Origin: Natronomonas sp. CBA1123
GTDB taxonomy: Archaea > Halobacteriota > Halobacteria > Halobacteriales > Haloarculaceae
Length of the DNA stretch: 57,068 nucleotides
Direction of reading: 5' to 3'
Assembly (NCBI RefSeq): GCF_009741925.1
Contig: NZ_WPCC01000018.1
Location: forward strand, 1 to 57,068
Under the pieces are notes generated by a model. The model made no database searches, was not told the DNA's origin, and saw only the letters and a list, made by a program, of their open reading frames with translations. Made by a program: the position numbers and the translations under genes. Every line of letters starts with the position of its first letter. Positions within the stretch are counted from its first letter, which is position 1. Positions 1 through 57,068 of this stretch are shown here, piece by piece.

Positions 1-107
1 AAGACGCCGGCCGGTCGTCGGTTGCCCTGATAGATGCGCCACACAGACCGCGTTCGTGCCCGGTGTTCCGCCATGCGCCGAGTAGCGTCGTCGGAGCGGG
101 TCACCCT

Positions 108-890
108 ATGAGCGGCGATGGCTCGTCTCCCCGGCGCCGTCGGGCGGAGGCGTCGAGTCACGCCCTCGGCACGCCCGGCGTCGTCCGCCGACCGTCGGTG
201 CCGACGGCGCTGCTCGTTAGCCTCGGCGCGGTCGGCGTCGCCGCGTCGTTCACCGCCCCAGTCGCCGCGGCCGGGTTCACGGCGACCGTCGCGACACTGG
301 CCGGAACTGCCCTCGTCGCCGGCCTGTTGAATCACCTGCTCGTCTCCGGCCGGGAACTCCCGCCGGCCGTGACCGAGAGCGTCTACACGGCCTTCGCATC
401 GGCCGCAGAGAACGTCGTCGCCGAACGCGGACTTTCGGAACACCGGGTGTACGTGCCTGCGAGCGGTCGCTCGTCGGCCCGTCTCGTCGTGCCAGCCACC
501 AGCGCCGACCCGTTACAGCGAGACTGGGGAGCAGACGACGCGGTCGGCCCCGACGACGCCGTGTTCACGCCGACCGGCGAACCCCTCTACCGTAGCTTCC
601 GGCGAACGCGACCCCCTGCCGACGCCACCGACCCCGAGCGGACGCTGTCACGCCTCGGTGACGCTCTCGACAACGGGTTCGAACTCGTCGACGGCGTGGC
701 GGTCACTGCCGAGGATGGCGAGGCGGCAGTGTCCTTCGAGGCGTGTGTGCTCCCGGACGCCGACCGCATCGACCACCCGGTTCCGTCTTTTTTGGCCGTC
801 GGTTTCGCACGGGAGTTCGGTCGTCCGGTCGTCGTCGATTCGGTCCGTTCCGACACCGATGGCTCGGGAACCGTCGTATTGCGGTGGTGA
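108..890 (+). CDS. Conserved hypothetical membrane-anchored protein
   Basis: I do not recognise a characterised family. The N-terminus is Arg-rich and cytoplasmic-looking. Two adjacent hydrophobic segments follow (about residues 30-75), then a soluble acidic domain of about 180 residues. I prefer ATG 108 (MSGDGS) over the in-frame ATG at 63, because the 15 residues added upstream look like translated promoter. The layout suggests a membrane-anchored cytoplasmic or surface domain. Codon use matches the neighbours. Function unknown. Confidence 0.65.
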   Translation: MSGDGSSPRRRRAEASSHALGTPGVVRRPSVPTALLVSLGAVGVAASFTAPVAAAGFTATVATLAGTALVAGLLNHLLVSGRELPPAVTESVYTAFASAAENVVAERGLSEHRVYVPASGRSSARLVVPATSADPLQRDWGADDAVGPDDAVFTPTGEPLYRSFRRTRPPADATDPERTLSRLGDALDNGFELVDGVAVTAEDGEAAVSFEACVLPDADRIDHPVPSFLAVGFAREFGRPVVVDSVRSDTDGSGTVVLRW

Positions 891-905
891 TGGGGACGGA
901 CCGAA

Positions 906-1175
906 CTACAGCGCGCCGACCTGTACGGAGAGGTCGTAGACGACCGCCGCGAGGAACGCGAGAATCGAGAGCGCAAGCGGCAACCGAAGCCGGCGGCGCC
1001 ACACCGGAAGCACCGAGAGCGGTGCCGTCCACTGGACGACCACGAGTGCCCCGAGCACCGAGACGACGACCCAGTGTGACACCGTGAGGGCGTCTACGGC
1101 CGCGAGTCCGGCGACCGACACCAGCAGCCAGCCGACGAGCAATCGGAGCGTCCGGCGCTGTGCGTGGGTTGCCAC
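906..1175 (-). CDS. Small three-helix membrane protein
   Basis: This is an 89-aa protein with three predicted transmembrane segments (about residues 10-27, 33-52, 62-80), the first preceded by basic residues. It starts at GTG (1173-1175). A box-A-like AGTTTAAAAAGG lies 22-33 nt upstream on the minus strand, which supports this start and leaderless transcription. It is divergent from the hydrolase-like gene at 1269. No catalytic motif is visible and no function can be assigned. Confidence 0.6.
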   Translation of the reverse strand: MATHAQRRTLRLLVGWLLVSVAGLAAVDALTVSHWVVVSVLGALVVVQWTAPLSVLPVWRRRLRLPLALSILAFLAAVVYDLSVQVGAL

Positions 1176-1196
1176 GCACCGACGTTCGTCGTCAAC

Positions 1197-1208
1197 CTTT
1201 TTAAACTC
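1197..1208 (-). promoter_or_regulatory. Box A for the small membrane protein at 906-1175
   Basis: The minus strand reads AGTTTAAAAAGG 22-33 nt before the GTG start, the spacing expected of a leaderless haloarchaeal promoter. Confidence 0.5.
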
Positions 1209-1238
1209 TCCCGCGGCCGAGACGCCGTCGCCGACGGG

Positions 1239-1247
1239 GTTTTATCG
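1239..1247 (+). promoter_or_regulatory. Box A for the YdjM-like gene
   Basis: GTTTTATCG lies 22-30 nt before ATG 1269. It forms a divergent promoter pair with the element at 1197-1208. Confidence 0.5.
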
Positions 1248-1268
1248 ACACCCGGTGTACGGACGGTA

Positions 1269-1790
1269 ATGTGGCCGTGGGGACATCTCGCGTTCGGGTA
1301 CGTCGGATACTTGCTCGTCCGGCCGTGGGCGATACGGCGTGCCGACCGGGTGGCGGTTCTCGCGGCGCTTTTCGGCTCGCTGTTTCCCGACCTGGTCGAC
1401 AAACCGCTCGCGTGGGGGTTGGCCGTCCTCCCCTCCGGCCGGTCGCTCGCGCATTCGGTGTTCGCGCTCATCATCGTCTCGGCGGTCGTCTGGGTAGTCG
1501 CCGTCGAATACGACCGACGAGAAGCCGGCATCGCCTTCCCAATCGGCTACGTCACGCATCTCGTCGGCGACGGGTTGGTCCCGATTTACGAGGGCTCCTA
1601 CGGCGAGTTGAGTTACCTGCTGTGGCCGTTGCTCCCGGCGCCGGCGTACGACGAACCGACCGGCATCCTCGATGCCCTCGCCGTGTTCGGCAATCCGGAG
1701 TTCTCGCCGATGTTCCTCGCGGAAGTCGCCGTCGCCGCCGGATTCGGACTCCTCTGTGCGTATCACTTCGTCTTCCGGGCGGAGTGGTGA
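1269..1790 (+). CDS. Metal-dependent hydrolase family, YdjM/LexA-binding type membrane protein
   Basis: The protein has 173 aa with several transmembrane segments. It carries the spaced His/Asp pattern of the YdjM-like (DUF457) membrane hydrolases: WPWGHLAFGY at the start, GSLFPDLVDKP near residue 40, a central RSLAHSVF and YVTHLVGDG. Family members are integral membrane proteins whose substrate is mostly unknown. The start ATG 1269 is chosen because WPWGH is the usual N-terminus and a box A sits just upstream. A longer in-frame ORF from 1164 would read through the promoter. Confidence 0.8.
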   Translation: MWPWGHLAFGYVGYLLVRPWAIRRADRVAVLAALFGSLFPDLVDKPLAWGLAVLPSGRSLAHSVFALIIVSAVVWVVAVEYDRREAGIAFPIGYVTHLVGDGLVPIYEGSYGELSYLLWPLLPAPAYDEPTGILDALAVFGNPEFSPMFLAEVAVAAGFGLLCAYHFVFRAEW

Positions 1791-1791
1791 G

Positions 1792-2247
1792 TTACCCGAC
1801 GACGACGCTTCCGACCATGTTCCCCGATTCGTGAGGGATGCAGTAGTACTCGTAGGTTCCCGGGGTCTCGAAGGTGTACGCGTAGGACTCCTCGCGTCCG
1901 ATACTGCCTCCCTCGGGGTAGGCCCGGTTCGCCGCTGCCTCGTCGTCGAAGCCGCCACTGGCGAAGTAGTCGGCTTCGGCGGGGATGCGGTCGGCGTAGG
2001 CCGTCACGCTGTGGGCGACGACGCCGACGTTCTCCCACGTGACGGCCCCACCGACGGCGATTTCGACGGTTTCGGGGACGAACTTCAGGTCGTCGGTCAT
2101 ATCGACGGTTACCTCAGTCGGGAGGTCGTCGCCGTCGGGCGTCGGACCGTCGGTATCGTCACTGGAACACCCGGCAATTCCGGCTGCTGCGCCGACGGTA
2201 CACAGCCCACCGAGTTGGCGGAGCAGTCGTCGGCGTGAACGGTTCAT
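1792..2247 (-). CDS. Halocyanin-like blue copper lipoprotein
   Basis: A type-1 copper (plastocyanin/azurin fold) electron carrier outside the cytoplasmic membrane. The N-terminus MNRSRRRLLRQLGG is a twin-arginine signal ending in a lipobox (GIAGC), so the mature protein is probably lipid-anchored. An acidic linker follows. Copper ligands are visible: His in VVAHSV, then Cys, His and Met in YCIPHESGNMVG at the C-terminus. The start ATG 2247 has a box A (AATTTATA) 24-31 nt upstream. It converges on the gene ending at 1790, with one base between stops. Confidence 0.9.
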   Translation of the reverse strand: MNRSRRRLLRQLGGLCTVGAAAGIAGCSSDDTDGPTPDGDDLPTEVTVDMTDDLKFVPETVEIAVGGAVTWENVGVVAHSVTAYADRIPAEADYFASGGFDDEAAANRAYPEGGSIGREESYAYTFETPGTYEYYCIPHESGNMVGSVVVG

Positions 2248-2270
2248 ACGTTCCGAAGTCGTGGACAGCG

Positions 2271-2278
2271 TATAAATT
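2271..2278 (-). promoter_or_regulatory. Box A for the halocyanin gene
   Basis: The minus strand reads AATTTATA 24-31 nt before ATG 2247, which suggests a leaderless transcript. Confidence 0.55.
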
Positions 2279-2407
2279 CGCCGTCGACCCGGCCCTCCAG
2301 TAGTGTTTTGACGGTGCCCTCCGACGGACTGGTATGCTTCGGTCAACCGTGCGGACGAACACACCCGACGCAGTCCGACATCGGCCGGACCCGACTGTGG
2401 CCAGTCG

Positions 2408-4399
2408 ATGACGGACCGAGACCGAGTCCTCCTCGCCGCGGTCGGCCTGTTCGTCGCGGTTGTGACCGCCATCGCTGCCGTGGGCTACCTCGGTGTCATC
2501 GCCCCACCGACGGCGATTCGGACTGGGTTCGCCGTCGTCGCTGCCGCCATCGGCCTCGTCGTCTACCTCGGCACTCGCGGCGTCGACTCGGAGGCGCCTA
2601 TCGGGACGCCCGCCGTTTCGGCACCCCAGACGGCGAAACTCGTCGTCGCCGGTGGCGCACTCGCCGTCGCTGCGACCGCCTGGACGGGCGAACGCCTCCT
2701 TCCGCTTCTCGCATTTCTTCCCCTCGGGTACCTGCTCGTCGCCGAGCAGGTTCGTCGCGACGGGGCGCCCGCTCCGACGCTCCTTTCGGCGGTGACGCTG
2801 TTCGTCGTCCCCGTTTACACGAAGTACCTGACAACGGGCTTTTATTTCGGCGGCACAGACACCTTCGCCCACGTCGACGGCCTCAACCGACTGCTCTCGG
2901 TTGGGTACAGCTCCGCGCTCCCGCACGGCTACGACTACTTCCCCGGGTTTCACTTCTTCGTCGGGGCGGTGTCGCTGTTCGGCGACCTCGCCCCCTACGA
3001 CGCCATCGTCCTGACCGGCATCGCCGTCCTCGCGGTGCTGGTTCCGGTCGCATACCTGCTTGTCACTCGCGTCTTCGGCGATAGCCGACTCGGACTCGCG
3101 GCCGCGGTCGGCGTCACCGTCTTCGAGTACGTCGCCTACCACGCGCTGTACTTCTTCCCACAGGCACTGGCGTTCGTTCTCGTCGTCGTCGCGGGGTACG
3201 CGATGGTGTCGCTGCCCGGCGCAGCGACGACGCGACGCTTCCGACGGTACGTGACGTATTCGGTCGGTATGGTGTTCGTTCTCGTCTCGATACACCACCT
3301 GACGTACGTCCTGCTGCTCGTCCCGCTGGCTGGCGTCGCGGTCGTCTCGCGGGTGGGTGCCTCGGTCGCCGGCCGACTCGACGTCCCTCAACTGGCCGAC
3401 CTCGCCGACGTTCACGTCCGTCTCCGGTGGGCGTTCCCGGCGGTGTTCGGCGCCGCCGTCCTCGTGGCGTATCTCGTCTACTCGCCGAGTCTCATCCTCT
3501 TCGGCATCGCCGGCTTCGCCTACGCGCTGACGACCGGGCTGGTCGCCGTCGGGGACGGCGTGTCAGCGTTCTTCTACGGCGCGGCACCCATCGCAGACAG
3601 CGTCGCCCGCGGGCTGACGTGGCTCCGTACGCCGACCGGCATCTACTACTCCGTCCTCGGCGGCGTCCTGCTGGCCGGCCTGTACGAGTGTCTGTCGTCG
3701 CTGGACCGCTACGCCCGCTACGCCGGACTCCTCGTCGTCTCCTTCGGAGCCGTCCCGCTTTTCTTCCCACTACCCGTCGAGGTGCCGCAACTCGAACGGC
3801 TCGTGTTCACGCTGACGGCGTTCGTGGTGTTCCCGCTGGGTATCGGCATCGCGCGCACGCTCCGGACCTCACAGAGACACCGTCGGTATGCGGTCGTCGG
3901 CCTCGTCCTCGTCGCCACGCTGGGGACGACCGGCGCGTTCACCCAACTGACGGCCGACGACATCGGGGCGGTGTACCTCGAGGAGCGCGACACCCAATCC
4001 GCGATGACCGACGCGGAGTACGCTGCCGTCGTCGACACCGCTGCGTTCCTCGAGACACATGGACGGGCGCCCGCCACCTCGGATTACGTCACCCGCCGGA
4101 GCGTCGAGTCGGCGACGTTCCCCTCGCCGATGAACGACGGCCTCCGGACCGAAGCCGATGGCCTGAGCGCACCGCCCGGCTACCTGGTCGTCCGGTCGTC
4201 GTGGGCCGACCACACCGTTCCGGTGATTGCCGGCGAGGAACTTCTCGAGACTCGGGAGACGTTCTTTTCGGTCTCCGAAAGCCGCCTCGACGCCGAACTC
4301 GCCGACAGGAACGTCGTCCACGCGACCGACGAGACGTACGTGCTGTACGACGACGACAGTTACGAGGGCGTCTTCGGCGAGAGAGGGGACCAGTCGTGA
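2408..4399 (+). CDS. Large polytopic membrane protein, probable surface-glycan transferase or polymerase
   Basis: The protein has 663 aa. About the first 510 residues hold roughly 13 hydrophobic helices. A soluble, probably extracytoplasmic domain of about 150 residues follows. The layout resembles GT-C type glycosyltransferases and archaeal polysaccharide polymerases, and the loop GGTDTFAHVDGLNRL near residue 155 has the acidic/His character of GT-C active-site loops. I cannot place it in a named family. Its stop overlaps the next gene by four bases, so the two are translationally coupled. The neighbourhood of glycosyltransferases supports a role in surface glycan assembly. Confidence 0.7.
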   Translation: MTDRDRVLLAAVGLFVAVVTAIAAVGYLGVIAPPTAIRTGFAVVAAAIGLVVYLGTRGVDSEAPIGTPAVSAPQTAKLVVAGGALAVAATAWTGERLLPLLAFLPLGYLLVAEQVRRDGAPAPTLLSAVTLFVVPVYTKYLTTGFYFGGTDTFAHVDGLNRLLSVGYSSALPHGYDYFPGFHFFVGAVSLFGDLAPYDAIVLTGIAVLAVLVPVAYLLVTRVFGDSRLGLAAAVGVTVFEYVAYHALYFFPQALAFVLVVVAGYAMVSLPGAATTRRFRRYVTYSVGMVFVLVSIHHLTYVLLLVPLAGVAVVSRVGASVAGRLDVPQLADLADVHVRLRWAFPAVFGAAVLVAYLVYSPSLILFGIAGFAYALTTGLVAVGDGVSAFFYGAAPIADSVARGLTWLRTPTGIYYSVLGGVLLAGLYECLSSLDRYARYAGLLVVSFGAVPLFFPLPVEVPQLERLVFTLTAFVVFPLGIGIARTLRTSQRHRRYAVVGLVLVATLGTTGAFTQLTADDIGAVYLEERDTQSAMTDAEYAAVVDTAAFLETHGRAPATSDYVTRRSVESATFPSPMNDGLRTEADGLSAPPGYLVVRSSWADHTVPVIAGEELLETRETFFSVSESRLDAELADRNVVHATDETYVLYDDDSYEGVFGERGDQS

Positions 4400-6060
4400 G
4401 CGACGACACGCTCCGATTGGGCGTCGTCTGCTCGGGACCGACGATGCCGGCCTGGCAGGCGGAGTGTCTCCGCCGTCTCGAGGCGACGACCGACACACGG
4501 CTGGCGTGTCTCCTCGTCGACGATAGCCCTGTGGACTCGAACGGTTCAGGCCCCCGACGCTCGGGAGGCCTTTCGCGTCGGTTACTGGACGACCACTGTC
4601 AGTCGATGACGCCCGTCGACACCGCCGAAGAACTGCGCGACATCGAGCAGTTCGGTTGCTCGATACGGACCAGAGACGGCCGTCGACGCCTCGACGAAGT
4701 CGACGACGCCGTCGTTGCGGACGCCGGTATCGACGCTCTGCTCGCCTTCGCAGTCGACCGTGCGGCCGACAGCGTGTTGGCCGCGCCCCCGCTCGGCGTC
4801 TGGGCGTTCTCCCACGACGGAGCGGGGAGTCCACCGCCTGGCTTCGACGAACTCCTGGCCGGCGATCCCGTCACGACCGCCGAACTGTGGCGGCTCGCTC
4901 CCGACGGCGAGGCGGTTCCGCTCAGACGTGGGCACTTCGCGACGGTCGAACACTCGCTTCGAGTGACCGCCGACCAGGTCCGCTTCGGGACGGCGCGGTG
5001 GCCGGCACAGGTCGTGACGGACGTCCAGAACGGCCACGGCGAGTACGTCGACGGTGACCCCGTTTCCGTCGAGTGGGGCGGCGACCGAACGCCGACGGCC
5101 GGACGCGTCGCCCTCGCGTTCGGCAAACAGACGAAGGCACTCGCCGATATCGCACTCCAAGGGGCCGCCAACTGGACGGTCGGCGTCATCGACGCCCCGA
5201 TAGCCGAAGTCGCCGCCGACCCCGACGGTGTAGAGGTCGAGTGGCTCCAGTTGTCGGAACGGAACCGTATCGTCGCCGACCCCTTCGTCGCCCCCGTCGG
5301 CGGGAACCCGTATCTCTTCTTCGAGGACCTCCGATACGACGACGGCAAGGGAACCATCTCGTATCTCCCGCTGGACGGCGACTACCGACCCGACCGCATC
5401 CGACCCGCCTTCGAGACGCCGTATCACCTCTCGTATCCCTACCCGGTCGTTCACGAAGACACAACGTACGTCGTCCCGGAGATGGCCGAGAGCAGCGACA
5501 TCACGATGTACGAGCTGCACGCCCCCGACGAGTGGGAGCGGGTCGCGACCCTCGTGTCGGGAAACCGCGGCATCGACCCGACGATAGTCGAGTACGGCGA
5601 CCGCTTTTGGCTGTTCTGTACGCGCCTCGACGACTTGCCCCAGACGAACCTCTACGTGTATCACGCGCCCCATCCGACCGGCGAGTGGGTCCCGCACGCG
5701 AACAACCCGGTGAAAACCGACGTTCGGTCGGCCCGTCCAGCCGGAACGCCGTGGGTCGACGACGGAACGTTATACAGACCCTCCCAGTACTGCGCCGGCG
5801 GCTACGGCAAGAAGGTCATCGTCAACCGCATTCAGACGCTGACGCCGACTGAGTTCGCCGAGCGACGTGTCGGCGAACTCACGCCCGACCCGGAGGGGCC
5901 GTACCCGGACGGCCTCCACACGCTCTCCGGATACGGTGACGTGACGGTCATCGACGGCAACCGAAGCGTACGGGACACCTACCACGCCCGTCGTCGATTG
6001 CAACTCGCTGGCCGGGCGGCGCTCGGACGCCTCCCCCCGTCGCCGAACGTAGTCAGGTGA
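4396..6060 (+). CDS. Formyltransferase-like / five-bladed beta-propeller transferase
   Basis: The protein has 554 aa from GTG 4396, which overlaps the upstream stop (GTGA). About residues 1-200 resemble a formyltransferase fold that lacks the canonical catalytic HxSLLP stretch (GVWAFSHDGAG instead). About residues 230-530 resemble the N-terminal domain of glucosamine inositolphosphorylceramide transferases, a GH43-like propeller (LFFEDLRYDDGKG, YPYPVVHED, VVPEMAESSDI, CRTLDD-like FCTRLDDL). Such fusions occur in bacterial and archaeal polysaccharide loci. It probably transfers or decorates a sugar. The exact reaction is unknown. Its last 8 bases overlap the convergent gene. Confidence 0.65.
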   Translation: MSDDTLRLGVVCSGPTMPAWQAECLRRLEATTDTRLACLLVDDSPVDSNGSGPRRSGGLSRRLLDDHCQSMTPVDTAEELRDIEQFGCSIRTRDGRRRLDEVDDAVVADAGIDALLAFAVDRAADSVLAAPPLGVWAFSHDGAGSPPPGFDELLAGDPVTTAELWRLAPDGEAVPLRRGHFATVEHSLRVTADQVRFGTARWPAQVVTDVQNGHGEYVDGDPVSVEWGGDRTPTAGRVALAFGKQTKALADIALQGAANWTVGVIDAPIAEVAADPDGVEVEWLQLSERNRIVADPFVAPVGGNPYLFFEDLRYDDGKGTISYLPLDGDYRPDRIRPAFETPYHLSYPYPVVHEDTTYVVPEMAESSDITMYELHAPDEWERVATLVSGNRGIDPTIVEYGDRFWLFCTRLDDLPQTNLYVYHAPHPTGEWVPHANNPVKTDVRSARPAGTPWVDDGTLYRPSQYCAGGYGKKVIVNRIQTLTPTEFAERRVGELTPDPEGPYPDGLHTLSGYGDVTVIDGNRSVRDTYHARRRLQLAGRAALGRLPPSPNVVR

Positions 6061-6826
6061 CGGCACGACGAACGGCACTCCGGAGGAGATGCCACACCGT
6101 CATCGGGTGCGGCGAGATGCGGAGCGCCCGGAGGTAGTAGTCGACGGCGCGGTCGTAGTCGCCTTCCTCGTGGGCGAGGGTGCCGGCCTGCGTGAACGTC
6201 TGGACGTAGTAGGTGTACAGATACGGCTGGGCCTCCGGAACGCGCTGGCTGACGAGGTACGCAAAGCGCTTGTCGTGTTTCAGGAACGCTTCGGCGGAAA
6301 TCCCGCTGGCCATGACGCTTCCCTCGTGGAGTCGACGGGTGAACAACTCCGGACAGAGACAGACGCCCGCCTCCGAGGCCGCCTCCAGGACGTACAACAG
6401 GTCCTCGCCGCGCTCCAATCCGGCCTCGAAGCGGGCGTCCACCGAGTCGGTGTCGACCAGTACCGACGACATCACGGCTGTCAAATCACCGACGAAGGCG
6501 CGATAGACGAACTCGTCGGTCGCCATTGGGTTACCCTGCACGCAGATGCCTGCGCCCGTCTCGGCCAGCCGGTCGAGTTGGCGTTCGAGTTTGTCGGGTT
6601 CCCAGAGGTCGTCGGCGTCGAGGAAGGCGACGTACCGGGTGTCGGCCCGGTCGAGGCCGAGATTTCGAGCCACTGCCGGCCCCGCCCCGCCGTCGTCGTC
6701 GACGACGACCAACTCGGTGGGAACGGTCTGGGCGGCCACGGTCTCTTTGGCCTCTTCGAGCATCGATTCCGGCGTGTACGTCGGGCTGTACGGTATCACG
6801 ACCGAGACGGTCGGATGCGAGGTCAT
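6053..6826 (-). CDS. Glycosyltransferase family 2
   Basis: The protein has 257 aa and a GT-A fold. The N-terminus is TVSVVIPYSPTYTPESML, the nucleotide-binding LVVVDDDGGAGPAVARNLG follows, and the metal-binding acidic motif is VAFLDADDLW at about residue 80. The C-terminal 60 residues (THEEGDYDRAVDYYLRALRISP-like) look like a TPR helix pair. The start ATG 6826 overlaps the stop of the upstream gene by four bases (ATGA). It is the last gene of the minus-strand glycan operon. Donor and acceptor sugars cannot be read from sequence. Confidence 0.85.
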   Translation of the reverse strand: MTSHPTVSVVIPYSPTYTPESMLEEAKETVAAQTVPTELVVVDDDGGAGPAVARNLGLDRADTRYVAFLDADDLWEPDKLERQLDRLAETGAGICVQGNPMATDEFVYRAFVGDLTAVMSSVLVDTDSVDARFEAGLERGEDLLYVLEAASEAGVCLCPELFTRRLHEGSVMASGISAEAFLKHDKRFAYLVSQRVPEAQPYLYTYYVQTFTQAGTLAHEEGDYDRAVDYYLRALRISPHPMTVWHLLRSAVRRAVT

Positions 6827-7761
6827 CGATTCACGCCTCCGAGTCGTCGCCGCAACCCCGTAAGCGTCCACCACGGCACTCGGAGCCAGTTGCGGGGGTC
6901 GCGGAGCGTCTCCCAGCCGAGATACCGCCTCGCATCGAGGGGTCGACCCTCCCGAAGGAACACCCCGGCGACGGAAACGCGGTGTATCGAACGGATATCG
7001 GTTCCTTCGGCCTCGAAGCCGTCGATTCGGTCGGCGTGGCGGTCGAGGAACCTGCGCTTTGCGTCGGCGAGCGTCTCGGCAGGTGGGTCGCCACCAGATT
7101 CCGGCACCACCACGAGCGGTTCGTCGACGTGGGCTATCTTTCCGCGGTCGAGCAACTGAAGCACGAAATCCCAGTCCTCGTGGTCGACGAGTCCCTCGTC
7201 GAAGCGGAGTCCATCCAGCGCGTCCCGACGAACGAGCAGCGTCGACCCCGGCCCCATCAGGACGTTCATCGTCAGGATTTCTCGCGCCAACTCCCGGCCG
7301 CCTTCTCGGACTGCCGGATTCGCGAAGACGCGCCGCGAGAGCCAATCGAGTGCCTCACCGAACCGCGAGGGAGCAGGCGTGAGGAACTCACAGTAGACGC
7401 CGACCCACTCGGTCGAACACCGGGGCAGACGGTCGAGTTGTCGTTCGAGTTTGTGGGGAAGCCAGCGGTCGTCGGAATCGAGGAAAGCGACGTACTCGCC
7501 GCGAGCGGCGTCGATGCCGGTGTTTCTGGCGGCGCTTCGGCCGCGGTTGCGGTCGTGGGCGAGATAGCGGACCCGAGCGTCGTCGTAGCCCTCGACGACA
7601 GCGGCAGTGTCGTCGGTGGACCCGTCGTCGACGACGAGCACCTCGATGTCGTCGACGGTCTGTGCGAGGGCGCTGTCGATGGCCCGACGGAGTACGCCAG
7701 CGCGGTTGTACGCTGGAATCACGACCGAAACGAGCGGAGCGTCGTCGGCGGTGTCGGTCAC
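6823..7761 (-). CDS. Glycosyltransferase family 2
   Basis: The protein has 312 aa. It shows a classical GT2 N-terminal domain: PLVSVVIPAYNRAGVL, then VLVVDDGSTDDT, SAARNTGIDAA and the DxD-type FLDSDDRWLP near residue 95. A His/Glu pair in LVDHEDWDFVLQLL fits the catalytic-base region. The C-terminal part is helical. The gene overlaps its downstream neighbour by 4 bp and lies 7 bp from the upstream GT4 gene, so it is part of a tightly packed operon. Confidence 0.88.
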   Translation of the reverse strand: MTDTADDAPLVSVVIPAYNRAGVLRRAIDSALAQTVDDIEVLVVDDGSTDDTAAVVEGYDDARVRYLAHDRNRGRSAARNTGIDAARGEYVAFLDSDDRWLPHKLERQLDRLPRCSTEWVGVYCEFLTPAPSRFGEALDWLSRRVFANPAVREGGRELAREILTMNVLMGPGSTLLVRRDALDGLRFDEGLVDHEDWDFVLQLLDRGKIAHVDEPLVVVPESGGDPPAETLADAKRRFLDRHADRIDGFEAEGTDIRSIHRVSVAGVFLREGRPLDARRYLGWETLRDPRNWLRVPWWTLTGLRRRLGGVNR

Positions 7762-7768
7762 GCTAGCA

Positions 7769-9004
7769 TCACTCCATCACGTCGCGGTGAATGTCGGTCA
7801 CCTGCTCGGCGTGTTGTTGCCAGGTCCAGCCCTGTTCGAGCAGGCGCTCGTGACCCGCCGCACCCATCTCGCGGAGGCGGTCGGGGTCGTCCAACAGCCG
7901 GTCGATGGCCGCCGCCAGCGCGTCGGGGTCTTTCGGTTCGAGGAGTTCGCCCGTCTCGCCGTCCGCGACCATCTCGGGGATCCCGCCAACGTTCGAGGCC
8001 AGCACCGGTGTCTTCGCGGCCATCGCCTCGTAGATGACCGTCGGCCGGGCTTCGACCCAACTCGGATGGACCAGCAGGTCGGCGGCGATTTGCCACCGTC
8101 GGAGTGCAACGGGGTCGAGGCGCCAAAACGAGTGGGCGGGATGTGGCAGTTCGCCGAGGTGGTCGAGCAGCCACCACCGGAGGTCGCCCTCGTGGCCCAC
8201 CGTGGCGAGATACACGTCGTCACGGTCGAGCAGCCCCATCGCTTCGACGAGGTCCTCGATGCCTTTCTGTTCGACGTAGGCGCCGACGAACAGCAGGAGT
8301 TTCGTATCGGGGTCGACGCCGAGTTCGTAGCGAATCGCCTCGCGTTGGTCGGTTGGGAACTTCTTGGGGTCCTCGCCGATGGGGACGGTCTCGACTTTCG
8401 CGGGGTCGGCCAACTCGCGGGCGACCTCGGCGAGTTCCTCGCTGACCGTAATCACGCGGGAGGCGTACTCGACGGTCTCCCGGAGGCGGGCCTGTGCCTC
8501 CTCGTTGAACCGGTCGTAGTTCTTCAAATCGCCTGCGTGGCTGGTGACCACGAGCGGGATGTCGTGTTTCCGGCAGTACGGCAACATCCCGTAGCCGTCC
8601 ATGTAGATGTCGCAGGCGTGGACGATGTCGTGTGGCGTCCCGAAGGTCCGCTCGACGTAGTTCGAGACGCGCTTCTGCATCGAGTCCCCGGAGACGTGGT
8701 AGAACTGCTTTTTCGGCAGCATGTAGAGGAACCGGGGGTAGTGCGCGGTGTAGGTGCCCCAGCGTTCGGTCTGGGGCACGTCGCTGTACTCGGAGTGAGG
8801 ACCGACCGGCGGTGCGAACGGCGTCGGTACCACCACGTCGAGGTCGGCGTCGGTCCGGTTGATGGCGTCCAACGAACGGTGGTTGAACGGCGCACGAACC
8901 TGGAAGACGTGGCTCTGGTGGTGGGTCGCACAGGCGAGTACCCGGTATGGGTCGCCCTCGCGGTCGGTCGTCCGGTCGTCGGTCGGGTGGTTCGAATCCG
9001 TCAT
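7769..9004 (-). CDS. Glycosyltransferase family 4 (GT-B fold)
   Basis: The protein has 411 aa with two Rossmann domains. The C-terminal half carries the GT4 signature: LLLFVGAYVEQKGIEDLVEA, ADLLVHPSWVEARPTVIYEAMA with the E-x7-E type motif, and ASNVGGIPEMVADGETGELL. It is a cytoplasmic or membrane-associated retaining sugar transferase using a nucleotide sugar. It overlaps the upstream gene by four bases. Substrate unknown. Confidence 0.88.
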   Translation of the reverse strand: MTDSNHPTDDRTTDREGDPYRVLACATHHQSHVFQVRAPFNHRSLDAINRTDADLDVVVPTPFAPPVGPHSEYSDVPQTERWGTYTAHYPRFLYMLPKKQFYHVSGDSMQKRVSNYVERTFGTPHDIVHACDIYMDGYGMLPYCRKHDIPLVVTSHAGDLKNYDRFNEEAQARLRETVEYASRVITVSEELAEVARELADPAKVETVPIGEDPKKFPTDQREAIRYELGVDPDTKLLLFVGAYVEQKGIEDLVEAMGLLDRDDVYLATVGHEGDLRWWLLDHLGELPHPAHSFWRLDPVALRRWQIAADLLVHPSWVEARPTVIYEAMAAKTPVLASNVGGIPEMVADGETGELLEPKDPDALAAAIDRLLDDPDRLREMGAAGHERLLEQGWTWQQHAEQVTDIHRDVME

Positions 9005-10236
9005 AGCTGTGAGTCGATGAGTTCGGTGAGCGTCGAGTCGAGTTTCTCGCCGACTGCGCGCCGGTCGTAGCGAGCCTCGACGTGTTGTCTCCCCCGTTCG
9101 CCCATCCGCTCGCGGAGGTCCGAATCCGAGAGGAGTCGGTCGAAGGCCGCCGCCAGCGCTTCGGGGTCGGAGTCGACGGCGAGGCCGCCGCCGGACTCCT
9201 CCAGTAGTTCCGCCAGCGCGCCGATGTCGGTCCCGACGACGGGGAGGCCGCAGGCCATGTACTCGTAGGTCTTCGAGGGGACGGCGTACCGAAGCCCCTC
9301 GCTGTCTTTGAGCGTCGCGATGCCGACGGCCGCCGACGCCAGAAGCGGCGGTATCTCCGAGCGGGGAACCGGTTTCTCGATGGAGACGCGGCCGGCCACC
9401 TCGAGTTCCTCGATTAGCGATTCGAGTCGGCCCCGAAGGTCGCCATCGCCGACGAGTCGGAGGTGGGCGTCCGACTCGACGTACTGCATCGCACGCACGC
9501 AGGCTTCGAGGTCCTGTGCGTGGCCGAAGTTGCCCGTGTAGACGATGCTCCGGCCGTCGTCGCCGTCGCCTGCGTCGGGCGTGAACCGGCGGACGTCGAC
9601 GGCGTTCGGAATCACGACCAATCGGCGGGCGATTGCCGGGCCGTGGCCGCGTTCGAGCAGTCGACTCATCTCGTCGGTCGTCGTGAGTACGCGGTCGGCG
9701 CGCAACAGGACGAGGTGTTCGTACCGTCGGGTGAGTCGCGTCGAGAGACTCGTCTCGCGGATAAATCCGAGACTCGCCGCCGCGTCTATCCAGAGGTCAC
9801 CCACGTCGACGACGAACGGTTTTCGAGTGAGTTCGCTGGCGATGAGGCCCGGCATCGACGTGAACGGCGGCGGCGTCGTACAGAGGTAGGCGTCGAACCG
9901 GTTCCGGTGGTACAACAGCCACAGCGTCGCGTGGACGGCGAAGACGAGGTAGTAGGCCAACCGTTCGAGGGCGTTCGGGTCGGCACGGGTCGGCTGCCAA
10001 CTCCACAGTCGGTGCACGTCGACGCCATCCTCGACGACGTGCTCGTGTCGCTGCCAACTCCGCGGGTAGTTCTCCGGCGGGTACGACCGCGGCGGCGCGA
10101 GGACTGACACGTCCCATCCCACCCGGGCCAGTTCTCGGGCGCTGTCACCGACGCGAGTAGCGTTGCCGCCGAGTTCCGGGGGGTACTGCTGGCTGACGAC
10201 GGCGACGTGGCCACGGCTGTCGTCAGTCGTCGCCAT
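9001..10236 (-). CDS. Glycosyltransferase family 4, WbuB-like
   Basis: The protein has 411 aa. The N-terminal domain has QQYPPELGGNATRVGDSARELA, a WbuB-type glycine-rich start. The C-terminal domain has SIVYTGNFGHAQDLEACV, VGIATLKDSEGLRYAVPSK and TYEYMACGLPVVGTDIG. WbuB-like enzymes add amino sugars such as FucNAc or ManNAc derivatives, which fits the adjacent UDP-GlcNAc 2-epimerase, but that substrate is inference. The gene overlaps wecB by 14 bp. Confidence 0.87.
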   Translation of the reverse strand: MATTDDSRGHVAVVSQQYPPELGGNATRVGDSARELARVGWDVSVLAPPRSYPPENYPRSWQRHEHVVEDGVDVHRLWSWQPTRADPNALERLAYYLVFAVHATLWLLYHRNRFDAYLCTTPPPFTSMPGLIASELTRKPFVVDVGDLWIDAAASLGFIRETSLSTRLTRRYEHLVLLRADRVLTTTDEMSRLLERGHGPAIARRLVVIPNAVDVRRFTPDAGDGDDGRSIVYTGNFGHAQDLEACVRAMQYVESDAHLRLVGDGDLRGRLESLIEELEVAGRVSIEKPVPRSEIPPLLASAAVGIATLKDSEGLRYAVPSKTYEYMACGLPVVGTDIGALAELLEESGGGLAVDSDPEALAAAFDRLLSDSDLRERMGERGRQHVEARYDRRAVGEKLDSTLTELIDSQL

Positions 10237-11326
10237 CGCCCACCTCCTGTAGCACGTCGAGGATTCGCTCGGCGGCGTGGCCGTCGCCGTACGGTGGCTC
10301 CCAGTCGGTCGGCGCCGAGAGGGCCTCCGCGACCGACTGTCGGATGTCCTCGGGGTCGGTTCCGGCCAGCCGATTCGCGCCGATTTCGACCGTCTCCTGC
10401 CGTTCGGTGTTGTCCCGGACGGTCACACACGGCGTTCCGAGGACGGCCGCCTCCTCTTGGACACCGCCGGAGTCGGTGACGACGACCGCGGCCCGGTCTT
10501 CGAGCAACAGGAAACTCAGGAAGTCCTCGGGGTCGACGACCCGAATCGGTGCCGGAATGTCGATGTGGAACTCGCGTATTCGGCCGACGCTCCGAGGGTG
10601 GGCCGGGAACACGCAGTCGAGGTCGTTGTCCGCGGCGGCCGCCGCGACGCCCTCGAGAACGTTTCGGAACCGGGTTTCGTCGTCGACGTTCTCGGCGCGG
10701 TGGGCCGTCAGGAGGAGGAACTCGCGGTCGTCGAGGCCGAGTCGGTCGAGGACATCGCTCTCTCGGGCGGCGATATCGGCATGCTGTCGAACTGCGTCGA
10801 CGACGGTGTTACCGGTGACCCAGACGCCGGCTTCGATGCCCTCCTCGGCGAGCTGTCGCCGTGCTCGCTCGGTCGGTGCGAACAGGTAATCGGCGGCGTG
10901 GTCGGTCAGCACGCGATTGTGCTCTTCGGGCATCGAGCGGTCGAAGCTCCGAAGGCCCGCCTCGACGTGGGCGAGTGCCGGGTCGAGTTTGCAGGTCGTA
11001 ATCGCTCCCGCGAGCGTCGAGTTCGTGTCGCCGTGGACGACGACGACGTCGGGGTCGACGTCGGTCACGACGGGGTCGAGTGCGGACACCATCGAACCGG
11101 TCTGTCGGCCGGGGGTATCGGACCCGACGCGGAGTTCGTAGTCGGGAACCGGAAGCCCGAGTCCCTCGAAGAACACGTCGTCGAGTTCCCGGGAGTAGTG
11201 TTGGCCGGTGTGGACGAGGGTGAACGGCATCCCGCGGCGCTCTGCCTCCCGAATCAGCGGCGCACACTTGATAATCTCTGGACGGGTGCCGAAGACGAAC
11301 GCCAGCGACGGCGGTTCAGTAGCCAT
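10223..11326 (-). CDS. wecB: UDP-N-acetylglucosamine 2-epimerase (non-hydrolysing)
   Basis: Interconverts UDP-GlcNAc and UDP-ManNAc in the cytoplasm. Family motifs are complete: FGTRPEIIKCAPL near residue 10, VVHGDTNSTLAG, HVEAGLRSFDRSMPEEHNR, LLLTAHRAEN, VTDSGGVQEEA and GTPCVTVRDNTERQETVE. The length of 367 aa is normal. ATG 11326 is chosen over an upstream in-frame ATG (11386), because the extra 20 residues are basic and not family-like. No UDP-ManNAc dehydrogenase (wecC) lies in the window. Confidence 0.93.
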   Translation of the reverse strand: MATEPPSLAFVFGTRPEIIKCAPLIREAERRGMPFTLVHTGQHYSRELDDVFFEGLGLPVPDYELRVGSDTPGRQTGSMVSALDPVVTDVDPDVVVVHGDTNSTLAGAITTCKLDPALAHVEAGLRSFDRSMPEEHNRVLTDHAADYLFAPTERARRQLAEEGIEAGVWVTGNTVVDAVRQHADIAARESDVLDRLGLDDREFLLLTAHRAENVDDETRFRNVLEGVAAAAADNDLDCVFPAHPRSVGRIREFHIDIPAPIRVVDPEDFLSFLLLEDRAAVVVTDSGGVQEEAAVLGTPCVTVRDNTERQETVEIGANRLAGTDPEDIRQSVAEALSAPTDWEPPYGDGHAAERILDVLQEVGDGDD

Positions 11327-11434
11327 CGAACACGGGCGCTGTCTGTTTGGTGAACGTGAGATTCGACACTGCTCTTCTTTCGACAACTCCTACTGGCTGT
11401 TTATGTCTTCCGGGCAGGCGGCCGAGCGCGACGT

Positions 11435-12697
11435 TCAGGGCGTATCGACGCCGGTGCCGGCGTCGCCGAGCGCTCGGAACCCACCAGTTCCCGGGTGCTC
11501 GTGGGTGACGGTCACGTCCACGGCCGGCCCGTCGTAAAACGACGGACTGTCGGGGTCGTTCGGTGCGGTGAGGTTCACTACGTTCTCCGAGAGCCGCGCC
11601 TCGGTGCCGACCCGGTAGTACGACCCGAGACGTTTCCTCGCGGGAGGTGTCCCGCTTTCGGGGTCGGTTCCCACCTCGTAAACGTAGCGTGCCGTCCCGG
11701 TGGCTTGCTTGATGTTTCCGATGGTCGCCGGGCCGCGACCGAGGAGTCGAACGATGGCCTCCGGAACGGCCCGCTGGTCGACGGGTTCCCAGTGGATGCC
11801 CTCCGCGTGGAACTGGCTGCCGCCGGTCTGGTGGACCGCTGGGCCGACTGTACCACCGAGCGTCAGTTGGTCGATGTGCTGGGTGCCGCCGCGGGTGAAA
11901 ACCGCAGTCGAGTCCCGGCTGCTCTCGGTCGCCGTCGGATAGGCGGCGACGGTGCCGAACCAGTTGGCCGGACCGTACGACGACCGAAACTCGAAGAGGC
12001 CGTCGGCGTCACCGGCGTCACAGTCGTAAACCGTCAGGTGGTCGTGACGACACTGGAATGGACCCGTCCCCGACTCGACGCGATAGACGCTGTCGTTCCA
12101 GCCCCAAAAGAGGAGTCGGCCGACTGAGAGGTCCTGTGTGTTGCCGCCGCTGTGTCGTATCGCAACGCCCGACGGTTCGCCCGGACCGGGACCGTTCAGT
12201 GCGAAGCCGTCGAGTCGAATTCGGTTGACACCAGCATCGCGGTCGAACCGAATCCCGTCGGTGCTTGGTGGGACGCCGACCTCCGAGACGCCGGGTCCGA
12301 AGCCGACGATTGCGGTGTCGGAGTACGGCCGAATCGCTCCACGTTCGAAAACGGAGGCGGGCGGAAGCCGAAGCTCGCCACCGCGGTTCGCCCCGAGAAA
12401 ATCGAGGCCGTCTTGAATCGGTGTGTCCGTCGTCTCGGGGTCAATCTCACCTGCCGTCTCCGACCCCCTGGTGAGGACGACCACCTTCCCATCGAGCAGT
12501 GCGGAATCGACGTTGTCGACGCGCTCGACGGCGGCGCCATCACCGTTTCCGTCGCCGTTCTGATTGGCACCGTCACCGTTGGTCACTCCAAGCGATTCGA
12601 GACAGCCGGCTGTGGCCGACAGCGCTGCGGCGCCGGCAGCGAGATACGAACGGCGAGAGAAGGTCGGCGGACCACCGTCCGTGGAGGGTCGGGTCAT
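11435..12697 (-). CDS. Tat lipoprotein with tailspike-like parallel beta-helix
   Basis: The protein has 420 aa. The N-terminus has a twin-arginine motif (SRRSYLAAG) and lipobox (ATAGC), then a Gly/Asn/Asp-rich linker, then a beta-helix-like domain of about 330 residues with turns such as LDGFALNGPG and IRHSGGNTQDL. From residue 100 onward it aligns closely with the next gene (12773-14089): shared blocks are FQCRHD, SYGPANWFG, FTRGGTQ and IHWEP. It was probably exported folded and anchored on the cell surface. It may bind or cleave a surface polysaccharide. No catalytic residues can be named. Confidence 0.75.
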   Translation of the reverse strand: MTRPSTDGGPPTFSRRSYLAAGAAALSATAGCLESLGVTNGDGANQNGDGNGDGAAVERVDNVDSALLDGKVVVLTRGSETAGEIDPETTDTPIQDGLDFLGANRGGELRLPPASVFERGAIRPYSDTAIVGFGPGVSEVGVPPSTDGIRFDRDAGVNRIRLDGFALNGPGPGEPSGVAIRHSGGNTQDLSVGRLLFWGWNDSVYRVESGTGPFQCRHDHLTVYDCDAGDADGLFEFRSSYGPANWFGTVAAYPTATESSRDSTAVFTRGGTQHIDQLTLGGTVGPAVHQTGGSQFHAEGIHWEPVDQRAVPEAIVRLLGRGPATIGNIKQATGTARYVYEVGTDPESGTPPARKRLGSYYRVGTEARLSENVVNLTAPNDPDSPSFYDGPAVDVTVTHEHPGTGGFRALGDAGTGVDTP

Positions 12698-12772
12698 GAT
12701 TATGAAAGAACTGCAGAGCGGATATAGATAGTCGTCGCTTACCGGTGGGTCGCAGAAGGCCAGTCCAGTTCG

Positions 12773-14089
12773 CTATCCCATCGGGGTCCCGGCGGTCCCG
12801 AGCGCACGGAGCCCGCCGGTGTCGGCCTCGGAGTGGGAGACGGTCACGTCGTCGGGGTCGCCGAGGTAGAACGACTGCATCCCGGAGTCGTTCGCAGACG
12901 AGAGGTTGACGACGTTTTCGGAGATGTCGGCCTCGGCGCCCCGCTCGTAGTAGGGGCCGAGCCACTTTCGGGCTGGGGCGTTGGCGTTGTAGGAATCGTA
13001 GGCCAGTTCGTAGACGTACTCCGCGACGCCGGTGACGTGTTTGACGCTCCCGATTTCGGCGGGCCCGTGACCCTCCAACAGGACGACCCGCTGGGGCGTC
13101 GACTCCAAGCCGATGGGCTCCCAGTGGACGTTGCCGAACCGAACCTGGGCGTCCCACGTCTGGTGGATTGCCGTTCCGGATGTGCCGCCCATCGTGAGGT
13201 AATCGACCGTCTGGGTTCCGCCCCGGGTGAAAAACACCGTCGAGTTCGACCCGGAGAACTGCGAGGTCGGGTAGGCGGCGATGGTGCCGAACCAGTTGGC
13301 CGGGCCGTACCACGAGTTGAACTCGAAAAGACCGTCTTCGTTGCCCGCGTCGCACTCGTAGATGGTCAACAGGTCGTGGCGACACTGGAAGGGACCGACG
13401 CCTTCGTCGACGCGGTAGACGGCGTTGTTCCAGCCCCAAAACACCATCCGACCGACGTAGAGGTCCTGTGTGTCGCCGCCGCTGTGTCGAATCGCGGCGC
13501 CGGATTCGGAGTTCAATCCGGGGCCGTTCAGCCCGAATCCGTCGAGTTTCACGCGGCTGACGCCGCTGGAAGACTCGAACCTGATGCCGCCGATTCCGGG
13601 TTCGGTAATCGATATTTCGGAGACGGTCGGGCCGAATCCCGTAATCGCCGTATCCGGATATGGGTAGATGGTTTCGCTCTCGGAGACCGGATTCGGCGGA
13701 AGCCGAATCTCGCCACCTCCGCCGTTACCGAGTATCTCCATCGCGTCACCGACGGGCGTCGACGTGTCGTCGGGGTCGACGAACTGCGGGGTCGAGGCGT
13801 TGCTGGCGAGCGCGACCACGAAGCCGCTGATGAGCGCTTCGGTGATGCTGCTGTCGACGGCACTACCGAAGGCCCCGAGTTCGTTCCAGTCGGTTCCGTC
13901 GCCGAGATAGACGCGGCCGGTGTCGGTTGCGAGGAACTTCGCTCCCTGCTTCGGCGTGTAGTCGTCCCTGTTCGCCTGTACGTCTCGAACCTCGACGTCG
14001 GTGTCGATGCGCTCGAAGTTCTCGTTGAGGGGAACGTGCCAGTCTAGGGTACCTTCCTGCGGTGTGTCGTAGTCGTGGTTTTCGGTCAT
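12773..14089 (-). CDS. Tailspike-like parallel beta-helix protein without signal peptide
   Basis: The protein has 438 aa and is a paralogue of the gene at 11435-12697, sharing the C-terminal 330 residues. Its N-terminus differs. There is no signal peptide. A phage-tail-fibre-like segment is present instead: TLDWHVPLNENFERIDTD, then FLATDTGRVYLGDGTDWNEL, which resembles head-binding or collar regions of virus spikes. A pectate-lyase-like fold is inferred from the regular short strands and Gly/Asn turns. It starts 7 bp after the LamG gene. How it leaves the cell, if it does, is unclear. Confidence 0.75.
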   Translation of the reverse strand: MTENHDYDTPQEGTLDWHVPLNENFERIDTDVEVRDVQANRDDYTPKQGAKFLATDTGRVYLGDGTDWNELGAFGSAVDSSITEALISGFVVALASNASTPQFVDPDDTSTPVGDAMEILGNGGGGEIRLPPNPVSESETIYPYPDTAITGFGPTVSEISITEPGIGGIRFESSSGVSRVKLDGFGLNGPGLNSESGAAIRHSGGDTQDLYVGRMVFWGWNNAVYRVDEGVGPFQCRHDLLTIYECDAGNEDGLFEFNSWYGPANWFGTIAAYPTSQFSGSNSTVFFTRGGTQTVDYLTMGGTSGTAIHQTWDAQVRFGNVHWEPIGLESTPQRVVLLEGHGPAEIGSVKHVTGVAEYVYELAYDSYNANAPARKWLGPYYERGAEADISENVVNLSSANDSGMQSFYLGDPDDVTVSHSEADTGGLRALGTAGTPMG

Positions 14090-14096
14090 GAGGGTG

Positions 14097-15212
14097 TTAG
14101 TTGGTCGTACCGCCGTAGCCGCCTTCGCCGTAGCCCAGTCGGCCGTACTCGCTGTCGTCGGCTGGGGTTGGTGTCGGGGTCGGCGTCGGTTCGGGTGTCG
14201 CAGTTTCGGTGGGTGTTTGCGTCGGTTCGGGTGTGGGGGTTGCAGTCGGTGTCGCGGTCGGCTCCGGTGTCGGAGTAGGCGTCGCGGTTGGTTCGGGTGT
14301 GGGCGTTGGTGTCGCGGTCGGTTCCGGTGTCGAAGTGGACGTTACCTCGTCGGCGTCGTCGGTGCCCTCGTAGACGGCGGCAACATCCTCGGCCGCCAAT
14401 GCCGTCGCGTAGACCCGAACGTCGTCGATACCTCCGGCCATCTCGTAGGTGGAACTCCAGCCGTTGTCGCCGCGGGCGACGTACAGCGGGTTCGTCGAGT
14501 GCTGAATCTCCCCCGACTGCGATTCGTCGCGGGCGAGTTCCTCACCATCGAGATAACAGACGAAGGCGTCACCATCCCACGTCAGCATGATGTGATGCCA
14601 CTCGCCGTCGTGGGTCGCGACCCCCCAGGGGTTGAGTCGGGCGGTTCCGCTGTCGACGCCGAGGTGTGCCCGCAGGCTATTTTCGGTTTGCACGTCGACG
14701 GCGTAGCCGACATCGCCGGTTAGCGAATCCGCCTTCTGGAGGACGGTCTGACTCGTCGCGCCGCTTTCGGTCCTGTACCAGGCCCCGAAGCTCATCTGCT
14801 GTCGGGGTCGGAGTGCAGCGTCGTCGGCGACGACGACGTAGTTGCCGGTGCTGTCGCGGAAGTCGAACGCGCCCGCGCCTCTGACGCCCGACGCGCCGAG
14901 CACCGGGTCGCCGCGAATCTCGCCGTCGAGTCCGCCGACAGCGTCGTGTGCGGTCGTGCCGTCAGCCTCGTCGAACGTCCACCGACTCACGGCCGGCGGC
15001 AGCGAGGAATAGTCCTCGACAGCAGTAACGGCCATTGGAACGCCGCCGTACCCGTATCGAATCGTGTCGGTGGACCTGCCGGGCAGCGACAGGTCGTCGG
15101 TGACACAACCCGCCGTCCCGACGGCCGTCGCTGCGAGCCCGGTGAGCTTCACGTACGCCCGCCTCGACAGGTCGGACCCCGACTGCCTATCGCTGGGTGG
15201 TTCTTCGGCCAT
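14097..15212 (-). CDS. LamG-domain Tat lipoprotein with Pro/Thr-rich stalk
   Basis: The protein has 371 aa. The Tat signal ([11 protein letters not shown]) ends in a lipobox (GTAGC). A short aromatic segment [10 protein letters not shown] follows. Residues about 77-285 form a LamG/concanavalin-A-like jelly roll ([51 protein letters not shown]). A stalk of about 60 residues made of [10 protein letters not shown]-type repeats leads to a tail [13 protein letters not shown]. The domain order suggests a surface-displayed sugar-binding protein; the stalk may be O-glycosylated. It is the first gene of the minus-strand operon. Confidence 0.82.
14155..14345 (-). repeat. Low-complexity Pro/Thr/Glu-coding repeat (stalk)
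   Basis: Imperfect tandem units encode [10 protein letters not shown]-like decapeptides within the LamG lipoprotein. The repeat is coding, not CRISPR-like. Unit number probably varies by slippage. Confidence 0.8.
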
Positions 15213-15232
15213 CCTGTCCGGTTAAGCAATTG

Positions 15233-15243
15233 TTAATATATAA
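15233..15243 (-). promoter_or_regulatory. Box A for the LamG-led glycan operon
   Basis: The minus strand reads TTATATATTAA 21-31 nt before ATG 15212. It is one of the strongest AT boxes in the window and a likely promoter for the whole minus-strand run down to 6053. Confidence 0.6.
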
Positions 15244-15544
15244 CCTAAGTGGTAACTGTAAGCGAGTACGTATCTTAAAACAGGACGTAAGACTCCGCAT
15301 GGCGAATTAAGTAGAAATTTACTCAGGACACAGAATATGATTAATTGTAAATATTTAGTGATATGATAAATAGCTGCACCAGCCTCTATCCACAGTCGAT
15401 TGGAGAGGAAGCGTTCTCTACGGTCGGCTGGCTCGCGTGGAGTCGGCGCCGAGCCGATGTGGATGTTTGTCCGATTGTACGGCGCGCGCGAGCCGACGAA
15501 TTAGTTGTTTCCTAAAATATTTCCTGCAAATATCTCCCTCACGA
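15244..15544. other. AT-rich intergenic region without genes
   Basis: This stretch is clearly richer in A/T than the flanks, with many stops in all frames and no ORF resembling a protein. It separates the glycan locus from the amino acid operon. Nothing recognisable as tRNA, repeat array or mobile-element end was seen. Confidence 0.5.
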
Positions 15545-15553
15545 TTATTTAAA
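15545..15553 (+). promoter_or_regulatory. Distal box A upstream of leuA
   Basis: TTATTTAAA lies about 28-36 nt before ATG 15581, which opens a nine-residue ORF (MIQGRINPY, stop 15608-15610). It could drive a short leader transcript or an unannotated small RNA reading towards leuA. Confidence 0.4.
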
Positions 15554-15694
15554 CGGCGGGTTCGGACGGTTGGGTGACGAATGATACAAGGCAGGATAAA
15601 CCCGTATTAGGCGTTTACGTCCGGTGGTTTCGGGGTTCGAGCGATTCGCGAGGGTGGATGACCTGCACCGGCTATCGCCAGCCGCAAGGGTAGA

Positions 15695-15702
15695 TTTAAA
15701 TA
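15695..15702 (+). promoter_or_regulatory. Box A of leuA
   Basis: TTTAAATA ends 26 nt before ATG 15728. This places transcription start at or just before that ATG, as for leaderless haloarchaeal mRNAs. It supports ATG 15728 as the genuine translation start even though its frame is broken. Confidence 0.6.
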
Positions 15703-15727
15703 CCTGCAAGACACTCCATCAGTTGCT

Positions 15728-16943
15728 ATGACACAGCACGAGGATACGTCGCCTTCGGCGGCGGATCGAGTTCTTCCAGGGCACGCTAGATAGTACCTCG
15801 GAGATAAGCGAGGCCCGAATTTTCGACACGACGCTGCGCGACGGCGAACAGTCCCCGCGAACCTCGTTCAGTTACGAGGACAAACGCGAAATCGCGGCCG
15901 TCCTCGACGACATGGGCACCCACGTCATCGAGGCCGGCTTCCCCGTGAACTCCGACGCGGAGTTCGAAGCGGTGCGGGACATCGCCGAAGCCACGTCGTC
16001 CACAGTCTGCGGGTTGGCCCGCGTCGTGGACAAAGATATCGACGCCGCGTTGGATTCCGGCGTCGGCATGGTACACGTGTTCTGTTCGACGAGCGACGTA
16101 CAGCTACAGGATTCGATGCACACCAGCCGAGAGGAGGCGCTGGAGCGGTCCATCGAGGCCGTCGAGCGCGTCAAAGACGCCGGTGTGACCTGCATGTACT
16201 CGCCGATGGACGCCACGCGTACCGACGAATCGTTCCTGATTGATGTCATCGAGGGCGTCTCCGACGCGGGGACGGACTGGATAAACATTCCCGACACCTG
16301 TGGGGTTGCGACGCCACGGCGGTTCTACGACATGGTCGAGACCGTCTGTGAGCACACGGACGCCGACATCGACGTCCACACCCACGACGACTTCGGATTG
16401 GCAGCCGCCAACGCGCTGTCCGGCTACGAGGCCGGCGCCGCTCAGGCGCAGGTGTCGGTCAACGGCATCGGCGAACGCGCCGGCAACGCGGCCTACGAAG
16501 AGGTCGTGATGGCGCTGGAGTCGCTGTACGACGTCGACACCGGCATCAAAACCGAGCGCATCACGGAACTGGCGCGTCTCGTGGAGGGCAAAAGCGACAT
16601 CGCCATCCCGGCGAACAAGCCCATAGTGGGCGACAACGCCTTCTCTCACGAGTCCGGCATCCACGCCGCCGGCATCATCGAGAACGCCGACACGTTCGAG
16701 CCGGGCGTGATGACGCCGCAGATGGTCGGTGCGACACGCGAGTTGGTGCTGGGGAAACACACCGGCACCCACTCCGTCCGCCAACGGCTGGAAGAAGCCG
16801 GGTTCGACCCGAGCGACGCCGAGGTCCGCGAAGTGACCCGGATGGTCAAGGACCGCGGCGCGGCCGACGAGAAGGTCACCTTCGAGACGCTCAAGGAGTT
16901 GGCCCGGGATGTAGGCGTCCGACGCGAGGAGGTTCGCGCATAG
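15728..16943 (+). CDS. leuA: 2-Isopropylmalate/citramalate synthase family (apparent +1 frameshift near the start)
   Basis: Condenses a 2-oxo acid with acetyl-CoA at the entry to leucine (or isoleucine via citramalate) synthesis. The HMGL-like TIM barrel motifs are intact: FDTTLRDGEQSPRTSF with the metal-binding Asp, DVHTHDDFGLAAANAL and NGIGERAGNAAYEE. The frame encoding EFFQGTLDSTSEISEARIFDTTLRDGEQ has no ATG, GTG or TTG between its upstream stop (15729) and ATG 15912, and starting at 15912 would delete the active site. The promoter-supported ATG 15728 reads a different frame and stops at 15791-15793. One extra base (or two missing) between about 15750 and 15775 reconciles them. LeuA and citramalate synthase cannot be separated by eye. 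Confidence 0.8.
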
Positions 16944-17069
16944 GGATGCCCCCCGCGGACGGTTTCGCCCCGTGGCAGCGACCGGTGAGTGGCCACGCCG
17001 GCGGACCGTCGGGCAACGCTCGCGCGACACGGAATCCTTATGTCGGTTCACGGCACAACATCGACTGTA

Positions 17070-17261
17070 ATGAATGCGACCGCTGGACCCGGCACGCTCG
17101 CGCTTGCCCCCCAGCGTCGCGACGATTATTGTAGGGGCGGCCTAGCCCCTACACACCCTTCTTTCCGACGCGGTTCGCATCGCTTTCAGCCGATTACAGA
17201 CAGGACAATGGACACACGACACAGCAATCGACGGTATCGCACGCGAGGTGACGCCTCATGA
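17070..17261 (+). other. ilvB leader region with possible leader ORF
   Basis: Between leuA and ilvB lies a 314-bp gap. A 63-codon ORF from ATG 17070 (also extendable to ATG 17040) runs to a TGA overlapping the ilvB ATG by four bases. Its product would be Arg-rich and basic, unlike the acidic proteome, so it is probably regulatory or non-coding. CTTATG near 17036-17041 could be its box A. The stretch contains the perfect hairpin at 17131-17152. An attenuator-like control of ilvBNC-leuCDB is possible but unproven. Confidence 0.35.
17131..17152 (+). promoter_or_regulatory. Perfect hairpin in the ilvB leader
   Basis: GTAGGGGC, loop GGCCTA, GCCCCTAC: an 8-bp perfect GC-rich stem about 105 nt before ilvB. 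An alternative shorter pairing (TAGG with CCTA) is mutually exclusive. It could act as an attenuator, processing site or protein-binding site. There is no following T-run typical of an archaeal terminator. Confidence 0.55.
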
Positions 17262-19003
17262 GCGGCGAACAGGCACAGGCACCACAGGACGCCGAAACGT
17301 CCGAAACGACCACCGGTGACATCGAGACGGGCGCGGATGCGGTCGTCCGCGCACTCGAGAACGCCGGGGTCGAACACCTCTTCGGCGTGCAGGGAGGGGC
17401 CATCATGCCCGTCTACGATGCCCTGTATCACTCCGAGATGGACCACATCACGATGGCCCACGAACAGGGCGCCGCCCACGCCGCCGACGCCTACGGCATC
17501 GTCTCCGGCGAGCCGGGCGTCTGTATGGCTACGTCGGGACCGGGGGCGACGAACCTCGTCACCGGCATCGCCGACGCCAACATGGACTCGGACCCCCTCA
17601 TCGCGCTGACGGGACAGGTCCCCACGGAGTTCGTCGGCAACGACGCCTTCCAGGAGACCGACACCATCGGCGTCACCAGCCCAATCACGAAGGCGAACTT
17701 CTTCGCCGACGATTCCGAAGCGGTCGGCACCGACGTCGGCACCGCCTTCGCGCTCGCGAAACGCGGCCGGCAGGGACCGACGCTGGTCGACCTGCCGAAG
17801 GACGTGACGAAAGGCGACGCCAGCGAAGACCCCGGCACTCCGGAGACGCCGGACACGTACAACCCGCCGGAGACGGCCGAACCCGAAGCGGTCGCCGAGG
17901 CCGCCGACGTGCTCGCCGAGGCGGACCGACCGGTCATCCTCGCCGGCGGCGGCGTCATCAAAGCCGAAGCCTCCGAGGAGATTCGGGAATTCGCGAAGGA
18001 ACACGAGATTCCGGTCGTCACGACGATGCCCGGCATCGGCGCGTTCCCCGAAGACCACGAACTCTCCCTGGAGATGGCCGGAATGCACGGTACCGGCTAC
18101 GCCAACATGGCCATCACGATGACCGACTGTATGCTCGCAGTCGGGACGCGCTTCGACGACCGCCTGACCGGTGGGCTGGAGACGTTCGCGCCCGACGCGG
18201 AGGTCATCCACGTCGAAATCGACCCCGCGGAGGTCTCGAAGAACGTCGAGGCCGACTACCCGCTCATCGGCGACGCCAAAGCCGTCACCAAACAACTGGC
18301 GACGGCGATGCCACGGTCGCCGGCCTGCGACGAGTGGCGCGAGCAGGTCCAGCAGTGGAAAGACGAGTATCCGATGGACTACGCTGCGCCCGAAGACGAC
18401 CCGGTCAAACCGCAGTACGTCGTCGAGGCCTTCGACAATGCGACCGACGACGACGCCATCGTCACGACCGGCGTCGGCCAACACCAGATGTGGGCCTGCC
18501 AGTACTGGACGTACAAGGAGCCCCGCACATGGGTGTCCTCTCACGGCCTCGGTGCGATGGGCTACGGCGTTCCCGCCACCATCGGCGCGAAACTGGCCGC
18601 GCCCGACAAGGACGTGGTCTGTTTCGACGGCGACGGCTCGTTCCTGATGACGTGTCAGGGACTCTCGGTTGCGGTGCGTGAGAACCTCGACATCACCATC
18701 GTCGTGTTGAACAACGCGGCCATTGGGATGGTCCGACAGTGGCAGGACGCCTTCTTCGGCGAGCGCCACATGGCCTCGGAGTACCCGTGGATTCCGGACT
18801 TCGACACGCTCGCCGAGGCCTTCGGCGCACGCGGCTTCCGCATCGACACCTACGACGAGGTCGAAGAGGTCGTCGAGGAGGCGCTGGCCTACGACGGGCC
18901 GAGCGTCGTCGACGCACACATCGACCCCGGCGAGAACGTCTACCCGATGGTTCCCAGCGGCGGCGACAACGGGCTGTTCGCCCTCTCGGAGGACCAACTA
19001 TGA
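17258..19003 (+). CDS. ilvB: Acetolactate synthase large (catalytic) subunit
   Basis: A thiamine-diphosphate enzyme forming acetolactate or acetohydroxybutyrate in valine, leucine and isoleucine synthesis. It has 581 aa with an acidic N-terminal extension of about 20 residues. Catalytic Glu69 sits in AHEQGAAHAADAYG. The central FAD-type domain is present, and the ThDP/metal motif GDGSFLMTCQGL...VLNN lies near residue 450. It overlaps ilvN by four bases (ATGA), so subunits are translationally coupled. The start is set by the overlap with the leader ORF and family length. Confidence 0.96.
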   Translation: MSGEQAQAPQDAETSETTTGDIETGADAVVRALENAGVEHLFGVQGGAIMPVYDALYHSEMDHITMAHEQGAAHAADAYGIVSGEPGVCMATSGPGATNLVTGIADANMDSDPLIALTGQVPTEFVGNDAFQETDTIGVTSPITKANFFADDSEAVGTDVGTAFALAKRGRQGPTLVDLPKDVTKGDASEDPGTPETPDTYNPPETAEPEAVAEAADVLAEADRPVILAGGGVIKAEASEEIREFAKEHEIPVVTTMPGIGAFPEDHELSLEMAGMHGTGYANMAITMTDCMLAVGTRFDDRLTGGLETFAPDAEVIHVEIDPAEVSKNVEADYPLIGDAKAVTKQLATAMPRSPACDEWREQVQQWKDEYPMDYAAPEDDPVKPQYVVEAFDNATDDDAIVTTGVGQHQMWACQYWTYKEPRTWVSSHGLGAMGYGVPATIGAKLAAPDKDVVCFDGDGSFLMTCQGLSVAVRENLDITIVVLNNAAIGMVRQWQDAFFGERHMASEYPWIPDFDTLAEAFGARGFRIDTYDEVEEVVEEALAYDGPSVVDAHIDPGENVYPMVPSGGDNGLFALSEDQL

Positions 19004-19632
19004 GTCGGAATCAGGACCTCCACCGGAACGGGCTGGAAGGTCCGGCGCCGGAAGAGCGAACCCGACCGGTCGGACGGCGGAACAAACAGGGCATCCGCGT
19101 CGACCCCGACGTGGAGGCCGAACACGAACCGCGCCGGACCATCATCTCGGCGTACGTCAAGGACGAACCCGGCGTGCTCGCGCGCGTCTCGGGGCTGTTC
19201 CACCGCCGGCAGTTCAACATCGAGTCGCTGACCGTCGGGCCGACCCAAAACGAGGGCTACTCCCGCATCACGTTGGTCATCGAAGAGCCCGACCCCGGCA
19301 TCGACCAGGCGAAAAAGCAGTTGAACAAACTGCTGCCCGTGGTCCACGTCCGTGAGTTGGACGCCGAACCCGTCGCCCGCGAGTTGGTCATCCTGAAGGT
19401 CAACGGGGACGAACCGGACAAGGTCCAGGCTATCACGGAGATGTACGGCGGCGAGACGCTCGACGCCGGCCCACGGACGATTACGGTCCAGATTACCGGC
19501 GACGAGGGGAAGATAGACGACGCTATCGACGCCTACGAGCAGTTCGGCATCCGGGAAATCGCCCGAACCGGACAGGCAGCGCTGGCACGAGGCGAAGAGG
19601 AAACCGCACGAGTTGACGAGACCCATACATGA
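19000..19632 (+). CDS. ilvN: Acetolactate synthase small (regulatory) subunit
   Basis: The protein has 210 aa. An ACT domain spans about residues 45-115 ([34 protein letters not shown]), where branched-chain amino acids bind for feedback inhibition, followed by the usual C-terminal alpha/beta domain ([20 protein letters not shown]-type). ATG 19000 overlaps the ilvB stop, and its own stop overlaps the ilvC ATG. The first 35 residues are a haloarchaeal extension rich in Arg and Glu. Confidence 0.95.
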
Positions 19633-20624
19633 CTGACGCAACTATCTACTACGACGACGACGCAGACAGCACCGTACTCGACGACAAGACCGTAGCCGTT
19701 CTCGGCTACGGCAGCCAGGGCCACGCCCACGCACAGAACCTCGACGAATCGGGCGTGGACGTGGTTGTCGGTCTCCGTGAGGATTCCTCTTCCCGCAGCG
19801 CCGCTGAATCCGACGGCCTCGACGTGGCGACGCCGCGACAGGCAGCCGAACAGGCCGACCTCGTTTCGGTTCTCGTCCCCGACACGGTCCAGCCGGCCGT
19901 CTACGAGGAGATACAGGACGTGCTGACGCCCGGCGACACGCTGCAGTTCGCCCACGGCTTCAACATCCACTACGGCCAAATCGAGCCGAAGGAGTCGGTC
20001 AACGTCACGATGGTCGCACCGAAGTCCCCCGGCCATCTCGTTCGACGGAACTACGAGAACGACGAGGGGACGCCCGGCCTGCTGGCGGTCTATCAGGACC
20101 CCAGTGGCGAGGCCCACGACATCGGGCTGGCCTACGCGAAGGCCATCGGCTGTACGCGGGCGGGCGTCGTCGAGACCTCCTTCCGCGAGGAGACCGAAAC
20201 GGACCTCTTCGGCGAGCAGGCCGTCCTCTGTGGCGGCGTCACCTCGCTGGTCAAGCAGGGCTACGAGACGCTGGTCGAAGCCGGCTACTCCCGGGAGATG
20301 GCGTACTTCGAGTGCCTGAACGAACTGAAACTGATTGTCGACCTGATGTACGAGGGCGGCAACAGCGAGATGTGGGATTCCGTCTCCGACACCGCCGAGT
20401 ACGGCGGGTTGACTCGCGGCGACCGCGTGGTCGACGAACACGCCCGCGAGCGGATGGAGGAAGTCCTCGAAGAGGTACAGGACGGCACCTTCGCGAAAGA
20501 ATGGATTACCGAGAACCAGGCCGGCCGCCCGAGTTACAAGCAACTGCGGGCCGCCGAGAAGAACCACGACATCGAGGACGTGGGCGAGGACCTGCGCGCG
20601 CTGTTCGCGTGGGGTGAGGAGTGA
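19629..20624 (+). CDS. ilvC: Ketol-acid reductoisomerase
   Basis: Converts acetolactate to 2,3-dihydroxyisovalerate with NAD(P)H and Mg2+. It has 331 aa, the class I length. The Rossmann fingerprint [17 protein letters not shown] lies near residue 25. The cofactor-discriminating loop [13 protein letters not shown] has an Asp/Glu plus several Ser. The knotted C-terminal domain includes the metal ligands ([31 protein letters not shown]). It overlaps ilvN by four bases. Confidence 0.96.
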
Positions 20625-20625
20625 G

Positions 20626-20928
20626 ATGACAGAGGACACCGACATGACAGACGACGACACACCGGAGACACTGGGCGAGATGAGCCACACCAACCCCATC
20701 ACGGGCGAGGTGTTCGGCAGCACACAGACGTACAGTCGCGGGAAGACCGTCGCGGCCGACGGTGGCGAGGCGAACGCAGTGAGCCGACCCTCGTCGGAGT
20801 CGTCCGACGGTGGCGAGGCGAACGCGGTTCCCGACGAGACCGAGACGCTGGGCGACGTGAGCCACACGCCGCCGGGCGACAGCGACGGCGCACAACGCGC
20901 CTACGACCGTGGTGTAAACGATGAGTGA
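20626..20928 (+). CDS. Small acidic repeat protein between ilvC and leuC
   Basis: This 100-aa acidic protein has two copies of a short unit: [13 protein letters not shown]...YSRG and [13 protein letters not shown]...YDRG, separated by a linker that itself repeats DGGEANAV. A small ORF at this place is also known in the Haloferax ilv-leu operon. There is no catalytic motif and it is probably largely disordered. ATG 20626 lies just after the ilvC stop, and the 3' end overlaps leuC by 8 bp. It may be an assembly or regulatory factor of the pathway, but that is a guess from position. Confidence 0.75.
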
Positions 20929-22345
20929 CGGGACGCTGTACGACAAGGTCTGGGACCGACACAAGGTGACGACCCTGCCGAACGGACAGGACCAGCTGTT
21001 CGTCGGCCTCCACCTCATCCACGAGGTGACCAGCCCCCAGGCCTTCGGGATGCTCCGAGAGCGCGACATCGAAGTCGCCCGTCCGGACCTGACCCACGCC
21101 ACCGTCGACCACATCGTCCCGACCGGCGACCAATCGCGGCCGCTGGACAACGAGGCGGCCGAGGAGATGATGGCGGAACTCGAAGAGAACGTCCGCGAAG
21201 CGGGCATTCAACTCGACGACCCGACGACGGGCAATCAGGGTATCGTCCACGTCATCGGGCCGGAGCAGGGCATCACCCAACCCGGCAAGACCATCGTCTG
21301 TGGCGACAGCCACACCTCCACCCACGGCGCCTTCGGCGCGTTGGCGTTCGGCATCGGCACCTCCCAGATTCGGGACGTGCTGGCGACCCAGACGGTCGCC
21401 ATGGAGAAGAAGAAGGTCCGCAAAATCGAGGTCACCGGCGAACTCGGTGAGGGCGTCACCGCCAAAGACATCATTCTGACCATCATCCGACGGCTCGGTA
21501 CCGACGGCGGCGTCGGCTACGTCTACGAGTACGCCGGCGAGGCAATCGAGAGCCTCGGCATGGAAGGTCGAATGAGCATCTGTAACATGTCCATCGAAGG
21601 TGGTGCGCGAGCGGGCTACGTCAATCCCGACGAGACCACCTACGAGTGGCTGGCGGAGACCGACGAGTTCACGGACGACCCCGAGCGCTTCGAGGAACTG
21701 AAGCCCTACTGGGAGTCCATCAAATCCGACGACGACGCCGAGTACGACGACGTGGTCACCATCGACGGTTCGGAAATCGAACCCGTCGTCACGTGGGGCA
21801 CCACACCCGGTCAGGGTATCGGCATCTCCGAGGAGATTCCGGCACCGGAAGACCTGCCCGCCGACAAACAGGACACCGCACGACGCGCTCAGGAACACAT
21901 GCGCGTCGAACCCGGCAACACGATGGAAGGCTACAACATCGACGTGGCCTTCCTCGGCTCCTGTACGAACGCCCGACTGCCCGACCTGCGTGCGGCAGCG
22001 GAAATCGTCAAAGGCCGAGAGGTCGACGACTCCGTCCGTGGAATGGTCGTCCCCGGCAGCCAGCGCGTGAAGGCCGCCGCCGAGGCAGAGGGCCTCGACG
22101 AGGTCTTCAAGGAGGCCGGCTTCGATTGGCGTGAAGCCGGCTGTTCGATGTGTCTCGGCATGAACGACGACCAACTGGAGGGAGACGAGGCGTGTGCCTC
22201 CTCCTCGAACCGGAACTTCGTCGGCCGACAGGGCTCGAAGGACGGCCGGACCGTCCTGATGAGTCCCGAGATGGTCGCCGCCGCGGCAGTCACCGGCGAA
22301 GTGACCGACGTCCGTGAACTGCCGAAGACGGAGGTGGAAGCATGA
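20921..22345 (+). CDS. leuC: 3-Isopropylmalate dehydratase large subunit
   Basis: An aconitase-family enzyme that isomerises 2- to 3-isopropylmalate. It has 474 aa. The [4Fe-4S] ligands are visible as Cys in [11 protein letters not shown] and the two Cys of [10 protein letters not shown]. The substrate loop [20 protein letters not shown] is intact. It functions with LeuD, whose ATG overlaps the leuC stop by four bases. A Glu/Asp-rich insertion between residues 240 and 290 is a halophilic feature. Confidence 0.95.
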
Positions 22346-22980
22346 GCGAGGAGATTCCGAGCGTCGACTACGTCGAGGGGACCGGCATTCCGGTGCGCGG
22401 CAACGACATCGACACCGACCAGATAATCCCGGCGCGGTTCATGAAGGTCGTCACCTTCGACGGTCTCGGCGAGTTCGCCTTCTTCGACCAGCGCTTCGAC
22501 GACGAGGACAACGAGAAGGACCACCCGTTCAACGAAGAGCAGTATCAGGACGCCAACGTCCTGGTCGTCAACTCCAACTTCGGCTGTGGCTCCTCCCGTG
22601 AGCACGCCCCGCAGGCGCTGCAGCGGTGGGGCATCGACGCCATCATCGGCGAGTCCTTCGCCGAGATTTTCGCGGGCAACTGCCTCGCGTTGGGCGTCCC
22701 GACCGTCACTGCCGACACCGAGACCATCGAGGAACTACAGGACTACGTCGAGAAGTACCCCGACGCCGACATCGAAATCGACGTCGAGGCGGAGACCGTC
22801 TCCTACGACGACCGGGTCGTCGAGGTGACCGTCGACGACGCCCAGCGGAAAGCCCTCGTCGAGGGCATCTGGGACACGACGGCGCTGATGAAGTCCAACA
22901 CGAACGCCATCGAGGAGACGGCGAAGTCGCTGCCGTACGTCGAGGACCCCGAACCCCGGAAAGGGCACGCCGATGACTGA
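22342..22980 (+). CDS. leuD: 3-Isopropylmalate dehydratase small subunit
   Basis: The protein has 212 aa. The swivel domain begins [20 protein letters not shown] and carries the signature [15 protein letters not shown] near residue 75. It partners LeuC. It overlaps leuC by four and leuB by eight bases, consistent with one polycistronic message. Confidence 0.95.
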
Positions 22981-23950
22981 GGAAATCGTCGTCATCCCCG
23001 GCGACGGTATCGGTCAGGAGGTCGTTCCCGCCGCCGTCGAAGTGCTGGATGCAGTCGCGGACTTCGAGTTTCTCGAGGCGGAAGCGGGCGACCACGTTCT
23101 GGAATCGACCGGCGAGGCGCTCCCCAAGGAGACCTACGACCTCGCGGCCGATGCGGACGCGACGCTGTTCGGCGCCGCGGGCGAGTCAGCCGCCGACGTC
23201 ATCCTCCCGCTTCGGGAGGCCGTCGGCTCCTTCGCCAACATCCGCCCTGCCCGTGCGTATCCGGGCGTCGACGCGCTTCGGCCCGAGACGGACCTCGTGT
23301 TCGTCCGGGAGAACACGGAGGGCGTCTACTCCGGCATCGAGTCAGAAATCGCCGACGGCGTGACGACGCTCACCCGCGTCATCACCGAAGACGCCTCTCG
23401 GCGCATCGCCGAGTACGGCTTCGAGTACGCCGATGCGAACGGATACGACGACGTGACCCTCGCCCACAAGGCGAACGTGATGCGGGTCACCGACGGGCAG
23501 TTCCTCGACGCTGCGCGCGCAGTCGGCGACGAGCGCGGCGCCGACTACGACGACGCGCTGATGGACGCCCTCGCGATGCATCTCCTGCTCCGACCCGAGG
23601 AGTACGGCGTCGTCATCTGTCCGAACCTCGCGGGCGACATGCTGTCGGACCTTGCGGCTGGACTCGTTGGCGGCCTCGGCTTGCTCCCGAGTGCCAACGT
23701 CGGCGACGACAACGCGCTGTTCGAGCCGGTTCACGGCTCCGCACCCGACATCGCCGGCGAGGGTATCGCAAACCCCGCGGCGACGATTCTGTCGGCCGCG
23801 ATGCTGCTCGAACACCTCGGCTACGGTGAAGAAGCAACGTCGGTTCGTACAGCCGTCGAGAGCGTTCTGGAGTCGGGACCGCGGACGCCGGACCTCGGCG
23901 GGTCGGCCTCCACCGAGGACGTGACCGCAGCTATCGTCGACGAACTGTAA
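22973..23950 (+). CDS. leuB: 3-Isopropylmalate dehydrogenase
   Basis: An NAD-dependent oxidative decarboxylase and last enzyme of the leucine branch in this operon. It has 325 aa. Motifs: [45 protein letters not shown] (catalytic Lys), [21 protein letters not shown] and [17 protein letters not shown] (cofactor loop). It closes the operon. The next gene, on the other strand, ends one base away. Confidence 0.93.
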
Positions 23951-24409
23951 CTACTCCGCCCGTTCCGCGGCCGCGGCTGCCCGGACTTCTCCCCACCGAC
24001 CTTCGGCTTCGAGGTGGGCCTGCAGTTCTTCGGCGTAGGCCGCCACGAGTTCCTCTGCGGCCTGCAGTTTTTCGGCATCGATTTCGTCGCCGTCGTCGCC
24101 TCCACCACCGAGACCGATGGCGTCGAACACCGAATCGAGGAGTCCGCCACCGCTGTCGTCGCTCGGCGGCTGACCCATCGGCCCCATGTTCGCGACGTTC
24201 TCCAGTTCCGGCATCACCGTCGGGAGGTCGGAGGTGTCGGCGACGATTCGAGCGGCCGCCTCGTCGTCGGCGTTCTCGATTTCGAAGGACGTCGCCGTCA
24301 TGATGAGCCCCCACTCCTGCCGGGAGAACGGGGAGTTGTCGATTCGGGGGGCGAACTCACTGTCGACGTTCATCCGGTCGCCGACGACCATATCGCGCCA
24401 TTCGCTCAT
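23951..24409 (-). CDS. Conserved haloarchaeal protein (DUF5799-like)
   Basis: The protein has 152 aa. The N-terminal half is well structured (SEWRDMVVGDRMNVDSEF, SRQEWGLIMTATSFEIE). The middle is Gly/Asp-rich and disordered, and a C-terminal helix is rich in Ala/Glu. It resembles the haloarchaea-specific DUF5799 family; that name is from memory and should be checked. No known function. It is convergent with leuB with abutting stops. Confidence 0.7.
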   Translation of the reverse strand: MSEWRDMVVGDRMNVDSEFAPRIDNSPFSRQEWGLIMTATSFEIENADDEAAARIVADTSDLPTVMPELENVANMGPMGQPPSDDSGGGLLDSVFDAIGLGGGGDDGDEIDAEKLQAAEELVAAYAEELQAHLEAEGRWGEVRAAAAAERAE

Positions 24410-24487
24410 AGACTGCGGTACGGCCTCGGGGCTCTTAGGTGGCGTGGACGGGACGGCCCGACGGCAGCGCCGACCGGAGCGTCCGCG

Positions 24488-24892
24488 TCACTCCCCGGTC
24501 GCCGAACGGGCACCGCAAGCTTCACACCGCAGGATTTCCGCGCCGTTTTCCGTCTCGATGCGCGTGTCGGGGAGGCCACATTCCGAACAGAGGACGTAGC
24601 CGTCGGCGTACTCCTCCATCGCCTCCCGGACGCGCTCCTGGCGGAACTCCCCTTTGAGGCGTAGCCGGCCGCGGTCGTCGATGTTCGCACTCGTCCCGAG
24701 TTCGTTTTGGAGGTACTTCATCACGTGGTCGGCCTCGCGGTCGAGCGTGTTCAGCGTCGACTGGAAGTTCTCGTAGACGGTCGACGAACCCTCCTGTCGA
24801 ATCTCGGGGTCCGGCAGCGAGAACCGACTCGACGTTCCCTCGATATCGGGCGTCTCCTCGATTGCGCGGTCGAGTTGTTTCTCGTAATCCAT
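24488..24892 (-). CDS. Translation initiation factor aIF2 beta subunit
   Basis: The protein has 134 aa. MDYEKQLDRAIEETPD is the usual N-terminal helix that contacts aIF2-gamma. A central alpha/beta domain follows (DHVMKYLQNELGTSANIDDRGRLRLKG), then a C-terminal zinc ribbon with paired cysteines (CSECGLPDT and CEACGA). ATG 24892 is chosen, since the in-frame extension to 24940 is not family-like. A minus-strand AT element (GACTTTTCGG, about 24917-24926) could be its box A. Confidence 0.93.
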   Translation of the reverse strand: MDYEKQLDRAIEETPDIEGTSSRFSLPDPEIRQEGSSTVYENFQSTLNTLDREADHVMKYLQNELGTSANIDDRGRLRLKGEFRQERVREAMEEYADGYVLCSECGLPDTRIETENGAEILRCEACGARSATGE

Positions 24893-25021
24893 ACCGGACG
24901 GTACGACGGCCGGGCCGAAAAGTCTTACAGGTAGAATCAAGTTCCACTAAAATCCGAAACTATTGGTAACGTTACGCACGGGGCCTGAAACGGCGTTGTG
25001 TGTTAACCTGTGTCAGGATAG

Positions 25022-25030
25022 TTCTATATG
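25022..25030 (+). promoter_or_regulatory. Box A for the UPF0058 gene
   Basis: TTCTATATG lies 27-35 nt before ATG 25057, fitting a leaderless or nearly leaderless transcript. Confidence 0.5.
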
Positions 25031-25056
25031 TCCCGAGTCGCTACGCGCAATTGACC

Positions 25057-25293
25057 ATGAAGAAGCAGGAGCTCATTCATCTCCACGGCCTGCTTGCGGA
25101 GGTTTGTAACCACTACGAGCAGATGGTAGAGTGTGAAGTCGACCACGTCAAGTACAGCGAACTCGGTGTCCGACCGACATCGATTCACAAATCGAAAACC
25201 GACCACAAAGCAGCCGTCTTCGCGCTCGCGGACGGCATCACCGAAGAAATGGAGAGCGAAACCGAACAGCCCGTTTCTGCGACCGCGGATTAA
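25057..25293 (+). CDS. UPF0058 family protein
   Basis: This 78-aa mostly helical protein begins MKKQELIHLHGLLAEV, the hallmark of archaeal UPF0058. A conserved core follows (VDHVKYSELGVRPTSIHKSKTDHKAAVFAL) with several His. The biochemical role is not established. The spacing from the box A supports ATG 25057 rather than the longer in-frame start at 25000. Confidence 0.87.
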   Translation: MKKQELIHLHGLLAEVCNHYEQMVECEVDHVKYSELGVRPTSIHKSKTDHKAAVFALADGITEEMESETEQPVSATAD

Positions 25294-25345
25294 TTCGGCC
25301 GACACAACCCGGATTCTCACATCCAGCGACCGGTAAGCGGCCGCG

Positions 25346-25837
25346 CTACTCGTCGATTAGCTCCTCGAACTCCGGTAGTACGTCGTCGTCTTCGTCTGCC
25401 TCCTCTTCGCTTTCGACATCGTCGGTTTCTGGCGACTCGTCGGCGTCGGTCGTCTCGCTGCCGTCGTTTTCGTCTTCCCCACTCAACTCTTCGTCCTCGG
25501 ATTCGATGACCTCGACTTCGAGTACCTCAAGCGGGATGTTGTCGAGCCGTTGGCCGATTTCCTTGCGAGCGATGCGGGCGGCGTGTTGGTCGCGTTCGAC
25601 GTTGAAGACTGTCATCTCCAGTTCGAGGGCGACTAACCCCTCGTCGGCCGCGATGAACGCCGGTTCGAGTGACTCCTCACAGTGTGGACAGGACCGACTC
25701 CCCATGTTGATTTCGACGTAGTTGAGGTCGGGATTCAACATTGCCCCCGTTTTCGAGATGGCGATTCGCACCGCCTCGTCCGCCGTGGCTACGTCGTACA
25801 CCGGCACTGCGGCTTCGACGACGACTCGACAGTCCAT
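25346..25837 (-). CDS. DUF555 / UPF0212 family protein
   Basis: The protein has 163 aa. The conserved DUF555 core (residues 1-110) begins MDCRVVVEAAVPVYDV and contains CPHCEESL, a CxxC that may bind metal. A C-terminal tail of about 50 residues is extremely Asp/Glu-rich and probably disordered. The family is archaeal and uncharacterised. Confidence 0.87.
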   Translation of the reverse strand: MDCRVVVEAAVPVYDVATADEAVRIAISKTGAMLNPDLNYVEINMGSRSCPHCEESLEPAFIAADEGLVALELEMTVFNVERDQHAARIARKEIGQRLDNIPLEVLEVEVIESEDEELSGEDENDGSETTDADESPETDDVESEEEADEDDDVLPEFEELIDE

Positions 25838-25941
25838 GGTATGCTATTGCACCCCCATCGCAAAGAACCTTCGCCCACACCGGAATCCGGGGGAGAAAAC
25901 CGGCCGGGACTCGAAAGGCCGAAGCCCTCCCGTCGCGTGAA

Positions 25942-26865
25942 ATGCACATGGACACGGGGGACATTTCCGTCGACGAACTCGACGGAGGTTTCGATTTACA
26001 GGCGACCGTCGAGAGCGGACAGTCGTACCTGTGGCGACGCGAGGACGGTCGGATGTACGACCGAACCGATGCCCATGGTAGCAACGCGTGGTACTACACT
26101 GTTCTTCCGTCGACGGAGACCGAGACGAACGAGCCGGAAGTCCTCCGCGCGCGCCAGACCGACGGCCGACTCGAGTGGGTGGCCTCGACGCCGAACGCCT
26201 ACCGACACCTCGAAGAACTCCTCCGACTGGACGACGACCTCGACGCCATCATCGGGGCGACGCCGGACGACGACCTCGTCGACCGCGCCTACGACGCTTA
26301 CCGGGGAATGCGGCTCGTCCGGGACCCCTCCTTCGCGTGTCTCGTCTCGTTCATCTGTTCGGCTCAGATGCGGGTCGCCCGAATCCACGACATGCAGACG
26401 GCACTGGCCGAAACCTACGGCGAGACGGTAGCGTTCGACGGTCAGACGTACGCTGCCTTCCCGACCGCCGAGGAGTTGGCGGCGACGACCGAAGCGGAAC
26501 TCCGGGACCTCTCACTGGGATACCGCGCGCCGTACGTACAGCGGACCGCAGAGATGGTCGCAAGCGGTGAGGCTCATCCGGATGAGGCACGCAATCTTGA
26601 CTACGAGGCTGCCCGCGAGTCGCTGACCCGGTTCGTCGGCGTCGGCGAGAAGGTCGCCGACTGCGTGTTGCTCTTCTCGTTGGGCTACCTCGAAGCCGTG
26701 CCGCTTGATACGTGGATTCAAACAGCAATCGAAGACCACTACCCGGACTGCGAGCGGGGTAACTACACCGATACCTCCCGAGCCATCCGCGAACAGTTCG
26801 GCGGACGGTACGCTGGATACGCCCAAACGTACGTCTTCCACTACCTCCGTGCTGGCGGAGAGTAG
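25942..26865 (+). CDS. 8-Oxoguanine DNA glycosylase, HhH-GPD family
   Basis: The protein has 307 aa, counted from ATG 25942 (ATG 25948 also possible). It has an OGG1-like layout: N-terminal beta domain, then helix-hairpin-helix FVGVGEKVADCVLLFSL with catalytic Lys237, and the acidic partner Asp256 in AVPLDTWI. It would excise oxidised guanine and nick the strand. The motif after SFICS reads AQMRVARI, where human OGG1 has three Asn that recognise the orphaned cytosine, so opposite-base specificity may differ. Confidence 0.87.
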   Translation: MHMDTGDISVDELDGGFDLQATVESGQSYLWRREDGRMYDRTDAHGSNAWYYTVLPSTETETNEPEVLRARQTDGRLEWVASTPNAYRHLEELLRLDDDLDAIIGATPDDDLVDRAYDAYRGMRLVRDPSFACLVSFICSAQMRVARIHDMQTALAETYGETVAFDGQTYAAFPTAEELAATTEAELRDLSLGYRAPYVQRTAEMVASGEAHPDEARNLDYEAARESLTRFVGVGEKVADCVLLFSLGYLEAVPLDTWIQTAIEDHYPDCERGNYTDTSRAIREQFGGRYAGYAQTYVFHYLRAGGE

Positions 26866-26875
26866 TCGCCGAAGG

Positions 26876-26882
26876 TTTATGG
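26876..26882 (+). promoter_or_regulatory. Box A for the gene at 26908
   Basis: TTTATGG lies 26-32 nt before ATG 26908. Confidence 0.4.
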
Positions 26883-26907
26883 ACGGAAACGCGGGCAACC
26901 CAATTCG

Positions 26908-27249
26908 ATGGACGCCCAATCCGACGACAGTTGGCCGGTTTCGCTGACCGTCGAACGCCACCTCGACGGAACTCACCGCGCGCCCGCGGCCGACGACGCG
27001 GTCGTAGTCTGTCTCGACGATGACCTCCCGGAGTCGTTCGGAGCGACCGACGTGACGCTCGCCCCGCTGTGTGCGACGAAGGCACTCGGTAGTGGTCCGA
27101 ACTACCTCGTCTGTCGGCGCGTGGATTCGACGGAGTCGGAAGGTACAGACGCAGACGCTGATGCGAGTAACGCCGGAACCGACCGTCTCGATGCGACCGA
27201 GCCATCCCGAATCGGCCGGCGGAACGACCTCCTCGTGAGGCGACCGTGA
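26908..27249 (+). CDS. Hypothetical haloarchaeal protein
   Basis: The protein has 113 aa. About the first 70 residues look folded, with two strands and cysteines in PLCATKALG and LVCRRVD. The rest is acidic and low in complexity until a final basic patch. No family recognised. The box A upstream and codon use support a real gene. It ends 36 bp before acylphosphatase. Confidence 0.55.
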   Translation: MDAQSDDSWPVSLTVERHLDGTHRAPAADDAVVVCLDDDLPESFGATDVTLAPLCATKALGSGPNYLVCRRVDSTESEGTDADADASNAGTDRLDATEPSRIGRRNDLLVRRP

Positions 27250-27285
27250 CGGGCGTTTTTGGCGGTCGGTCACGAACGGTCCCTC

Positions 27286-27564
27286 ATGAGCGACCGAACC
27301 CGAGCGCACGTCTTCGTCACCGGCAAGGTACAGGGCGTCTACTATCGGGCGACCACCCGCGACACCGCAACAGAGGTCGGCGTCGATGGCTGGGTCCGCA
27401 ATCTCGACGACGGCCGCGTCGAAGCGGTCTTCGAAGGCGAGACAGCGGCCGTCGAGGAGATGATCGAGTGGTGTCACACGGGCAGTCCACGCGCCCGTGT
27501 CGACGACCTCGAGGTCGAGTACGAGGACCCCGAAGGGCTCACTGGCTTCGAGGTTCGCTGGTAG
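27286..27564 (+). CDS. acyP: Acylphosphatase
   Basis: The protein has 92 aa. The signature VFVTGKVQGVYYRATTRDTA carries the catalytic Arg, and GWVRNLDDGRVEAVFEG carries the catalytic Asn. It hydrolyses carboxyl-phosphate bonds such as in acetyl phosphate. ATG 27286 gives the normal family length. GGGCGTTTTTGG about 28 nt upstream could be the box A. Confidence 0.93.
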   Translation: MSDRTRAHVFVTGKVQGVYYRATTRDTATEVGVDGWVRNLDDGRVEAVFEGETAAVEEMIEWCHTGSPRARVDDLEVEYEDPEGLTGFEVRW

Positions 27565-27604
27565 CCCCACAACAGTTACCGCCCGAGCGGTCGAAGCGGG
27601 TACC

Positions 27605-29037
27605 ATGATTACGAGCGAGGAGATGGCAGTTGTCGACGCGAACGCCGAGGCGCTTGGCGTCCCGCGAAAGCAGTTGATGGAGTCGTCCGGCAACGCCGTC
27701 GCCCGCGTCGTCCGCGAGTGGCCGCCTTCGGCGACGAAGTCGTTTTCGTCTGCGGCCGCGGCAACAACGGCGGCGACGCGTTCGTCGCCGCGCGCTTCCT
27801 CGGCGACTACGACGTGTCGGTCCACCTGCTCGGCCGCGCCGAGACGATTACGACCGACATCGCCGCGGAGAACTGGGCCGCTCTCCAGCGGGCCGAACTG
27901 AATGCCGAGGAAGTTCGTGACGCTGCCGACCTCGACTTCGGCTCCCCGGACGTAATCGTCGACGCGATGCTCGGCACGGGCGTGACCGGCGCGCTCCGGG
28001 AGCCCGAAGCGACCGCCACCGAGGCTATCAACGAGGCTGACACCACCGTCGTCGCCGTCGACGTGCCCTCGGGCGTCGACGCAGACACCGGCGAGGCCGT
28101 CGGCACAGCAGTCGACGCCGACCACGTCGTCACCTTCCACGACGACAAACCCGGTCTCTCGAACGTCGACGCGGATGTGACCGTCGCCGACATCGGTATT
28201 CCGGAAGCAGCCGAGCGGTTCGTCGAACGCGGTGACCTCCTCCGACTGTCGCGGGACCCGACAGCTCACAAGGGAGATTTCGGGAGCGTCCTCATCGTCG
28301 GTGGCGGCCCCTACACTGGCGCGCCGGCGCTTTCCGCCCAATCCACGCTCCGTGCCGGTGCTGACCTCGCCTTCGTCGCCTGTCCGTCCGGTGTCGCCCG
28401 CGAGATACAGGGGTACAGCGAGAACCTCATCGTTCGCCCCTTCGACGGCGAGTATCTCGCACCCGACCACGTCGACTCGCTGCTGGCGGAGGCCGAAGAA
28501 CACGACACGGTCGTCTTCGGTCCCGGCCTCGGGAGTCGCGACGAGACACTTTCGGCCGTCGAATCGTTCCTCGAATCCTTCTCCGGAACCGCAGTCGTCG
28601 ACGCCGACGCCCTACAGGTCGTCCCGTCGGTCGACACCGACGCCACGCTCGTCTGTACGCCCCATCAGGGCGAACTCGAGAAGATGGGCGGAGAGACGGC
28701 CGACGACTGGGCCGAACGGGCCGACCTCGTCGAGTCCTTCGCGGCCGACCTCGGTCACACGCTGCTCGTAAAGGGTGCCTACGACGTAATTTCGGACGGC
28801 AAGACGACGCGCGTCAATCGGACCGGCAACCCCGGCATGACCGTCGGCGGGACCGGCGACGTACTCGCGGGAGTCACCGGCGCACTCGCCTGTGTTCTCG
28901 ACCCACTGTCGGCCGGTGCAGTCGGCGCCTACGCCAACGGTCGCTCCGGCGATATCGTCGTCGACGAACAGGGGTACGGCCTCGTGGCGACGGACCTACT
29001 CGACGCGCTCCCGCGTGCGCTGTGGCCCGACGCCTAA
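27605..29037 (+). pseudogene. Bifunctional NAD(P)HX epimerase/dehydratase, frame broken by one missing G
   Basis: It repairs hydrated NAD(P)H. The N-terminal epimerase part starts MITSEEMAVVDANAEALGVPRK and ends in frame at VARVVRE. The frame then shifts and continues AAFGDEVVFVCGRGNNGGDAFVAARF. Restoring one G after 27718 (gag tgg to gag gtg gcc) rejoins them cleanly as VREVAAFGDE. The C-terminal kinase-like dehydratase is complete: FGSVLIVGGGPYTGAPALSA, CTPHQGELEKMGG and GMTVGGTGDVLAG. A GTG at 27718 could start a shortened protein. A sequencing deletion is the simplest explanation. Confidence 0.85.
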
Positions 29038-29079
29038 TCTGTCGGTGGGTTCTTCGCCCTGCCGATTCGAAGGGCAGAT

Positions 29080-29571
29080 ATGAGCGACGATTCAGACCTC
29101 ACGCACGTCACCGACGAAGGTGACGCACAGATGGTCGACGTTGGCAAAAAGCCCGACACCGCGCGTCGAGCGGTCGCACGCGGACACATCCGGCTTCAGG
29201 AATCGACCGTCGACGCCATCCGGGAGAACGGTATCGGGAAGGGTGACGTACTCGCCGTCGCTCGCGTCGGTGCGATTCAGGCGGTCAAACACACCTGGGA
29301 GACGATTCCGATGTGTCACCAGATTCCGATTACCAACGTCGACACGTCTTTCGACGTGACCGACGACCGGGTGACCCTCGATGTGGCCGTCGAGACAACC
29401 GGAAAAACGGGCTGTGAGATGGAGGCACTGGAGGGCGTCACGACGGGGCTCAACGTCGTCTGGGACATGGTGAAAGCCGCCGAAAAGGACGCCGAAGGAC
29501 AGTATCCCGGGACGCGAATCTCGGACGTTGAGGTAGTTTCGAAGGAGAAACGGACGCTCGGAGACACCTAA
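29080..29571 (+). CDS. moaC: Cyclic pyranopterin monophosphate synthase
   Basis: The protein has 163 aa. It acts with MoaA in molybdenum cofactor synthesis. Family motifs: MVDVGKKPDTARRAVARG, KHTWETIPMCHQIPITNVD (substrate pocket with Cys-His), GCEMEALEGVTTGLNVVWDM and the C-terminal RISDVEVVSKEK. It lies 42 bp after the NAD(P)HX repair gene on the same strand, possibly co-transcribed. Confidence 0.95.
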   Translation: MSDDSDLTHVTDEGDAQMVDVGKKPDTARRAVARGHIRLQESTVDAIRENGIGKGDVLAVARVGAIQAVKHTWETIPMCHQIPITNVDTSFDVTDDRVTLDVAVETTGKTGCEMEALEGVTTGLNVVWDMVKAAEKDAEGQYPGTRISDVEVVSKEKRTLGDT

Positions 29572-29597
29572 CGAACGCCGAAAACTGGTAGCTGAGC

Positions 29598-30905
29598 CTA
29601 CTCCACCGGCGCTGCCGTGAGGTCGCTGGCCTTCGCTCGGGCCTGTTCGATTATCGACGGTCGCGCCTCGAAGTCGACGATGACCTCGTCGCCGTAATCG
29701 ACATTCTCGACGTGGGCGTGGTCGTGGACCCACGAGACGAGACTCATCGTGTCGTCGGTCATCGGGACGACGAGCCGCTCACGGCGCCAGTCCGGCAGCT
29801 CGCGGTCGATGCGCTCCCGGAGTTCGTCGATGTTCTCGCCCTCCTTCGCGCTGATGGCAACCGGCGTCGGTGCCAGCGCCGACAGCGCCTCCTTCTTGCG
29901 CTCGAGTTCCTCGTCGTCGACCGCGTCGATTTTGTTCAACACGGTGACGATGGGGGCCTCGTTGCGCTCGTAGAGGGTGTCGTGACACGTCACCAGTTTC
30001 TCCCGTATCTCCTCGATTGGGTCGGACACGTCGACGACGAGCAACACGAGGTCGGCCCGGTACACCTCCGAGAGCGTCGATTTGAACGATTCGACGAGCC
30101 AGTGGGGCAAATCGGAGATGAAGCCAACCGTGTCGGTGACGAGCACGTCGCGTCGGTCGAACTCCGCCCGCCGCGTCGTCGTCCCAAGCGTCGTGAACAG
30201 TCGGTTCTCCGACTCGGCGGTCGAATCGAGGTCCGGATGAAGCCCCTCGTTCTCGTCGATATCGAGGTCGGCCGCGAGTCGGCGCAGCAGCGTCGACTTC
30301 CCGGCGTTGGTGTAGCCGGCCAGCGCCACGAGGTCGAATCCCGACTCCCGGCGCTGTTCGCGGCGGTGCTGTTCGGTCTGCTCGATGCGCTCCAGTTCGT
30401 CGCTGATGCGGCTAATCTGGGCCTTGATGTCGCGTTCGCGCGACTCGTCGTACTCGCCGAGGCCCATGAACCCGGGCCGCTCGTCGCGTTTCGCGAGCGA
30501 AGCCTTCGCCTCCGCCCGCGGCAGTTCGTAGCGCAACTCCGCGAGTTCGACCTGCAGTTGGGCCTTTTTCGTCTGGGCACGCTGGCCGAAGATGTCGAGG
30601 ATGAGCTTGAATCTGTCAACTACCTCGACGCCCTCGGGCAGTTTGTTGCCGAGGTTGTACGTCTGATACGGTCCGAGACGGTTGTCGAAGATGACTGTCG
30701 TTGCGTCGGTTTGGGCGACGAGCGTCGCCAACTCCTCGACTTTCCCCTCCCCGAGACAGAGCGCGGGGTCTTCGGTTCTCGTCTGGGTCACCTCACCGGC
30801 GACCGTGTAACCGGCCGCACGCGCGAGGTCTCGGATTTCTTCGGTGTCGGGTGTGCCGTCGTCGACTCGCTTCGCGACGACGGCCGTTCCGTTAGTCCCT
30901 GTCAC
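29598..30905 (-). CDS. hflX: HflX-type ribosome-associated GTPase
   Basis: The protein has 435 aa. The N-terminal HflX domain is followed by a coiled-coil stretch (about residues 140-195, RRDERPGFMGLG nearby). The G domain shows G1 LAGYTNAGKSTLLRRL, G3 VTDTVGFISDLP and G4 TVLNKIDAV. HflX proteins bind and split or rescue ribosomes. GTG 30905 is the start, because CTTAAATAT lies 24-32 nt upstream on the minus strand. Confidence 0.93.
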   Translation of the reverse strand: MTGTNGTAVVAKRVDDGTPDTEEIRDLARAAGYTVAGEVTQTRTEDPALCLGEGKVEELATLVAQTDATTVIFDNRLGPYQTYNLGNKLPEGVEVVDRFKLILDIFGQRAQTKKAQLQVELAELRYELPRAEAKASLAKRDERPGFMGLGEYDESRERDIKAQISRISDELERIEQTEQHRREQRRESGFDLVALAGYTNAGKSTLLRRLAADLDIDENEGLHPDLDSTAESENRLFTTLGTTTRRAEFDRRDVLVTDTVGFISDLPHWLVESFKSTLSEVYRADLVLLVVDVSDPIEEIREKLVTCHDTLYERNEAPIVTVLNKIDAVDDEELERKKEALSALAPTPVAISAKEGENIDELRERIDRELPDWRRERLVVPMTDDTMSLVSWVHDHAHVENVDYGDEVIVDFEARPSIIEQARAKASDLTAAPVE

Positions 30906-30928
30906 TCACCGAGGGATACGCGACGGCG

Positions 30929-30937
30929 ATATTTAAG
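30929..30937 (-). promoter_or_regulatory. Box A of hflX
   Basis: The minus strand reads CTTAAATAT 24-32 nt before GTG 30905. Confidence 0.55.
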
Positions 30938-30977
30938 CGCCGGGTAATCGTGTTACTGACTGACAGACGAACGCGGT

Positions 30978-31703
30978 TCAGCGGGTTCCGATTTCGTCTT
31001 CGTCTTTGACGATTCGCGTTTCGGCTTCCCCGCTGGTGTGTTCGTTGACGAGTTCGTAGAACTCGTTCTGGAGGCCCGCAGGGAACTTCAGAACGCCGAC
31101 CCACGAGCCGTCGGACTGCCACTCCTCGCGTTGCAGTTCGCCGAACTGTCGAATCTGGGCCTGGGCGCTGCCGGCGTAGTCGGCCGGGACCTGCACGGCG
31201 ACGACGACCTCGTCGAATCGAATCGGGATGACCGGCCGGAGTTCGTCGAGAGCGTCGTCAACCTGATTTTCGACCGGCTCCATGGGGTCGACCTGAAAGC
31301 CCGCCTCCTCTAAGGCGCGCTCGATTCGCTCCGGTGGATGCGGAGCGTCGTCCATCTGGGGGTTGACCGCGTTGCGGGCAATCTGGTTGACGAGCTGTTT
31401 GTGCTTCTGCTCCTGCATCTCCCGTCGCTGTTCGGCGGTAATCTGAATCTCCCCGCGTTTGATGACCTCCGGGATGATTTCGAGGGGGTCCGTGGTCCCG
31501 AACACCTCTTCGAGGGAACTCTCCGGCGGACGGTCTCCGGAGGAGGCGTCCTCGAAGACGTCCTCGGCGGCGATTACGTCCTCGAGTTCGCCGTCGAACT
31601 CGTCGCGTTTGATGGTAAGCGCCGCGTCGGGGTCGACGAGCACTTCGAACCGCTGGCCGTGGGATTCGAGCCGTGCGGTTACCGCCTCGTCAAGGGATAT
31701 CAT
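30978..31703 (-). CDS. Ribosome maturation protein SBDS/SDO1 homologue
   Basis: The protein has 241 aa in three domains: N-terminal FYSH domain (DEAVTARLESHGQRFEVLVDPDAAL), central helical domain (LNIKGEIQITAEQRREMQEQK-like, HPPERIERALEEAGF), and a C-terminal ferredoxin-like domain. It is the archaeal orthologue of the factor that releases eIF6 from 60S subunits. It lies 80 bp from psmA. A weak box A (CCTTTTAGC, minus, about 31728-31736) suggests its own promoter. Confidence 0.93.
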   Translation of the reverse strand: MISLDEAVTARLESHGQRFEVLVDPDAALTIKRDEFDGELEDVIAAEDVFEDASSGDRPPESSLEEVFGTTDPLEIIPEVIKRGEIQITAEQRREMQEQKHKQLVNQIARNAVNPQMDDAPHPPERIERALEEAGFQVDPMEPVENQVDDALDELRPVIPIRFDEVVVAVQVPADYAGSAQAQIRQFGELQREEWQSDGSWVGVLKFPAGLQNEFYELVNEHTSGEAETRIVKDEDEIGTR

Positions 31704-31783
31704 GTATCCCGGTACGCGCGGCCCGGGCTAAAAGGTGTTTGCTACGGTGGCCGTCGAAAACGAGTGCGGTCGGCGCCGCCGTA

Positions 31784-32533
31784 TTATTCTTCGTCCGTCT
31801 CGGACGCCAGCAGGTCGTGTTCGGAGAGGTGCGCCTCGGTCTCTTCGTCGGAGAGTTCGTGGAACTGCTCGTCGCCGACGGAGATGGTCGCGACGCCGAT
31901 GCCTTCCGGCGCCAACTCGCCGTCGTTGACCGACGCCAGCGCCTCCAGTGCGAGCCCGACGCCCGAATCGAGGTCCATCTCCTCGTCGTAGTGCTCTTCG
32001 AGGTAGTCCTCGATTTCGCCGCGGTCGGCGCCGACGGCCAAGGCCTGCCACTCGTAGGGGGTCCCGGAGGGGTCCGTCTCGTAGAGGCGGGGTTCGCCGT
32101 CCTCGATGCCGCCGATGATGAGCGCGACGCCGAAGGGGCGGGCGCCACCGACCTGCGTGTACTGCTGAATGTGGTCGGTGACGGCCTTCGTCAGCGTCTC
32201 GACGCCGATGGGTTCGCCGTAGCGGAGGGTGTTCACCTGCGCCTGCCGGCGGGCGAAGTCGATGAGTTGCCGTGCGTCGGCGACGTGGCCGGCGCTCGCG
32301 ATGCCGATGTGGTCGTCGGCTTTGTGGATTTTCTCGACGCTCGTCCGCTCCATCAACGGACTGCGGATGCGCTTGTCGACCGCCAACACGACTCCGTCGG
32401 CCGTCCGAATCCCGATGGACGCCGTGCCTCGTTTGACCGCCTCTCGCGCGTACTCGACCTGGTACAGACGGCCGTCCGGGGAGAAGATGGTAATCCCCCG
32501 GTCGTACGCCTGCTGCTGCGATTGTCCCTGCAT
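31784..32533 (-). CDS. psmA: Proteasome subunit alpha
   Basis: The protein has 249 aa. The alpha-type N-terminal gate sequence is QQAYDRGITIFSPDGRLYQVEYAREAVKRG. The Ntn core follows, with VVLAVDKRIRSPLM. The C-terminus is acidic (ETEAHLSEHDLLASETDEE). It forms the outer rings of the 20S proteasome and docks PAN. It starts just 2 bp after the Pop5 gene, the usual archaeal linkage. Confidence 0.96.
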   Translation of the reverse strand: MQGQSQQQAYDRGITIFSPDGRLYQVEYAREAVKRGTASIGIRTADGVVLAVDKRIRSPLMERTSVEKIHKADDHIGIASAGHVADARQLIDFARRQAQVNTLRYGEPIGVETLTKAVTDHIQQYTQVGGARPFGVALIIGGIEDGEPRLYETDPSGTPYEWQALAVGADRGEIEDYLEEHYDEEMDLDSGVGLALEALASVNDGELAPEGIGVATISVGDEQFHELSDEETEAHLSEHDLLASETDEE

Positions 32534-32535
32534 TG

Positions 32536-33021
32536 TTAGTTGTCGCGGATATCGAGTGCTGTCGCGCCCACGTTACCGCCGGAGAGGTCCACGTCGACTC
32601 GGTCGTTCCGGACGACTGCGGGCCGGTCGGCGTCGGCGAACGCGACGGTTCTCTCTTCGATTTCTTCCCCCGGGCGTCCTATATACTTTTCCTCACACGC
32701 ACGGACCGTCCCGCTGACGCCCCGGACGAACACCCCCAACGGCTGGCCGTCGATTTCGTCGACGGTCGCCAACACCGCCCGGAGCTGTTCGACTTCGTCC
32801 CGTCGAGCCCGGATGACCGCTTCGCCGTCGCCGTCCTCGAAGTGGAAGTGCAGCACCGACCCATCGAGGTCGGCGCTTCCGGCGTCACCGATGAGGTTCT
32901 GGGCGGCGAACCACAGCTCTCGCTGGAACGACCGCCGGTCGAGGTCGGCCTCGGGCCACGACTCCAACCCGACCGCCAGATACCGCCACCGCGGACGCAG
33001 GTGCTTCGGGAGGTGTTTCAC
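32536..33021 (-). CDS. rnp2: Ribonuclease P protein component 2 (Pop5/Rpp14)
   Basis: The protein has 161 aa from GTG 33021, giving the family N-terminus VKHLPKHLRPRWRYLAVGLE. The C-terminus has the RNase P domain VRGVSGTVRACEEKYIG, followed by an acidic tail. It pairs with Rpp30 to activate RNase P RNA. The Rpp30 gene lies 1.1 kb upstream, separated by a methyltransferase and an inverted HEPN gene. Confidence 0.9.
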   Translation of the reverse strand: MKHLPKHLRPRWRYLAVGLESWPEADLDRRSFQRELWFAAQNLIGDAGSADLDGSVLHFHFEDGDGEAVIRARRDEVEQLRAVLATVDEIDGQPLGVFVRGVSGTVRACEEKYIGRPGEEIEERTVAFADADRPAVVRNDRVDVDLSGGNVGATALDIRDN

Positions 33022-33189
33022 GGACCTATGTACGTCACGGACCGACAAAGAGTCGGCGGTCGTTGCCGACAACAACCGCGGGATTGATTACGGAAACTGT
33101 TCATCGAATACACATGTGTCACGAGACACGAACGAACGAGTCGGGACGTTCCGAACACGACACCGAGACCACGACGGACGGGGGAAGCC

Positions 33190-33558
33190 ATGTCTGAACA
33201 CGTCGACGCCGAACTGGAGAAAGCCCGCGAAGCACTCGCGGACGCCCGAATACTCAACGAGAACGACGGCTCAACTGCCGGCGTCGTCAACCGCGTCTAC
33301 TACGCGGCGTTTCACGCTGCACAGGCCGTCCTCTCCGAGCGTGGGAACCTCCCCGAAGACGAAGACCACGTTCCCTCACACTTCGCCGAGGACGTGGTCA
33401 TGGTCGAAGAGATTCCGATGGAGGAGGCCCAGTTCCTCAACAGCATGCGAGCCTACCGCAAGAAGGCCGACTACGAACACGAAACCGTCGAACTGGACCT
33501 CGATGCGAAAATCGTCCGGGCCGAGCGGTTCGTCGACGAGATGACGGACTTCTGTTGA
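33190..33558 (+). CDS. HEPN domain protein (UPF0332-like)
   Basis: The protein has 122 aa and is all helical. The HEPN motif is NRVYYAAFHAAQAVL, with R and H separated by six residues (Rx4-6H), the residues used by HEPN RNases. The second helix bundle contains SMRAYRKKADYEHE. HEPN proteins usually pair with an MNT nucleotidyltransferase as a toxin-antitoxin or RNA-modifying unit; none is present here. A 27-codon acidic ORF (33114-33197) overlaps its start. The gene lies opposite to and inside a conserved RNase P/proteasome gene block. Confidence 0.82.
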   Translation: MSEHVDAELEKAREALADARILNENDGSTAGVVNRVYYAAFHAAQAVLSERGNLPEDEDHVPSHFAEDVVMVEEIPMEEAQFLNSMRAYRKKADYEHETVELDLDAKIVRAERFVDEMTDFC

Positions 33559-33564
33559 GCCGTC

Positions 33565-34170
33565 TTACGCGGTCCGTTCGGCCACCAGCACGCCGACTTG
33601 CTCGTGGACCATCTCGACGGCCGTCAGCGAAAACCCACTCTCGGTGAGTGCATCGGCGAGAACCCCGACCGTGGCCGGGTCGTCGACCTCGGGGCTGTAG
33701 AAGGGTTCCTCCGGGTCGGGTTCGCCGAAGAACATCACGTCGCCGAGGACGAACCGTCGCGGACCGAGGTCGGCGATGACCCCGATTGCCGCCCGTTTCT
33801 CCTCGTCGGAGAGGTGATGCATCGCGAAGTTCGAGACGACGATGTCGACCGACTCCTCGACATTGGGATCTCGGAACGTCCCCGCCTCGATTGAGACGTT
33901 GTCGAGACCCCGCGCTGCGGCTTTCTCCCGGGCTTCTGCCATCATCCCCTCGCTGATGTCCCGCCCGAGAACGCGACCGGCATCCTCGGCGAGGGCCAAC
34001 CCGATGGCGCCGGTTCCACAGCCCAAATCGAGAACGGTGTCCTCGGCAGTTGGGTCGGCGTACTCGACGACGAGCGAGACACAGGCGCGGTACTCCTCGG
34101 TCTTGTCGTCGTCGTACTCCGGTGCCACGTCGTCGAACCGCGCTGCGTGTTCCTCAAGCGTCTTCTTCAT
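33565..34170 (-). CDS. Class I SAM-dependent methyltransferase
   Basis: The protein has 201 aa. The N-terminal helix starts KKTLEEHAARFDDVAPEYDDDK. Motif I VLDLGCGTGAIGLALAE, motif II DISEGMMAEAREKA and motif IV VSNFAMHHLSDEEK place it among small-molecule or RNA methyltransferases related to UbiE. The substrate is not known. It overlaps the Rpp30 gene by 17 bp, suggesting co-translation and perhaps an RNA-linked role. Confidence 0.88.
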   Translation of the reverse strand: MKKTLEEHAARFDDVAPEYDDDKTEEYRACVSLVVEYADPTAEDTVLDLGCGTGAIGLALAEDAGRVLGRDISEGMMAEAREKAAARGLDNVSIEAGTFRDPNVEESVDIVVSNFAMHHLSDEEKRAAIGVIADLGPRRFVLGDVMFFGEPDPEEPFYSPEVDDPATVGVLADALTESGFSLTAVEMVHEQVGVLVAERTA

Positions 34171-34849
34171 GCTCTTCGATACGGACGCCCGGCTCTATGA
34201 ACGTCTCGGAGCGCCGCTGTCGGTTCGTTGTGACGATATCGCCCCACGCGGACAGCCCGACTTCGATGGCCTCCCTGTCGAAGCCGACGGTCGCCCCGAC
34301 CGCGAGTAACTCCCGCGGGCCGCGCAGGCCGAGATGCGAGGAGGCGTCCGCGGAGACGACGTACGGCACGTCGTACTGGTCGACGAGCTCCCGGAGTTTT
34401 CGAAGCCCCTGAATCGCCTGTACCCGGGGACCGCCGTCGTCACGAAGCACTCGCCCGAAGTTGAACTCGAGGTGGACGCCGTTTTCGGCAGCCTCCTTCG
34501 CGAGGACGTGGTTCACGTCGCCGTCCCGCATCGGATGGGCGAGGACATCGACTTTCGCCTGCTCGACGGCGAAGCGGTTGAGGTCGCCACCGTGGACACA
34601 GACGACGTCCCGCTTCGAGCGGTAGTTACCGATGAGGCCGCTGGCCTGTCCGGCGTCGTCGGTTCTGATTTCGATGCCGGAGGCCACGTCGATATCGTAG
34701 GTGTCTTCGATGGCATCGGCGTCGTAATTCGCTTGGGCGTCGCCGTGGTTCCGAACGACCACGCCGTCGTACCCGTACTCCGCGGCCGTCCGTGCGAGTC
34801 GCGCAACGGTCGCTTCGCCGTCCGGGTGTGCGTGGACGCCCTCGTACAT
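34154..34849 (-). CDS. rnp3: Ribonuclease P protein component 3 (Rpp30)
   Basis: The protein has 231 aa in a TIM-barrel-like PHP fold. It begins MYEGVHAHPDGEATVARLA. Conserved segments are GYDGVVVRNHGD, VCVHGGDLNRFAVEQAKVDVLAHPM and VVSADASSHLGLRGPREL. It forms a complex with Pop5. ATG 34849 gives the expected N-terminus. Confidence 0.92.
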   Translation of the reverse strand: MYEGVHAHPDGEATVARLARTAAEYGYDGVVVRNHGDAQANYDADAIEDTYDIDVASGIEIRTDDAGQASGLIGNYRSKRDVVCVHGGDLNRFAVEQAKVDVLAHPMRDGDVNHVLAKEAAENGVHLEFNFGRVLRDDGGPRVQAIQGLRKLRELVDQYDVPYVVSADASSHLGLRGPRELLAVGATVGFDREAIEVGLSAWGDIVTTNRQRRSETFIEPGVRIEEHEEDA

Positions 34850-34893
34850 GTGACAGCGTGTGGCCGGCGCGCTCTTTGGTGTTGTGTCTTCCC

Positions 34894-35883
34894 TCAAAGG
34901 TACGCCGACCACAGCGCCCGGTCGGGGTAACGGTCTCCACGGTCGGCGAGCGGAATCACGACAGTCTCGTCTGTGCCGATGATTCCCCGGCGAGTCAACC
35001 GCTCGACCAACGCGGCAGCCCCACCGCTGGAGGGGCCGACGAGGAACTCGCCGTCGACGCGGAGGTGGTCTCGAACCGCCTCGACCGACCACTGCCCGGT
35101 GTCGCGAATCGATATCTCCGTCGCTTCGTGACGGTTCCGGAGCACTCGAGCGTACTCGTGGGCCGCATCGGTTTCGACGGCGTGTCGCGAATCGAGGGCC
35201 TCGAACTCGACTGTGTCGGGGACGAACGTTTCGGGTGAACGCATCCGCTTGAGACCGGCGATGTCGTGGTCAGTGCTGGCCGGTTCGAATCCGTGGACCG
35301 AAACGCCGCGGTCGGCCAGCGCGTGTGCAACGCCCGTGATAGTTCCGCCGGTACCGGCGCCCGCAACGAAATGATCTACCTCGGTGTCGGTACCGCGGTA
35401 CAGTTCCGGCCCCGTCGTCGCGGCGTGGACCGCCGGATTCGCGGGGTTTTGGTACTGGTTCGGCCAGTAATACCGACCGGAAGAGTCCTCGTACCGCCGG
35501 CGAGCGACCTCGACGAACCCGTCGTACCCACGGTCCTCGTCGACGAACTGAACCGAGGCGCCCGCGTCCCGAATCGCGTCGACCTTGCCACGGCCGGCGT
35601 GTTCCGGGACGACGATTTCGACATCGTACCCCCGTTCGGCACCGAATCGCGCGACTGCGGTACCGGTGTTGCCGCTCGAGGCCTCCAGTATTGTTTCCCC
35701 CTCCGCGATGCCGTCCGGTGCCGCCTCCGCGGCGTCGAGCATCGCCTTTCCGATGCGGGTCTTTATCGACCCACCGCCGTGGTCCCGGCCCGCGGCGTTG
35801 AACCACTCGACTTTCCCGTACACGTCCGGCCCGATACCGAGGTCGAGTTCGACGAGCGGCGTCTCACCGACTGCGCCGTTCAT
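34894..35883 (-). CDS. PLP-dependent cysteine synthase family protein
   Basis: The protein has 329 aa and is fold-type II. Lys41 in GGGSIKTRIGKAML is the PLP lysine. SSGNTGTA binds PLP phosphate and substrate carboxylate, and AGTGGTITGVAHAL is the glycine loop. CysK normally has SVKDR; here Asp is replaced by Thr, so the exact reaction (cysteine, cystathionine or another amino acid) is uncertain. ATG 35883 is supported by a minus-strand box (CGCTTTTCC) about 25 nt upstream. A longer in-frame extension reads through the neighbour in antisense. Confidence 0.85.
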   Translation of the reverse strand: MNGAVGETPLVELDLGIGPDVYGKVEWFNAAGRDHGGGSIKTRIGKAMLDAAEAAPDGIAEGETILEASSGNTGTAVARFGAERGYDVEIVVPEHAGRGKVDAIRDAGASVQFVDEDRGYDGFVEVARRRYEDSSGRYYWPNQYQNPANPAVHAATTGPELYRGTDTEVDHFVAGAGTGGTITGVAHALADRGVSVHGFEPASTDHDIAGLKRMRSPETFVPDTVEFEALDSRHAVETDAAHEYARVLRNRHEATEISIRDTGQWSVEAVRDHLRVDGEFLVGPSSGGAAALVERLTRRGIIGTDETVVIPLADRGDRYPDRALWSAYL

Positions 35884-35961
35884 ACACTCCACGTCGCCAG
35901 CCAACAGGAAAAGCGGTGTGGCGACGAACACACTGAAGCGGCCACCCCTCGAAGCGACGAT

Positions 35962-37152
35962 ATGACCGTGACGGACGTCGTCGTCATCGGCGGTGGCGCG
36001 ACGGGCGTCGGCGTCGCCCGCGACCTCGCGATGCGCGGCGTCGACGTAGTGCTGTGCGAACGCGGCGGCCTCGGGGCTGGAACGACCGGTCGGTCCCACG
36101 GCCTGTTGCACAGCGGTGCCCGGTACGCGACGGTCGACCCCGAGGGCGCTGCCGAGTGCATCCGTGAGAGCCGCGTGCTTCGGGATATCGCCGGCGAAGC
36201 AGTCGAACGAACGGGAGGACTGTTCGTCCAACTTCCGGACGACGACCCCGCCGCATTCGACGCTCGCATCGAAGCCTGCCGAGACGTTGGCGTGCCCACG
36301 GAAACGCTATCCGCCGACGCCGCCCGCGAAACCGAACCGGAACTCGCTTCGGACGTGACACGTGCCTTCCGCGTTCCCGATGGCGTCATCTACCCCTCCC
36401 GGCTCGTCGCTGCGACCGCGGAAAGCGCCCGACGGCACGGCGCCGATATACGTCCGAACGCGCCTGTGACCGACATCGTCGTCACGGAGGGGACGGTCAC
36501 GGCCGTCGAGACCGACGCCGAACGAATCGAGGCCGACCACGTCGTCAACGCGGGCGGCGCGTGGGCCGGCCGTATTGCCGACCTCGCCGGGGTCGAAGTT
36601 CCGATGGCCCCGACGACGGGCGTCATGGTCGCCGTCGACGTTGGCGGCGTCGATTCAGTCGTCAACCGCTGTCGGCCGCCGGACGACGGGGACATCGTCG
36701 TCCCACACGAGAACCGCGTCGTCCTCGGGACGACCAGCACGCCGGTCGAAGACCCAGAGGAGTCCCCGACCGACGAGGCCGCCGTCGAGGCGATGCTGTC
36801 GGAGGGGGCCGCGATGGTTCCTGCCGTCGCCGACGCCGACGTTGTGGACGTGTACTGGGGCGTCCGCCCCCTGTATGCGGGCGACGACGGCGGGCGGGGT
36901 CGAGACGCCTCTCGGGGCTTTCAGGTACACGGCCACGACGTAGCGAGGTTGACGACGGTCACCGGCGGCAAACTGACGACGTATCGACTGATGGCCGAGG
37001 CCGTCTCCGACGCCGTCTGTGAGCGGTTGGGCATCTCTGAACCGTGTCGGACCGCCGACGCGGAACTGCCGGCCGGAGACGCCGAAGAACTCGACGTGCT
37101 GGTCGAGGAGTTCGATGCTGCTGGGCCGGCGGACACCGACATCGTCGGTTGA
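35962..37152 (+). CDS. FAD-dependent glycerol-3-phosphate dehydrogenase-like (GlpA without its C-terminal domain)
   Basis: The protein has 396 aa. The FAD fingerprint VVIGGGATGVGVARDLA is at the N-terminus. HSGARYATVDPEGAAECIRES and VNAGGAWAGRIADLAGV are DAO/GlpA-family blocks. Haloarchaeal GlpA proteins usually run to about 570 residues with a BFD-like iron-sulfur domain; this one stops right after CRTADAELPAG. No glpB or glpC follows. It may be a specialised G3P or hydroxyacid dehydrogenase. It is divergent from the cysteine synthase gene. Confidence 0.75.
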   Translation: MTVTDVVVIGGGATGVGVARDLAMRGVDVVLCERGGLGAGTTGRSHGLLHSGARYATVDPEGAAECIRESRVLRDIAGEAVERTGGLFVQLPDDDPAAFDARIEACRDVGVPTETLSADAARETEPELASDVTRAFRVPDGVIYPSRLVAATAESARRHGADIRPNAPVTDIVVTEGTVTAVETDAERIEADHVVNAGGAWAGRIADLAGVEVPMAPTTGVMVAVDVGGVDSVVNRCRPPDDGDIVVPHENRVVLGTTSTPVEDPEESPTDEAAVEAMLSEGAAMVPAVADADVVDVYWGVRPLYAGDDGGRGRDASRGFQVHGHDVARLTTVTGGKLTTYRLMAEAVSDAVCERLGISEPCRTADAELPAGDAEELDVLVEEFDAAGPADTDIVG

Positions 37153-37155
37153 ACG

Positions 37156-37383
37156 TCACCGCCGACCGTATCGGTGACCGACCGCGAGGACGAGAAGGTG
37201 CAAGACGACGAGCGACGTGAACAGGCCGGCCCCTCGGAGTCCACCGATGCCGTCGACGAGCACCGGGACGTAGGCGACCGGGAGGAGAACGGCCGCCCAG
37301 AACGCCGCAGCCTCGATTGGTTTCCGAACCCGAGTGAAACCGCCCAGTGAATCTCCTTCACGATTCCCTCCCCATCTGACCAT
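37156..37383 (-). CDS. Small membrane protein downstream of rhomboid
   Basis: The protein has 75 aa from ATG 37383 (ATG 37407 gives eight more). A basic N-terminus is followed by two hydrophobic helices (AAAFWAAVLLPVAYVPVLV, LFTSLVVLHLLVLAVGH). It follows the reconstructed rhomboid stop (37416) closely, so it is probably co-transcribed. In the given sequence the frameshifted rhomboid frame runs straight into it. Function unknown. Confidence 0.6.
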   Translation of the reverse strand: MVRWGGNREGDSLGGFTRVRKPIEAAAFWAAVLLPVAYVPVLVDGIGGLRGAGLFTSLVVLHLLVLAVGHRYGRR

Positions 37384-37415
37384 ACGATGCGATTCCGCCA
37401 CGCCCATATCAGGGT

Positions 37416-38004
37416 TTACCCAATTTCGGGCCGACTGTCTCCCACGTGGAGCACTCGGAGCCGACCACAGAGGGCACCGAGAAGGAAGCCGACGAAGTGT
37501 GCGACCACGGCGACGCCGGGGGGCAGCCGTCGCCAGCGTGACGCCGACCGCCAAGAGCAGAAACACCGCGAGTCGGCCGCGGCGACCGACCGGCAGCCAC
37601 GACAACACTCGCTCGGAAGCCCGATTGCCGACGAGGAGATAGCCGAACAGCGCAAAAATCGCACCGCTGGCGCCGAGTACTGCCGACGGACCGAACACCG
37701 CCGTGACGACGACCTGCGTGACGCCCGCCAACGCTCCCGTCGCGAGAAAGAACGCGTGAAAGCGTACCGGTGTCGTCACGCGTGCGACCAGCGGTCCCAC
37801 GACCACGAGTGCAAGAGCGTTCGCGGCGAGATGCGTAAGGTCGCCGTGGGCGTACACGCTCACGACGAGCGTCCACGGGTGGCGTTCGAGCGGCAACGCG
37901 AGGGTGAACGCCCACGACCCCACCCCGACCGCGCCGCCGACCGTTTGGGCGACGAAGACGACCCCGAACAGAGACAGCGTCGTCAGCGTCGGGCGGTCGG
38001 CCAT
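37416..38004 (-). pseudogene. Rhomboid intramembrane serine protease, frame broken in a C6 run
   Basis: The six-helix rhomboid core is recognisable. His58 and Asn62 lie in THLAANALALV (oxyanion side) and nucleophile Ser113 lies in GASGAIFALFG. The catalytic His lies in VVAHFVGFLLG, but in another frame. Removing one C from the C6 run (plus-strand G 37518-37523) gives LATAAPGVAVVAHFVGFLLGALCG and a stop at 37416. Rhomboid loss in Haloferax is reported to alter S-layer N-glycans, which fits its position 25 bp after the DUF368 gene. The frameshift may be a sequencing error. Confidence 0.85.
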
Positions 38005-38029
38005 AGACGGTCTTCGAGCGCCGTGGTAA

Positions 38030-38974
38030 TCAGTATTCGAGGTCGTCGGTATGGCGGTCGAGGAAGAGTACCGCGACGATGCCGACGGTGGCCGGAACGA
38101 TTATCGAAACGACCGATACGGCCGTCACCTCCCCCACGTTCACGAGAACTTCCGTCGCCGGCAGTCGGAGGGCACCGACCATGAGGCTGACCAGGAACGT
38201 CAGCGTCGCCTCGCGATACCGACGTAGTGCCGCTCGTACGGCGTAGGCGACCGAAAACACGCCGACGAGAGCGCCGGACATGAACGCCACGAACGGTGCG
38301 AGCGCGTCGAGAAGCGGCGCGGTGTTGCCCCCGATGGCTTCCAGAATGCCCGAGAGAATCGCCCGCGGGATGCCGCTGACGAACTCGTATTGACCGAGCA
38401 CCAACAGCAGGAATGCCCCGGAGACGCCCGGCAACACCATCGCGGAGATGGCGATGGCGCCGGCGACGAACAGCACGGGAAGCGTCGACGGCGTCGACCC
38501 GCTCAGCGAAGGGTCGGTGACGAGAAACGCGAGGACGAAGCCGATTGCGGCGACCGCGATGCGGCGTGGCGTCCCCACGTCGACGTACCGGTAGAGGACG
38601 ACCGCCGACGCCGCGATGAGGCCGAAAAAGAAGGCGTAGGTTGGCGCCCGGTACAGTTGAAGCGCGGCGTTCATCGCCGTCGCGATGGTCGCCGCTGCAG
38701 ACAGCAGACCGGCCCCGAGGACGAGCAGGAACGGAACGTCCATCCGGACGAGTTCCGCCGCGACTGCGGCGCGGCCCTCCGCCGTGTGGACGCGGGCCAG
38801 AAGCCGAAGCGACGACGGGTCGAAGGAGGTCAGCGCCGTGATGAGTCGTTCGTAGATACCGACGATGACGGCGATAGTTCCCCCGGAAACGCCCGGGACA
38901 GTGTCCGCGGCGCCCATGCAGGCGCCCTTGAGATACACCGCCAGCCATCCACGGAGGCCGGCGGAATCCGACAT
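38030..38974 (-). CDS. DUF368 family membrane protein, candidate polyprenyl-phosphate flippase
   Basis: The protein has 314 aa and about 8-9 membrane segments. The DUF368 hallmark ADTVPGVSGGTIAVIVGIYE sits near residue 23. A second, related copy MVLPGVSGAFLLLVLGQYE lies near residue 180, indicating an internal duplication as in inverted-repeat transporters. Bacterial DUF368 proteins (PopT) are implicated in returning undecaprenyl phosphate to the cytoplasmic face. Here the ATG abuts the aglB stop with no spacer, so dolichyl-phosphate recycling after N-glycosylation is a strong inference. Confidence 0.9.
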   Translation of the reverse strand: MSDSAGLRGWLAVYLKGACMGAADTVPGVSGGTIAVIVGIYERLITALTSFDPSSLRLLARVHTAEGRAAVAAELVRMDVPFLLVLGAGLLSAAATIATAMNAALQLYRAPTYAFFFGLIAASAVVLYRYVDVGTPRRIAVAAIGFVLAFLVTDPSLSGSTPSTLPVLFVAGAIAISAMVLPGVSGAFLLLVLGQYEFVSGIPRAILSGILEAIGGNTAPLLDALAPFVAFMSGALVGVFSVAYAVRAALRRYREATLTFLVSLMVGALRLPATEVLVNVGEVTAVSVVSIIVPATVGIVAVLFLDRHTDDLEY

Positions 38975-41767
38975 CTATGCTGGTGGCGCGTAGGTCGCCT
39001 GGCGACCCTGGGTGCTGTTTTCGCTTTCGTCAACGGGGTTTACTTCGGCCCGCTGTTCCAGTTCGACACTGACTGCGCTATCGTCCTCACCGAGGACCTG
39101 TCCCTCGGTCACGTTGGCATCGCCGGTCCACGCGACGAGGTCGCCCTCTCCGAACGCGACGAACTGGTAGGAACCGTTTGCCCGGACCGAGACGTTCGTG
39201 TAACCCGACTCAGTGCCGTACTCGTCGTACCCGGTCGTCGAGTACGGCACCGTCATTTCGAAGTTACCGTTCTCATCGGTTTGTGCGAACTGCCTGTAGA
39301 CGAACGTTTCACCCGTGGAGCCAACCTCCATTTCGACCTGTGTTTCGACCTCGGCGTTGGCGGGGCCGGTTCCCTCGATGGTGGCGCCGTCGACGCGTTC
39401 GAAGGTCTTGACCCAGGATTCGGGTTGGGTTTGCTGACCTGTTGCGCGCTCGAACGGCGAGCGAGCGCCCGCTTCGCTGCCATGAACCAGTCGGAAGTGC
39501 TCCAGCGCGTTGACGCGTTCGCTCGGTTGACCCATCACGCCGCCGTGAATCGCGTTGGGGTTCTGCTGGGCCGCCTCACGAGCCTCCTCGCTGCTGTTGT
39601 ACGAGCGAATGACCGACCCCTCTTCGGGCGGCGTCGCGACGCCGTTTTCGGGGTCGTACTGTCCGAACCGGGAGACGAACCGCGCCGGTTCGACAGCAGA
39701 GCCGTGGAATTGGTACAGCCGAACGCGCATGCTCTCGTAGGCGCGTTGGGTGTGGACGCCGTACAGCGGTTGCCGGTTCTGGTTGATGACGGTCACGCCG
39801 ACGTCTCCCGAGGAAACGTCGTGACGCGACTCGAAGGCCGTGGGAGCGTTGTACTTCGTCGTGCCCGCGTAGCCGAGCTGGTAGTCGACCATGACGTAGC
39901 GGACCCCCTCGGCCTCACCGCTGTCCTCCTCCAGGATGTTCAGCGACTCGGTCTCGTTGTCCGCCAGCAGGAAGTCGGCGGATTCGGTGGCGTGCTGCTG
40001 GAAGGGGTTCGCCACCGGGACCCGGTCGCCGGCGACGGTTATCCAGTGGCCGTAGTCCCACCACGCCAACACGCCGTACTCTCCGCTCTGGTACTCGAAG
40101 TCGTCAGTCCTGTCGTAGGTGCCGTACGGTTCCAGTCGGGGTTCGTCACCCGTCGAGTACGACCCCATCTGGGGCGTCTCCTCGGAGAGCCAATCGAGGC
40201 TGCCCTCCCAGTTCTGGACCCCGCCGGGACCAACGTTCTCCGTCGCGGCGACCGGTGCCTGTATGACGAGAAGGGGTCCGGCGACGACGGCGAGCAGTGC
40301 GACAACGACGAGTACCTGATACGGTTGGACGTTGGTAACGTCCCGCCGAACCGCTTCGAGGTCGACGAAGCCGAACACCCAGTGGACGACGTATGCGTTG
40401 AGGACGGCGACCGAGATGACGAAGTAGTAGTCGAACCGTCGCTGGGTCAGCGTCGCCAGCAGCATGAAGACGGTGAACACGAGGATGAGAGAGTCCTCAC
40501 CCTTCGGCCGGTCCGAGACTACGAACCGGTATGCGAGGAGACCGAACCCGAAGAGGGCGGTGAAGATGGCGAAGCCGTAGGAACTGTAGAAGAACTGTCC
40601 GGGATTGGTTACGGCCTGTGCCTCACCGACCGTCGCAGCCGTGTCGGAGGTCGTGAGGCCGGCGACCCGGATGAACTGCGAGACTATGAAATCGAAAACA
40701 TCCGGGAGTGCGACCGCGATGATGCCGAGTCCGACGACGCCGATACCGACGATGGTGACCGGATACAGCCGCGCAGCGAGGTCACGTCGGTCCCACTGTC
40801 GGGCAAGACCTGCCATGAACAGGACGCCGACGCCGACGGTGAGCGCGATGAGGGGTTGGACCAGCGAGTAATCCGTAGCGGAGAGTTCTGGAGTCTGGAG
40901 GAACAGCAACATGAGAACCGCGACGACGGCCATCGAAACGGCCGCGGGAATGGCAACGTGGTCGGGGCTGTGGCCCTTCAGGTACTCCATCGTGAGGTGA
41001 ACGAGGAAGACGAAGCCGAGGATACCGACGAGGAAGATGCCGGGTGCCCACACGAGGATGTAAGCCGTCATCGCGAGGCCCGCGAGGACGGCCCACCCGA
41101 GCGGGCGTTTGAGTTCTTCGAACTCGCGGGCGGTGATGAATTCGTAGATGGGTTGGTCACGTTGGGCCGCCGTGAGCATCCCGATAATCGCCAACAGCGA
41201 GATGGACATGAACAGGGTCTCGGCGACGTGGTGGTCCGTGAATCCGGCGACGCTCCGCGAGAGGAAGGCTCCGGGCGTCAGTGCGAGGAGGGCGACGGCG
41301 ACGATGCCGCCGAAGCGGCCACCGAACCGCTTTCCGAGGAAGTACAGCGGAATCGCACACAGGACGCCAAAGACGGCCGGCGCGAGGATGAACACGGTGT
41401 CGATGGTTCCTTGTGAGGGGTCACCAAGGCCGACGACGAGAATTGCCGTCGCGATGAGCTGGTCGTAGAGGGTCCCGAACTGTCCCGCGGTGGTTCCGGT
41501 GTCGAACCCTGTCCACACGTCGTAGGGCATGGTGAACGGGTAGTTTTCGAGGACGTAGTTCGTCGACCGGTAGTGATACCAGGCGTCGTTGCCGGCGAAC
41601 AGCGCGCCGTCGTCGGTGAGGAAGCGCTCCCAATTGCGCACCCGGACCCACAACATGAACGCCATGAGGGCCACGATGACGGGGATGTGGTACAGTCGGT
41701 AGATGATGTCGAGTTGCGACTCGTACTCGTCGAGTCGCTCCTCTAGTTGGTCGAACCGCTGACTCAT
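38975..41767 (-). CDS. aglB: Oligosaccharyltransferase AglB
   Basis: The protein has 930 aa. It transfers lipid-linked glycan to Asn of S-layer glycoprotein, archaellins and other exported proteins. About 13 transmembrane helices occupy residues 20-490, with the metal-binding first loop GNDAWYHYRSTNYVLE and a second DHHVAET. The catalytic WWDYG motif is at residues 569-573 in a large outer domain. The C-terminus is beta-rich (SYQFVAFGEGDLVAWTG-type). A minus-strand GGCTTATGCG upstream of ATG 41767 may be its box A. It is divergent from aglJ. Confidence 0.95.
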   Translation of the reverse strand: MSQRFDQLEERLDEYESQLDIIYRLYHIPVIVALMAFMLWVRVRNWERFLTDDGALFAGNDAWYHYRSTNYVLENYPFTMPYDVWTGFDTGTTAGQFGTLYDQLIATAILVVGLGDPSQGTIDTVFILAPAVFGVLCAIPLYFLGKRFGGRFGGIVAVALLALTPGAFLSRSVAGFTDHHVAETLFMSISLLAIIGMLTAAQRDQPIYEFITAREFEELKRPLGWAVLAGLAMTAYILVWAPGIFLVGILGFVFLVHLTMEYLKGHSPDHVAIPAAVSMAVVAVLMLLFLQTPELSATDYSLVQPLIALTVGVGVLFMAGLARQWDRRDLAARLYPVTIVGIGVVGLGIIAVALPDVFDFIVSQFIRVAGLTTSDTAATVGEAQAVTNPGQFFYSSYGFAIFTALFGFGLLAYRFVVSDRPKGEDSLILVFTVFMLLATLTQRRFDYYFVISVAVLNAYVVHWVFGFVDLEAVRRDVTNVQPYQVLVVVALLAVVAGPLLVIQAPVAATENVGPGGVQNWEGSLDWLSEETPQMGSYSTGDEPRLEPYGTYDRTDDFEYQSGEYGVLAWWDYGHWITVAGDRVPVANPFQQHATESADFLLADNETESLNILEEDSGEAEGVRYVMVDYQLGYAGTTKYNAPTAFESRHDVSSGDVGVTVINQNRQPLYGVHTQRAYESMRVRLYQFHGSAVEPARFVSRFGQYDPENGVATPPEEGSVIRSYNSSEEAREAAQQNPNAIHGGVMGQPSERVNALEHFRLVHGSEAGARSPFERATGQQTQPESWVKTFERVDGATIEGTGPANAEVETQVEMEVGSTGETFVYRQFAQTDENGNFEMTVPYSTTGYDEYGTESGYTNVSVRANGSYQFVAFGEGDLVAWTGDANVTEGQVLGEDDSAVSVELEQRAEVNPVDESENSTQGRQATYAPPA

Positions 41768-41855
41768 TGCCCTGACCCACTGTCAAAACGCGCATAAGCC
41801 TTTTCCATTGGTCTTCGAAAGGGTGGCCCGCGTGGGCGACCACGGAAAGCTTGGT

Positions 41856-41863
41856 CTTTTTAA
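41856..41863 (+). promoter_or_regulatory. Box A of aglJ
   Basis: CTTTTTAA lies 25-32 nt before ATG 41888, in the 120-bp divergent region with aglB. Confidence 0.5.
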
Positions 41864-41887
41864 CCTTCGGTGTTCCAGACGGCGATA

Positions 41888-42823
41888 ATGCCCGACCTCG
41901 CGGACGTGTGTGTCCTCCTGCCGACGCTGAACGAGGCCGAGACCATCGGCGACGTTATCGATGGGTTCCGCGCCGAGGGGTTCGAACACGTCCTCGTCGT
42001 CGACGGCGACTCCACTGACGGAACGCGCGACATCGCCCGCGAGCACGGGGCGCGTGTCCTCACTCAGTCCGGGTCGGGGAAGGGACAGGCCGTCCGCGAG
42101 GGCGTCGAACACGTCGAGAAGCCGTACGTGTTGATGGCCGACGGCGACGGGACGTATCGACCGGAAGACGCGGAAGCGATGCTCGAACCGCTGTTCGATG
42201 GGCGGGCAGAACACGTCATCGGAGACCGATTCGCCGACATGGAAGACGGCGCGATGAGTCGCCTCAACACCGTCGGCAACCGACTCATCAATCGGCTGTT
42301 CGCCGTCGTCCACGGACGAAACCTCCGTGACATCCTCTCTGGGTATCGAGCGTTCACCCGCGCCTCCTTCGAGCGATTCAAACTCGGTGCCGATGGGTTC
42401 GGCATCGAGACGGAACTCGCCGTCGAATGCATCAGACAGGGCGTCTCGACCGAGGTCGTTCCGATTCGATACGAGGCCCGCCCCGGCGGTTCCGAGACGA
42501 ACCTCCATCCGCTGAAAGACGGCGGCCGAATCGTCCTCACGCTGTACACGCTTACGAAGACGAACAATCCCATCTTCTACTTCGGCAGCGTCGCCGTCGC
42601 CGGAACCACACTCGGGACCGTTCTAGCCGGCTACGTCGGCTACGAGTACTTCGTCCGTGGCATCTCACACGAGATTATCGCCCTGCTGTCGGCGTTCTTC
42701 ATTCTCCTGTCGATGCAGTTGCTGATGTTCGGTGTGCTGTCGGATATCATCGTCTCGGTGAACCGAGAGCAGACGCGACGACTCGAGGAGATATCCGACC
42801 GGCTCCGGGAACTGGAAGATTAG
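41888..42823 (+). CDS. aglJ: Dolichyl-phosphate hexosyltransferase AglJ
   Basis: The protein has 311 aa. The GT2 dolichyl-phosphate-mannose-synthase type domain begins VCVLLPTLNEAETIGDVI. VVDGDSTDGT and LMADGDGTYRPED bind nucleotide and metal, and DILSGYRAFTR is the family acceptor motif. Two C-terminal membrane helices (about residues 230-290) anchor it. In Haloferax AglJ adds the first sugar of the N-glycan to dolichyl phosphate. It starts at ATG 41888 and converges with the next gene with a 4-bp overlap. Confidence 0.92.
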   Translation: MPDLADVCVLLPTLNEAETIGDVIDGFRAEGFEHVLVVDGDSTDGTRDIAREHGARVLTQSGSGKGQAVREGVEHVEKPYVLMADGDGTYRPEDAEAMLEPLFDGRAEHVIGDRFADMEDGAMSRLNTVGNRLINRLFAVVHGRNLRDILSGYRAFTRASFERFKLGADGFGIETELAVECIRQGVSTEVVPIRYEARPGGSETNLHPLKDGGRIVLTLYTLTKTNNPIFYFGSVAVAGTTLGTVLAGYVGYEYFVRGISHEIIALLSAFFILLSMQLLMFGVLSDIIVSVNREQTRRLEEISDRLRELED

Positions 42824-43149
42824 AAGGGCAACAGGGACCGCAGTTGTCCAACGAGGCTCCCGTTGGCTGCTTGTCGTCGGGCCTCGAAGACGGGATGGAG
42901 TGCGTTCATGAGGTTCTGTTTTGTCTCGAAGTTGCTGACGTGGGTGTTGTCGAGAGCCTCCGACAGGGACAACGTGTTGCCTGCCGCGTCGTAGGGGATT
43001 TCCGGGTCGCCGAGCGCGTCGAGCAGTTCCCGCTGGGTCGCCGGAAACTGAACCTCCGCCTGGTCGAGGTGCTCGTCAAGCGCAGCGATACCGAAGGCGA
43101 CTGTGTCGGGGACTTCGTCGTCCCCTTGCTGTGGTGGCCGGACTCCCAT
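42820..43149 (-). CDS. DUF5789-like haloarchaeal protein
   Basis: This 109-aa acidic helical protein has the conserved core DTVAFGIAALDEHLDQAEVQFPATQ and a C-terminal FEARRQAA...LVGQLRSLLPF. It resembles DUF5789, a family of small haloarchaeal proteins with no assigned function. The family name is from memory. Confidence 0.75.
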   Translation of the reverse strand: MGVRPPQQGDDEVPDTVAFGIAALDEHLDQAEVQFPATQRELLDALGDPEIPYDAAGNTLSLSEALDNTHVSNFETKQNLMNALHPVFEARRQAANGSLVGQLRSLLPF

Positions 43150-43244
43150 TACACTGAGGTTCGAGCCTCATCACCGTAAACCCTCACCTCTCGTCATCGC
43201 ACGGATGGACAACGCCTATCCGGTCCGGCGCCGTCTCGGGTCAC

Positions 43245-43454
43245 ATGACGGACTACACGACGGTTTCGATTCCGAAGGACCTCGCCGAGCGCGTCGAGGA
43301 AACAATCGAAGGAACCAGTTTTTCGTCGACGAGCGACCTCGTTCGGTTTCTGCTCCGGAGTATCGTCATCCAGCACCAACAGCGCGGTGAACTCACCGAG
43401 GCGGAGTTCGAAGAGATAACCGACCAGCTCCAGGACCTCGGTTACCTGGAGTAG
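43245..43454 (+). CDS. Ribbon-helix-helix DNA-binding protein
   Basis: The protein has 69 aa. The strand TTVSIPKDLAERVEE is followed by a helix-turn-helix pair (FSSTSDLVRFLLRSIVIQHQ), the CopG/NikR-type RHH fold. The C-terminal tail is acidic. A probable dimeric transcription regulator; its target is unknown. The 3' end overlaps the convergent gene by 13 bp. Confidence 0.85.
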   Translation: MTDYTTVSIPKDLAERVEETIEGTSFSSTSDLVRFLLRSIVIQHQQRGELTEAEFEEITDQLQDLGYLE

Positions 43455-43855
43455 TCCTCGAGTTCTCCCGGCGGCGGGGCGGCATCGACGACTTCGATAC
43501 CGTATTCTTCGCCGGAGCGGTCGAAGGCGGCGACGCACTCCTCCTCGTACGGTGGCACCGCGACGAAGACGACTTCGTGTAGGTCGTCGGCTTTCGTCAC
43601 CGCCAACACGCCGTCCGGATGTGAGATGAAACGGCCGGCTGTGCCGGGCGTCGAGAGATCCATCCCGAAGACCGCAGTGACCGACCCGCCGGTGTCGGGG
43701 AGGTACATGTCGGTGAACACCGACGCCTCGGACGGAAGGTCGGCGTCGAGTTCCGTCGCTGGCGTCACCGCTAGTGCGACAGTCACCGAGGCGGGGTCGC
43801 GGTCCGCCGCCAGCTCAAACAGCGCAGTCAGCAGTCCCTGCGTGATGTAGACCAC
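43442..43855 (-). CDS. Conserved haloarchaeal hypothetical protein
   Basis: The protein has 137 aa from GTG 43855 (VVYITQGLLTALFELAADRDP). An ATTTACC-like box about 25 nt upstream on the minus strand supports this start over ATG 43900. It appears alpha/beta with segments VALAVTPATELDADL, VTAVFGMDLS and VVFVAVPPYEEECVAAFDRS. I recognise it only as a recurring haloarchaeal protein, with no known function. Confidence 0.65.
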   Translation of the reverse strand: MVYITQGLLTALFELAADRDPASVTVALAVTPATELDADLPSEASVFTDMYLPDTGGSVTAVFGMDLSTPGTAGRFISHPDGVLAVTKADDLHEVVFVAVPPYEEECVAAFDRSGEEYGIEVVDAAPPPGELEDYSR

Positions 43856-43976
43856 GAGGATAGTACGACGAACAGCGGTAAATGTCCGTCGAACAGCCAA
43901 ATTTTCACGTCCTGAGACGGCCCGTCGGTAGAACTAACAGTTCATTAGCCGTATCGTGAGGGAAGTTAACACGTGA

Positions 43977-43986
43977 TTATAAATAA
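43977..43986 (+). promoter_or_regulatory. Distal box A upstream of the 51-aa peptide gene
   Basis: TTATAAATAA lies 33-42 nt before ATG 44019, which opens a 23-codon ORF ending TAATG on the start of the peptide gene. The region from 43901 to 44089 is otherwise AT-rich and gene-free. Confidence 0.4.
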
Positions 43987-44018
43987 CCCGTGCGGGCGAG
44001 CGCCGAGACGGCAGACGG

Positions 44019-44090
44019 ATGGCATACGTTAATTTTATCTTTAATTTGACAAAAACTTTATATGTATGCCCTCCTTTGAACGAAGTGTAA
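44019..44090 (+). other. Possible 23-codon upstream ORF
   Basis: The ORF begins MAYVNFIFNLTK and its stop TAA shares its last base with ATG 44090 (TAATG). It may couple translation to the peptide gene or be chance reading of the AT-rich promoter, since it spans the proximal box A. Confidence 0.3.
44056..44064 (+). promoter_or_regulatory. Proximal box A of the 51-aa peptide gene
   Basis: CTTTATATG lies 26-34 nt before ATG 44090, fitting leaderless transcription. Confidence 0.6.
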
Positions 44091-44245
44091 TGTCCGCAAG
44101 CACTACCCCCGAGTCGGAGTCGAGTTCGATTAAGGCGTTCCTCGCAGAGCACCCCCGAATGGCCGGCGTCCTGTTCACGGCGCTGCTACTGCTGACGCAA
44201 GCCGGTAACGTCGCTGGCGGCGGCGGTGTCTACGCTGGTCCCTAA
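44090..44245 (+). CDS. 51-aa hydrophobic peptide (DUF7503-like)
   Basis: Residues 1-15 are Ser/Glu-rich. SIKAFLAEHPRMAGVLF leads into a single hydrophobic helix (about 24-40, LFTALLLLTQAGNVA), and the peptide ends GGGGVYAGP. I recall similar 45-55-aa peptides with HPRM, a helix and a terminal GP in many haloarchaea (DUF7503); check the name. It is too short for ordinary gene callers but has a strong box A and a stop 27 bp from the convergent CHAT protease gene. A membrane-active peptide, signal or protease substrate are all possible. Confidence 0.75.
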   Translation: MSASTTPESESSSIKAFLAEHPRMAGVLFTALLLLTQAGNVAGGGGVYAGP

Positions 44246-44272
44246 AATTACGAACGAATCGTCGATGCGCGA

Positions 44273-46402
44273 TTAGAGCTGTTCTTCTTCGGAAATACGG
44301 TCCGACCAGGTGAACTCCCCGTCGAACCGGACTGGAAAGACTGCCGTCGAAAAGTACTGCTTCAACGTCGACTCCGAAACGTCGAACTCCGGGATTTGGC
44401 CGGGGCAAAGGTACACGTTTTGAACACCGTCTATGGCAGGCCTGAACTGAGCGCCCATCCCGATTCCCGTCGTCGCGTACGTCGTTATGTGCAACTCGTA
44501 TCCATCGTCCCCACCATTCGAGGTAACGTCCGCGAGTAATGGCACACCTTGCGCCTGTGCGATATCCGCGTTCCCGTCACCGATGACGAGATACTGCGTC
44601 CCGACGATGCTCCGTTCGCGTGCGATGTTCAGCGCCGACCGCAGCGGGAACCCGTAGTTGAGCAGTTGTGCCAGCGTCTTCCCGATTCGGACCGCACCGC
44701 TGTTTATCACGTCGTCGAGCGTTACGACGCCGGAAATCGCGCCTTTCTCGATGAGTCGTCGCCCCTGTCGGTAGGAGCGACAGGCGTTCAAAAAAAAGAT
44801 GTCGAGCTCGATGTCACCGACTGAATCGGCATCGAGCAGGCCGTCGGAGCACTCGAAGCCCCCCTCGTCGACGTGGCCGATGTAGTGGAAGAAATCCACG
44901 TCGGATTCGAGGACGAGCGCGAGGCGGTCGGTGGTCAAATCCTCGTAGAAGGTCACGTCGATGGGGAACTCCTCGCGGGAGCCGTACACCTCTGCGGCGA
45001 CGTCGCGTTCCTCCAGCATCTCCTCGTCGTTGCAGACGACGACGATTTCGATGTCACCCTCACGCGGCTCTCGGTCCAGTCGGTTCCGGAACGCCTCCGG
45101 GATGGCCTTGCTGGCGCCCAATGGCGTTCCCTCTCCGACCCACGTCTGTTCGAGGGAGTCCGCCTGGTCGGGTTGGACGTGCTGGGTCGGTGTTGCCGAA
45201 GAATCCAATGGGGAGCGCGTCGTCGAACGGACGAACTCGCCGTCGTCGGGCGTCGACGCCTCGAACGGGTCGGCGTCCTGGGCGAACGGGTCGTCGCCCG
45301 CCACGGAGAGCTGTGACGGCGAGCGGACGACCGCGAGGTCGTCGACGAGGAACGGCAACACCTCGAGACTCGACCCGACGGGGTCGACGTGGGCTGTGAG
45401 TTTCCACGTCGGGACGAACGACGAAATCGTATCGTAATCGACGGTGTTGTACGCCGCGAGGCGCTCGGCGCCGGACCGTCCGTACAAATCGCTCAGGTCG
45501 ATATCGAGCGACGACTCCACGGCGCGGCGCTCGTATAGCGGAATCGACCGGGGGCCTGCCGTCCGCACCACGCAGTCGAGGAAGAAGGTCCGCTTGAGCG
45601 TCCGCTCGACAGTCCGCTCGAAGCCGCCGTCCCCCTCCAGGGAGAACGGTTCCCCATCGACGACGAGCTGGGGGTCGGACCCAGGCACGACTTCGGCGCC
45701 GAGATAGTACGCCAGCGGTGCGACGGCGAGCGTTTCTAACAGCGACTCGGGGACTTCGATGTGAACGTCCGTCTCGGGTGGCTGTAGCCCGCTGGGGACG
45801 GACAGCGACGACCCTCGCTGGAGCGTAGGCGGGTGCCCGCGGAGTGTGGGGTACGACCGCTCGCTTCCGGTCGTCTTCATCGCGCTGCCGAACGTCGACA
45901 CGGCGGCCATCACGTCCGTCGGGTCGTCGGTCGTGGTGACCGTCGCCGCCGGCTGTTCGTGATACGAGCGTGCGCCGATTCGGACCGACGCGGCCTCCGA
46001 GAGTGATACGTCCATCTCGGTGACCGTCGTCTGAACGTCTATCGCGCCTTCGAGTTCGACGTAGAGTTTCACCGGCCCCGACAGTTCGAGGGTGTAGTGG
46101 CCGTCGTCGAACGACACCGACTCGAAGTACTCAACCTCGGTAACGTCCGGGCCGTCGTGGACGAAGGTCCGGGAAAACCCTTCGAACGTGAGTCGCCCGG
46201 CCGTGAGTTGGACTGCCGTGTCGACGGGATACCTGAACTGCGTCTCGTCGGCTGGCGTCGGGTGGGACGGACGGTCCGTTCGAATCTCACAGTGGCGCCG
46301 TTCGATGCGGTCGTCGATGCGAATCCCGCACTCGCCATCGAGGGAGCGTACAGACACACGATTGATGTGTTCTCCCTCCCCACCGCTCGTGCCGGAACCC
46401 AT
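44273..46402 (-). CDS. CHAT-domain (caspase-like) protease
   Basis: The protein has 709 aa from ATG 46402. A GTG at 46426 is possible but lies too near the box A (ATAAGCTTTT, 46431-46440). About residues 1-400 form a beta-rich region of unknown fold. A disordered Pro/Ser/Asp linker follows. From about 430 to the end is a CHAT domain with His in FFHYIGH (about 506-510) and nucleophile Cys541 in FLNACRSYRQG. CHAT proteases act in caspase-like signalling and anti-phage defence, for example by activating gasdermins. The convergent small peptide gene is the obvious candidate partner. Confidence 0.82.
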   Translation of the reverse strand: MGSGTSGGEGEHINRVSVRSLDGECGIRIDDRIERRHCEIRTDRPSHPTPADETQFRYPVDTAVQLTAGRLTFEGFSRTFVHDGPDVTEVEYFESVSFDDGHYTLELSGPVKLYVELEGAIDVQTTVTEMDVSLSEAASVRIGARSYHEQPAATVTTTDDPTDVMAAVSTFGSAMKTTGSERSYPTLRGHPPTLQRGSSLSVPSGLQPPETDVHIEVPESLLETLAVAPLAYYLGAEVVPGSDPQLVVDGEPFSLEGDGGFERTVERTLKRTFFLDCVVRTAGPRSIPLYERRAVESSLDIDLSDLYGRSGAERLAAYNTVDYDTISSFVPTWKLTAHVDPVGSSLEVLPFLVDDLAVVRSPSQLSVAGDDPFAQDADPFEASTPDDGEFVRSTTRSPLDSSATPTQHVQPDQADSLEQTWVGEGTPLGASKAIPEAFRNRLDREPREGDIEIVVVCNDEEMLEERDVAAEVYGSREEFPIDVTFYEDLTTDRLALVLESDVDFFHYIGHVDEGGFECSDGLLDADSVGDIELDIFFLNACRSYRQGRRLIEKGAISGVVTLDDVINSGAVRIGKTLAQLLNYGFPLRSALNIARERSIVGTQYLVIGDGNADIAQAQGVPLLADVTSNGGDDGYELHITTYATTGIGMGAQFRPAIDGVQNVYLCPGQIPEFDVSESTLKQYFSTAVFPVRFDGEFTWSDRISEEEQL

Positions 46403-46430
46403 TCCTGTCGGCGGTTCTCCTGTCACGAGG

Positions 46431-46440
46431 AAAAGCTTAT
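46431..46440 (-). promoter_or_regulatory. Box A of the CHAT gene
   Basis: The minus strand reads ATAAGCTTTT 29-38 nt before ATG 46402, arguing for an independent promoter although the upstream gene is on the same strand. Confidence 0.45.
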
Positions 46441-46448
46441 CGACGGTG

Positions 46449-47114
46449 TCAGAATCCCAAAAACTGCTTGAAGCTCTTGATGTACATGTTGGGCGCCTTC
46501 GAGCGGGAGCCCTTGAGAGCCGTCCTGATGAGTTCGTTCGCGTCTTCGAAGACGCCGGGGCCGTGGCCGACGAGTAGCCGCTCGGCGTCGTACTCCCGCA
46601 GCGACCGCGGGGGAATCATCCGCAGCATCGGATGAACACCGAGGTCCTCGCTGGACGCTCGGAAGTAGTCGACGGTCCCGAGTGCCTCGGGAACGACGAG
46701 CGTCTCGCCGTCGTACAGGACCGCCTCCTGCCAGAGCGGATTGTCGACGAGTGCTTCGACCTCGAAATCGGCCAACCGGTCGCCGAACCGTTCGGTGGGC
46801 GCATCGAGGGCGTTGGCGACCCCGTTCATCCACTCGGGGACGAAGACGGGTACGTCGTGGCGGTTGGCGACGGCTGCAGAGTCACGCTTGTGTCGGTCCA
46901 AGAGCGTGACGACACCGGCGACCTCGCCGAACTCCGCCAGCAGTTCGTCGACCCCGTCGGCGTCGACTGGGTCGAGGACCCACACCTCGCCGTCGCTGAC
47001 GACGGCGTGGGAGGCACGCTGCATCGTCTCCTCGGGGTGGGCGATCCAACCGACGCCCTCGTCGAAACGGTCTACGACTTCCATCTCCGCGGGCCCGGAG
47101 CTTTTAATCGGCAT
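46449..47114 (-). CDS. Metallo-beta-lactamase-like haloarchaeal protein without canonical metal motif
   Basis: The protein has 221 aa from ATG 47114. The order of segments (GWIAHPEETMQRASHAVV, WVLDPVDADGVDELL, GVVTLLDRHKRDSAAVANR, then LLVGHGPGVFEDANELI) follows an MBL fold, with DRHKRD where HxHxDH would be. It is probably a non-classical or inactive hydrolase. The start is supported by a box A (ATATTTATA) 25-33 nt upstream. ATG 47084 (MEVVDRF) is an alternative start. Confidence 0.7.
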   Translation of the reverse strand: MPIKSSGPAEMEVVDRFDEGVGWIAHPEETMQRASHAVVSDGEVWVLDPVDADGVDELLAEFGEVAGVVTLLDRHKRDSAAVANRHDVPVFVPEWMNGVANALDAPTERFGDRLADFEVEALVDNPLWQEAVLYDGETLVVPEALGTVDYFRASSEDLGVHPMLRMIPPRSLREYDAERLLVGHGPGVFEDANELIRTALKGSRSKAPNMYIKSFKQFLGF

Positions 47115-47138
47115 ACCGACAAGAACGGCCCGACGCGG

Positions 47139-47147
47139 TATAAATAT
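47139..47147 (-). promoter_or_regulatory. Box A for the MBL-like gene
   Basis: The plus strand reads TATAAATAT (minus ATATTTATA), 25-33 nt from ATG 47114. The divergent VOC gene has its own TTTATC at 47193-47198. Confidence 0.5.
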
Positions 47148-47221
47148 CGGAGTGCCGGCAGTCGTCACCACCCCCGCCGACCGCCCCCGGGGTTTATCGA
47201 CGTGGCGGCCACATCTCCTGT

Positions 47222-47920
47222 ATGCTCGGTGCGTGCCGCTGGCTGACGCTGGAGGTCAAGCATCTCGACCCGGTCGTCGAGTTCTACCGTACGCACCTCG
47301 ACGTTCCGGTCGCTTCCGAGTCCGACCGGGAAGTCACTCTCGACGTCGGCGGTAACGCCGAACTCCGCCTTCGCCAACCCGACGGTGTTCCTCGGGGCGG
47401 ACTCCACACCCACTACGCCTTCGCCTGCTCGGAAGACGACTACGATGCGTGGTGGGACCGCCTCGAAGACGACTTCGAACTACAGGAGGTCGACTTCGGC
47501 GGAATGCGCTCGCTGTACTTTTACGACCCCGAGGGTAACTGCGTCGAAATCGGGAGTGCGGGCGAGAGCACCGACCGCGACAGTCCGGCGCTTTCGGGGA
47601 TTTTCGAAGTGGTCTTCGAGGTCGAAGACCTCCCGGGCGCGGAGGCGTTCTACACCGACCTCGGCTTCGAAATCGTCGACCAGGGCGACAACAGGCGACG
47701 GACGCGGCTGACGACGGGCCCGTTCGACATCGAGTTGTGGGAACCGCATCTGGGGCTGGCCGACGCCCGCGGCGGCGTCCACGTCGACGTGGGAGTGAAC
47801 TCACAGGACCCCGAACGCGTGGCTGACTCCGTCGCCGCTCGCGTGACGAAACGGGAGTCGGTAGACGGCGGGGTCCGAATCCGTGACCCCGACGGCCACT
47901 ATCTGACGTTTCTCAGCTGA
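47222..47920 (+). CDS. VOC superfamily protein with two glyoxalase-like modules
   Basis: The protein has 232 aa. The first module (residues 5-110) begins WLTLEVKHLDPVVEFYRTHL and ends YFYDPEGNCVEIG. The second (residues 125-231) begins FEVVFEVEDLPGAEAFYTDLGF and ends RIRDPDGHYLTFLS. His/Glu metal ligands are present in HTHYAF and VEIG. It could be a dioxygenase or isomerase of the catechol-2,3-dioxygenase type; the substrate is unknown. TTTATC 24-29 nt upstream supports the start. It overlaps the convergent gene by 8 bp. Confidence 0.87.
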   Translation: MLGACRWLTLEVKHLDPVVEFYRTHLDVPVASESDREVTLDVGGNAELRLRQPDGVPRGGLHTHYAFACSEDDYDAWWDRLEDDFELQEVDFGGMRSLYFYDPEGNCVEIGSAGESTDRDSPALSGIFEVVFEVEDLPGAEAFYTDLGFEIVDQGDNRRRTRLTTGPFDIELWEPHLGLADARGGVHVDVGVNSQDPERVADSVAARVTKRESVDGGVRIRDPDGHYLTFLS

Positions 47921-48203
47921 GCCGGTCGGTGTCGATGTCCCGACCGGGTGGGGAGACGACGAGGAAGTCCCGGAAGTGCATCAACTCCCCGCCCATGTCC
48001 CGAATCTCGCGGGCGAACCCCGCCGCGAGTTCGTTGAGGTCGCCCTCGACGTTCAACACGAGTACGTCGCCGCTTTCGATGTGACCGACCCACTCCTCGG
48101 GGTCTGTCGTCCCGTCGAGGACGCCGAGGACGACCCGACCGCTCGATTCGGGTTCGTCGAGTTCTCCCTCCGCCGTCTGCAAGTCCAGGTCGAAGTCGCT
48201 CAT
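47913..48203 (-). CDS. DUF5779-like haloarchaeal protein
   Basis: This 96-aa acidic alpha/beta protein has the conserved block VVLGVLDGTTDPEEWVGHIESGDVLVLNVEGDLNELAAGFAREI in its centre and HFRDFLVVSPPG near the end. I recall this as DUF5779. No function is known. Confidence 0.75.
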   Translation of the reverse strand: MSDFDLDLQTAEGELDEPESSGRVVLGVLDGTTDPEEWVGHIESGDVLVLNVEGDLNELAAGFAREIRDMGGELMHFRDFLVVSPPGRDIDTDRLS

Positions 48204-48260
48204 ACCCGATGCATCGAGCGCTGAAGAAAAAGCCTGCCGGCCTCACTTGCGGGCCGGAGT

Positions 48261-48524
48261 TCACTCGAATACCGCGCTTTCCTCCCGCAGCGCGTCGATG
48301 TCGTCTGCGACTGCAGCGGCTTGCTCGGGGTCGAGAGCTATCTGTACCTCGTTGCCCTCCGCATCGGTGGCGACGATTTTCACCCGTCGGTCACCGAATG
48401 CACGCCCCTCGACGGCGGTCACGTCGAACAGTTTGGCGGTCGCCGACTTGTCGGTCGGGCCGACGTTCTTGATGCTTCCGTCCTTGAACTCGACCATGAA
48501 CGAATCGAGGTTGAGGTTGAGCAT
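48261..48524 (-). CDS. Conserved haloarchaeal hypothetical protein
   Basis: The protein has 87 aa from ATG 48524 (MLNLNLDSFMVEFKDGSIKNVGP); ATG 48593 would add 23 low-complexity residues. The small beta-rich core (RRVKIVATDAEGNEVQIAL) ends with a helix. Function not recognised. Confidence 0.6.
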   Translation of the reverse strand: MLNLNLDSFMVEFKDGSIKNVGPTDKSATAKLFDVTAVEGRAFGDRRVKIVATDAEGNEVQIALDPEQAAAVADDIDALREESAVFE

Positions 48525-48613
48525 ATCCTCGGTGGGTGTCGACGCGGGATAACCGTTGTCCGTTCCGGAATTCGACGGTGTGTGTTCTGGCAACGCCTGC
48601 CACCAACACCTGT

Positions 48614-48625
48614 CATTAAATTATC
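48614..48625 (+). promoter_or_regulatory. Box A for the Rdx-like gene
   Basis: CATTAAATTATC lies 19-30 nt before ATG 48644. Confidence 0.4.
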
Positions 48626-48643
48626 TGCGTGTTGTCGGTTGGT

Positions 48644-48889
48644 ATGGTACGAATCGCCATCGAGTACTGCGCCCCGTGTCGGCTCGGGGCCGAGGCGGTC
48701 GCGACACAGCGAGTTCTCTCGGATTATCTCCGTGACTACGACGAAATCGACGGCGTCACGCTGGACCCCAGCGGCGAGGAGGTGTTCTGTGTTCACGTCG
48801 ACGACGAACCGGTGTGGTCGGTCGACCCCGACGGCCGCGTCGACCCGATGGAGGCCGTCGCCGCCGTCCGTACTCGATTGGCCGTCTAA
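48644..48889 (+). CDS. Rdx/SelT-like thioredoxin-fold protein
   Basis: The protein has 81 aa beginning VRIAIEYCAPCRLGAEAVATQ, where the CxxC is in the place of the Cys/Sec pair of SelW/Rdx proteins. TLDPSGEEVFCVHVDDEPVWS and a C-terminal helix complete the fold. Probably a thiol redox protein; partner unknown. Confidence 0.82.
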   Translation: MVRIAIEYCAPCRLGAEAVATQRVLSDYLRDYDEIDGVTLDPSGEEVFCVHVDDEPVWSVDPDGRVDPMEAVAAVRTRLAV

Positions 48890-48948
48890 CCCACACGGTG
48901 CGTCGATGACACGGGCCGCTTTTGTCCGCTCGACTCCTACGGCCGTCA

Positions 48949-50832
48949 GTGACCGACGAGTCCGCCACACCCGACGAACCCGACGACCCGGCGGTCGACG
49001 TTGGGACGTTCTTCGACGCCCTCGAACGCCACGAGCGACCGGTCGTCACCGCCAGCGAAGTCGCCCGCCTCGTCGACTGTTCGCAGTCGGCCGCCGTCGA
49101 CGCCCTCGAATCCCTCGTCGAGACCGGCGACCTCCAGCGACTCGACGTCGAATCCGACCCGGTCGTCTGGTTCCCGAGCGACTACCGCGAAACCGCGACC
49201 CGCGAACGCATCACGGTGTTCCCGAAGCGTCGGGAAATCGTCGCCGACAACCCGACACAGTTCACCCGCGCGCGACTCTCCCAGTTCGCACACCTCCGGG
49301 ATACGAACCGCGAACAGGGGTACATCTACGAACTCCGCGAACAGGACATCTGGAACGTTCCACACGACGACTACGAGGACCTCCGGACGACCATCCGCTC
49401 GGCGCTCGGTGGCCGTTACGACGCCTTAGAGGAGTGGGTCGAGGGACAGTGGACTCGCGCCCACCGGTTCCGACTGGCCACTCACGAGGACGGCTACGTC
49501 GTCCTCGAAGCACAGAGTGCGGACCTACTCGGCAACGTCGCCGAACAGCACCTCGCCGATGGCGTCCTCCGGGCTCGCATCGGCGACGAGACGGCGTGGG
49601 TCGCCGAGGAAAAAACAGCCGAACTCAAGCGAACGCTGTACGAGGCCGGCTATCCGGTACAGGACGACCGCCAGCTTGATTTGGGCGACGACCTTCCCCT
49701 CGAACTCGAACTCGACTTGCGCCCGTATCAGGCCGACTGGGTCGCTCGCTTCGCCGACGCGAAGTCGGGCGTCCTCGTCGGGCCACCGGGGTCCGGCAAG
49801 ACCGTCGCCGCCCTCGGCATCATGGCCGACATCGAGGGGGAAACGCTAATCTTAGTCCCCTCCCGAGAGTTGGCCGCCCAGTGGCGCGAGCGAATCCTCG
49901 AAGACACCTCCCTCACTGCCGAGCAGGTCGGGGAGTACCACGGCGGCGAAAAGGAGATTCGTCCCGTCACCATCGCCACCTACCAGACGGCGGGTATGGA
50001 CCGCCACCGGATGCTGTTCGACTCCCGGAAGTGGGGACTCATCGTCTACGACGAGGTCCACCACATCCCGGCGCCGATTAGCCGACGCAGCGCCGACCTG
50101 CAGACGAAACATCGGCTCGGGCTGTCGGCGACGCCCATCCGAGAGGACGACAAGGAACGCGACATCTACACCCTCGTCGGCCGGCCCATCGGTACCGACT
50201 GGGACGCGCTGTTCGACGCCGGCTACGTCGCCGAACCCGAAGTCGAGATTCGGTACCTCCCGTGGGCCTCCGAGACCCACCGCAACGAGTACGGCTCCAG
50301 CGAGGGCCACGAAAAGCGGCAACTCGCGGCGACCAACCCAGCCAAGATACAGGAAATCGAGGCGATTCTCCGCGACCACCGCGGTTCGAAAGCCATCGTC
50401 TTCGTGGAGTTCATCGAGCAAGGCGACGCGATTGCGGAGGCTCTCGGCGTGCCATTCATCAGCGGCGAGACGCCACACGCCCGTCGGAGTCGGCTGTTCG
50501 ACCGGTTCCGAACCGGCCCACTCGACACCATCGTCGTCTCCCGGGTCGGCGACGAAGGCATCGACTTACCCGACACGGAGGTCGCCATCGCCGCCTCGGG
50601 ACTCGGTGGGTCGCGCCGACAGGGCGCCCAACGGGCCGGCCGAACGATGCGCCCCGTCGGCAAAGCGCGGATGTACGTCCTCGCGACGCGAGGAACACGC
50701 GAGGAGGACTTCGCCCGCAAGCGGACACAACACCTCGCTTCGCGAGGCGTCCGCGTCCGGGAGGCCGACCCCGTCGCCTTCGGCGGGGGACGGGTGGCCG
50801 GCGACGACGCAATCCCCGCCGGCGAGGAGTAG
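48949..50832 (+). CDS. XPB-like superfamily 2 helicase with N-terminal winged-helix domain
   Basis: The protein has 627 aa from GTG 48949. Residues about 20-60 resemble a winged helix (ASEVARLVDCSQSAAVDALESLVETGDLQ). Helicase motifs follow: Walker A GPPGSGKT (278-285), DEVH box in VYDEVHHIPAP, GLSATP, and in lobe 2 SRVGDEGIDLPDTE and QRAGRTMRP. XPB/Rad25 proteins open DNA in repair or transcription. The longer N-terminal half, compared with minimal archaeal XPB, suggests its own DNA-sensing module. It may share a transcript with the next gene. Confidence 0.88.
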   Translation: MTDESATPDEPDDPAVDVGTFFDALERHERPVVTASEVARLVDCSQSAAVDALESLVETGDLQRLDVESDPVVWFPSDYRETATRERITVFPKRREIVADNPTQFTRARLSQFAHLRDTNREQGYIYELREQDIWNVPHDDYEDLRTTIRSALGGRYDALEEWVEGQWTRAHRFRLATHEDGYVVLEAQSADLLGNVAEQHLADGVLRARIGDETAWVAEEKTAELKRTLYEAGYPVQDDRQLDLGDDLPLELELDLRPYQADWVARFADAKSGVLVGPPGSGKTVAALGIMADIEGETLILVPSRELAAQWRERILEDTSLTAEQVGEYHGGEKEIRPVTIATYQTAGMDRHRMLFDSRKWGLIVYDEVHHIPAPISRRSADLQTKHRLGLSATPIREDDKERDIYTLVGRPIGTDWDALFDAGYVAEPEVEIRYLPWASETHRNEYGSSEGHEKRQLAATNPAKIQEIEAILRDHRGSKAIVFVEFIEQGDAIAEALGVPFISGETPHARRSRLFDRFRTGPLDTIVVSRVGDEGIDLPDTEVAIAASGLGGSRRQGAQRAGRTMRPVGKARMYVLATRGTREEDFARKRTQHLASRGVRVREADPVAFGGGRVAGDDAIPAGEE

Positions 50833-50863
50833 GTTCAAATCGGTACCCCCCGATTGTCGATTC

Positions 50864-51389
50864 GTGACAGACGGCTCCGAGACGGACGGCCAGCCCCGCC
50901 ACGAGCGACTCGCTCGCCATCCGACGCCGGGACCACGCAACTCCCTCCAGTCGTGGACCGACGCGAAACACCCCCTCCGCGTCGCGTTCAACTACGCGTT
51001 CATCGTCGCGGCGCGACACTCCCCGAGTCTGCGGCTGAAGAACTGGCTGCTGCGCCGCGTCGGTGTCGACGTCGGGACCGGCGTCTCGTGGGGGCTCGAG
51101 TCGACCCCGGACGTGTTCTGGCCCGAACTCATCACGGTCGGCGACGACGCCATCATCGGCTACGACGCGACGCTGCTGTGTCACGAGTTCCTCCAAGAGG
51201 AGTACCGAACCGGGGGAGATACACGTCGGCGAGCGAGCGATGATAGGCGCCGGCGCGGTCGTGTTACCGGGGGTCGAAATCGGCGCGGGGGCGCAGGTCG
51301 CCGCCAACTCGCTCGTCGCCGACGACGTGCCACCGGGAGAGACGTGGGCCGGCGTTCCCGCCGAGCCAGTCGACGGCGACGAGGAGTAA
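50864..51389 (+). pseudogene. Left-handed beta-helix acyltransferase, frame broken in a G5 run
   Basis: From GTG 50864 the frame encodes SLQSWTDAKHPLRVAFNYAFI and the hexapeptide region ITVGDDAIIGYDATLLCHEF. It is lost at the G5 run 51212-51216. Deleting one G restores YRTGEIHVGERAMIGAGAVVLPGVEIGAGAQVAANS and the stop at 51389, giving about 174 aa of a LacA/WbbJ-type O- or N-acetyltransferase. The acceptor is unknown. A homopolymer sequencing error is likely. Confidence 0.83.
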
Positions 51390-51405
51390 GTCGGGTTCCG
51401 GCCGT

Positions 51406-51912
51406 TCAGGCCCCTGCGGCGACCAACTCGTCGACGACCGCTTCGATGTCGGGGTCGACCCAGGGGTCGTCCGACTGCCAGGCGTACTCGATAGTCAAAT
51501 CCGGTGCGAGGACGTACAGGGTCCGCTTGGCCAGTCCCGCTTCGACGCCGTCCCCCGCGTCCTCCTCGTGGATGGCGTCGTAGGCTGCACAGACGTCCCC
51601 TTCGACATCGCTCAAAAGCGGGAAATCGATGTCGTGGTCGTAGGCGAACGCCTCGTGCGTGAAGAGGCTGTCCCGGGAGATACCGTAGACATCTCGAGAC
51701 GTATCGATGGCCGAAAGTGCGATATCGCGCAGCGAACAGAGTTCGTCGGTACAGACGGGGCTGAAATCGCCGGGGTAGAACGCGAGAAGTGTCGGGGTGC
51801 CGCGAGCGAACTCCTCGAGGTGGTATTCGGTCATCCTCCGTTCGTCGGCGTCGTTCGGCAGTCCGAGTCCAGAGAGGGTAAAGTCGGGCGCGGTCGTCCC
51901 TTCCGAGAGCAT
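51406..51912 (-). CDS. Peroxiredoxin (AhpC/TSA, redoxin family)
   Basis: The protein has 168 aa. The thioredoxin fold begins MLSEGTTAPDFTLSGLGLP. The peroxidatic Cys is in YPGDFSPVCTDELCSLRDI, with a second Cys five residues later. ISRDSLFTHEAFAYDHDIDFPLLSD is typical of AhpE/BCP-like enzymes. It reduces peroxides in the cytoplasm. It lies 58 bp after the MscS gene on the same strand; AGAATTTTGCC upstream may be a separate box A. Confidence 0.92.
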   Translation of the reverse strand: MLSEGTTAPDFTLSGLGLPNDADERRMTEYHLEEFARGTPTLLAFYPGDFSPVCTDELCSLRDIALSAIDTSRDVYGISRDSLFTHEAFAYDHDIDFPLLSDVEGDVCAAYDAIHEEDAGDGVEAGLAKRTLYVLAPDLTIEYAWQSDDPWVDPDIEAVVDELVAAGA

Positions 51913-51970
51913 ACGACGCCTTCGTCGGTTCGAGGCAAAATTCTGTGGGTCACCGAAGCCGCGAGCGCAA

Positions 51971-52765
51971 TCAAGTCTCCCGAACTCGCATCGCACCCTC
52001 GCGAAGCACCATCCGGTTCGGTATCATGTACTCCTCGCCGTCGTCTTCGACGTAGGTGACGAACACGTCCATCTCCTGGACGATGCCGCGGTTGCCCGCG
52101 ACTTCGACCTCGTCGCCGATGGTGTACGGTTCGGTCAAAAGCAGGTAGATACCGGCCGCGGCCGACGACAGGAGGTCTTTGAACGCCAGTCCGCCGAGGA
52201 AGAACACGCCGAAGGCGTAGGCCGCGAGCAGAACCAACAGCGCGCCGGTCGCGACGCCGAGTTGCGACAGCGCGATGAGTACCGCGACGTACAGCACCGA
52301 CACCTTCACCAGCGTCGGTATGAGCGTCACTTCCGGGAGTTTGATGCTTCGGAGTTGTTCGCCGACGACGAGTTCTGCCTTGTCGGCGGCGATGAGGCCG
52401 ACCATCACGACGAGGACGGCGATGAACACACGCGGGAGAAAGTCTACCAACTCCTGTATGAACAGTTCCGAGGGGAGGACGCCGAGGGTTCGGAGCGCGT
52501 ACACCGCCGCGACGGTGAAGACGAACAGGCCACACAGTTGTGCGAGCAGGCGGACGCTGGAACTGCCGAGTTGCTGGGCGGTTCGCTCGAACGGCGTTCC
52601 TTCGACAGCCTCGTCGAGGCTGAAAGCGACGAGAACGCGACGGACGACCCATGCAGTCACCGCACCGAGTATCAGGCCACCGAGGACGACCGCGACGGCG
52701 ACGGCGAGGTTCTGTTCGGCCGCCGTGAGGTCGCCGTACCACCCGCGTGCGGTACCCAACGGCAT
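51971..52765 (-). CDS. MscS-family mechanosensitive channel
   Basis: The protein has 264 aa. Membrane segments are at about residues 20-40, 75-95, 110-130 and 150-200. The pore-lining helix is Gly/Ala-rich (GLAFKDLLSSAAAGIYLLL), followed by the MscS beta domain YTIGDEVEVAGNRGIVQEMDVFVTYV and NRMVLREG. It lacks the large cytoplasmic cage of E. coli MscS. Its ATG overlaps the dacZ stop (TGATG), so it is translationally coupled to the c-di-AMP synthase. A role in turgor control is likely. Confidence 0.9.
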   Translation of the reverse strand: MPLGTARGWYGDLTAAEQNLAVAVAVVLGGLILGAVTAWVVRRVLVAFSLDEAVEGTPFERTAQQLGSSSVRLLAQLCGLFVFTVAAVYALRTLGVLPSELFIQELVDFLPRVFIAVLVVMVGLIAADKAELVVGEQLRSIKLPEVTLIPTLVKVSVLYVAVLIALSQLGVATGALLVLLAAYAFGVFFLGGLAFKDLLSSAAAGIYLLLTEPYTIGDEVEVAGNRGIVQEMDVFVTYVEDDGEEYMIPNRMVLREGAMRVRET

Positions 52766-53577
52766 CAGTACTCCTCCGGGTCGAGTTCGAGGACGATTTC
52801 ACCGCCCGAGAAGGCGCGAACCAGTCCGTCGGACTCCGAGAGGACGACCGCGACGGCGTTGGTGTCGCGAGTGATGGCGCCGGCAGCCATGTGACGGGCA
52901 CCGAGTCCCTTCGGGATGTCGACCCCCTCGGCGGAGGGTTCGAGGTACCGGTACGCCGAGACGATTTTCCCGGCGTCACTGATGACGAAGGCGCCGTCCA
53001 ACCGCGAGAACTCCTTGAGCATCACGTCGACGATGGGGTCGCCGACGTGGACGTGGCTCTTCTCGAAGGGGTTGTAGCTCAGCGGGCGGGACTTGTTCAT
53101 CACCTTGCCGGCGTCGCCGACGACGAACAGCGCGCCGACGCGTTTGCCTTTCTGTCCCTTCTTCCCCAATTCGATTGCGACTTCGAGGACGTTCCGGATG
53201 ACGTTGGGGTCGGCACGGCTGTTGACGAAGAGGTCGTACACCCCGGAGTGCTCGAAGTCCCCCGCGCGGACCCGAGACACCGTATCGATGTCGTCGGCGT
53301 ACAGTTTCGTCGCACACGCGACTTGGTCGCCTTCCTCGAGGAATTCGTTGTCAAGGCCCCCCTCGATACCGAAGCGAATCCGCTCGCTGAGGTCCCGAAA
53401 CTCCAGGGGGAGTTCGACGTAGTTGTCGGCGTCGACGTCGTTTTCCGGACTGACGACGACCACCGGCGTCTCGGCGTCGGCGAACCGCTCGAAAAGCGAT
53501 GCGCTCGGGGAGAACAGGAACACACTATCCACGTCTGCTACGATATCGTCCAACAGGTCCCCGAGTTCACTCATCAT
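52765..53577 (-). CDS. dacZ: Diadenylate cyclase DacZ (DisA_N domain)
   Basis: The protein has 270 aa. An N-terminal alpha/beta domain of about 130 residues precedes the DAC domain (about 140-260). This carries the catalytic DGAFVISDAGKI motif and LGARHMAAGAITRDTNAVAVVLSES, the archaeal form of the RHR-type motif. It makes c-di-AMP from two ATP. In Haloferax c-di-AMP levels affect osmotic balance. The MscS-type channel is encoded in the same operon, one base overlapping. Confidence 0.92.
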   Translation of the reverse strand: MMSELGDLLDDIVADVDSVFLFSPSASLFERFADAETPVVVVSPENDVDADNYVELPLEFRDLSERIRFGIEGGLDNEFLEEGDQVACATKLYADDIDTVSRVRAGDFEHSGVYDLFVNSRADPNVIRNVLEVAIELGKKGQKGKRVGALFVVGDAGKVMNKSRPLSYNPFEKSHVHVGDPIVDVMLKEFSRLDGAFVISDAGKIVSAYRYLEPSAEGVDIPKGLGARHMAAGAITRDTNAVAVVLSESDGLVRAFSGGEIVLELDPEEY

Positions 53578-53678
53578 TTGCCTATCGAATCAGACAGGAA
53601 AAAAGATTGCGGGCAGTACGACACGTGACTGACGAACCCCACCCAGCCGATAGGTTCGGAGTCAGTCGGTTCGCACAC

Positions 53679-53688
53679 AATTATAAGG
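53679..53688 (+). promoter_or_regulatory. Box A for the alpha/beta hydrolase
   Basis: AATTATAAGG lies 23-32 nt before ATG 53711. Confidence 0.5.
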
Positions 53689-53710
53689 CCGTGGCACTCT
53701 CCCATGTGTC

Positions 53711-54523
53711 ATGGCACCGTCTGACGACCTCTCGGTTGAACGCTATCGGAGACGCCCGGAAACAGTCGCCACGGACCGCGGCGACGGACCGCCCCTCGTG
53801 TTGTGTCACGGGACGCTCATGGACCGAACGATGTTCGCGCCCCAAATCGAGGCCCTCGAAGACGACTACCGCGTCGTCGCCTACGACACCCGGGCGCGAA
53901 CCGACCGCTACGTCGGCCCCTACGACCTCTACGACCTCGCCGACGACTGCGCCGCGCTGATGGACGCGAAAGGTATCGACTCCTGTGTCCTCGGCGGCAT
54001 GTCTATGGGTGGGTTCATGGCGCTGCGGTTCGCCGAGCGGTACCCCGACCGGGTCGACGGCCTCGTCATGATAGACACCACTGCCGGGCCACACGACGAG
54101 GACGAAATCGAGCGCTACGGAGAGATGATAGAGACGGCCCGGCAAGCGGGGGAGGTCCCCGAACAACTGGCCGGCGTCATCCAGCACATCCTCTTCGGGG
54201 CGACGACCAACGAGGAGAACACCGACCTCGCCGAGACGTGGGTCGACCGCTGGCGGACCTATCCCGGCGAATCGGTGTATCACGAGGTGAACTCGTGGCT
54301 CGAACGTCCCGACTTCACCGACGAACTCGACGGCATCGACGTGCCCACGCTCGTCGTCCACGGCGAGGAGGACGCGGCGTTGGAACCCGAGCGCTCCGAC
54401 TCGCTCCTCAAGCGACTGGACGCCGAGCGGGTGATGGTTCCCGAGGCCGGCCACTCCTCGAACCTCGAAAACCCCGACCCCGTCAACGACGCACTCGCCG
54501 CGTTCCTCGACGGCGTGTACTGA
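53711..54523 (+). CDS. Alpha/beta hydrolase
   Basis: The protein has 270 aa. Fold landmarks: oxyanion HG in LVLCHGTLMDRTMF, nucleophile elbow GMSMGG (about residue 99), acid Asp in the segment after TLVVHGEEDAALEP, and catalytic His in EAGHSSNLENPD. It resembles 3-oxoadipate enol-lactonase or haloperoxidase-like esterases; the substrate is unknown. Box A and ATG spacing support the start. Confidence 0.92.
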   Translation: MAPSDDLSVERYRRRPETVATDRGDGPPLVLCHGTLMDRTMFAPQIEALEDDYRVVAYDTRARTDRYVGPYDLYDLADDCAALMDAKGIDSCVLGGMSMGGFMALRFAERYPDRVDGLVMIDTTAGPHDEDEIERYGEMIETARQAGEVPEQLAGVIQHILFGATTNEENTDLAETWVDRWRTYPGESVYHEVNSWLERPDFTDELDGIDVPTLVVHGEEDAALEPERSDSLLKRLDAERVMVPEAGHSSNLENPDPVNDALAAFLDGVY

Positions 54524-54533
54524 CCGCTGCCCG

Positions 54534-55955
54534 CTAATCGGCTCGTTCGATGTCGATTCTGTTTTCCGAAACGTGGAGGAACGTAATCTGGTTCTCCGTG
54601 TTGTTCAACTCCAACTCGTGGGTCATCGGTTCGTAAGCGAGTTTTCCGTTCCCATCGGCCTCGAAGGACTCTGCGACGACGCCGCCGACGATGTTGTCGT
54701 CAACCGCGCCGCCGCCGTTGATTTCGATTGTCGACCCTGGTGCGTACACTGCGCCGGTGAACTGCGCCGTACCGCTGAACGAGAGGGTATTGCTCTGGTT
54801 CGTATGAATCAGAACGAGCAAATCCGACGGGTCGCCGTTCGTGTTCGTCAATGGATTGCCACTGGCGTCGAGCGTCCCGTTTACGTAGACCGTGACAGTG
54901 CCACCACCGGTTATTTGCTGGTCTGCGCTGTGGGGGCCGCCCTGTCCCTTCAGAGTGAGGTCGCCGTTGACGACGACGTCGATATCACCGTCGCTGGTGT
55001 CGAAGGTCGTATCGGACCCGATGGTGACCGACTCGTCGGCGTAGTGGACCCCGTCCTCGATAACTTCGTTCTCGACGGTCCCGTCGAGGGACTCACATCC
55101 ACCACTCCGGCAGTCGTCGACACGTGCCTCGATTTCGGAACTCGGAGACGGCCGGTCGACGCCGTCGATGGTCGGGCCATCGACCGCACTCTCGTCGATT
55201 CCGCCGACGGTCGTCGCCGCGACGGCGTGGTCGAACGTCTCCTCGAAGGGGACGGTTAGGTCAGCGACGACCGTCCGATTGTCGGGGAAGTGCTGGACGT
55301 TTCCTTCGGCACGACTCTCGAAGAACGTCGCCCACCCATCGTGGTAGTCGCTCTGGACCTCCACGTACACCGTGCCGTTGTCGAGTGGATTCCCCAACCC
55401 CCCATCAGGAAACACGACTTCCGTTCCATTGTCGGCCATCGTCCCCCGAACCGTTCCGGAGTCAGACCACGGCTGACCGGTCATTCGGACCAGTGGGAAC
55501 GTCAGCGTCCGTCCACGGTAGTGGTACTCCGGCGGCGTGACCATGATGCTACCGCCGTCGTCGCCTCGCCAGACGCCACCACCCTGATAGGCCACTTCCT
55601 CATCGCCGACGGAGTAGACGAGGGCACCAAACGAAGCGTTGAGAATTTCGGTTTCCCCGCTCTCGTAATCGTGATACACTCGGACTGACCCGGCGTTCGG
55701 CCGGAACGAAACGGTCCCGTCATCCCCATCGAGACGGAACTGCTGACGAGGGGACCCACCCAAGCCGACCTGACCACCGCCTGCGCTTATTTGTGAGACA
55801 GCCTGTTCTGCGCTCTGCATCTGTGCGTCGGCTTTCGTGTCGGCGAATGCGGCTCCACCAATGACCACGATAGTCGCTGCAGCAGTGAGTACGAATCCCA
55901 AAATGAGCACGTTCCCGATGACCCCTGATTGCGCCCGCTCACCGCCGGTTTTCAT
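54534..55955 (-). CDS. Type IV pilin-like surface protein (DUF7289/DUF7305-like)
   Basis: The protein has 473 aa. The N-terminus RAQSGVIGNVLILGFVLTAAATIVVIGGAAF is a pilin-type hydrophobic helix after a basic stretch, similar to haloarchaeal DUF7289 proteins. The rest is beta-rich. The last 170 residues (DVVVNGDLTLKG, GTVTVYVNGTLDASG, FTGAVYAPGSTIEINGG) look like a short beta-helix as in DUF7305. Probably exported and held at the surface. AT-rich CATTAATAAAC about 26-36 nt upstream on the minus strand fits a promoter. Confidence 0.78.
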   Translation of the reverse strand: MKTGGERAQSGVIGNVLILGFVLTAAATIVVIGGAAFADTKADAQMQSAEQAVSQISAGGGQVGLGGSPRQQFRLDGDDGTVSFRPNAGSVRVYHDYESGETEILNASFGALVYSVGDEEVAYQGGGVWRGDDGGSIMVTPPEYHYRGRTLTFPLVRMTGQPWSDSGTVRGTMADNGTEVVFPDGGLGNPLDNGTVYVEVQSDYHDGWATFFESRAEGNVQHFPDNRTVVADLTVPFEETFDHAVAATTVGGIDESAVDGPTIDGVDRPSPSSEIEARVDDCRSGGCESLDGTVENEVIEDGVHYADESVTIGSDTTFDTSDGDIDVVVNGDLTLKGQGGPHSADQQITGGGTVTVYVNGTLDASGNPLTNTNGDPSDLLVLIHTNQSNTLSFSGTAQFTGAVYAPGSTIEINGGGAVDDNIVGGVVAESFEADGNGKLAYEPMTHELELNNTENQITFLHVSENRIDIERAD

Positions 55956-56096
55956 TGTCGTTCGTTTCGTGCTCTTCAGAGTTTATTAATGGGCGAGGCG
56001 ATTCGAGTTTCGAAATCGAGACTGTTCGAAAGAATCCGCAGAGCGAACGGAAGACGATGACACACCCAGAGGGACTATGCGTTCGCCGCGCCTACG

Positions 56097-57068
56097 ATGA
56101 GTATGCGCGTTGCTGTATTCGGCGCTGGCTACGCCGGTCTGACGGTCGCCCGACGACTCGAGCGGTGGCTCCCGGAGGCGGTCGACATCGTCGTCGTCGA
56201 CGAGTCGCCCTCGCATCTCGTCCAACACGAACTGCATCGAGTCATTCGCTACCCGGACCTCGCGGAGACCCTCACCGTACCGCTCGGGGAGGTCCTCACC
56301 CGAGCGACGGTTCGGCAGGCCCGTGTAACCGGAATCGACCCCGAGGCGGGCGTCGCGACCCTGGAGGTAAGCGGCGAGAGGGAGTCCCTCGAGTACGACT
56401 TCGCCGCGGTGTGTCTCGGCGCCGAGACAGCCTTCTACGACCTTCCGGGCGTCGAAGAGCACGCCACGCCCCTGAAGCGGCTGGACCACGCCGAAACCAT
56501 CCGCAGCGATGCCTTCGATTCGGCCGGCGGCCATGCGGTCGTCGGCGGCGCCGGTCTCTCGGGGATTCAGGTCGCCGGCGAACTCGCGGCGCTCTCCGAT
56601 TCCGAGGGCCTCGACCTCGACGTGACCGTCGTCGAGATGGCCGACCGCGTCGCCCCGTCGTTCGGCGAGAGTTTCGCCCGCGCCGTTCGGCAAGAACTCG
56701 ACGCCCGCGGGATAGCCGTCGAGACGGGAGCAACCGTCGAGCGCGCCGACGAAGACGGTATCGGCCTCGCCGACGGCCGAACGCTTTCGGCCGACCTCCT
56801 CGTCTGGACCGGCGGCATCCGCGGTCCAGACGCCCTCGGCGGCGAGCGACGCCCCGTCAACGCCGACCTCGTAGTCGGTGACGGAACCTTCGTCGTCGGT
56901 GATGCCGGCGCGGTCACCGACGAGTGGGGCGAAGCAGTGCCAGCCAGCGCCCAGACGGCCGTCCGGGAGGCGCGAATCGCCGCGAAGAACATCGACCGAC
57001 TCGTCCGCGAGCGCCGCGACGATGACGGCGAACGCGCCCGACTCGCGACGTACAGCTTCGACTCCCCC
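56097..57068 (+). CDS. NAD(P)H dehydrogenase type 2-like FAD oxidoreductase (3' end beyond window)
   Basis: This open frame of at least 324 codons runs off the window edge. MSMRVAVFGAGYAGLTVARRLER is the FAD-binding Rossmann start. HAVVGGAGLSGIQVAGELAAL is the second, NAD(P)H-binding Rossmann motif. VVGDGTFVVGDAGAV is the C-terminal FAD GD motif. It fits NDH-2/sulfide:quinone reductase relatives, membrane-associated electron donors to quinone. Two starts (56097 and 56103) are possible. Confidence 0.88.
   Translation, partial: MSMRVAVFGAGYAGLTVARRLERWLPEAVDIVVVDESPSHLVQHELHRVIRYPDLAETLTVPLGEVLTRATVRQARVTGIDPEAGVATLEVSGERESLEYDFAAVCLGAETAFYDLPGVEEHATPLKRLDHAETIRSDAFDSAGGHAVVGGAGLSGIQVAGELAALSDSEGLDLDVTVVEMADRVAPSFGESFARAVRQELDARGIAVETGATVERADEDGIGLADGRTLSADLLVWTGGIRGPDALGGERRPVNADLVVGDGTFVVGDAGAVTDEWGEAVPASAQTAVREARIAAKNIDRLVRERRDDDGERARLATYSFDSP

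Follow-up and report, generated by a model that had tools for sequence, protein, structure and literature searches.

A viral-type fibre module and a lipoprotein tag in haloarchaea: a proposed display of sugar-active proteins at the cell surface

Tat hitch-hiker complexes are known from bacterial hydrogenases and from DMSO reductase. Cohesin and dockerin pair a small tag with a small docking module, an assembly principle common to many surface proteins, and tailocins, contractile injection systems and gene transfer agents are viral tail parts kept by cells. In tailed phages, the anchor domains Mtd_N (PF18454), that of a streptococcal phage hyaluronidase (2c3f) and that of the Bordetella phage protein Mtd (1yu0-1yu4) are N-terminal, free of a signal and placed before exchangeable receptor-binding or enzyme domains, and the module described here is like them in all three respects.

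We analyzed a window of 57,068 nucleotides from Natronomonas sp. CBA1123 (contig NZ_WPCC01000018.1, the whole stretch). It encodes a beta-helix protein without signal peptide, here called the spike, amid genes for glycan synthesis. The relevant features are as follows.

15105..15164, minus strand: LamG lipoprotein, twin-arginine motif to lipobox cysteine, residues 17-36 (sequence reading)
15042..15056, minus strand: LamG lipoprotein, YGYGG motif soon after the lipobox, residues 53-57 (sequence reading)
14110..14147, minus strand: LamG lipoprotein, C-terminal tag, the proposed docking peptide (pattern match)
14097..15212, minus strand: the entire LamG-domain Tat lipoprotein, 371 aa, proposed anchor and carrier (Laminin_G_3, E = 1.2e-21; signal and tag visible in the translated sequence)
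13862..14089, minus strand: spike, N-terminal tail-fibre module, residues 1-76 (profile E = 5.9e-44; AF2)
12773..13850, minus strand: spike, predicted right-handed parallel beta-helix domain, about residues 80-438 (AF2; VIA Z 24-27)
12773-14089, minus strand: the entire signal-less spike, 438 aa (open reading frame)
11435..12697, minus strand: beta-helix paralogue of the spike, module-less and with a Tat lipobox signal of its own, 420 aa (55% identity)
10223..11386, minus strand: UDP-N-acetylglucosamine 2-epimerase, WecB-like, of the glycan operon (Epimerase_2, E = 5.7e-106)
9001..10236, minus strand: GT4 glycosyltransferase (Glyco_trans_1_4, E = 3e-23)
7769..9004, minus strand: GT4 glycosyltransferase (Glycos_transf_1, E = 1.7e-32)
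6823..7761, minus strand: GT2 glycosyltransferase (Glycos_transf_2, E = 1.1e-38)
6053..6826, minus strand: GT2-like glycosyltransferase with a TPR-like end (Glycos_transf_2, E = 5.9e-13, scanned part 6053-6742)
4606..6060, plus strand: GINT1_N-type protein (GINT1_N, E = 3.1e-29, scan of the longer open reading frame 3427-6060)

The 420-aa and the 438-aa proteins share 208 of 376 aligned residues (55%, BLASTP E = 1e-144). An earlier note on this DNA had described two paralogues with a common C-terminal part and the blocks FQCRHD, YGPANWFG and FTRGGTQ, and all three blocks indeed lie inside the alignment. The translations also agree with its statement that one copy carries a Tat lipoprotein signal and the other none: the 420-aa protein starts with MTRPSTDGGPPTFSRRSYLAAGAAALSATAGC, in which a Tat motif and a lipobox can be read by eye, and the 438-aa protein has NENFERIDTD and TDTGRVYLGDGTDWN close to its start and lacks a hydrophobic N-terminus. 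Domain matches confirm the neighbors it listed, namely the LamG lipoprotein, WecB and four glycosyltransferases (two GT4, two GT2). The local duplication proposed in the same note does not hold, as the paralogue pair is spread over several genera. Many relatives have module-less paralogues in the vicinity of the spike, and a signal can be seen in several of these; copies with the same beta-helix have either the module and a partner or a Tat signal of their own (the window's family; cluster 25, L078). In the family tree 14 module-less copies form one clade; the copies of the window and L042 and of L076 are unplaced, and long branches are flagged. Residues R226, R237, D247, H322 and E324 are invariant in the beta-helix family. 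Comparison with the near relative Natronomonas gomsonensis suggests purifying selection on both genes, with a dN/dS of 0.08 for the spike and of 0.26 for the Tat copy.

The C-terminal part of the spike is predicted to fold as the earlier note had supposed. The AF2 model has a mean pLDDT of 82 overall, with block means of 84-97 across residues 81 to 420, and is a right-handed parallel beta-helix of the pectate-lyase-like type. With AlgE4, phi29 gp12 and tailspikes it gives VIA Z scores of 24-27, with AlgE4 on top (27.4), and non-viral enzymes and adhesins score equal to tailspikes. As an arbiter between a viral and a cellular origin of the beta-helix, the structure search thus does not discriminate. 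A sequence search against solved structures gave chance-level matches only, and PHROGs held no match for either beta-helix protein. At the sensitivity of the searches used, no viral homologue of the spike beta-helix was found in 50,697 GenBank phage records, nor did the full-length spike profile match in IMG/VR.

The N-terminus of the spike is a different matter. A profile search detects the module, about 75 residues long, in 102 of 391 haloarchaeal genomes. In 90 of the 94 called module proteins it begins no later than residue 5, and a strongly hydrophobic N-terminus is seen in none of the 94; the underlying hydropathy test separates poorly (only 6 of 43 partners passed 1.6) because Tat signals are weakly hydrophobic. 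The module is also separable: six split operons (L078, L082, L087, L112, L142, L143) have the order lipoprotein, stand-alone module of 97-188 aa, signal-less beta-helix. The window's module matches Mtd_N with 19.7 bits, under the curated cut-off of 26.3 bits, and of 17 module members 14 match that family with E values no higher than 10, the best being 9.2e-5. Modelled alone with AF2, the module reaches block pLDDT values of 82-89 for residues 31-70, but within the full-length model its confidence is low. A Foldseek search with the module structure places phage fibres on top, but at E = 0.27 or worse. The module profile had a single chance match among PDB sequences, and 17 module sequences matched only unnamed PHROGs families, weakly (best E = 4e-4). 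No paper on the module or the tag was found among open-licence PMC papers.

The link to viruses is provided by a haloarchaeal provirus. In its tail cassette (L140/L440) a module protein is encoded two genes after the tape measure, that is, a homologous module sits on a virus in fibre position. The module profile aligns with this protein over nearly its full length with both motifs in the same order, and the window's module is 37% identical to the viral one over 52 residues (E = 1e-11). Two viral contigs of IMG/VR also carry the module (92-100% identity); among GenBank phage records neither the provirus module nor its neighbor had a match. Tags, too, occur on viral sequences (L037, L039, L158, L160, L164). 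In phage contigs a C-terminal tag is followed by a gene that begins with an LNxxF-type fibre motif in all 6 usable cases, versus 10 of 574 background open reading frames with such a start; such a fibre-motif frame is present in only 17 of 120 tag-bearing viral contigs versus 0 of 41 control contigs. The Streptomyces phages LuckySocke and BRock have an NWDxPLN motif on the fibre, and the preceding gene is without a tag. The virus-fibre-like N-terminus of the earlier note is thus the module of a provirus tail cassette, with sub-threshold similarity to Mtd_N. The capture of a viral spike that it proposed is supported for this viral-type module but not for the beta-helix, for which the collections searched gave no viral homologue and AlgE4 is level with the tailspikes.

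The LamG lipoprotein is the key element, and the region singled out in the earlier note ended just short of it and left its C-terminal tag unmentioned. A long Thr/Pro spacer leads up to this tag, which has the form YGxxGYGxxGYGG, and some 20 bases separate its end from the ATG of the spike. It is the sole match in its genome to the strict tag pattern [FY]GxxG[FY]GxxG[FY]GG. A gene of the LamG-lipoprotein family lies directly upstream of the spike in 25 loci (cluster 9), and a [FY]GYGG motif like the N-terminal YGYGG of the LamG lipoprotein is present in other partners. The middle domain of the partners alternates between LamG, CBM35 and a third domain type, and minimal partners of 78-118 aa have little beyond the lipobox, a YGYGG-like motif, a Thr-rich spacer and the tag. 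The constant part is therefore the tag and not LamG. On pHH400 of Haloarcula hispanica two module genes lie next to a CBM35 partner.

Across the 391 genomes tag and module go together. The strict tag occurs in 58 genomes, and 55 of these have the module (Fisher p = 1e-34, with the relatedness of the genomes left uncorrected). A reversed control pattern matches in about 20 genomes, so the strict pattern, too, must include some chance matches; in one of the three tag genomes without module the match is a plain glycine-phenylalanine repeat. Conversely, 47 of the 102 module genomes lack the strict tag. On the level of genes, 43 of 66 tags are followed, 12-152 bases after their end, by a module gene on the same strand. 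Of 78 same-strand genes located immediately upstream of a module gene, 50 contain the looser motif [YF]G.{0,4}G[YF]G, versus 12 of 1100 genes elsewhere and 3 of 366 in 20 control regions. A tag partner directly precedes 48 of 89 distinct module proteins, and 42 of these 48 partners have RR and a lipobox-like cysteine, so that signal-less proteins adjoin partners with a Tat signal. The other 41 are without a directly upstream partner; for some of them it lies elsewhere in the locus, and for others no partner was found. In four loci (L128, L133, L134, L137) the tag is near the N-terminus of proteins without a neighboring module gene.

The glycan locus around the spike, noticed from the start, recurs in relatives. 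Glycosyltransferases are found in 37 of 52 module loci versus 4 of 20 control regions, and flippases in 25 of 52 versus 0 of 20. A GINT1_N-type homologue lies 3′ to the spike gene in many relatives (cluster 8, 26 loci). Papers on the exopolysaccharide of Haloarcula hispanica reportedly name HAH_1662, HAH_1667 and HAH_1206. The earlier note would have yielded to a fold other than a beta-helix or to homologues unrelated to glycan loci or viruses; the checks gave neither.

These findings suggest that a part of viral origin serves the cells to display sugar-active proteins at their surface. We consider it rather probable that a viral fibre-docking pair has moved to a lipoprotein and that this lipoprotein takes the folded, signal-less spike out via Tat and anchors it next to the cell's own polysaccharide. 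The spike, with a docking domain of the tailed-virus fibre type at its N-terminus and a beta-helix behind it, would fold in the cytoplasm, probably as a trimer. Tat signal, lipobox, spacer and tag would come from the LamG lipoprotein, whose gene precedes that of the spike in the operon. Standing in for the virus tail tip, the tag would bind the docking module, and the folded complex could leave through the Tat pore on the signal of the lipoprotein. Its lipid would then keep the spike at the outside of the membrane, and the spacer would position it at the polysaccharide made by the neighboring glycosyltransferases, which the beta-helix might bind or modify as a lyase, hydrolase or epimerase. 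The second paralogue would get to the same site via its own Tat lipoprotein signal. Thus the signal-less copy most likely reaches the surface as well, through the LamG lipoprotein, and not the Tat copy only, as previously supposed. Passages in PMC2945643 describe the export of many haloarchaeal lipoproteins through Tat, and signal-bearing partners reportedly take other proteins through Tat with them (PMC10924467).

Other explanations have to be weighed. It is very improbable that the genes belong to, or are left over from, a virus-like particle such as a provirus, tailocin or contractile injection system, with the spike as receptor-binding protein. The provirus module speaks for it, as does a gp19 tail-tube gene that precedes the module gene in two genomes (G046, G253; L036, L094) and, truncated where the contig stops, also in L066. 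However, gp19 occurs in 80 of the 391 genomes and adjoins the module gene in those two only, for which reason it was dropped as a regular partner of the module, and none was found in the window's own genome. The wider region around the Natronosalvus gp19 gene showed no further annotated tail genes. A contractile injection system would have a gp19 tube and further tail genes in its locus, an arrangement not found here. A phage tailspike would be encoded with virion tail genes, but the window and the annotated relatives hold glycan genes and neither tail nor head genes around the pair. It is also improbable that the beta-helix pair is an ordinary family of secreted polysaccharide lyases or epimerases with a convergent trimerisation domain as viral-looking N-terminus. 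The top score of AlgE4, the equal scores of non-viral enzymes and adhesins and the lack of viral beta-helix homologues in the collections searched would fit, but the nearly full-length match of the module profile to the provirus protein would not.

A further explanation keeps the signal-less protein in the cytoplasm, where a precursor of the polysaccharide, either lipid-linked or a nucleotide sugar, would be its substrate and the operon would do no more than coordinate supply. The N-termini of the 94 module proteins and the surrounding genes of cytoplasmic glycan building are in line with this, but the paralogue of the spike has a Tat lipoprotein signal, a docking module of extracellular viruses with a beta-helix is unexpected in a precursor enzyme, and the tag lipoprotein is left unexplained; we give it little chance. 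Somewhat less improbable, but still unlikely, is that tag and module are components of a common surface system without binding each other, the tag being sticky or glycan-facing and the spike exported otherwise. The N-terminal tags away from modules and the 41 module proteins without adjacent partner favor this; the minimal partners of anchor, spacer and tag that adjoin module genes, and the tag-fibre neighborhood that recurs in phages, argue against it.

The preferred reading, Tat export of the spike on a tag lipoprotein, may be extended. Tentatively, and at somewhat less than even chance, we propose a general haloarchaeal surface display derived from the viral docking pair, in which any signal-less protein that has the module, N-terminal or even C-terminal, is exported through Tat and anchored by a tag lipoprotein and the same pair is an as yet unnamed fibre-attachment code of tailed phages. 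In the virus the Gly-Tyr tag would sit on the tail tip and the WxxPLNxNF module on the fibre. If this is true, a virus fibre-attachment part places sugar-active proteins at the surface without signal peptides in roughly one in four of the haloarchaeal genomes sampled. Exported haloarchaeal proteins missed by signal predictors could then be found by a simple rule, fibre attachment in some tailed phages would have a candidate rule, and tag and module would make a two-part tag for surface display. A further question would be whether the spikes alter the cells' encounter with viruses that use the same fibres.

With AlgE4 (2pyg), the tailspikes of HK620 and Sf6 and phi29 gp12 the spike shares the right-handed beta-helix (VIA Z 24-27), but identity to the spike is just 8-12%. 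Unlike domesticated tails, the module loci are without tube, sheath and baseplate, save the rare gp19. The principle of tag and module is that of cohesin and dockerin; the sequences are unrelated, the source appears viral here and no multi-dock scaffold is seen. As in Tat hitch-hikers, a signal-less protein is encoded beside a partner with a Tat signal, but in the export proposed here a lipoprotein bearing a repeated short tag would be the carrier and a beta-helix spike would be carried. The Mtd_N-type anchor domains share the TDTGRxYxGDG motif with the module, which is found in its entirety on a haloarchaeal virus; unlike these domains, it is encoded in cells not with tail genes but behind a lipoprotein in glycan loci.

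The first 76 residues of the signal-less beta-helix protein of the window (438 aa, here called the spike) are a separate unit. A search with a profile built from 17 examples finds this module in 102 of the 391 sampled Halobacteria genomes and in 43 of 86 genera, and many different C-terminal parts stand behind it across genomes. Our own gene calling gave 94 module proteins, spread over 91 loci. In 90 of these proteins the module begins no later than residue 5, and none of the 94 has within its first 70 residues a 15-residue stretch with a mean hydropathy above 1.11. Predicted alone, the module has short strands behind a helix that spans residues 18-27 (WHVPLNENF motif); the block pLDDT is 82-89 for residues 31-70. 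Mtd_N, known from phage receptor-binding proteins, is matched by 14 of 17 module sequences at E <=10 (best 9.2e-5); the window module scores 19.7 bits, below the cut-off of 26.3. Frames with internal stop codons at G184:C19:115244-115468 and G109:C1:1645373-1645648 are possibly decayed module copies.

The spike is encoded in the following arrangement, listed in transcription order.

14097-15212, minus strand, LamG lipoprotein
12773-14089, minus strand, spike, 438 aa
11435-12697, minus strand, paralogue with its own Tat lipobox signal, 420 aa
then, minus strand, UDP-GlcNAc 2-epimerase followed by four glycosyltransferases

The proposed placement in a glycan locus holds well beyond the window. 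Of 52 module loci, each taken as 20 kb, 37 contain glycosyltransferases (102 genes), versus 4 of 20 control stretches (4 genes); 25 of the 52 contain flippases, versus none of the 20. The loci of the named relatives also contain nucleotidyltransferases, glycosyltransferases and a GINT1_N-type protein, to which the Halobaculum locus adds glmS, glmM and glmU. On pHH400 of Haloarcula hispanica two module proteins adjoin a CBM35 partner, a sulfatase-type gene, aglF and a flippase-type gene. What looks, from translations, like a leucine/isoleucine-type biosynthesis cluster adjoins the glycan operon (window 15912-23950).

In the window 7 bases separate the LamG lipoprotein gene from the spike gene, and in many loci a Tat protein with a Gly-Tyr tag is encoded directly upstream of the module gene on the same strand. 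A loose tag motif is found in 50 of 78 genes at this position, in 56 of 330 genes up to two places either side of the module, in 12 of 1100 other genes and in 3 of 366 genes from 20 control stretches of the same kind of genomes. Among 89 distinct module proteins, 48 have a tag partner directly upstream; 42 of these partners show RR and a lipobox-like cysteine, and five RR only. The middle part varies: LamG in 25 loci (cluster 9), CBM35 in 11 (cluster 20), a third kind in 7 (cluster 26), and in some partners of only 78-118 aa little besides a Thr-rich spacer. The recurring features are a lipobox, an [FY]GYGG motif and, at the end, [FY]GxxG[FY]GxxG[FY]GG. Of the 391 genomes, 58 contain this strict pattern, and all but three of these, 55, belong to the 102 module genomes (Fisher p = 1e-34, which overstates independence as the genomes are related); the reversed pattern, a composition control, matches in about 20. 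For at least 43 of 66 strict tags, a module match lies 12-152 bases downstream of the tag's end, on the same strand (130 module places were entered; L132 is a further case). The tag genomes without module are G168, G307 and G337, the last with a plain glycine-phenylalanine repeat. Five proteins, in several of which a Tat signal can be seen, have the tag near the N-terminus instead of the C-terminus (L128:8930-10324, L133:18318-19214, L134:10006-10503, L137:8824-9279, L138:8223-9329). A 62-aa membrane-type protein of Haloarcula that ends in a 14-residue stretch (L057:19874-20062, L119:18414-18602) is perhaps a second kind of anchor.

The earlier note proposed that a viral spike had been captured and duplicated. 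Its virus-fibre-like N-terminus is indeed found on a viral protein. In genome G087 (locus L140) a 159-aa protein carries both halves of the module in order; it is encoded two genes after the tape measure, downstream of head genes, and the gene in between has the related stretch FGRGAYGQFSYNQGGLGG. This protein also occurs in two IMG/VR viral contigs (92% and 100% identity), and the window module is 37% identical to the viral one over 52 residues (E 1e-11, single comparison). The beta-helix fold is likewise supported, by an AlphaFold2 prediction made with 22 sequences. From around residue 80 onward the spike is predicted with confidence to form a right-handed beta-helix (mean pLDDT 82 overall, below 50 for residues 1-50). 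The nearest solved structure is the epimerase AlgE4 (Z 27.4), and phi29 gp12, the adhesin PfbA and several tailspikes follow at Z 24-27, the nearest structures sharing 8-15% identity. As an enzyme, an adhesin and tailspikes are all close, the fold does not decide between viral and cellular origin, and searches of phage records and IMG/VR yielded no viral sequence related to this domain. Thus, capture of the beta-helix from a virus is not borne out. Neither is a local duplication. The spike and the paralogue are 55% identical over 376 residues, and a search of the window's own genome found no third copy; several genera hold both the spike and a copy without module. In the family tree one clade (support 99/99) groups 14 of the module-less copies; those of L076, of the window and of its very close relative Natronomonas gomsonensis (L042, spike 97% identical) are unplaced.

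Tag and fibre motif also meet in phages. Contigs picked by the motif DWxxPLNxNF contain tags of the same kind (L037, L039, L158, L160, L164), that is 5 in 200 kb versus 0.4 in shuffles (maximum of 50 shuffles, 3). Conversely, contigs picked by the tag have a fibre-motif ORF in 17 of 120 cases versus 0 of 41 control-pattern contigs (p = 0.005); a stricter first version, with the motif up to 8 kb downstream of the tag, gave 4 of 120 versus 0 of 41. All six readable genes that follow a gene-ending tag begin with a motif like W-x-x-[PDE]-LN-x-x-[FLWY] (L206, L218, L250 and L429 by regular expression, L170 and L278 by eye), the background being 10 of 574 ORFs. By eye, the L206 gene resembles a beta-helix spike (TTDDTTAIQAALDAA...FLPPGSY). 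Against the link in phages count the Streptomyces phages LuckySocke and BRock, whose annotated tailspike and tail fibre have an N-terminal NWDxPLN but are preceded by a gene without tag.

L036:11541-13216, L094 and L066 each have an isolated T4 gp19-like tail-tube gene immediately before the gene of a module protein that contains a Peptidase_S74 chaperone domain (Pfam, L036), and a small Tat protein with GYGEGGFGVGGFGEGG follows; the group is set between giant PQQ-propeller proteins, and no further tail genes are annotated around the Natronosalvus gp19-like gene. Tail-tube genes of the gp19 type, mostly paired, occur in 80 of 391 Halobacteria genomes and possibly belong to contractile injection systems or tailed proviruses.

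In L142, L143, L078, L082, L087 and L112 a tag lipoprotein is followed by a stand-alone module protein (97-188 aa) and a signal-less beta-helix-type protein (Pfam check, L082 and L142). As module and beta-helix are two genes there, the window spike resembles a fusion of them. L129:6340-7680, L130:19642-19899 and L136:491-1618 have the first half of the module at the C-terminus instead, as a DWHVPLNENF-type motif followed by a short coiled-coil-like stretch. The beta-helix family of the window has forms with the module arrangement and forms with their own Tat lipobox signal, and so does a second family (cluster 25, L078). Module plus partner and own Tat signal look interchangeable, and mainly for this reason we propose that the signal-less form is exported.

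Most likely, the spike would fold inside the cell, its module would bind the tag of the newly made LamG lipoprotein and the two would leave as a pair via Tat. Lipid, spacer and LamG would then keep an active spike at the cell's own polysaccharide, where it could possibly protect the cell, as decoy or shield, from viruses bearing the same fibres. Published predictions for haloarchaea assign 39-55% of secreted proteins, and most lipoproteins, to Tat (PMC2945643).

Follow-up and report, generated by a model that had tools for sequence, protein, structure and literature searches.

A DUF368 membrane protein encoded directly downstream of AglB as a candidate dolichyl-phosphate translocase of haloarchaeal N-glycosylation

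The locus lies in a 57,068-nucleotide stretch of Natronomonas sp. CBA1123 DNA (contig NZ_WPCC01000018.1), hereafter the window, to which positions refer unless a locus handle is given. It comprises aglB, a gene encoding a DUF368 membrane protein, and aglJ (Table 1). AglB matches the archaeal STT3/AglB profile TIGR04154 at 857 bits and AglJ matches the equivalog TIGR04182 at 451.2 bits, which are above the respective cut-offs of 450 and 325. The TAG stop codon of aglB had been described in the first-pass annotation as followed by the DUF368 ATG with no spacer, and the coordinates are exact: aglB ends at 38975 and the DUF368 gene begins at 38974, leaving 0 nt in between. The annotation had also placed aglJ opposite aglB. 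This holds at the present locus, where 120 nt separate the aglJ ATG at 41888 (+) from the start of aglB, but the arrangement is only local, as detailed below. The DUF368 gene is single in the genome of Natronomonas sp. CBA1123, none other being found. Further downstream lies a rhomboid-family gene, and the order aglB-DUF368-rhomboid is repeated in Natronomonas and close relatives. Compared to that of N. gomsonensis (L065), this rhomboid gene has one additional base in a run of C near position 37523, so that the reading frame changes past about residue 162; the extra base is either a true mutation or an assembly error.

Table 1. Genes and motifs of the aglB-DUF368 locus (window positions)
Feature	Position	Strand	Profiles and remarks
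aglB, archaeal oligosaccharyltransferase, 930 aa	38975..41767	-	TIGR04154, PF02516, PF18079, PF22627; WWDYGHW motif in translation
DUF368/PF04018 membrane protein, 314 aa, candidate dolichyl-phosphate translocase	38030..38974	-	PF04018
PGVSG copy 1 (residues 27-31)	38882..38896	-	helix break, flanked by helices 7-25 and 31-38
PGVSG copy 2 (residues 182-186)	38417..38431	-	helix break in second repeat, flanked by helices 165-180 and 186-192
aglJ, dolichyl-phosphate hexosyltransferase starting the glycan	41888..42823	+	TIGR04182; divergent from aglB
rhomboid-family gene	37156..38004	-	PF01694

The DUF368 protein matches PF04018, currently named VCA0040-like, undecaprenyl phosphate translocase-like, at 200.7 bits against a gathering threshold of 26, covering profile positions 1-226 of 246, and its closest named relative is from Natronomonas gomsonensis (97% identity). 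Both PGVSG copies seen on first reading were found, each inside an internal repeat. Alignment of the two halves to each other using hhalign gave a probability of 97.9 and an E-value of 4e-13 over 132 columns, so the internal duplication is real; the protein thus has the two PG(V/I)SG motifs within an internal duplication by which the PF04018 family is recognized. In an alignment with 20 relatives, a set that reaches beyond the halophiles to other archaea and to bacteria sharing 35-45% identity, the invariant residues include P27, G28, S30 and G31 of the first motif, in addition to G32, R43, D79 and R270, and the second motif is at least 90% conserved. The AlphaFold2 model is confident (pLDDT 84.9, pTM 0.78) and all-helical, with a helix break at each of the two motifs. 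The repeats are likely inverted in the membrane. Comparison of the model with the PDB and a viral library gave no fold match at E ≤ 0.001. Moreover, no PDB relative was found by sequence or profile, which we counted against a recycling role, as there is no solved family structure for comparison. The protein has no match to PF09335 (DedA/UptA), PF04018 being the only family reported.

In bacteria, DUF368 is one of the two accepted families for bringing undecaprenyl phosphate back to the leaflet facing the cytoplasm (PMC12826051; PMC9876793), matching the role in carrier return that had been given for it at first pass. Against the NCBIfam models, the protein of Natronomonas sp. CBA1123 scores 172.5 bits with NF052564 (VCA0040-type) and 72.7 bits with NF052563 (PopT), the VCA0040-type being the better match. 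The equivalog cut-off of 400 bits is reached for neither, which counts against the recycling role, so the protein is not to be named PopT or VCA0040; other archaeal DUF368 proteins likewise fall under these cut-offs.

What the family does, and that it reaches into archaea, has already been published. Sit et al. 2022 reported that HVO_RS12060 of Haloferax volcanii at least partly complements Vibrio cholerae lacking vca0040, found DUF368 to be enriched in Halobacteria, and raised a possible relevance to dolichol phosphate (PMC9876793). The first-pass statement that archaeal carrier recycling is unassigned is thus only partly right, given this complementation and suggestion. That paper contains no occurrence of aglB (PMC9876793), and the aglB of H. 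volcanii is HVO_RS12050 (PMC7749143). It follows that the complementing gene lies two locus tags from aglB. A gene order of this kind is seen at locus L032, which has aglB, UDP-glucose dehydrogenase, DUF368. The intervening gene in H. volcanii is presumably aglM, encoding a UDP-sugar dehydrogenase. Our literature search, with Roney and Rudner 2022 outside its reach, found no paper stating the linkage of aglB and DUF368; the abstract of that study reportedly mentions syntenic analyses, and the study may already note the linkage.

The linkage was surveyed by searching DUF368, AglB and AglJ each in the same 145 Halobacteria genomes (58 genera). DUF368 was found in 144 of the 145. It lies within 3 kb of aglB, on the same strand and always with aglB first, in 99/145 genomes representing 41 genera and 9 of 10 families, and within 1 kb in 95 of the 140 genomes where both are listed. 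Because common descent links the genomes, we took aglB-aglJ in the same set as a control, aglJ being single-copy and belonging to the same pathway. The control pair lies within 1 kb in 1/143 genomes and within 3 kb in 3/143. A conserved linkage in other haloarchaea, for which the first-pass annotation had asked for such a survey, therefore held up strongly (99/145 against 3/143). At distances of up to 30 kb, aglB is accompanied by DUF368 in 100 genomes and by aglJ in 72. Comparison of the 1-kb and 30-kb counts indicates that the glycosylation cluster is common yet reshuffled, with the aglB-DUF368 adjacency being kept; aglJ adjoins aglB only locally, in Natronomonas and organisms close to it. 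Of 41 loci inspected, 25 have a putative in-frame DUF368 start codon between -4 and +6 nt relative to the stop codon of aglB. This proximity fits a putative co-translation of the two genes. A possible aglB/DUF368 fusion, raised by extended open frames in a handful of genomes, was rejected as the coordinate-checked pairs lie in different frames.

At the loci of the 39 linked genera, GT2 glycosyltransferases come next in frequency among the neighbour families identified, occurring in 19 of these genera. A GT2 protein with a (M)(R/K)(V/I)SVV(L/I)CTY start is encoded upstream of aglB in L014, L021 and L044, divergently in the latter two. The linked form of DUF368 spans the haloarchaeal radiation in a 76-protein tree, and the flanking genes vary across this part of the tree.

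The linkage has exceptions. DUF368 lies away from aglB in about 30% of the Halobacteria genomes, and one genome (G021) has aglB and aglJ, two DedA genes and no detected DUF368; both findings count against the recycling role. Fourteen unlinked DUF368 proteins, drawn from three haloarchaeal families, cluster together with support (SH-aLRT 97) inside the sequences of family f4, a position that suggests replacement by transfer, and some genomes hold both the linked and the unlinked kind. This nested group consists of L045-L051, L054, L056-L059, L063 and L064, several of which adjoin an M20 peptidase gene. Unlinked copies have mixed neighbours, among them genes for M20 peptidase, UDP-glucose dehydrogenase and GT2, none of which stands out as the one alternative partner. 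In one haloarchaeal genome of 4.3 Mb (G118) from an AglB-rich genus, STT3 is matched only weakly (E 1.3e-22) and AglJ only in part, with DUF368 retained at one place; this organism may have lost standard N-glycosylation.

In the rest of the phylum, beyond Halobacteria, DUF368 occurs patchily and was not seen adjoining STT3 genes, which again counts against the recycling role. Four genomes of one family have DUF368 some 13-15 kb from aglB. These pairs were rejected as support for linkage, since in the one annotated genome of the four DUF368 sits with a uracil phosphoribosyltransferase and a uracil permease-like gene. In addition, two DUF368 proteins from Actinomycetota MAGs (L077 10001-10912 and L079 10001-10912), 44-45% identical to that of Natronomonas sp. 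CBA1123, fall inside the haloarchaeal tree, pointing to possible transfer or wrongly binned contigs.

Haloarchaeal AglB is established as a user of dolichyl-monophosphate-linked glycans. The lipid by-product left outside would therefore be dolichyl phosphate, the counterpart of the substrate ascribed to the DUF368 family, which fits a monophosphate translocase and makes a pyrophosphatase unneeded. Taking the locus, the linkage and the family function together, we think it probable that the DUF368 protein acts alongside AglB as a translocase of polyprenyl phosphate and returns dolichyl phosphate inward. In the proposed cycle, AglJ and later glycosyltransferases would assemble the glycan on dolichyl phosphate at the cytoplasmic face, and the charged dolichyl lipid would be flipped outward. 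AglB would then transfer the glycan to protein, leaving dolichyl phosphate in the outer leaflet, from which the DUF368 protein would move the phosphate-headed lipid to the inner leaflet. Closing this cycle with AglJ, as originally suggested, is reasonable biochemistry, but the pairing of the aglJ gene with aglB is not conserved (3/143). The assignment of the protein to the haloarchaeal N-glycosylation pathway is well supported, whereas we infer that an archaeon would use the protein to transport dolichyl phosphate, that the movement would be inward and that N-glycosylation would use and depend on it.

As a rival reading, the protein could quite conceivably be a general recycler that serves all pathways of the outer leaflet, those of dolichyl-phosphate-mannose and exopolysaccharide among them, by returning their dolichyl or other polyprenyl phosphate; the linkage to aglB would then reflect no more than AglB consuming the most. 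The near-universal presence of DUF368 in Halobacteria, unlinked genomes included, speaks for such a broad role, as does the partial activity of the H. volcanii protein with the bacterial lipid (PMC9876793), but the pairing is specific to and persistent with aglB rather than other glycan genes. More tentatively, the protein might be a dedicated, co-translated recycler that receives dolichyl phosphate straight from AglB and completes the archaeal N-glycosylation cycle, in which case AglB-DUF368 would be a functional unit kept across Halobacteria.

We regard it as rather unlikely that DedA proteins are the main recyclers and DUF368 a conditional partner at high pH or salt. Three DedA proteins are encoded in the Natronomonas sp. 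CBA1123 genome and could share the job, which counts against the recycling role of DUF368, and DedA was found in all five genomes checked in which DUF368 is absent, unlinked or weakly sampled. The V. cholerae DUF368 phenotype is itself conditional, being seen at high pH or salt (PMC9876793). On the other hand, the retention of DUF368 in 144/145 genomes speaks against this reading.

An outward flippase, moving glycan-charged dolichyl phosphate (the lipid-linked oligosaccharide) out rather than the bare carrier in, appears very improbable. The DUF368 gene adjoins that of the product-using enzyme AglB, and the outward step is likewise only partly assigned in haloarchaea, but the proteins proposed to flip the lipid outward in H. 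volcanii are AglR and Agl15. Moreover, the H. volcanii DUF368 homologue partly replaces a translocase of bare undecaprenyl phosphate (PMC9876793). Least probable of all is an inherited order without functional tie, in which the pair was simply adjacent in the haloarchaeal ancestor: the linked form does look ancestral in the tree, so that the genomes are not independent, but aglJ and the flanking genes were reshuffled over the same span while aglB and DUF368 stayed within 1 kb, and overlapping DUF368 start and aglB stop codons recur.

Archaeal N-glycosylation needs its lipid carrier to be brought back to the inner leaflet. If DUF368 proteins recycle dolichyl phosphate, the newly found bacterial carrier-recycling family would extend to this carrier, which eukaryotes also use. 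The conserved aglB-DUF368 pair next to the best-studied archaeal glycosylation cluster, that of H. volcanii, offers a single deletable gene with an assay at hand.

Compared to known systems, the haloarchaeal protein is closest to the DUF368/PF04018/COG2035 undecaprenyl-phosphate translocases VCA0040 of V. cholerae and PopT of Staphylococcus aureus, which belong to the same Pfam family and share both PGxSG motifs. It differs from them in being encoded beside an oligosaccharyltransferase, in its presumed lipid, which is dolichyl rather than undecaprenyl phosphate, and in a host without peptidoglycan. HVO_RS12060 is also a haloarchaeal DUF368 protein encoded near aglB, yet its gene is two locus tags off, whereas that of Natronomonas sp. 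CBA1123 abuts aglB. UptA/DedA proteins (PF09335) have the same proposed job of bringing polyprenyl phosphate to the inner leaflet, but belong to a different sequence family.
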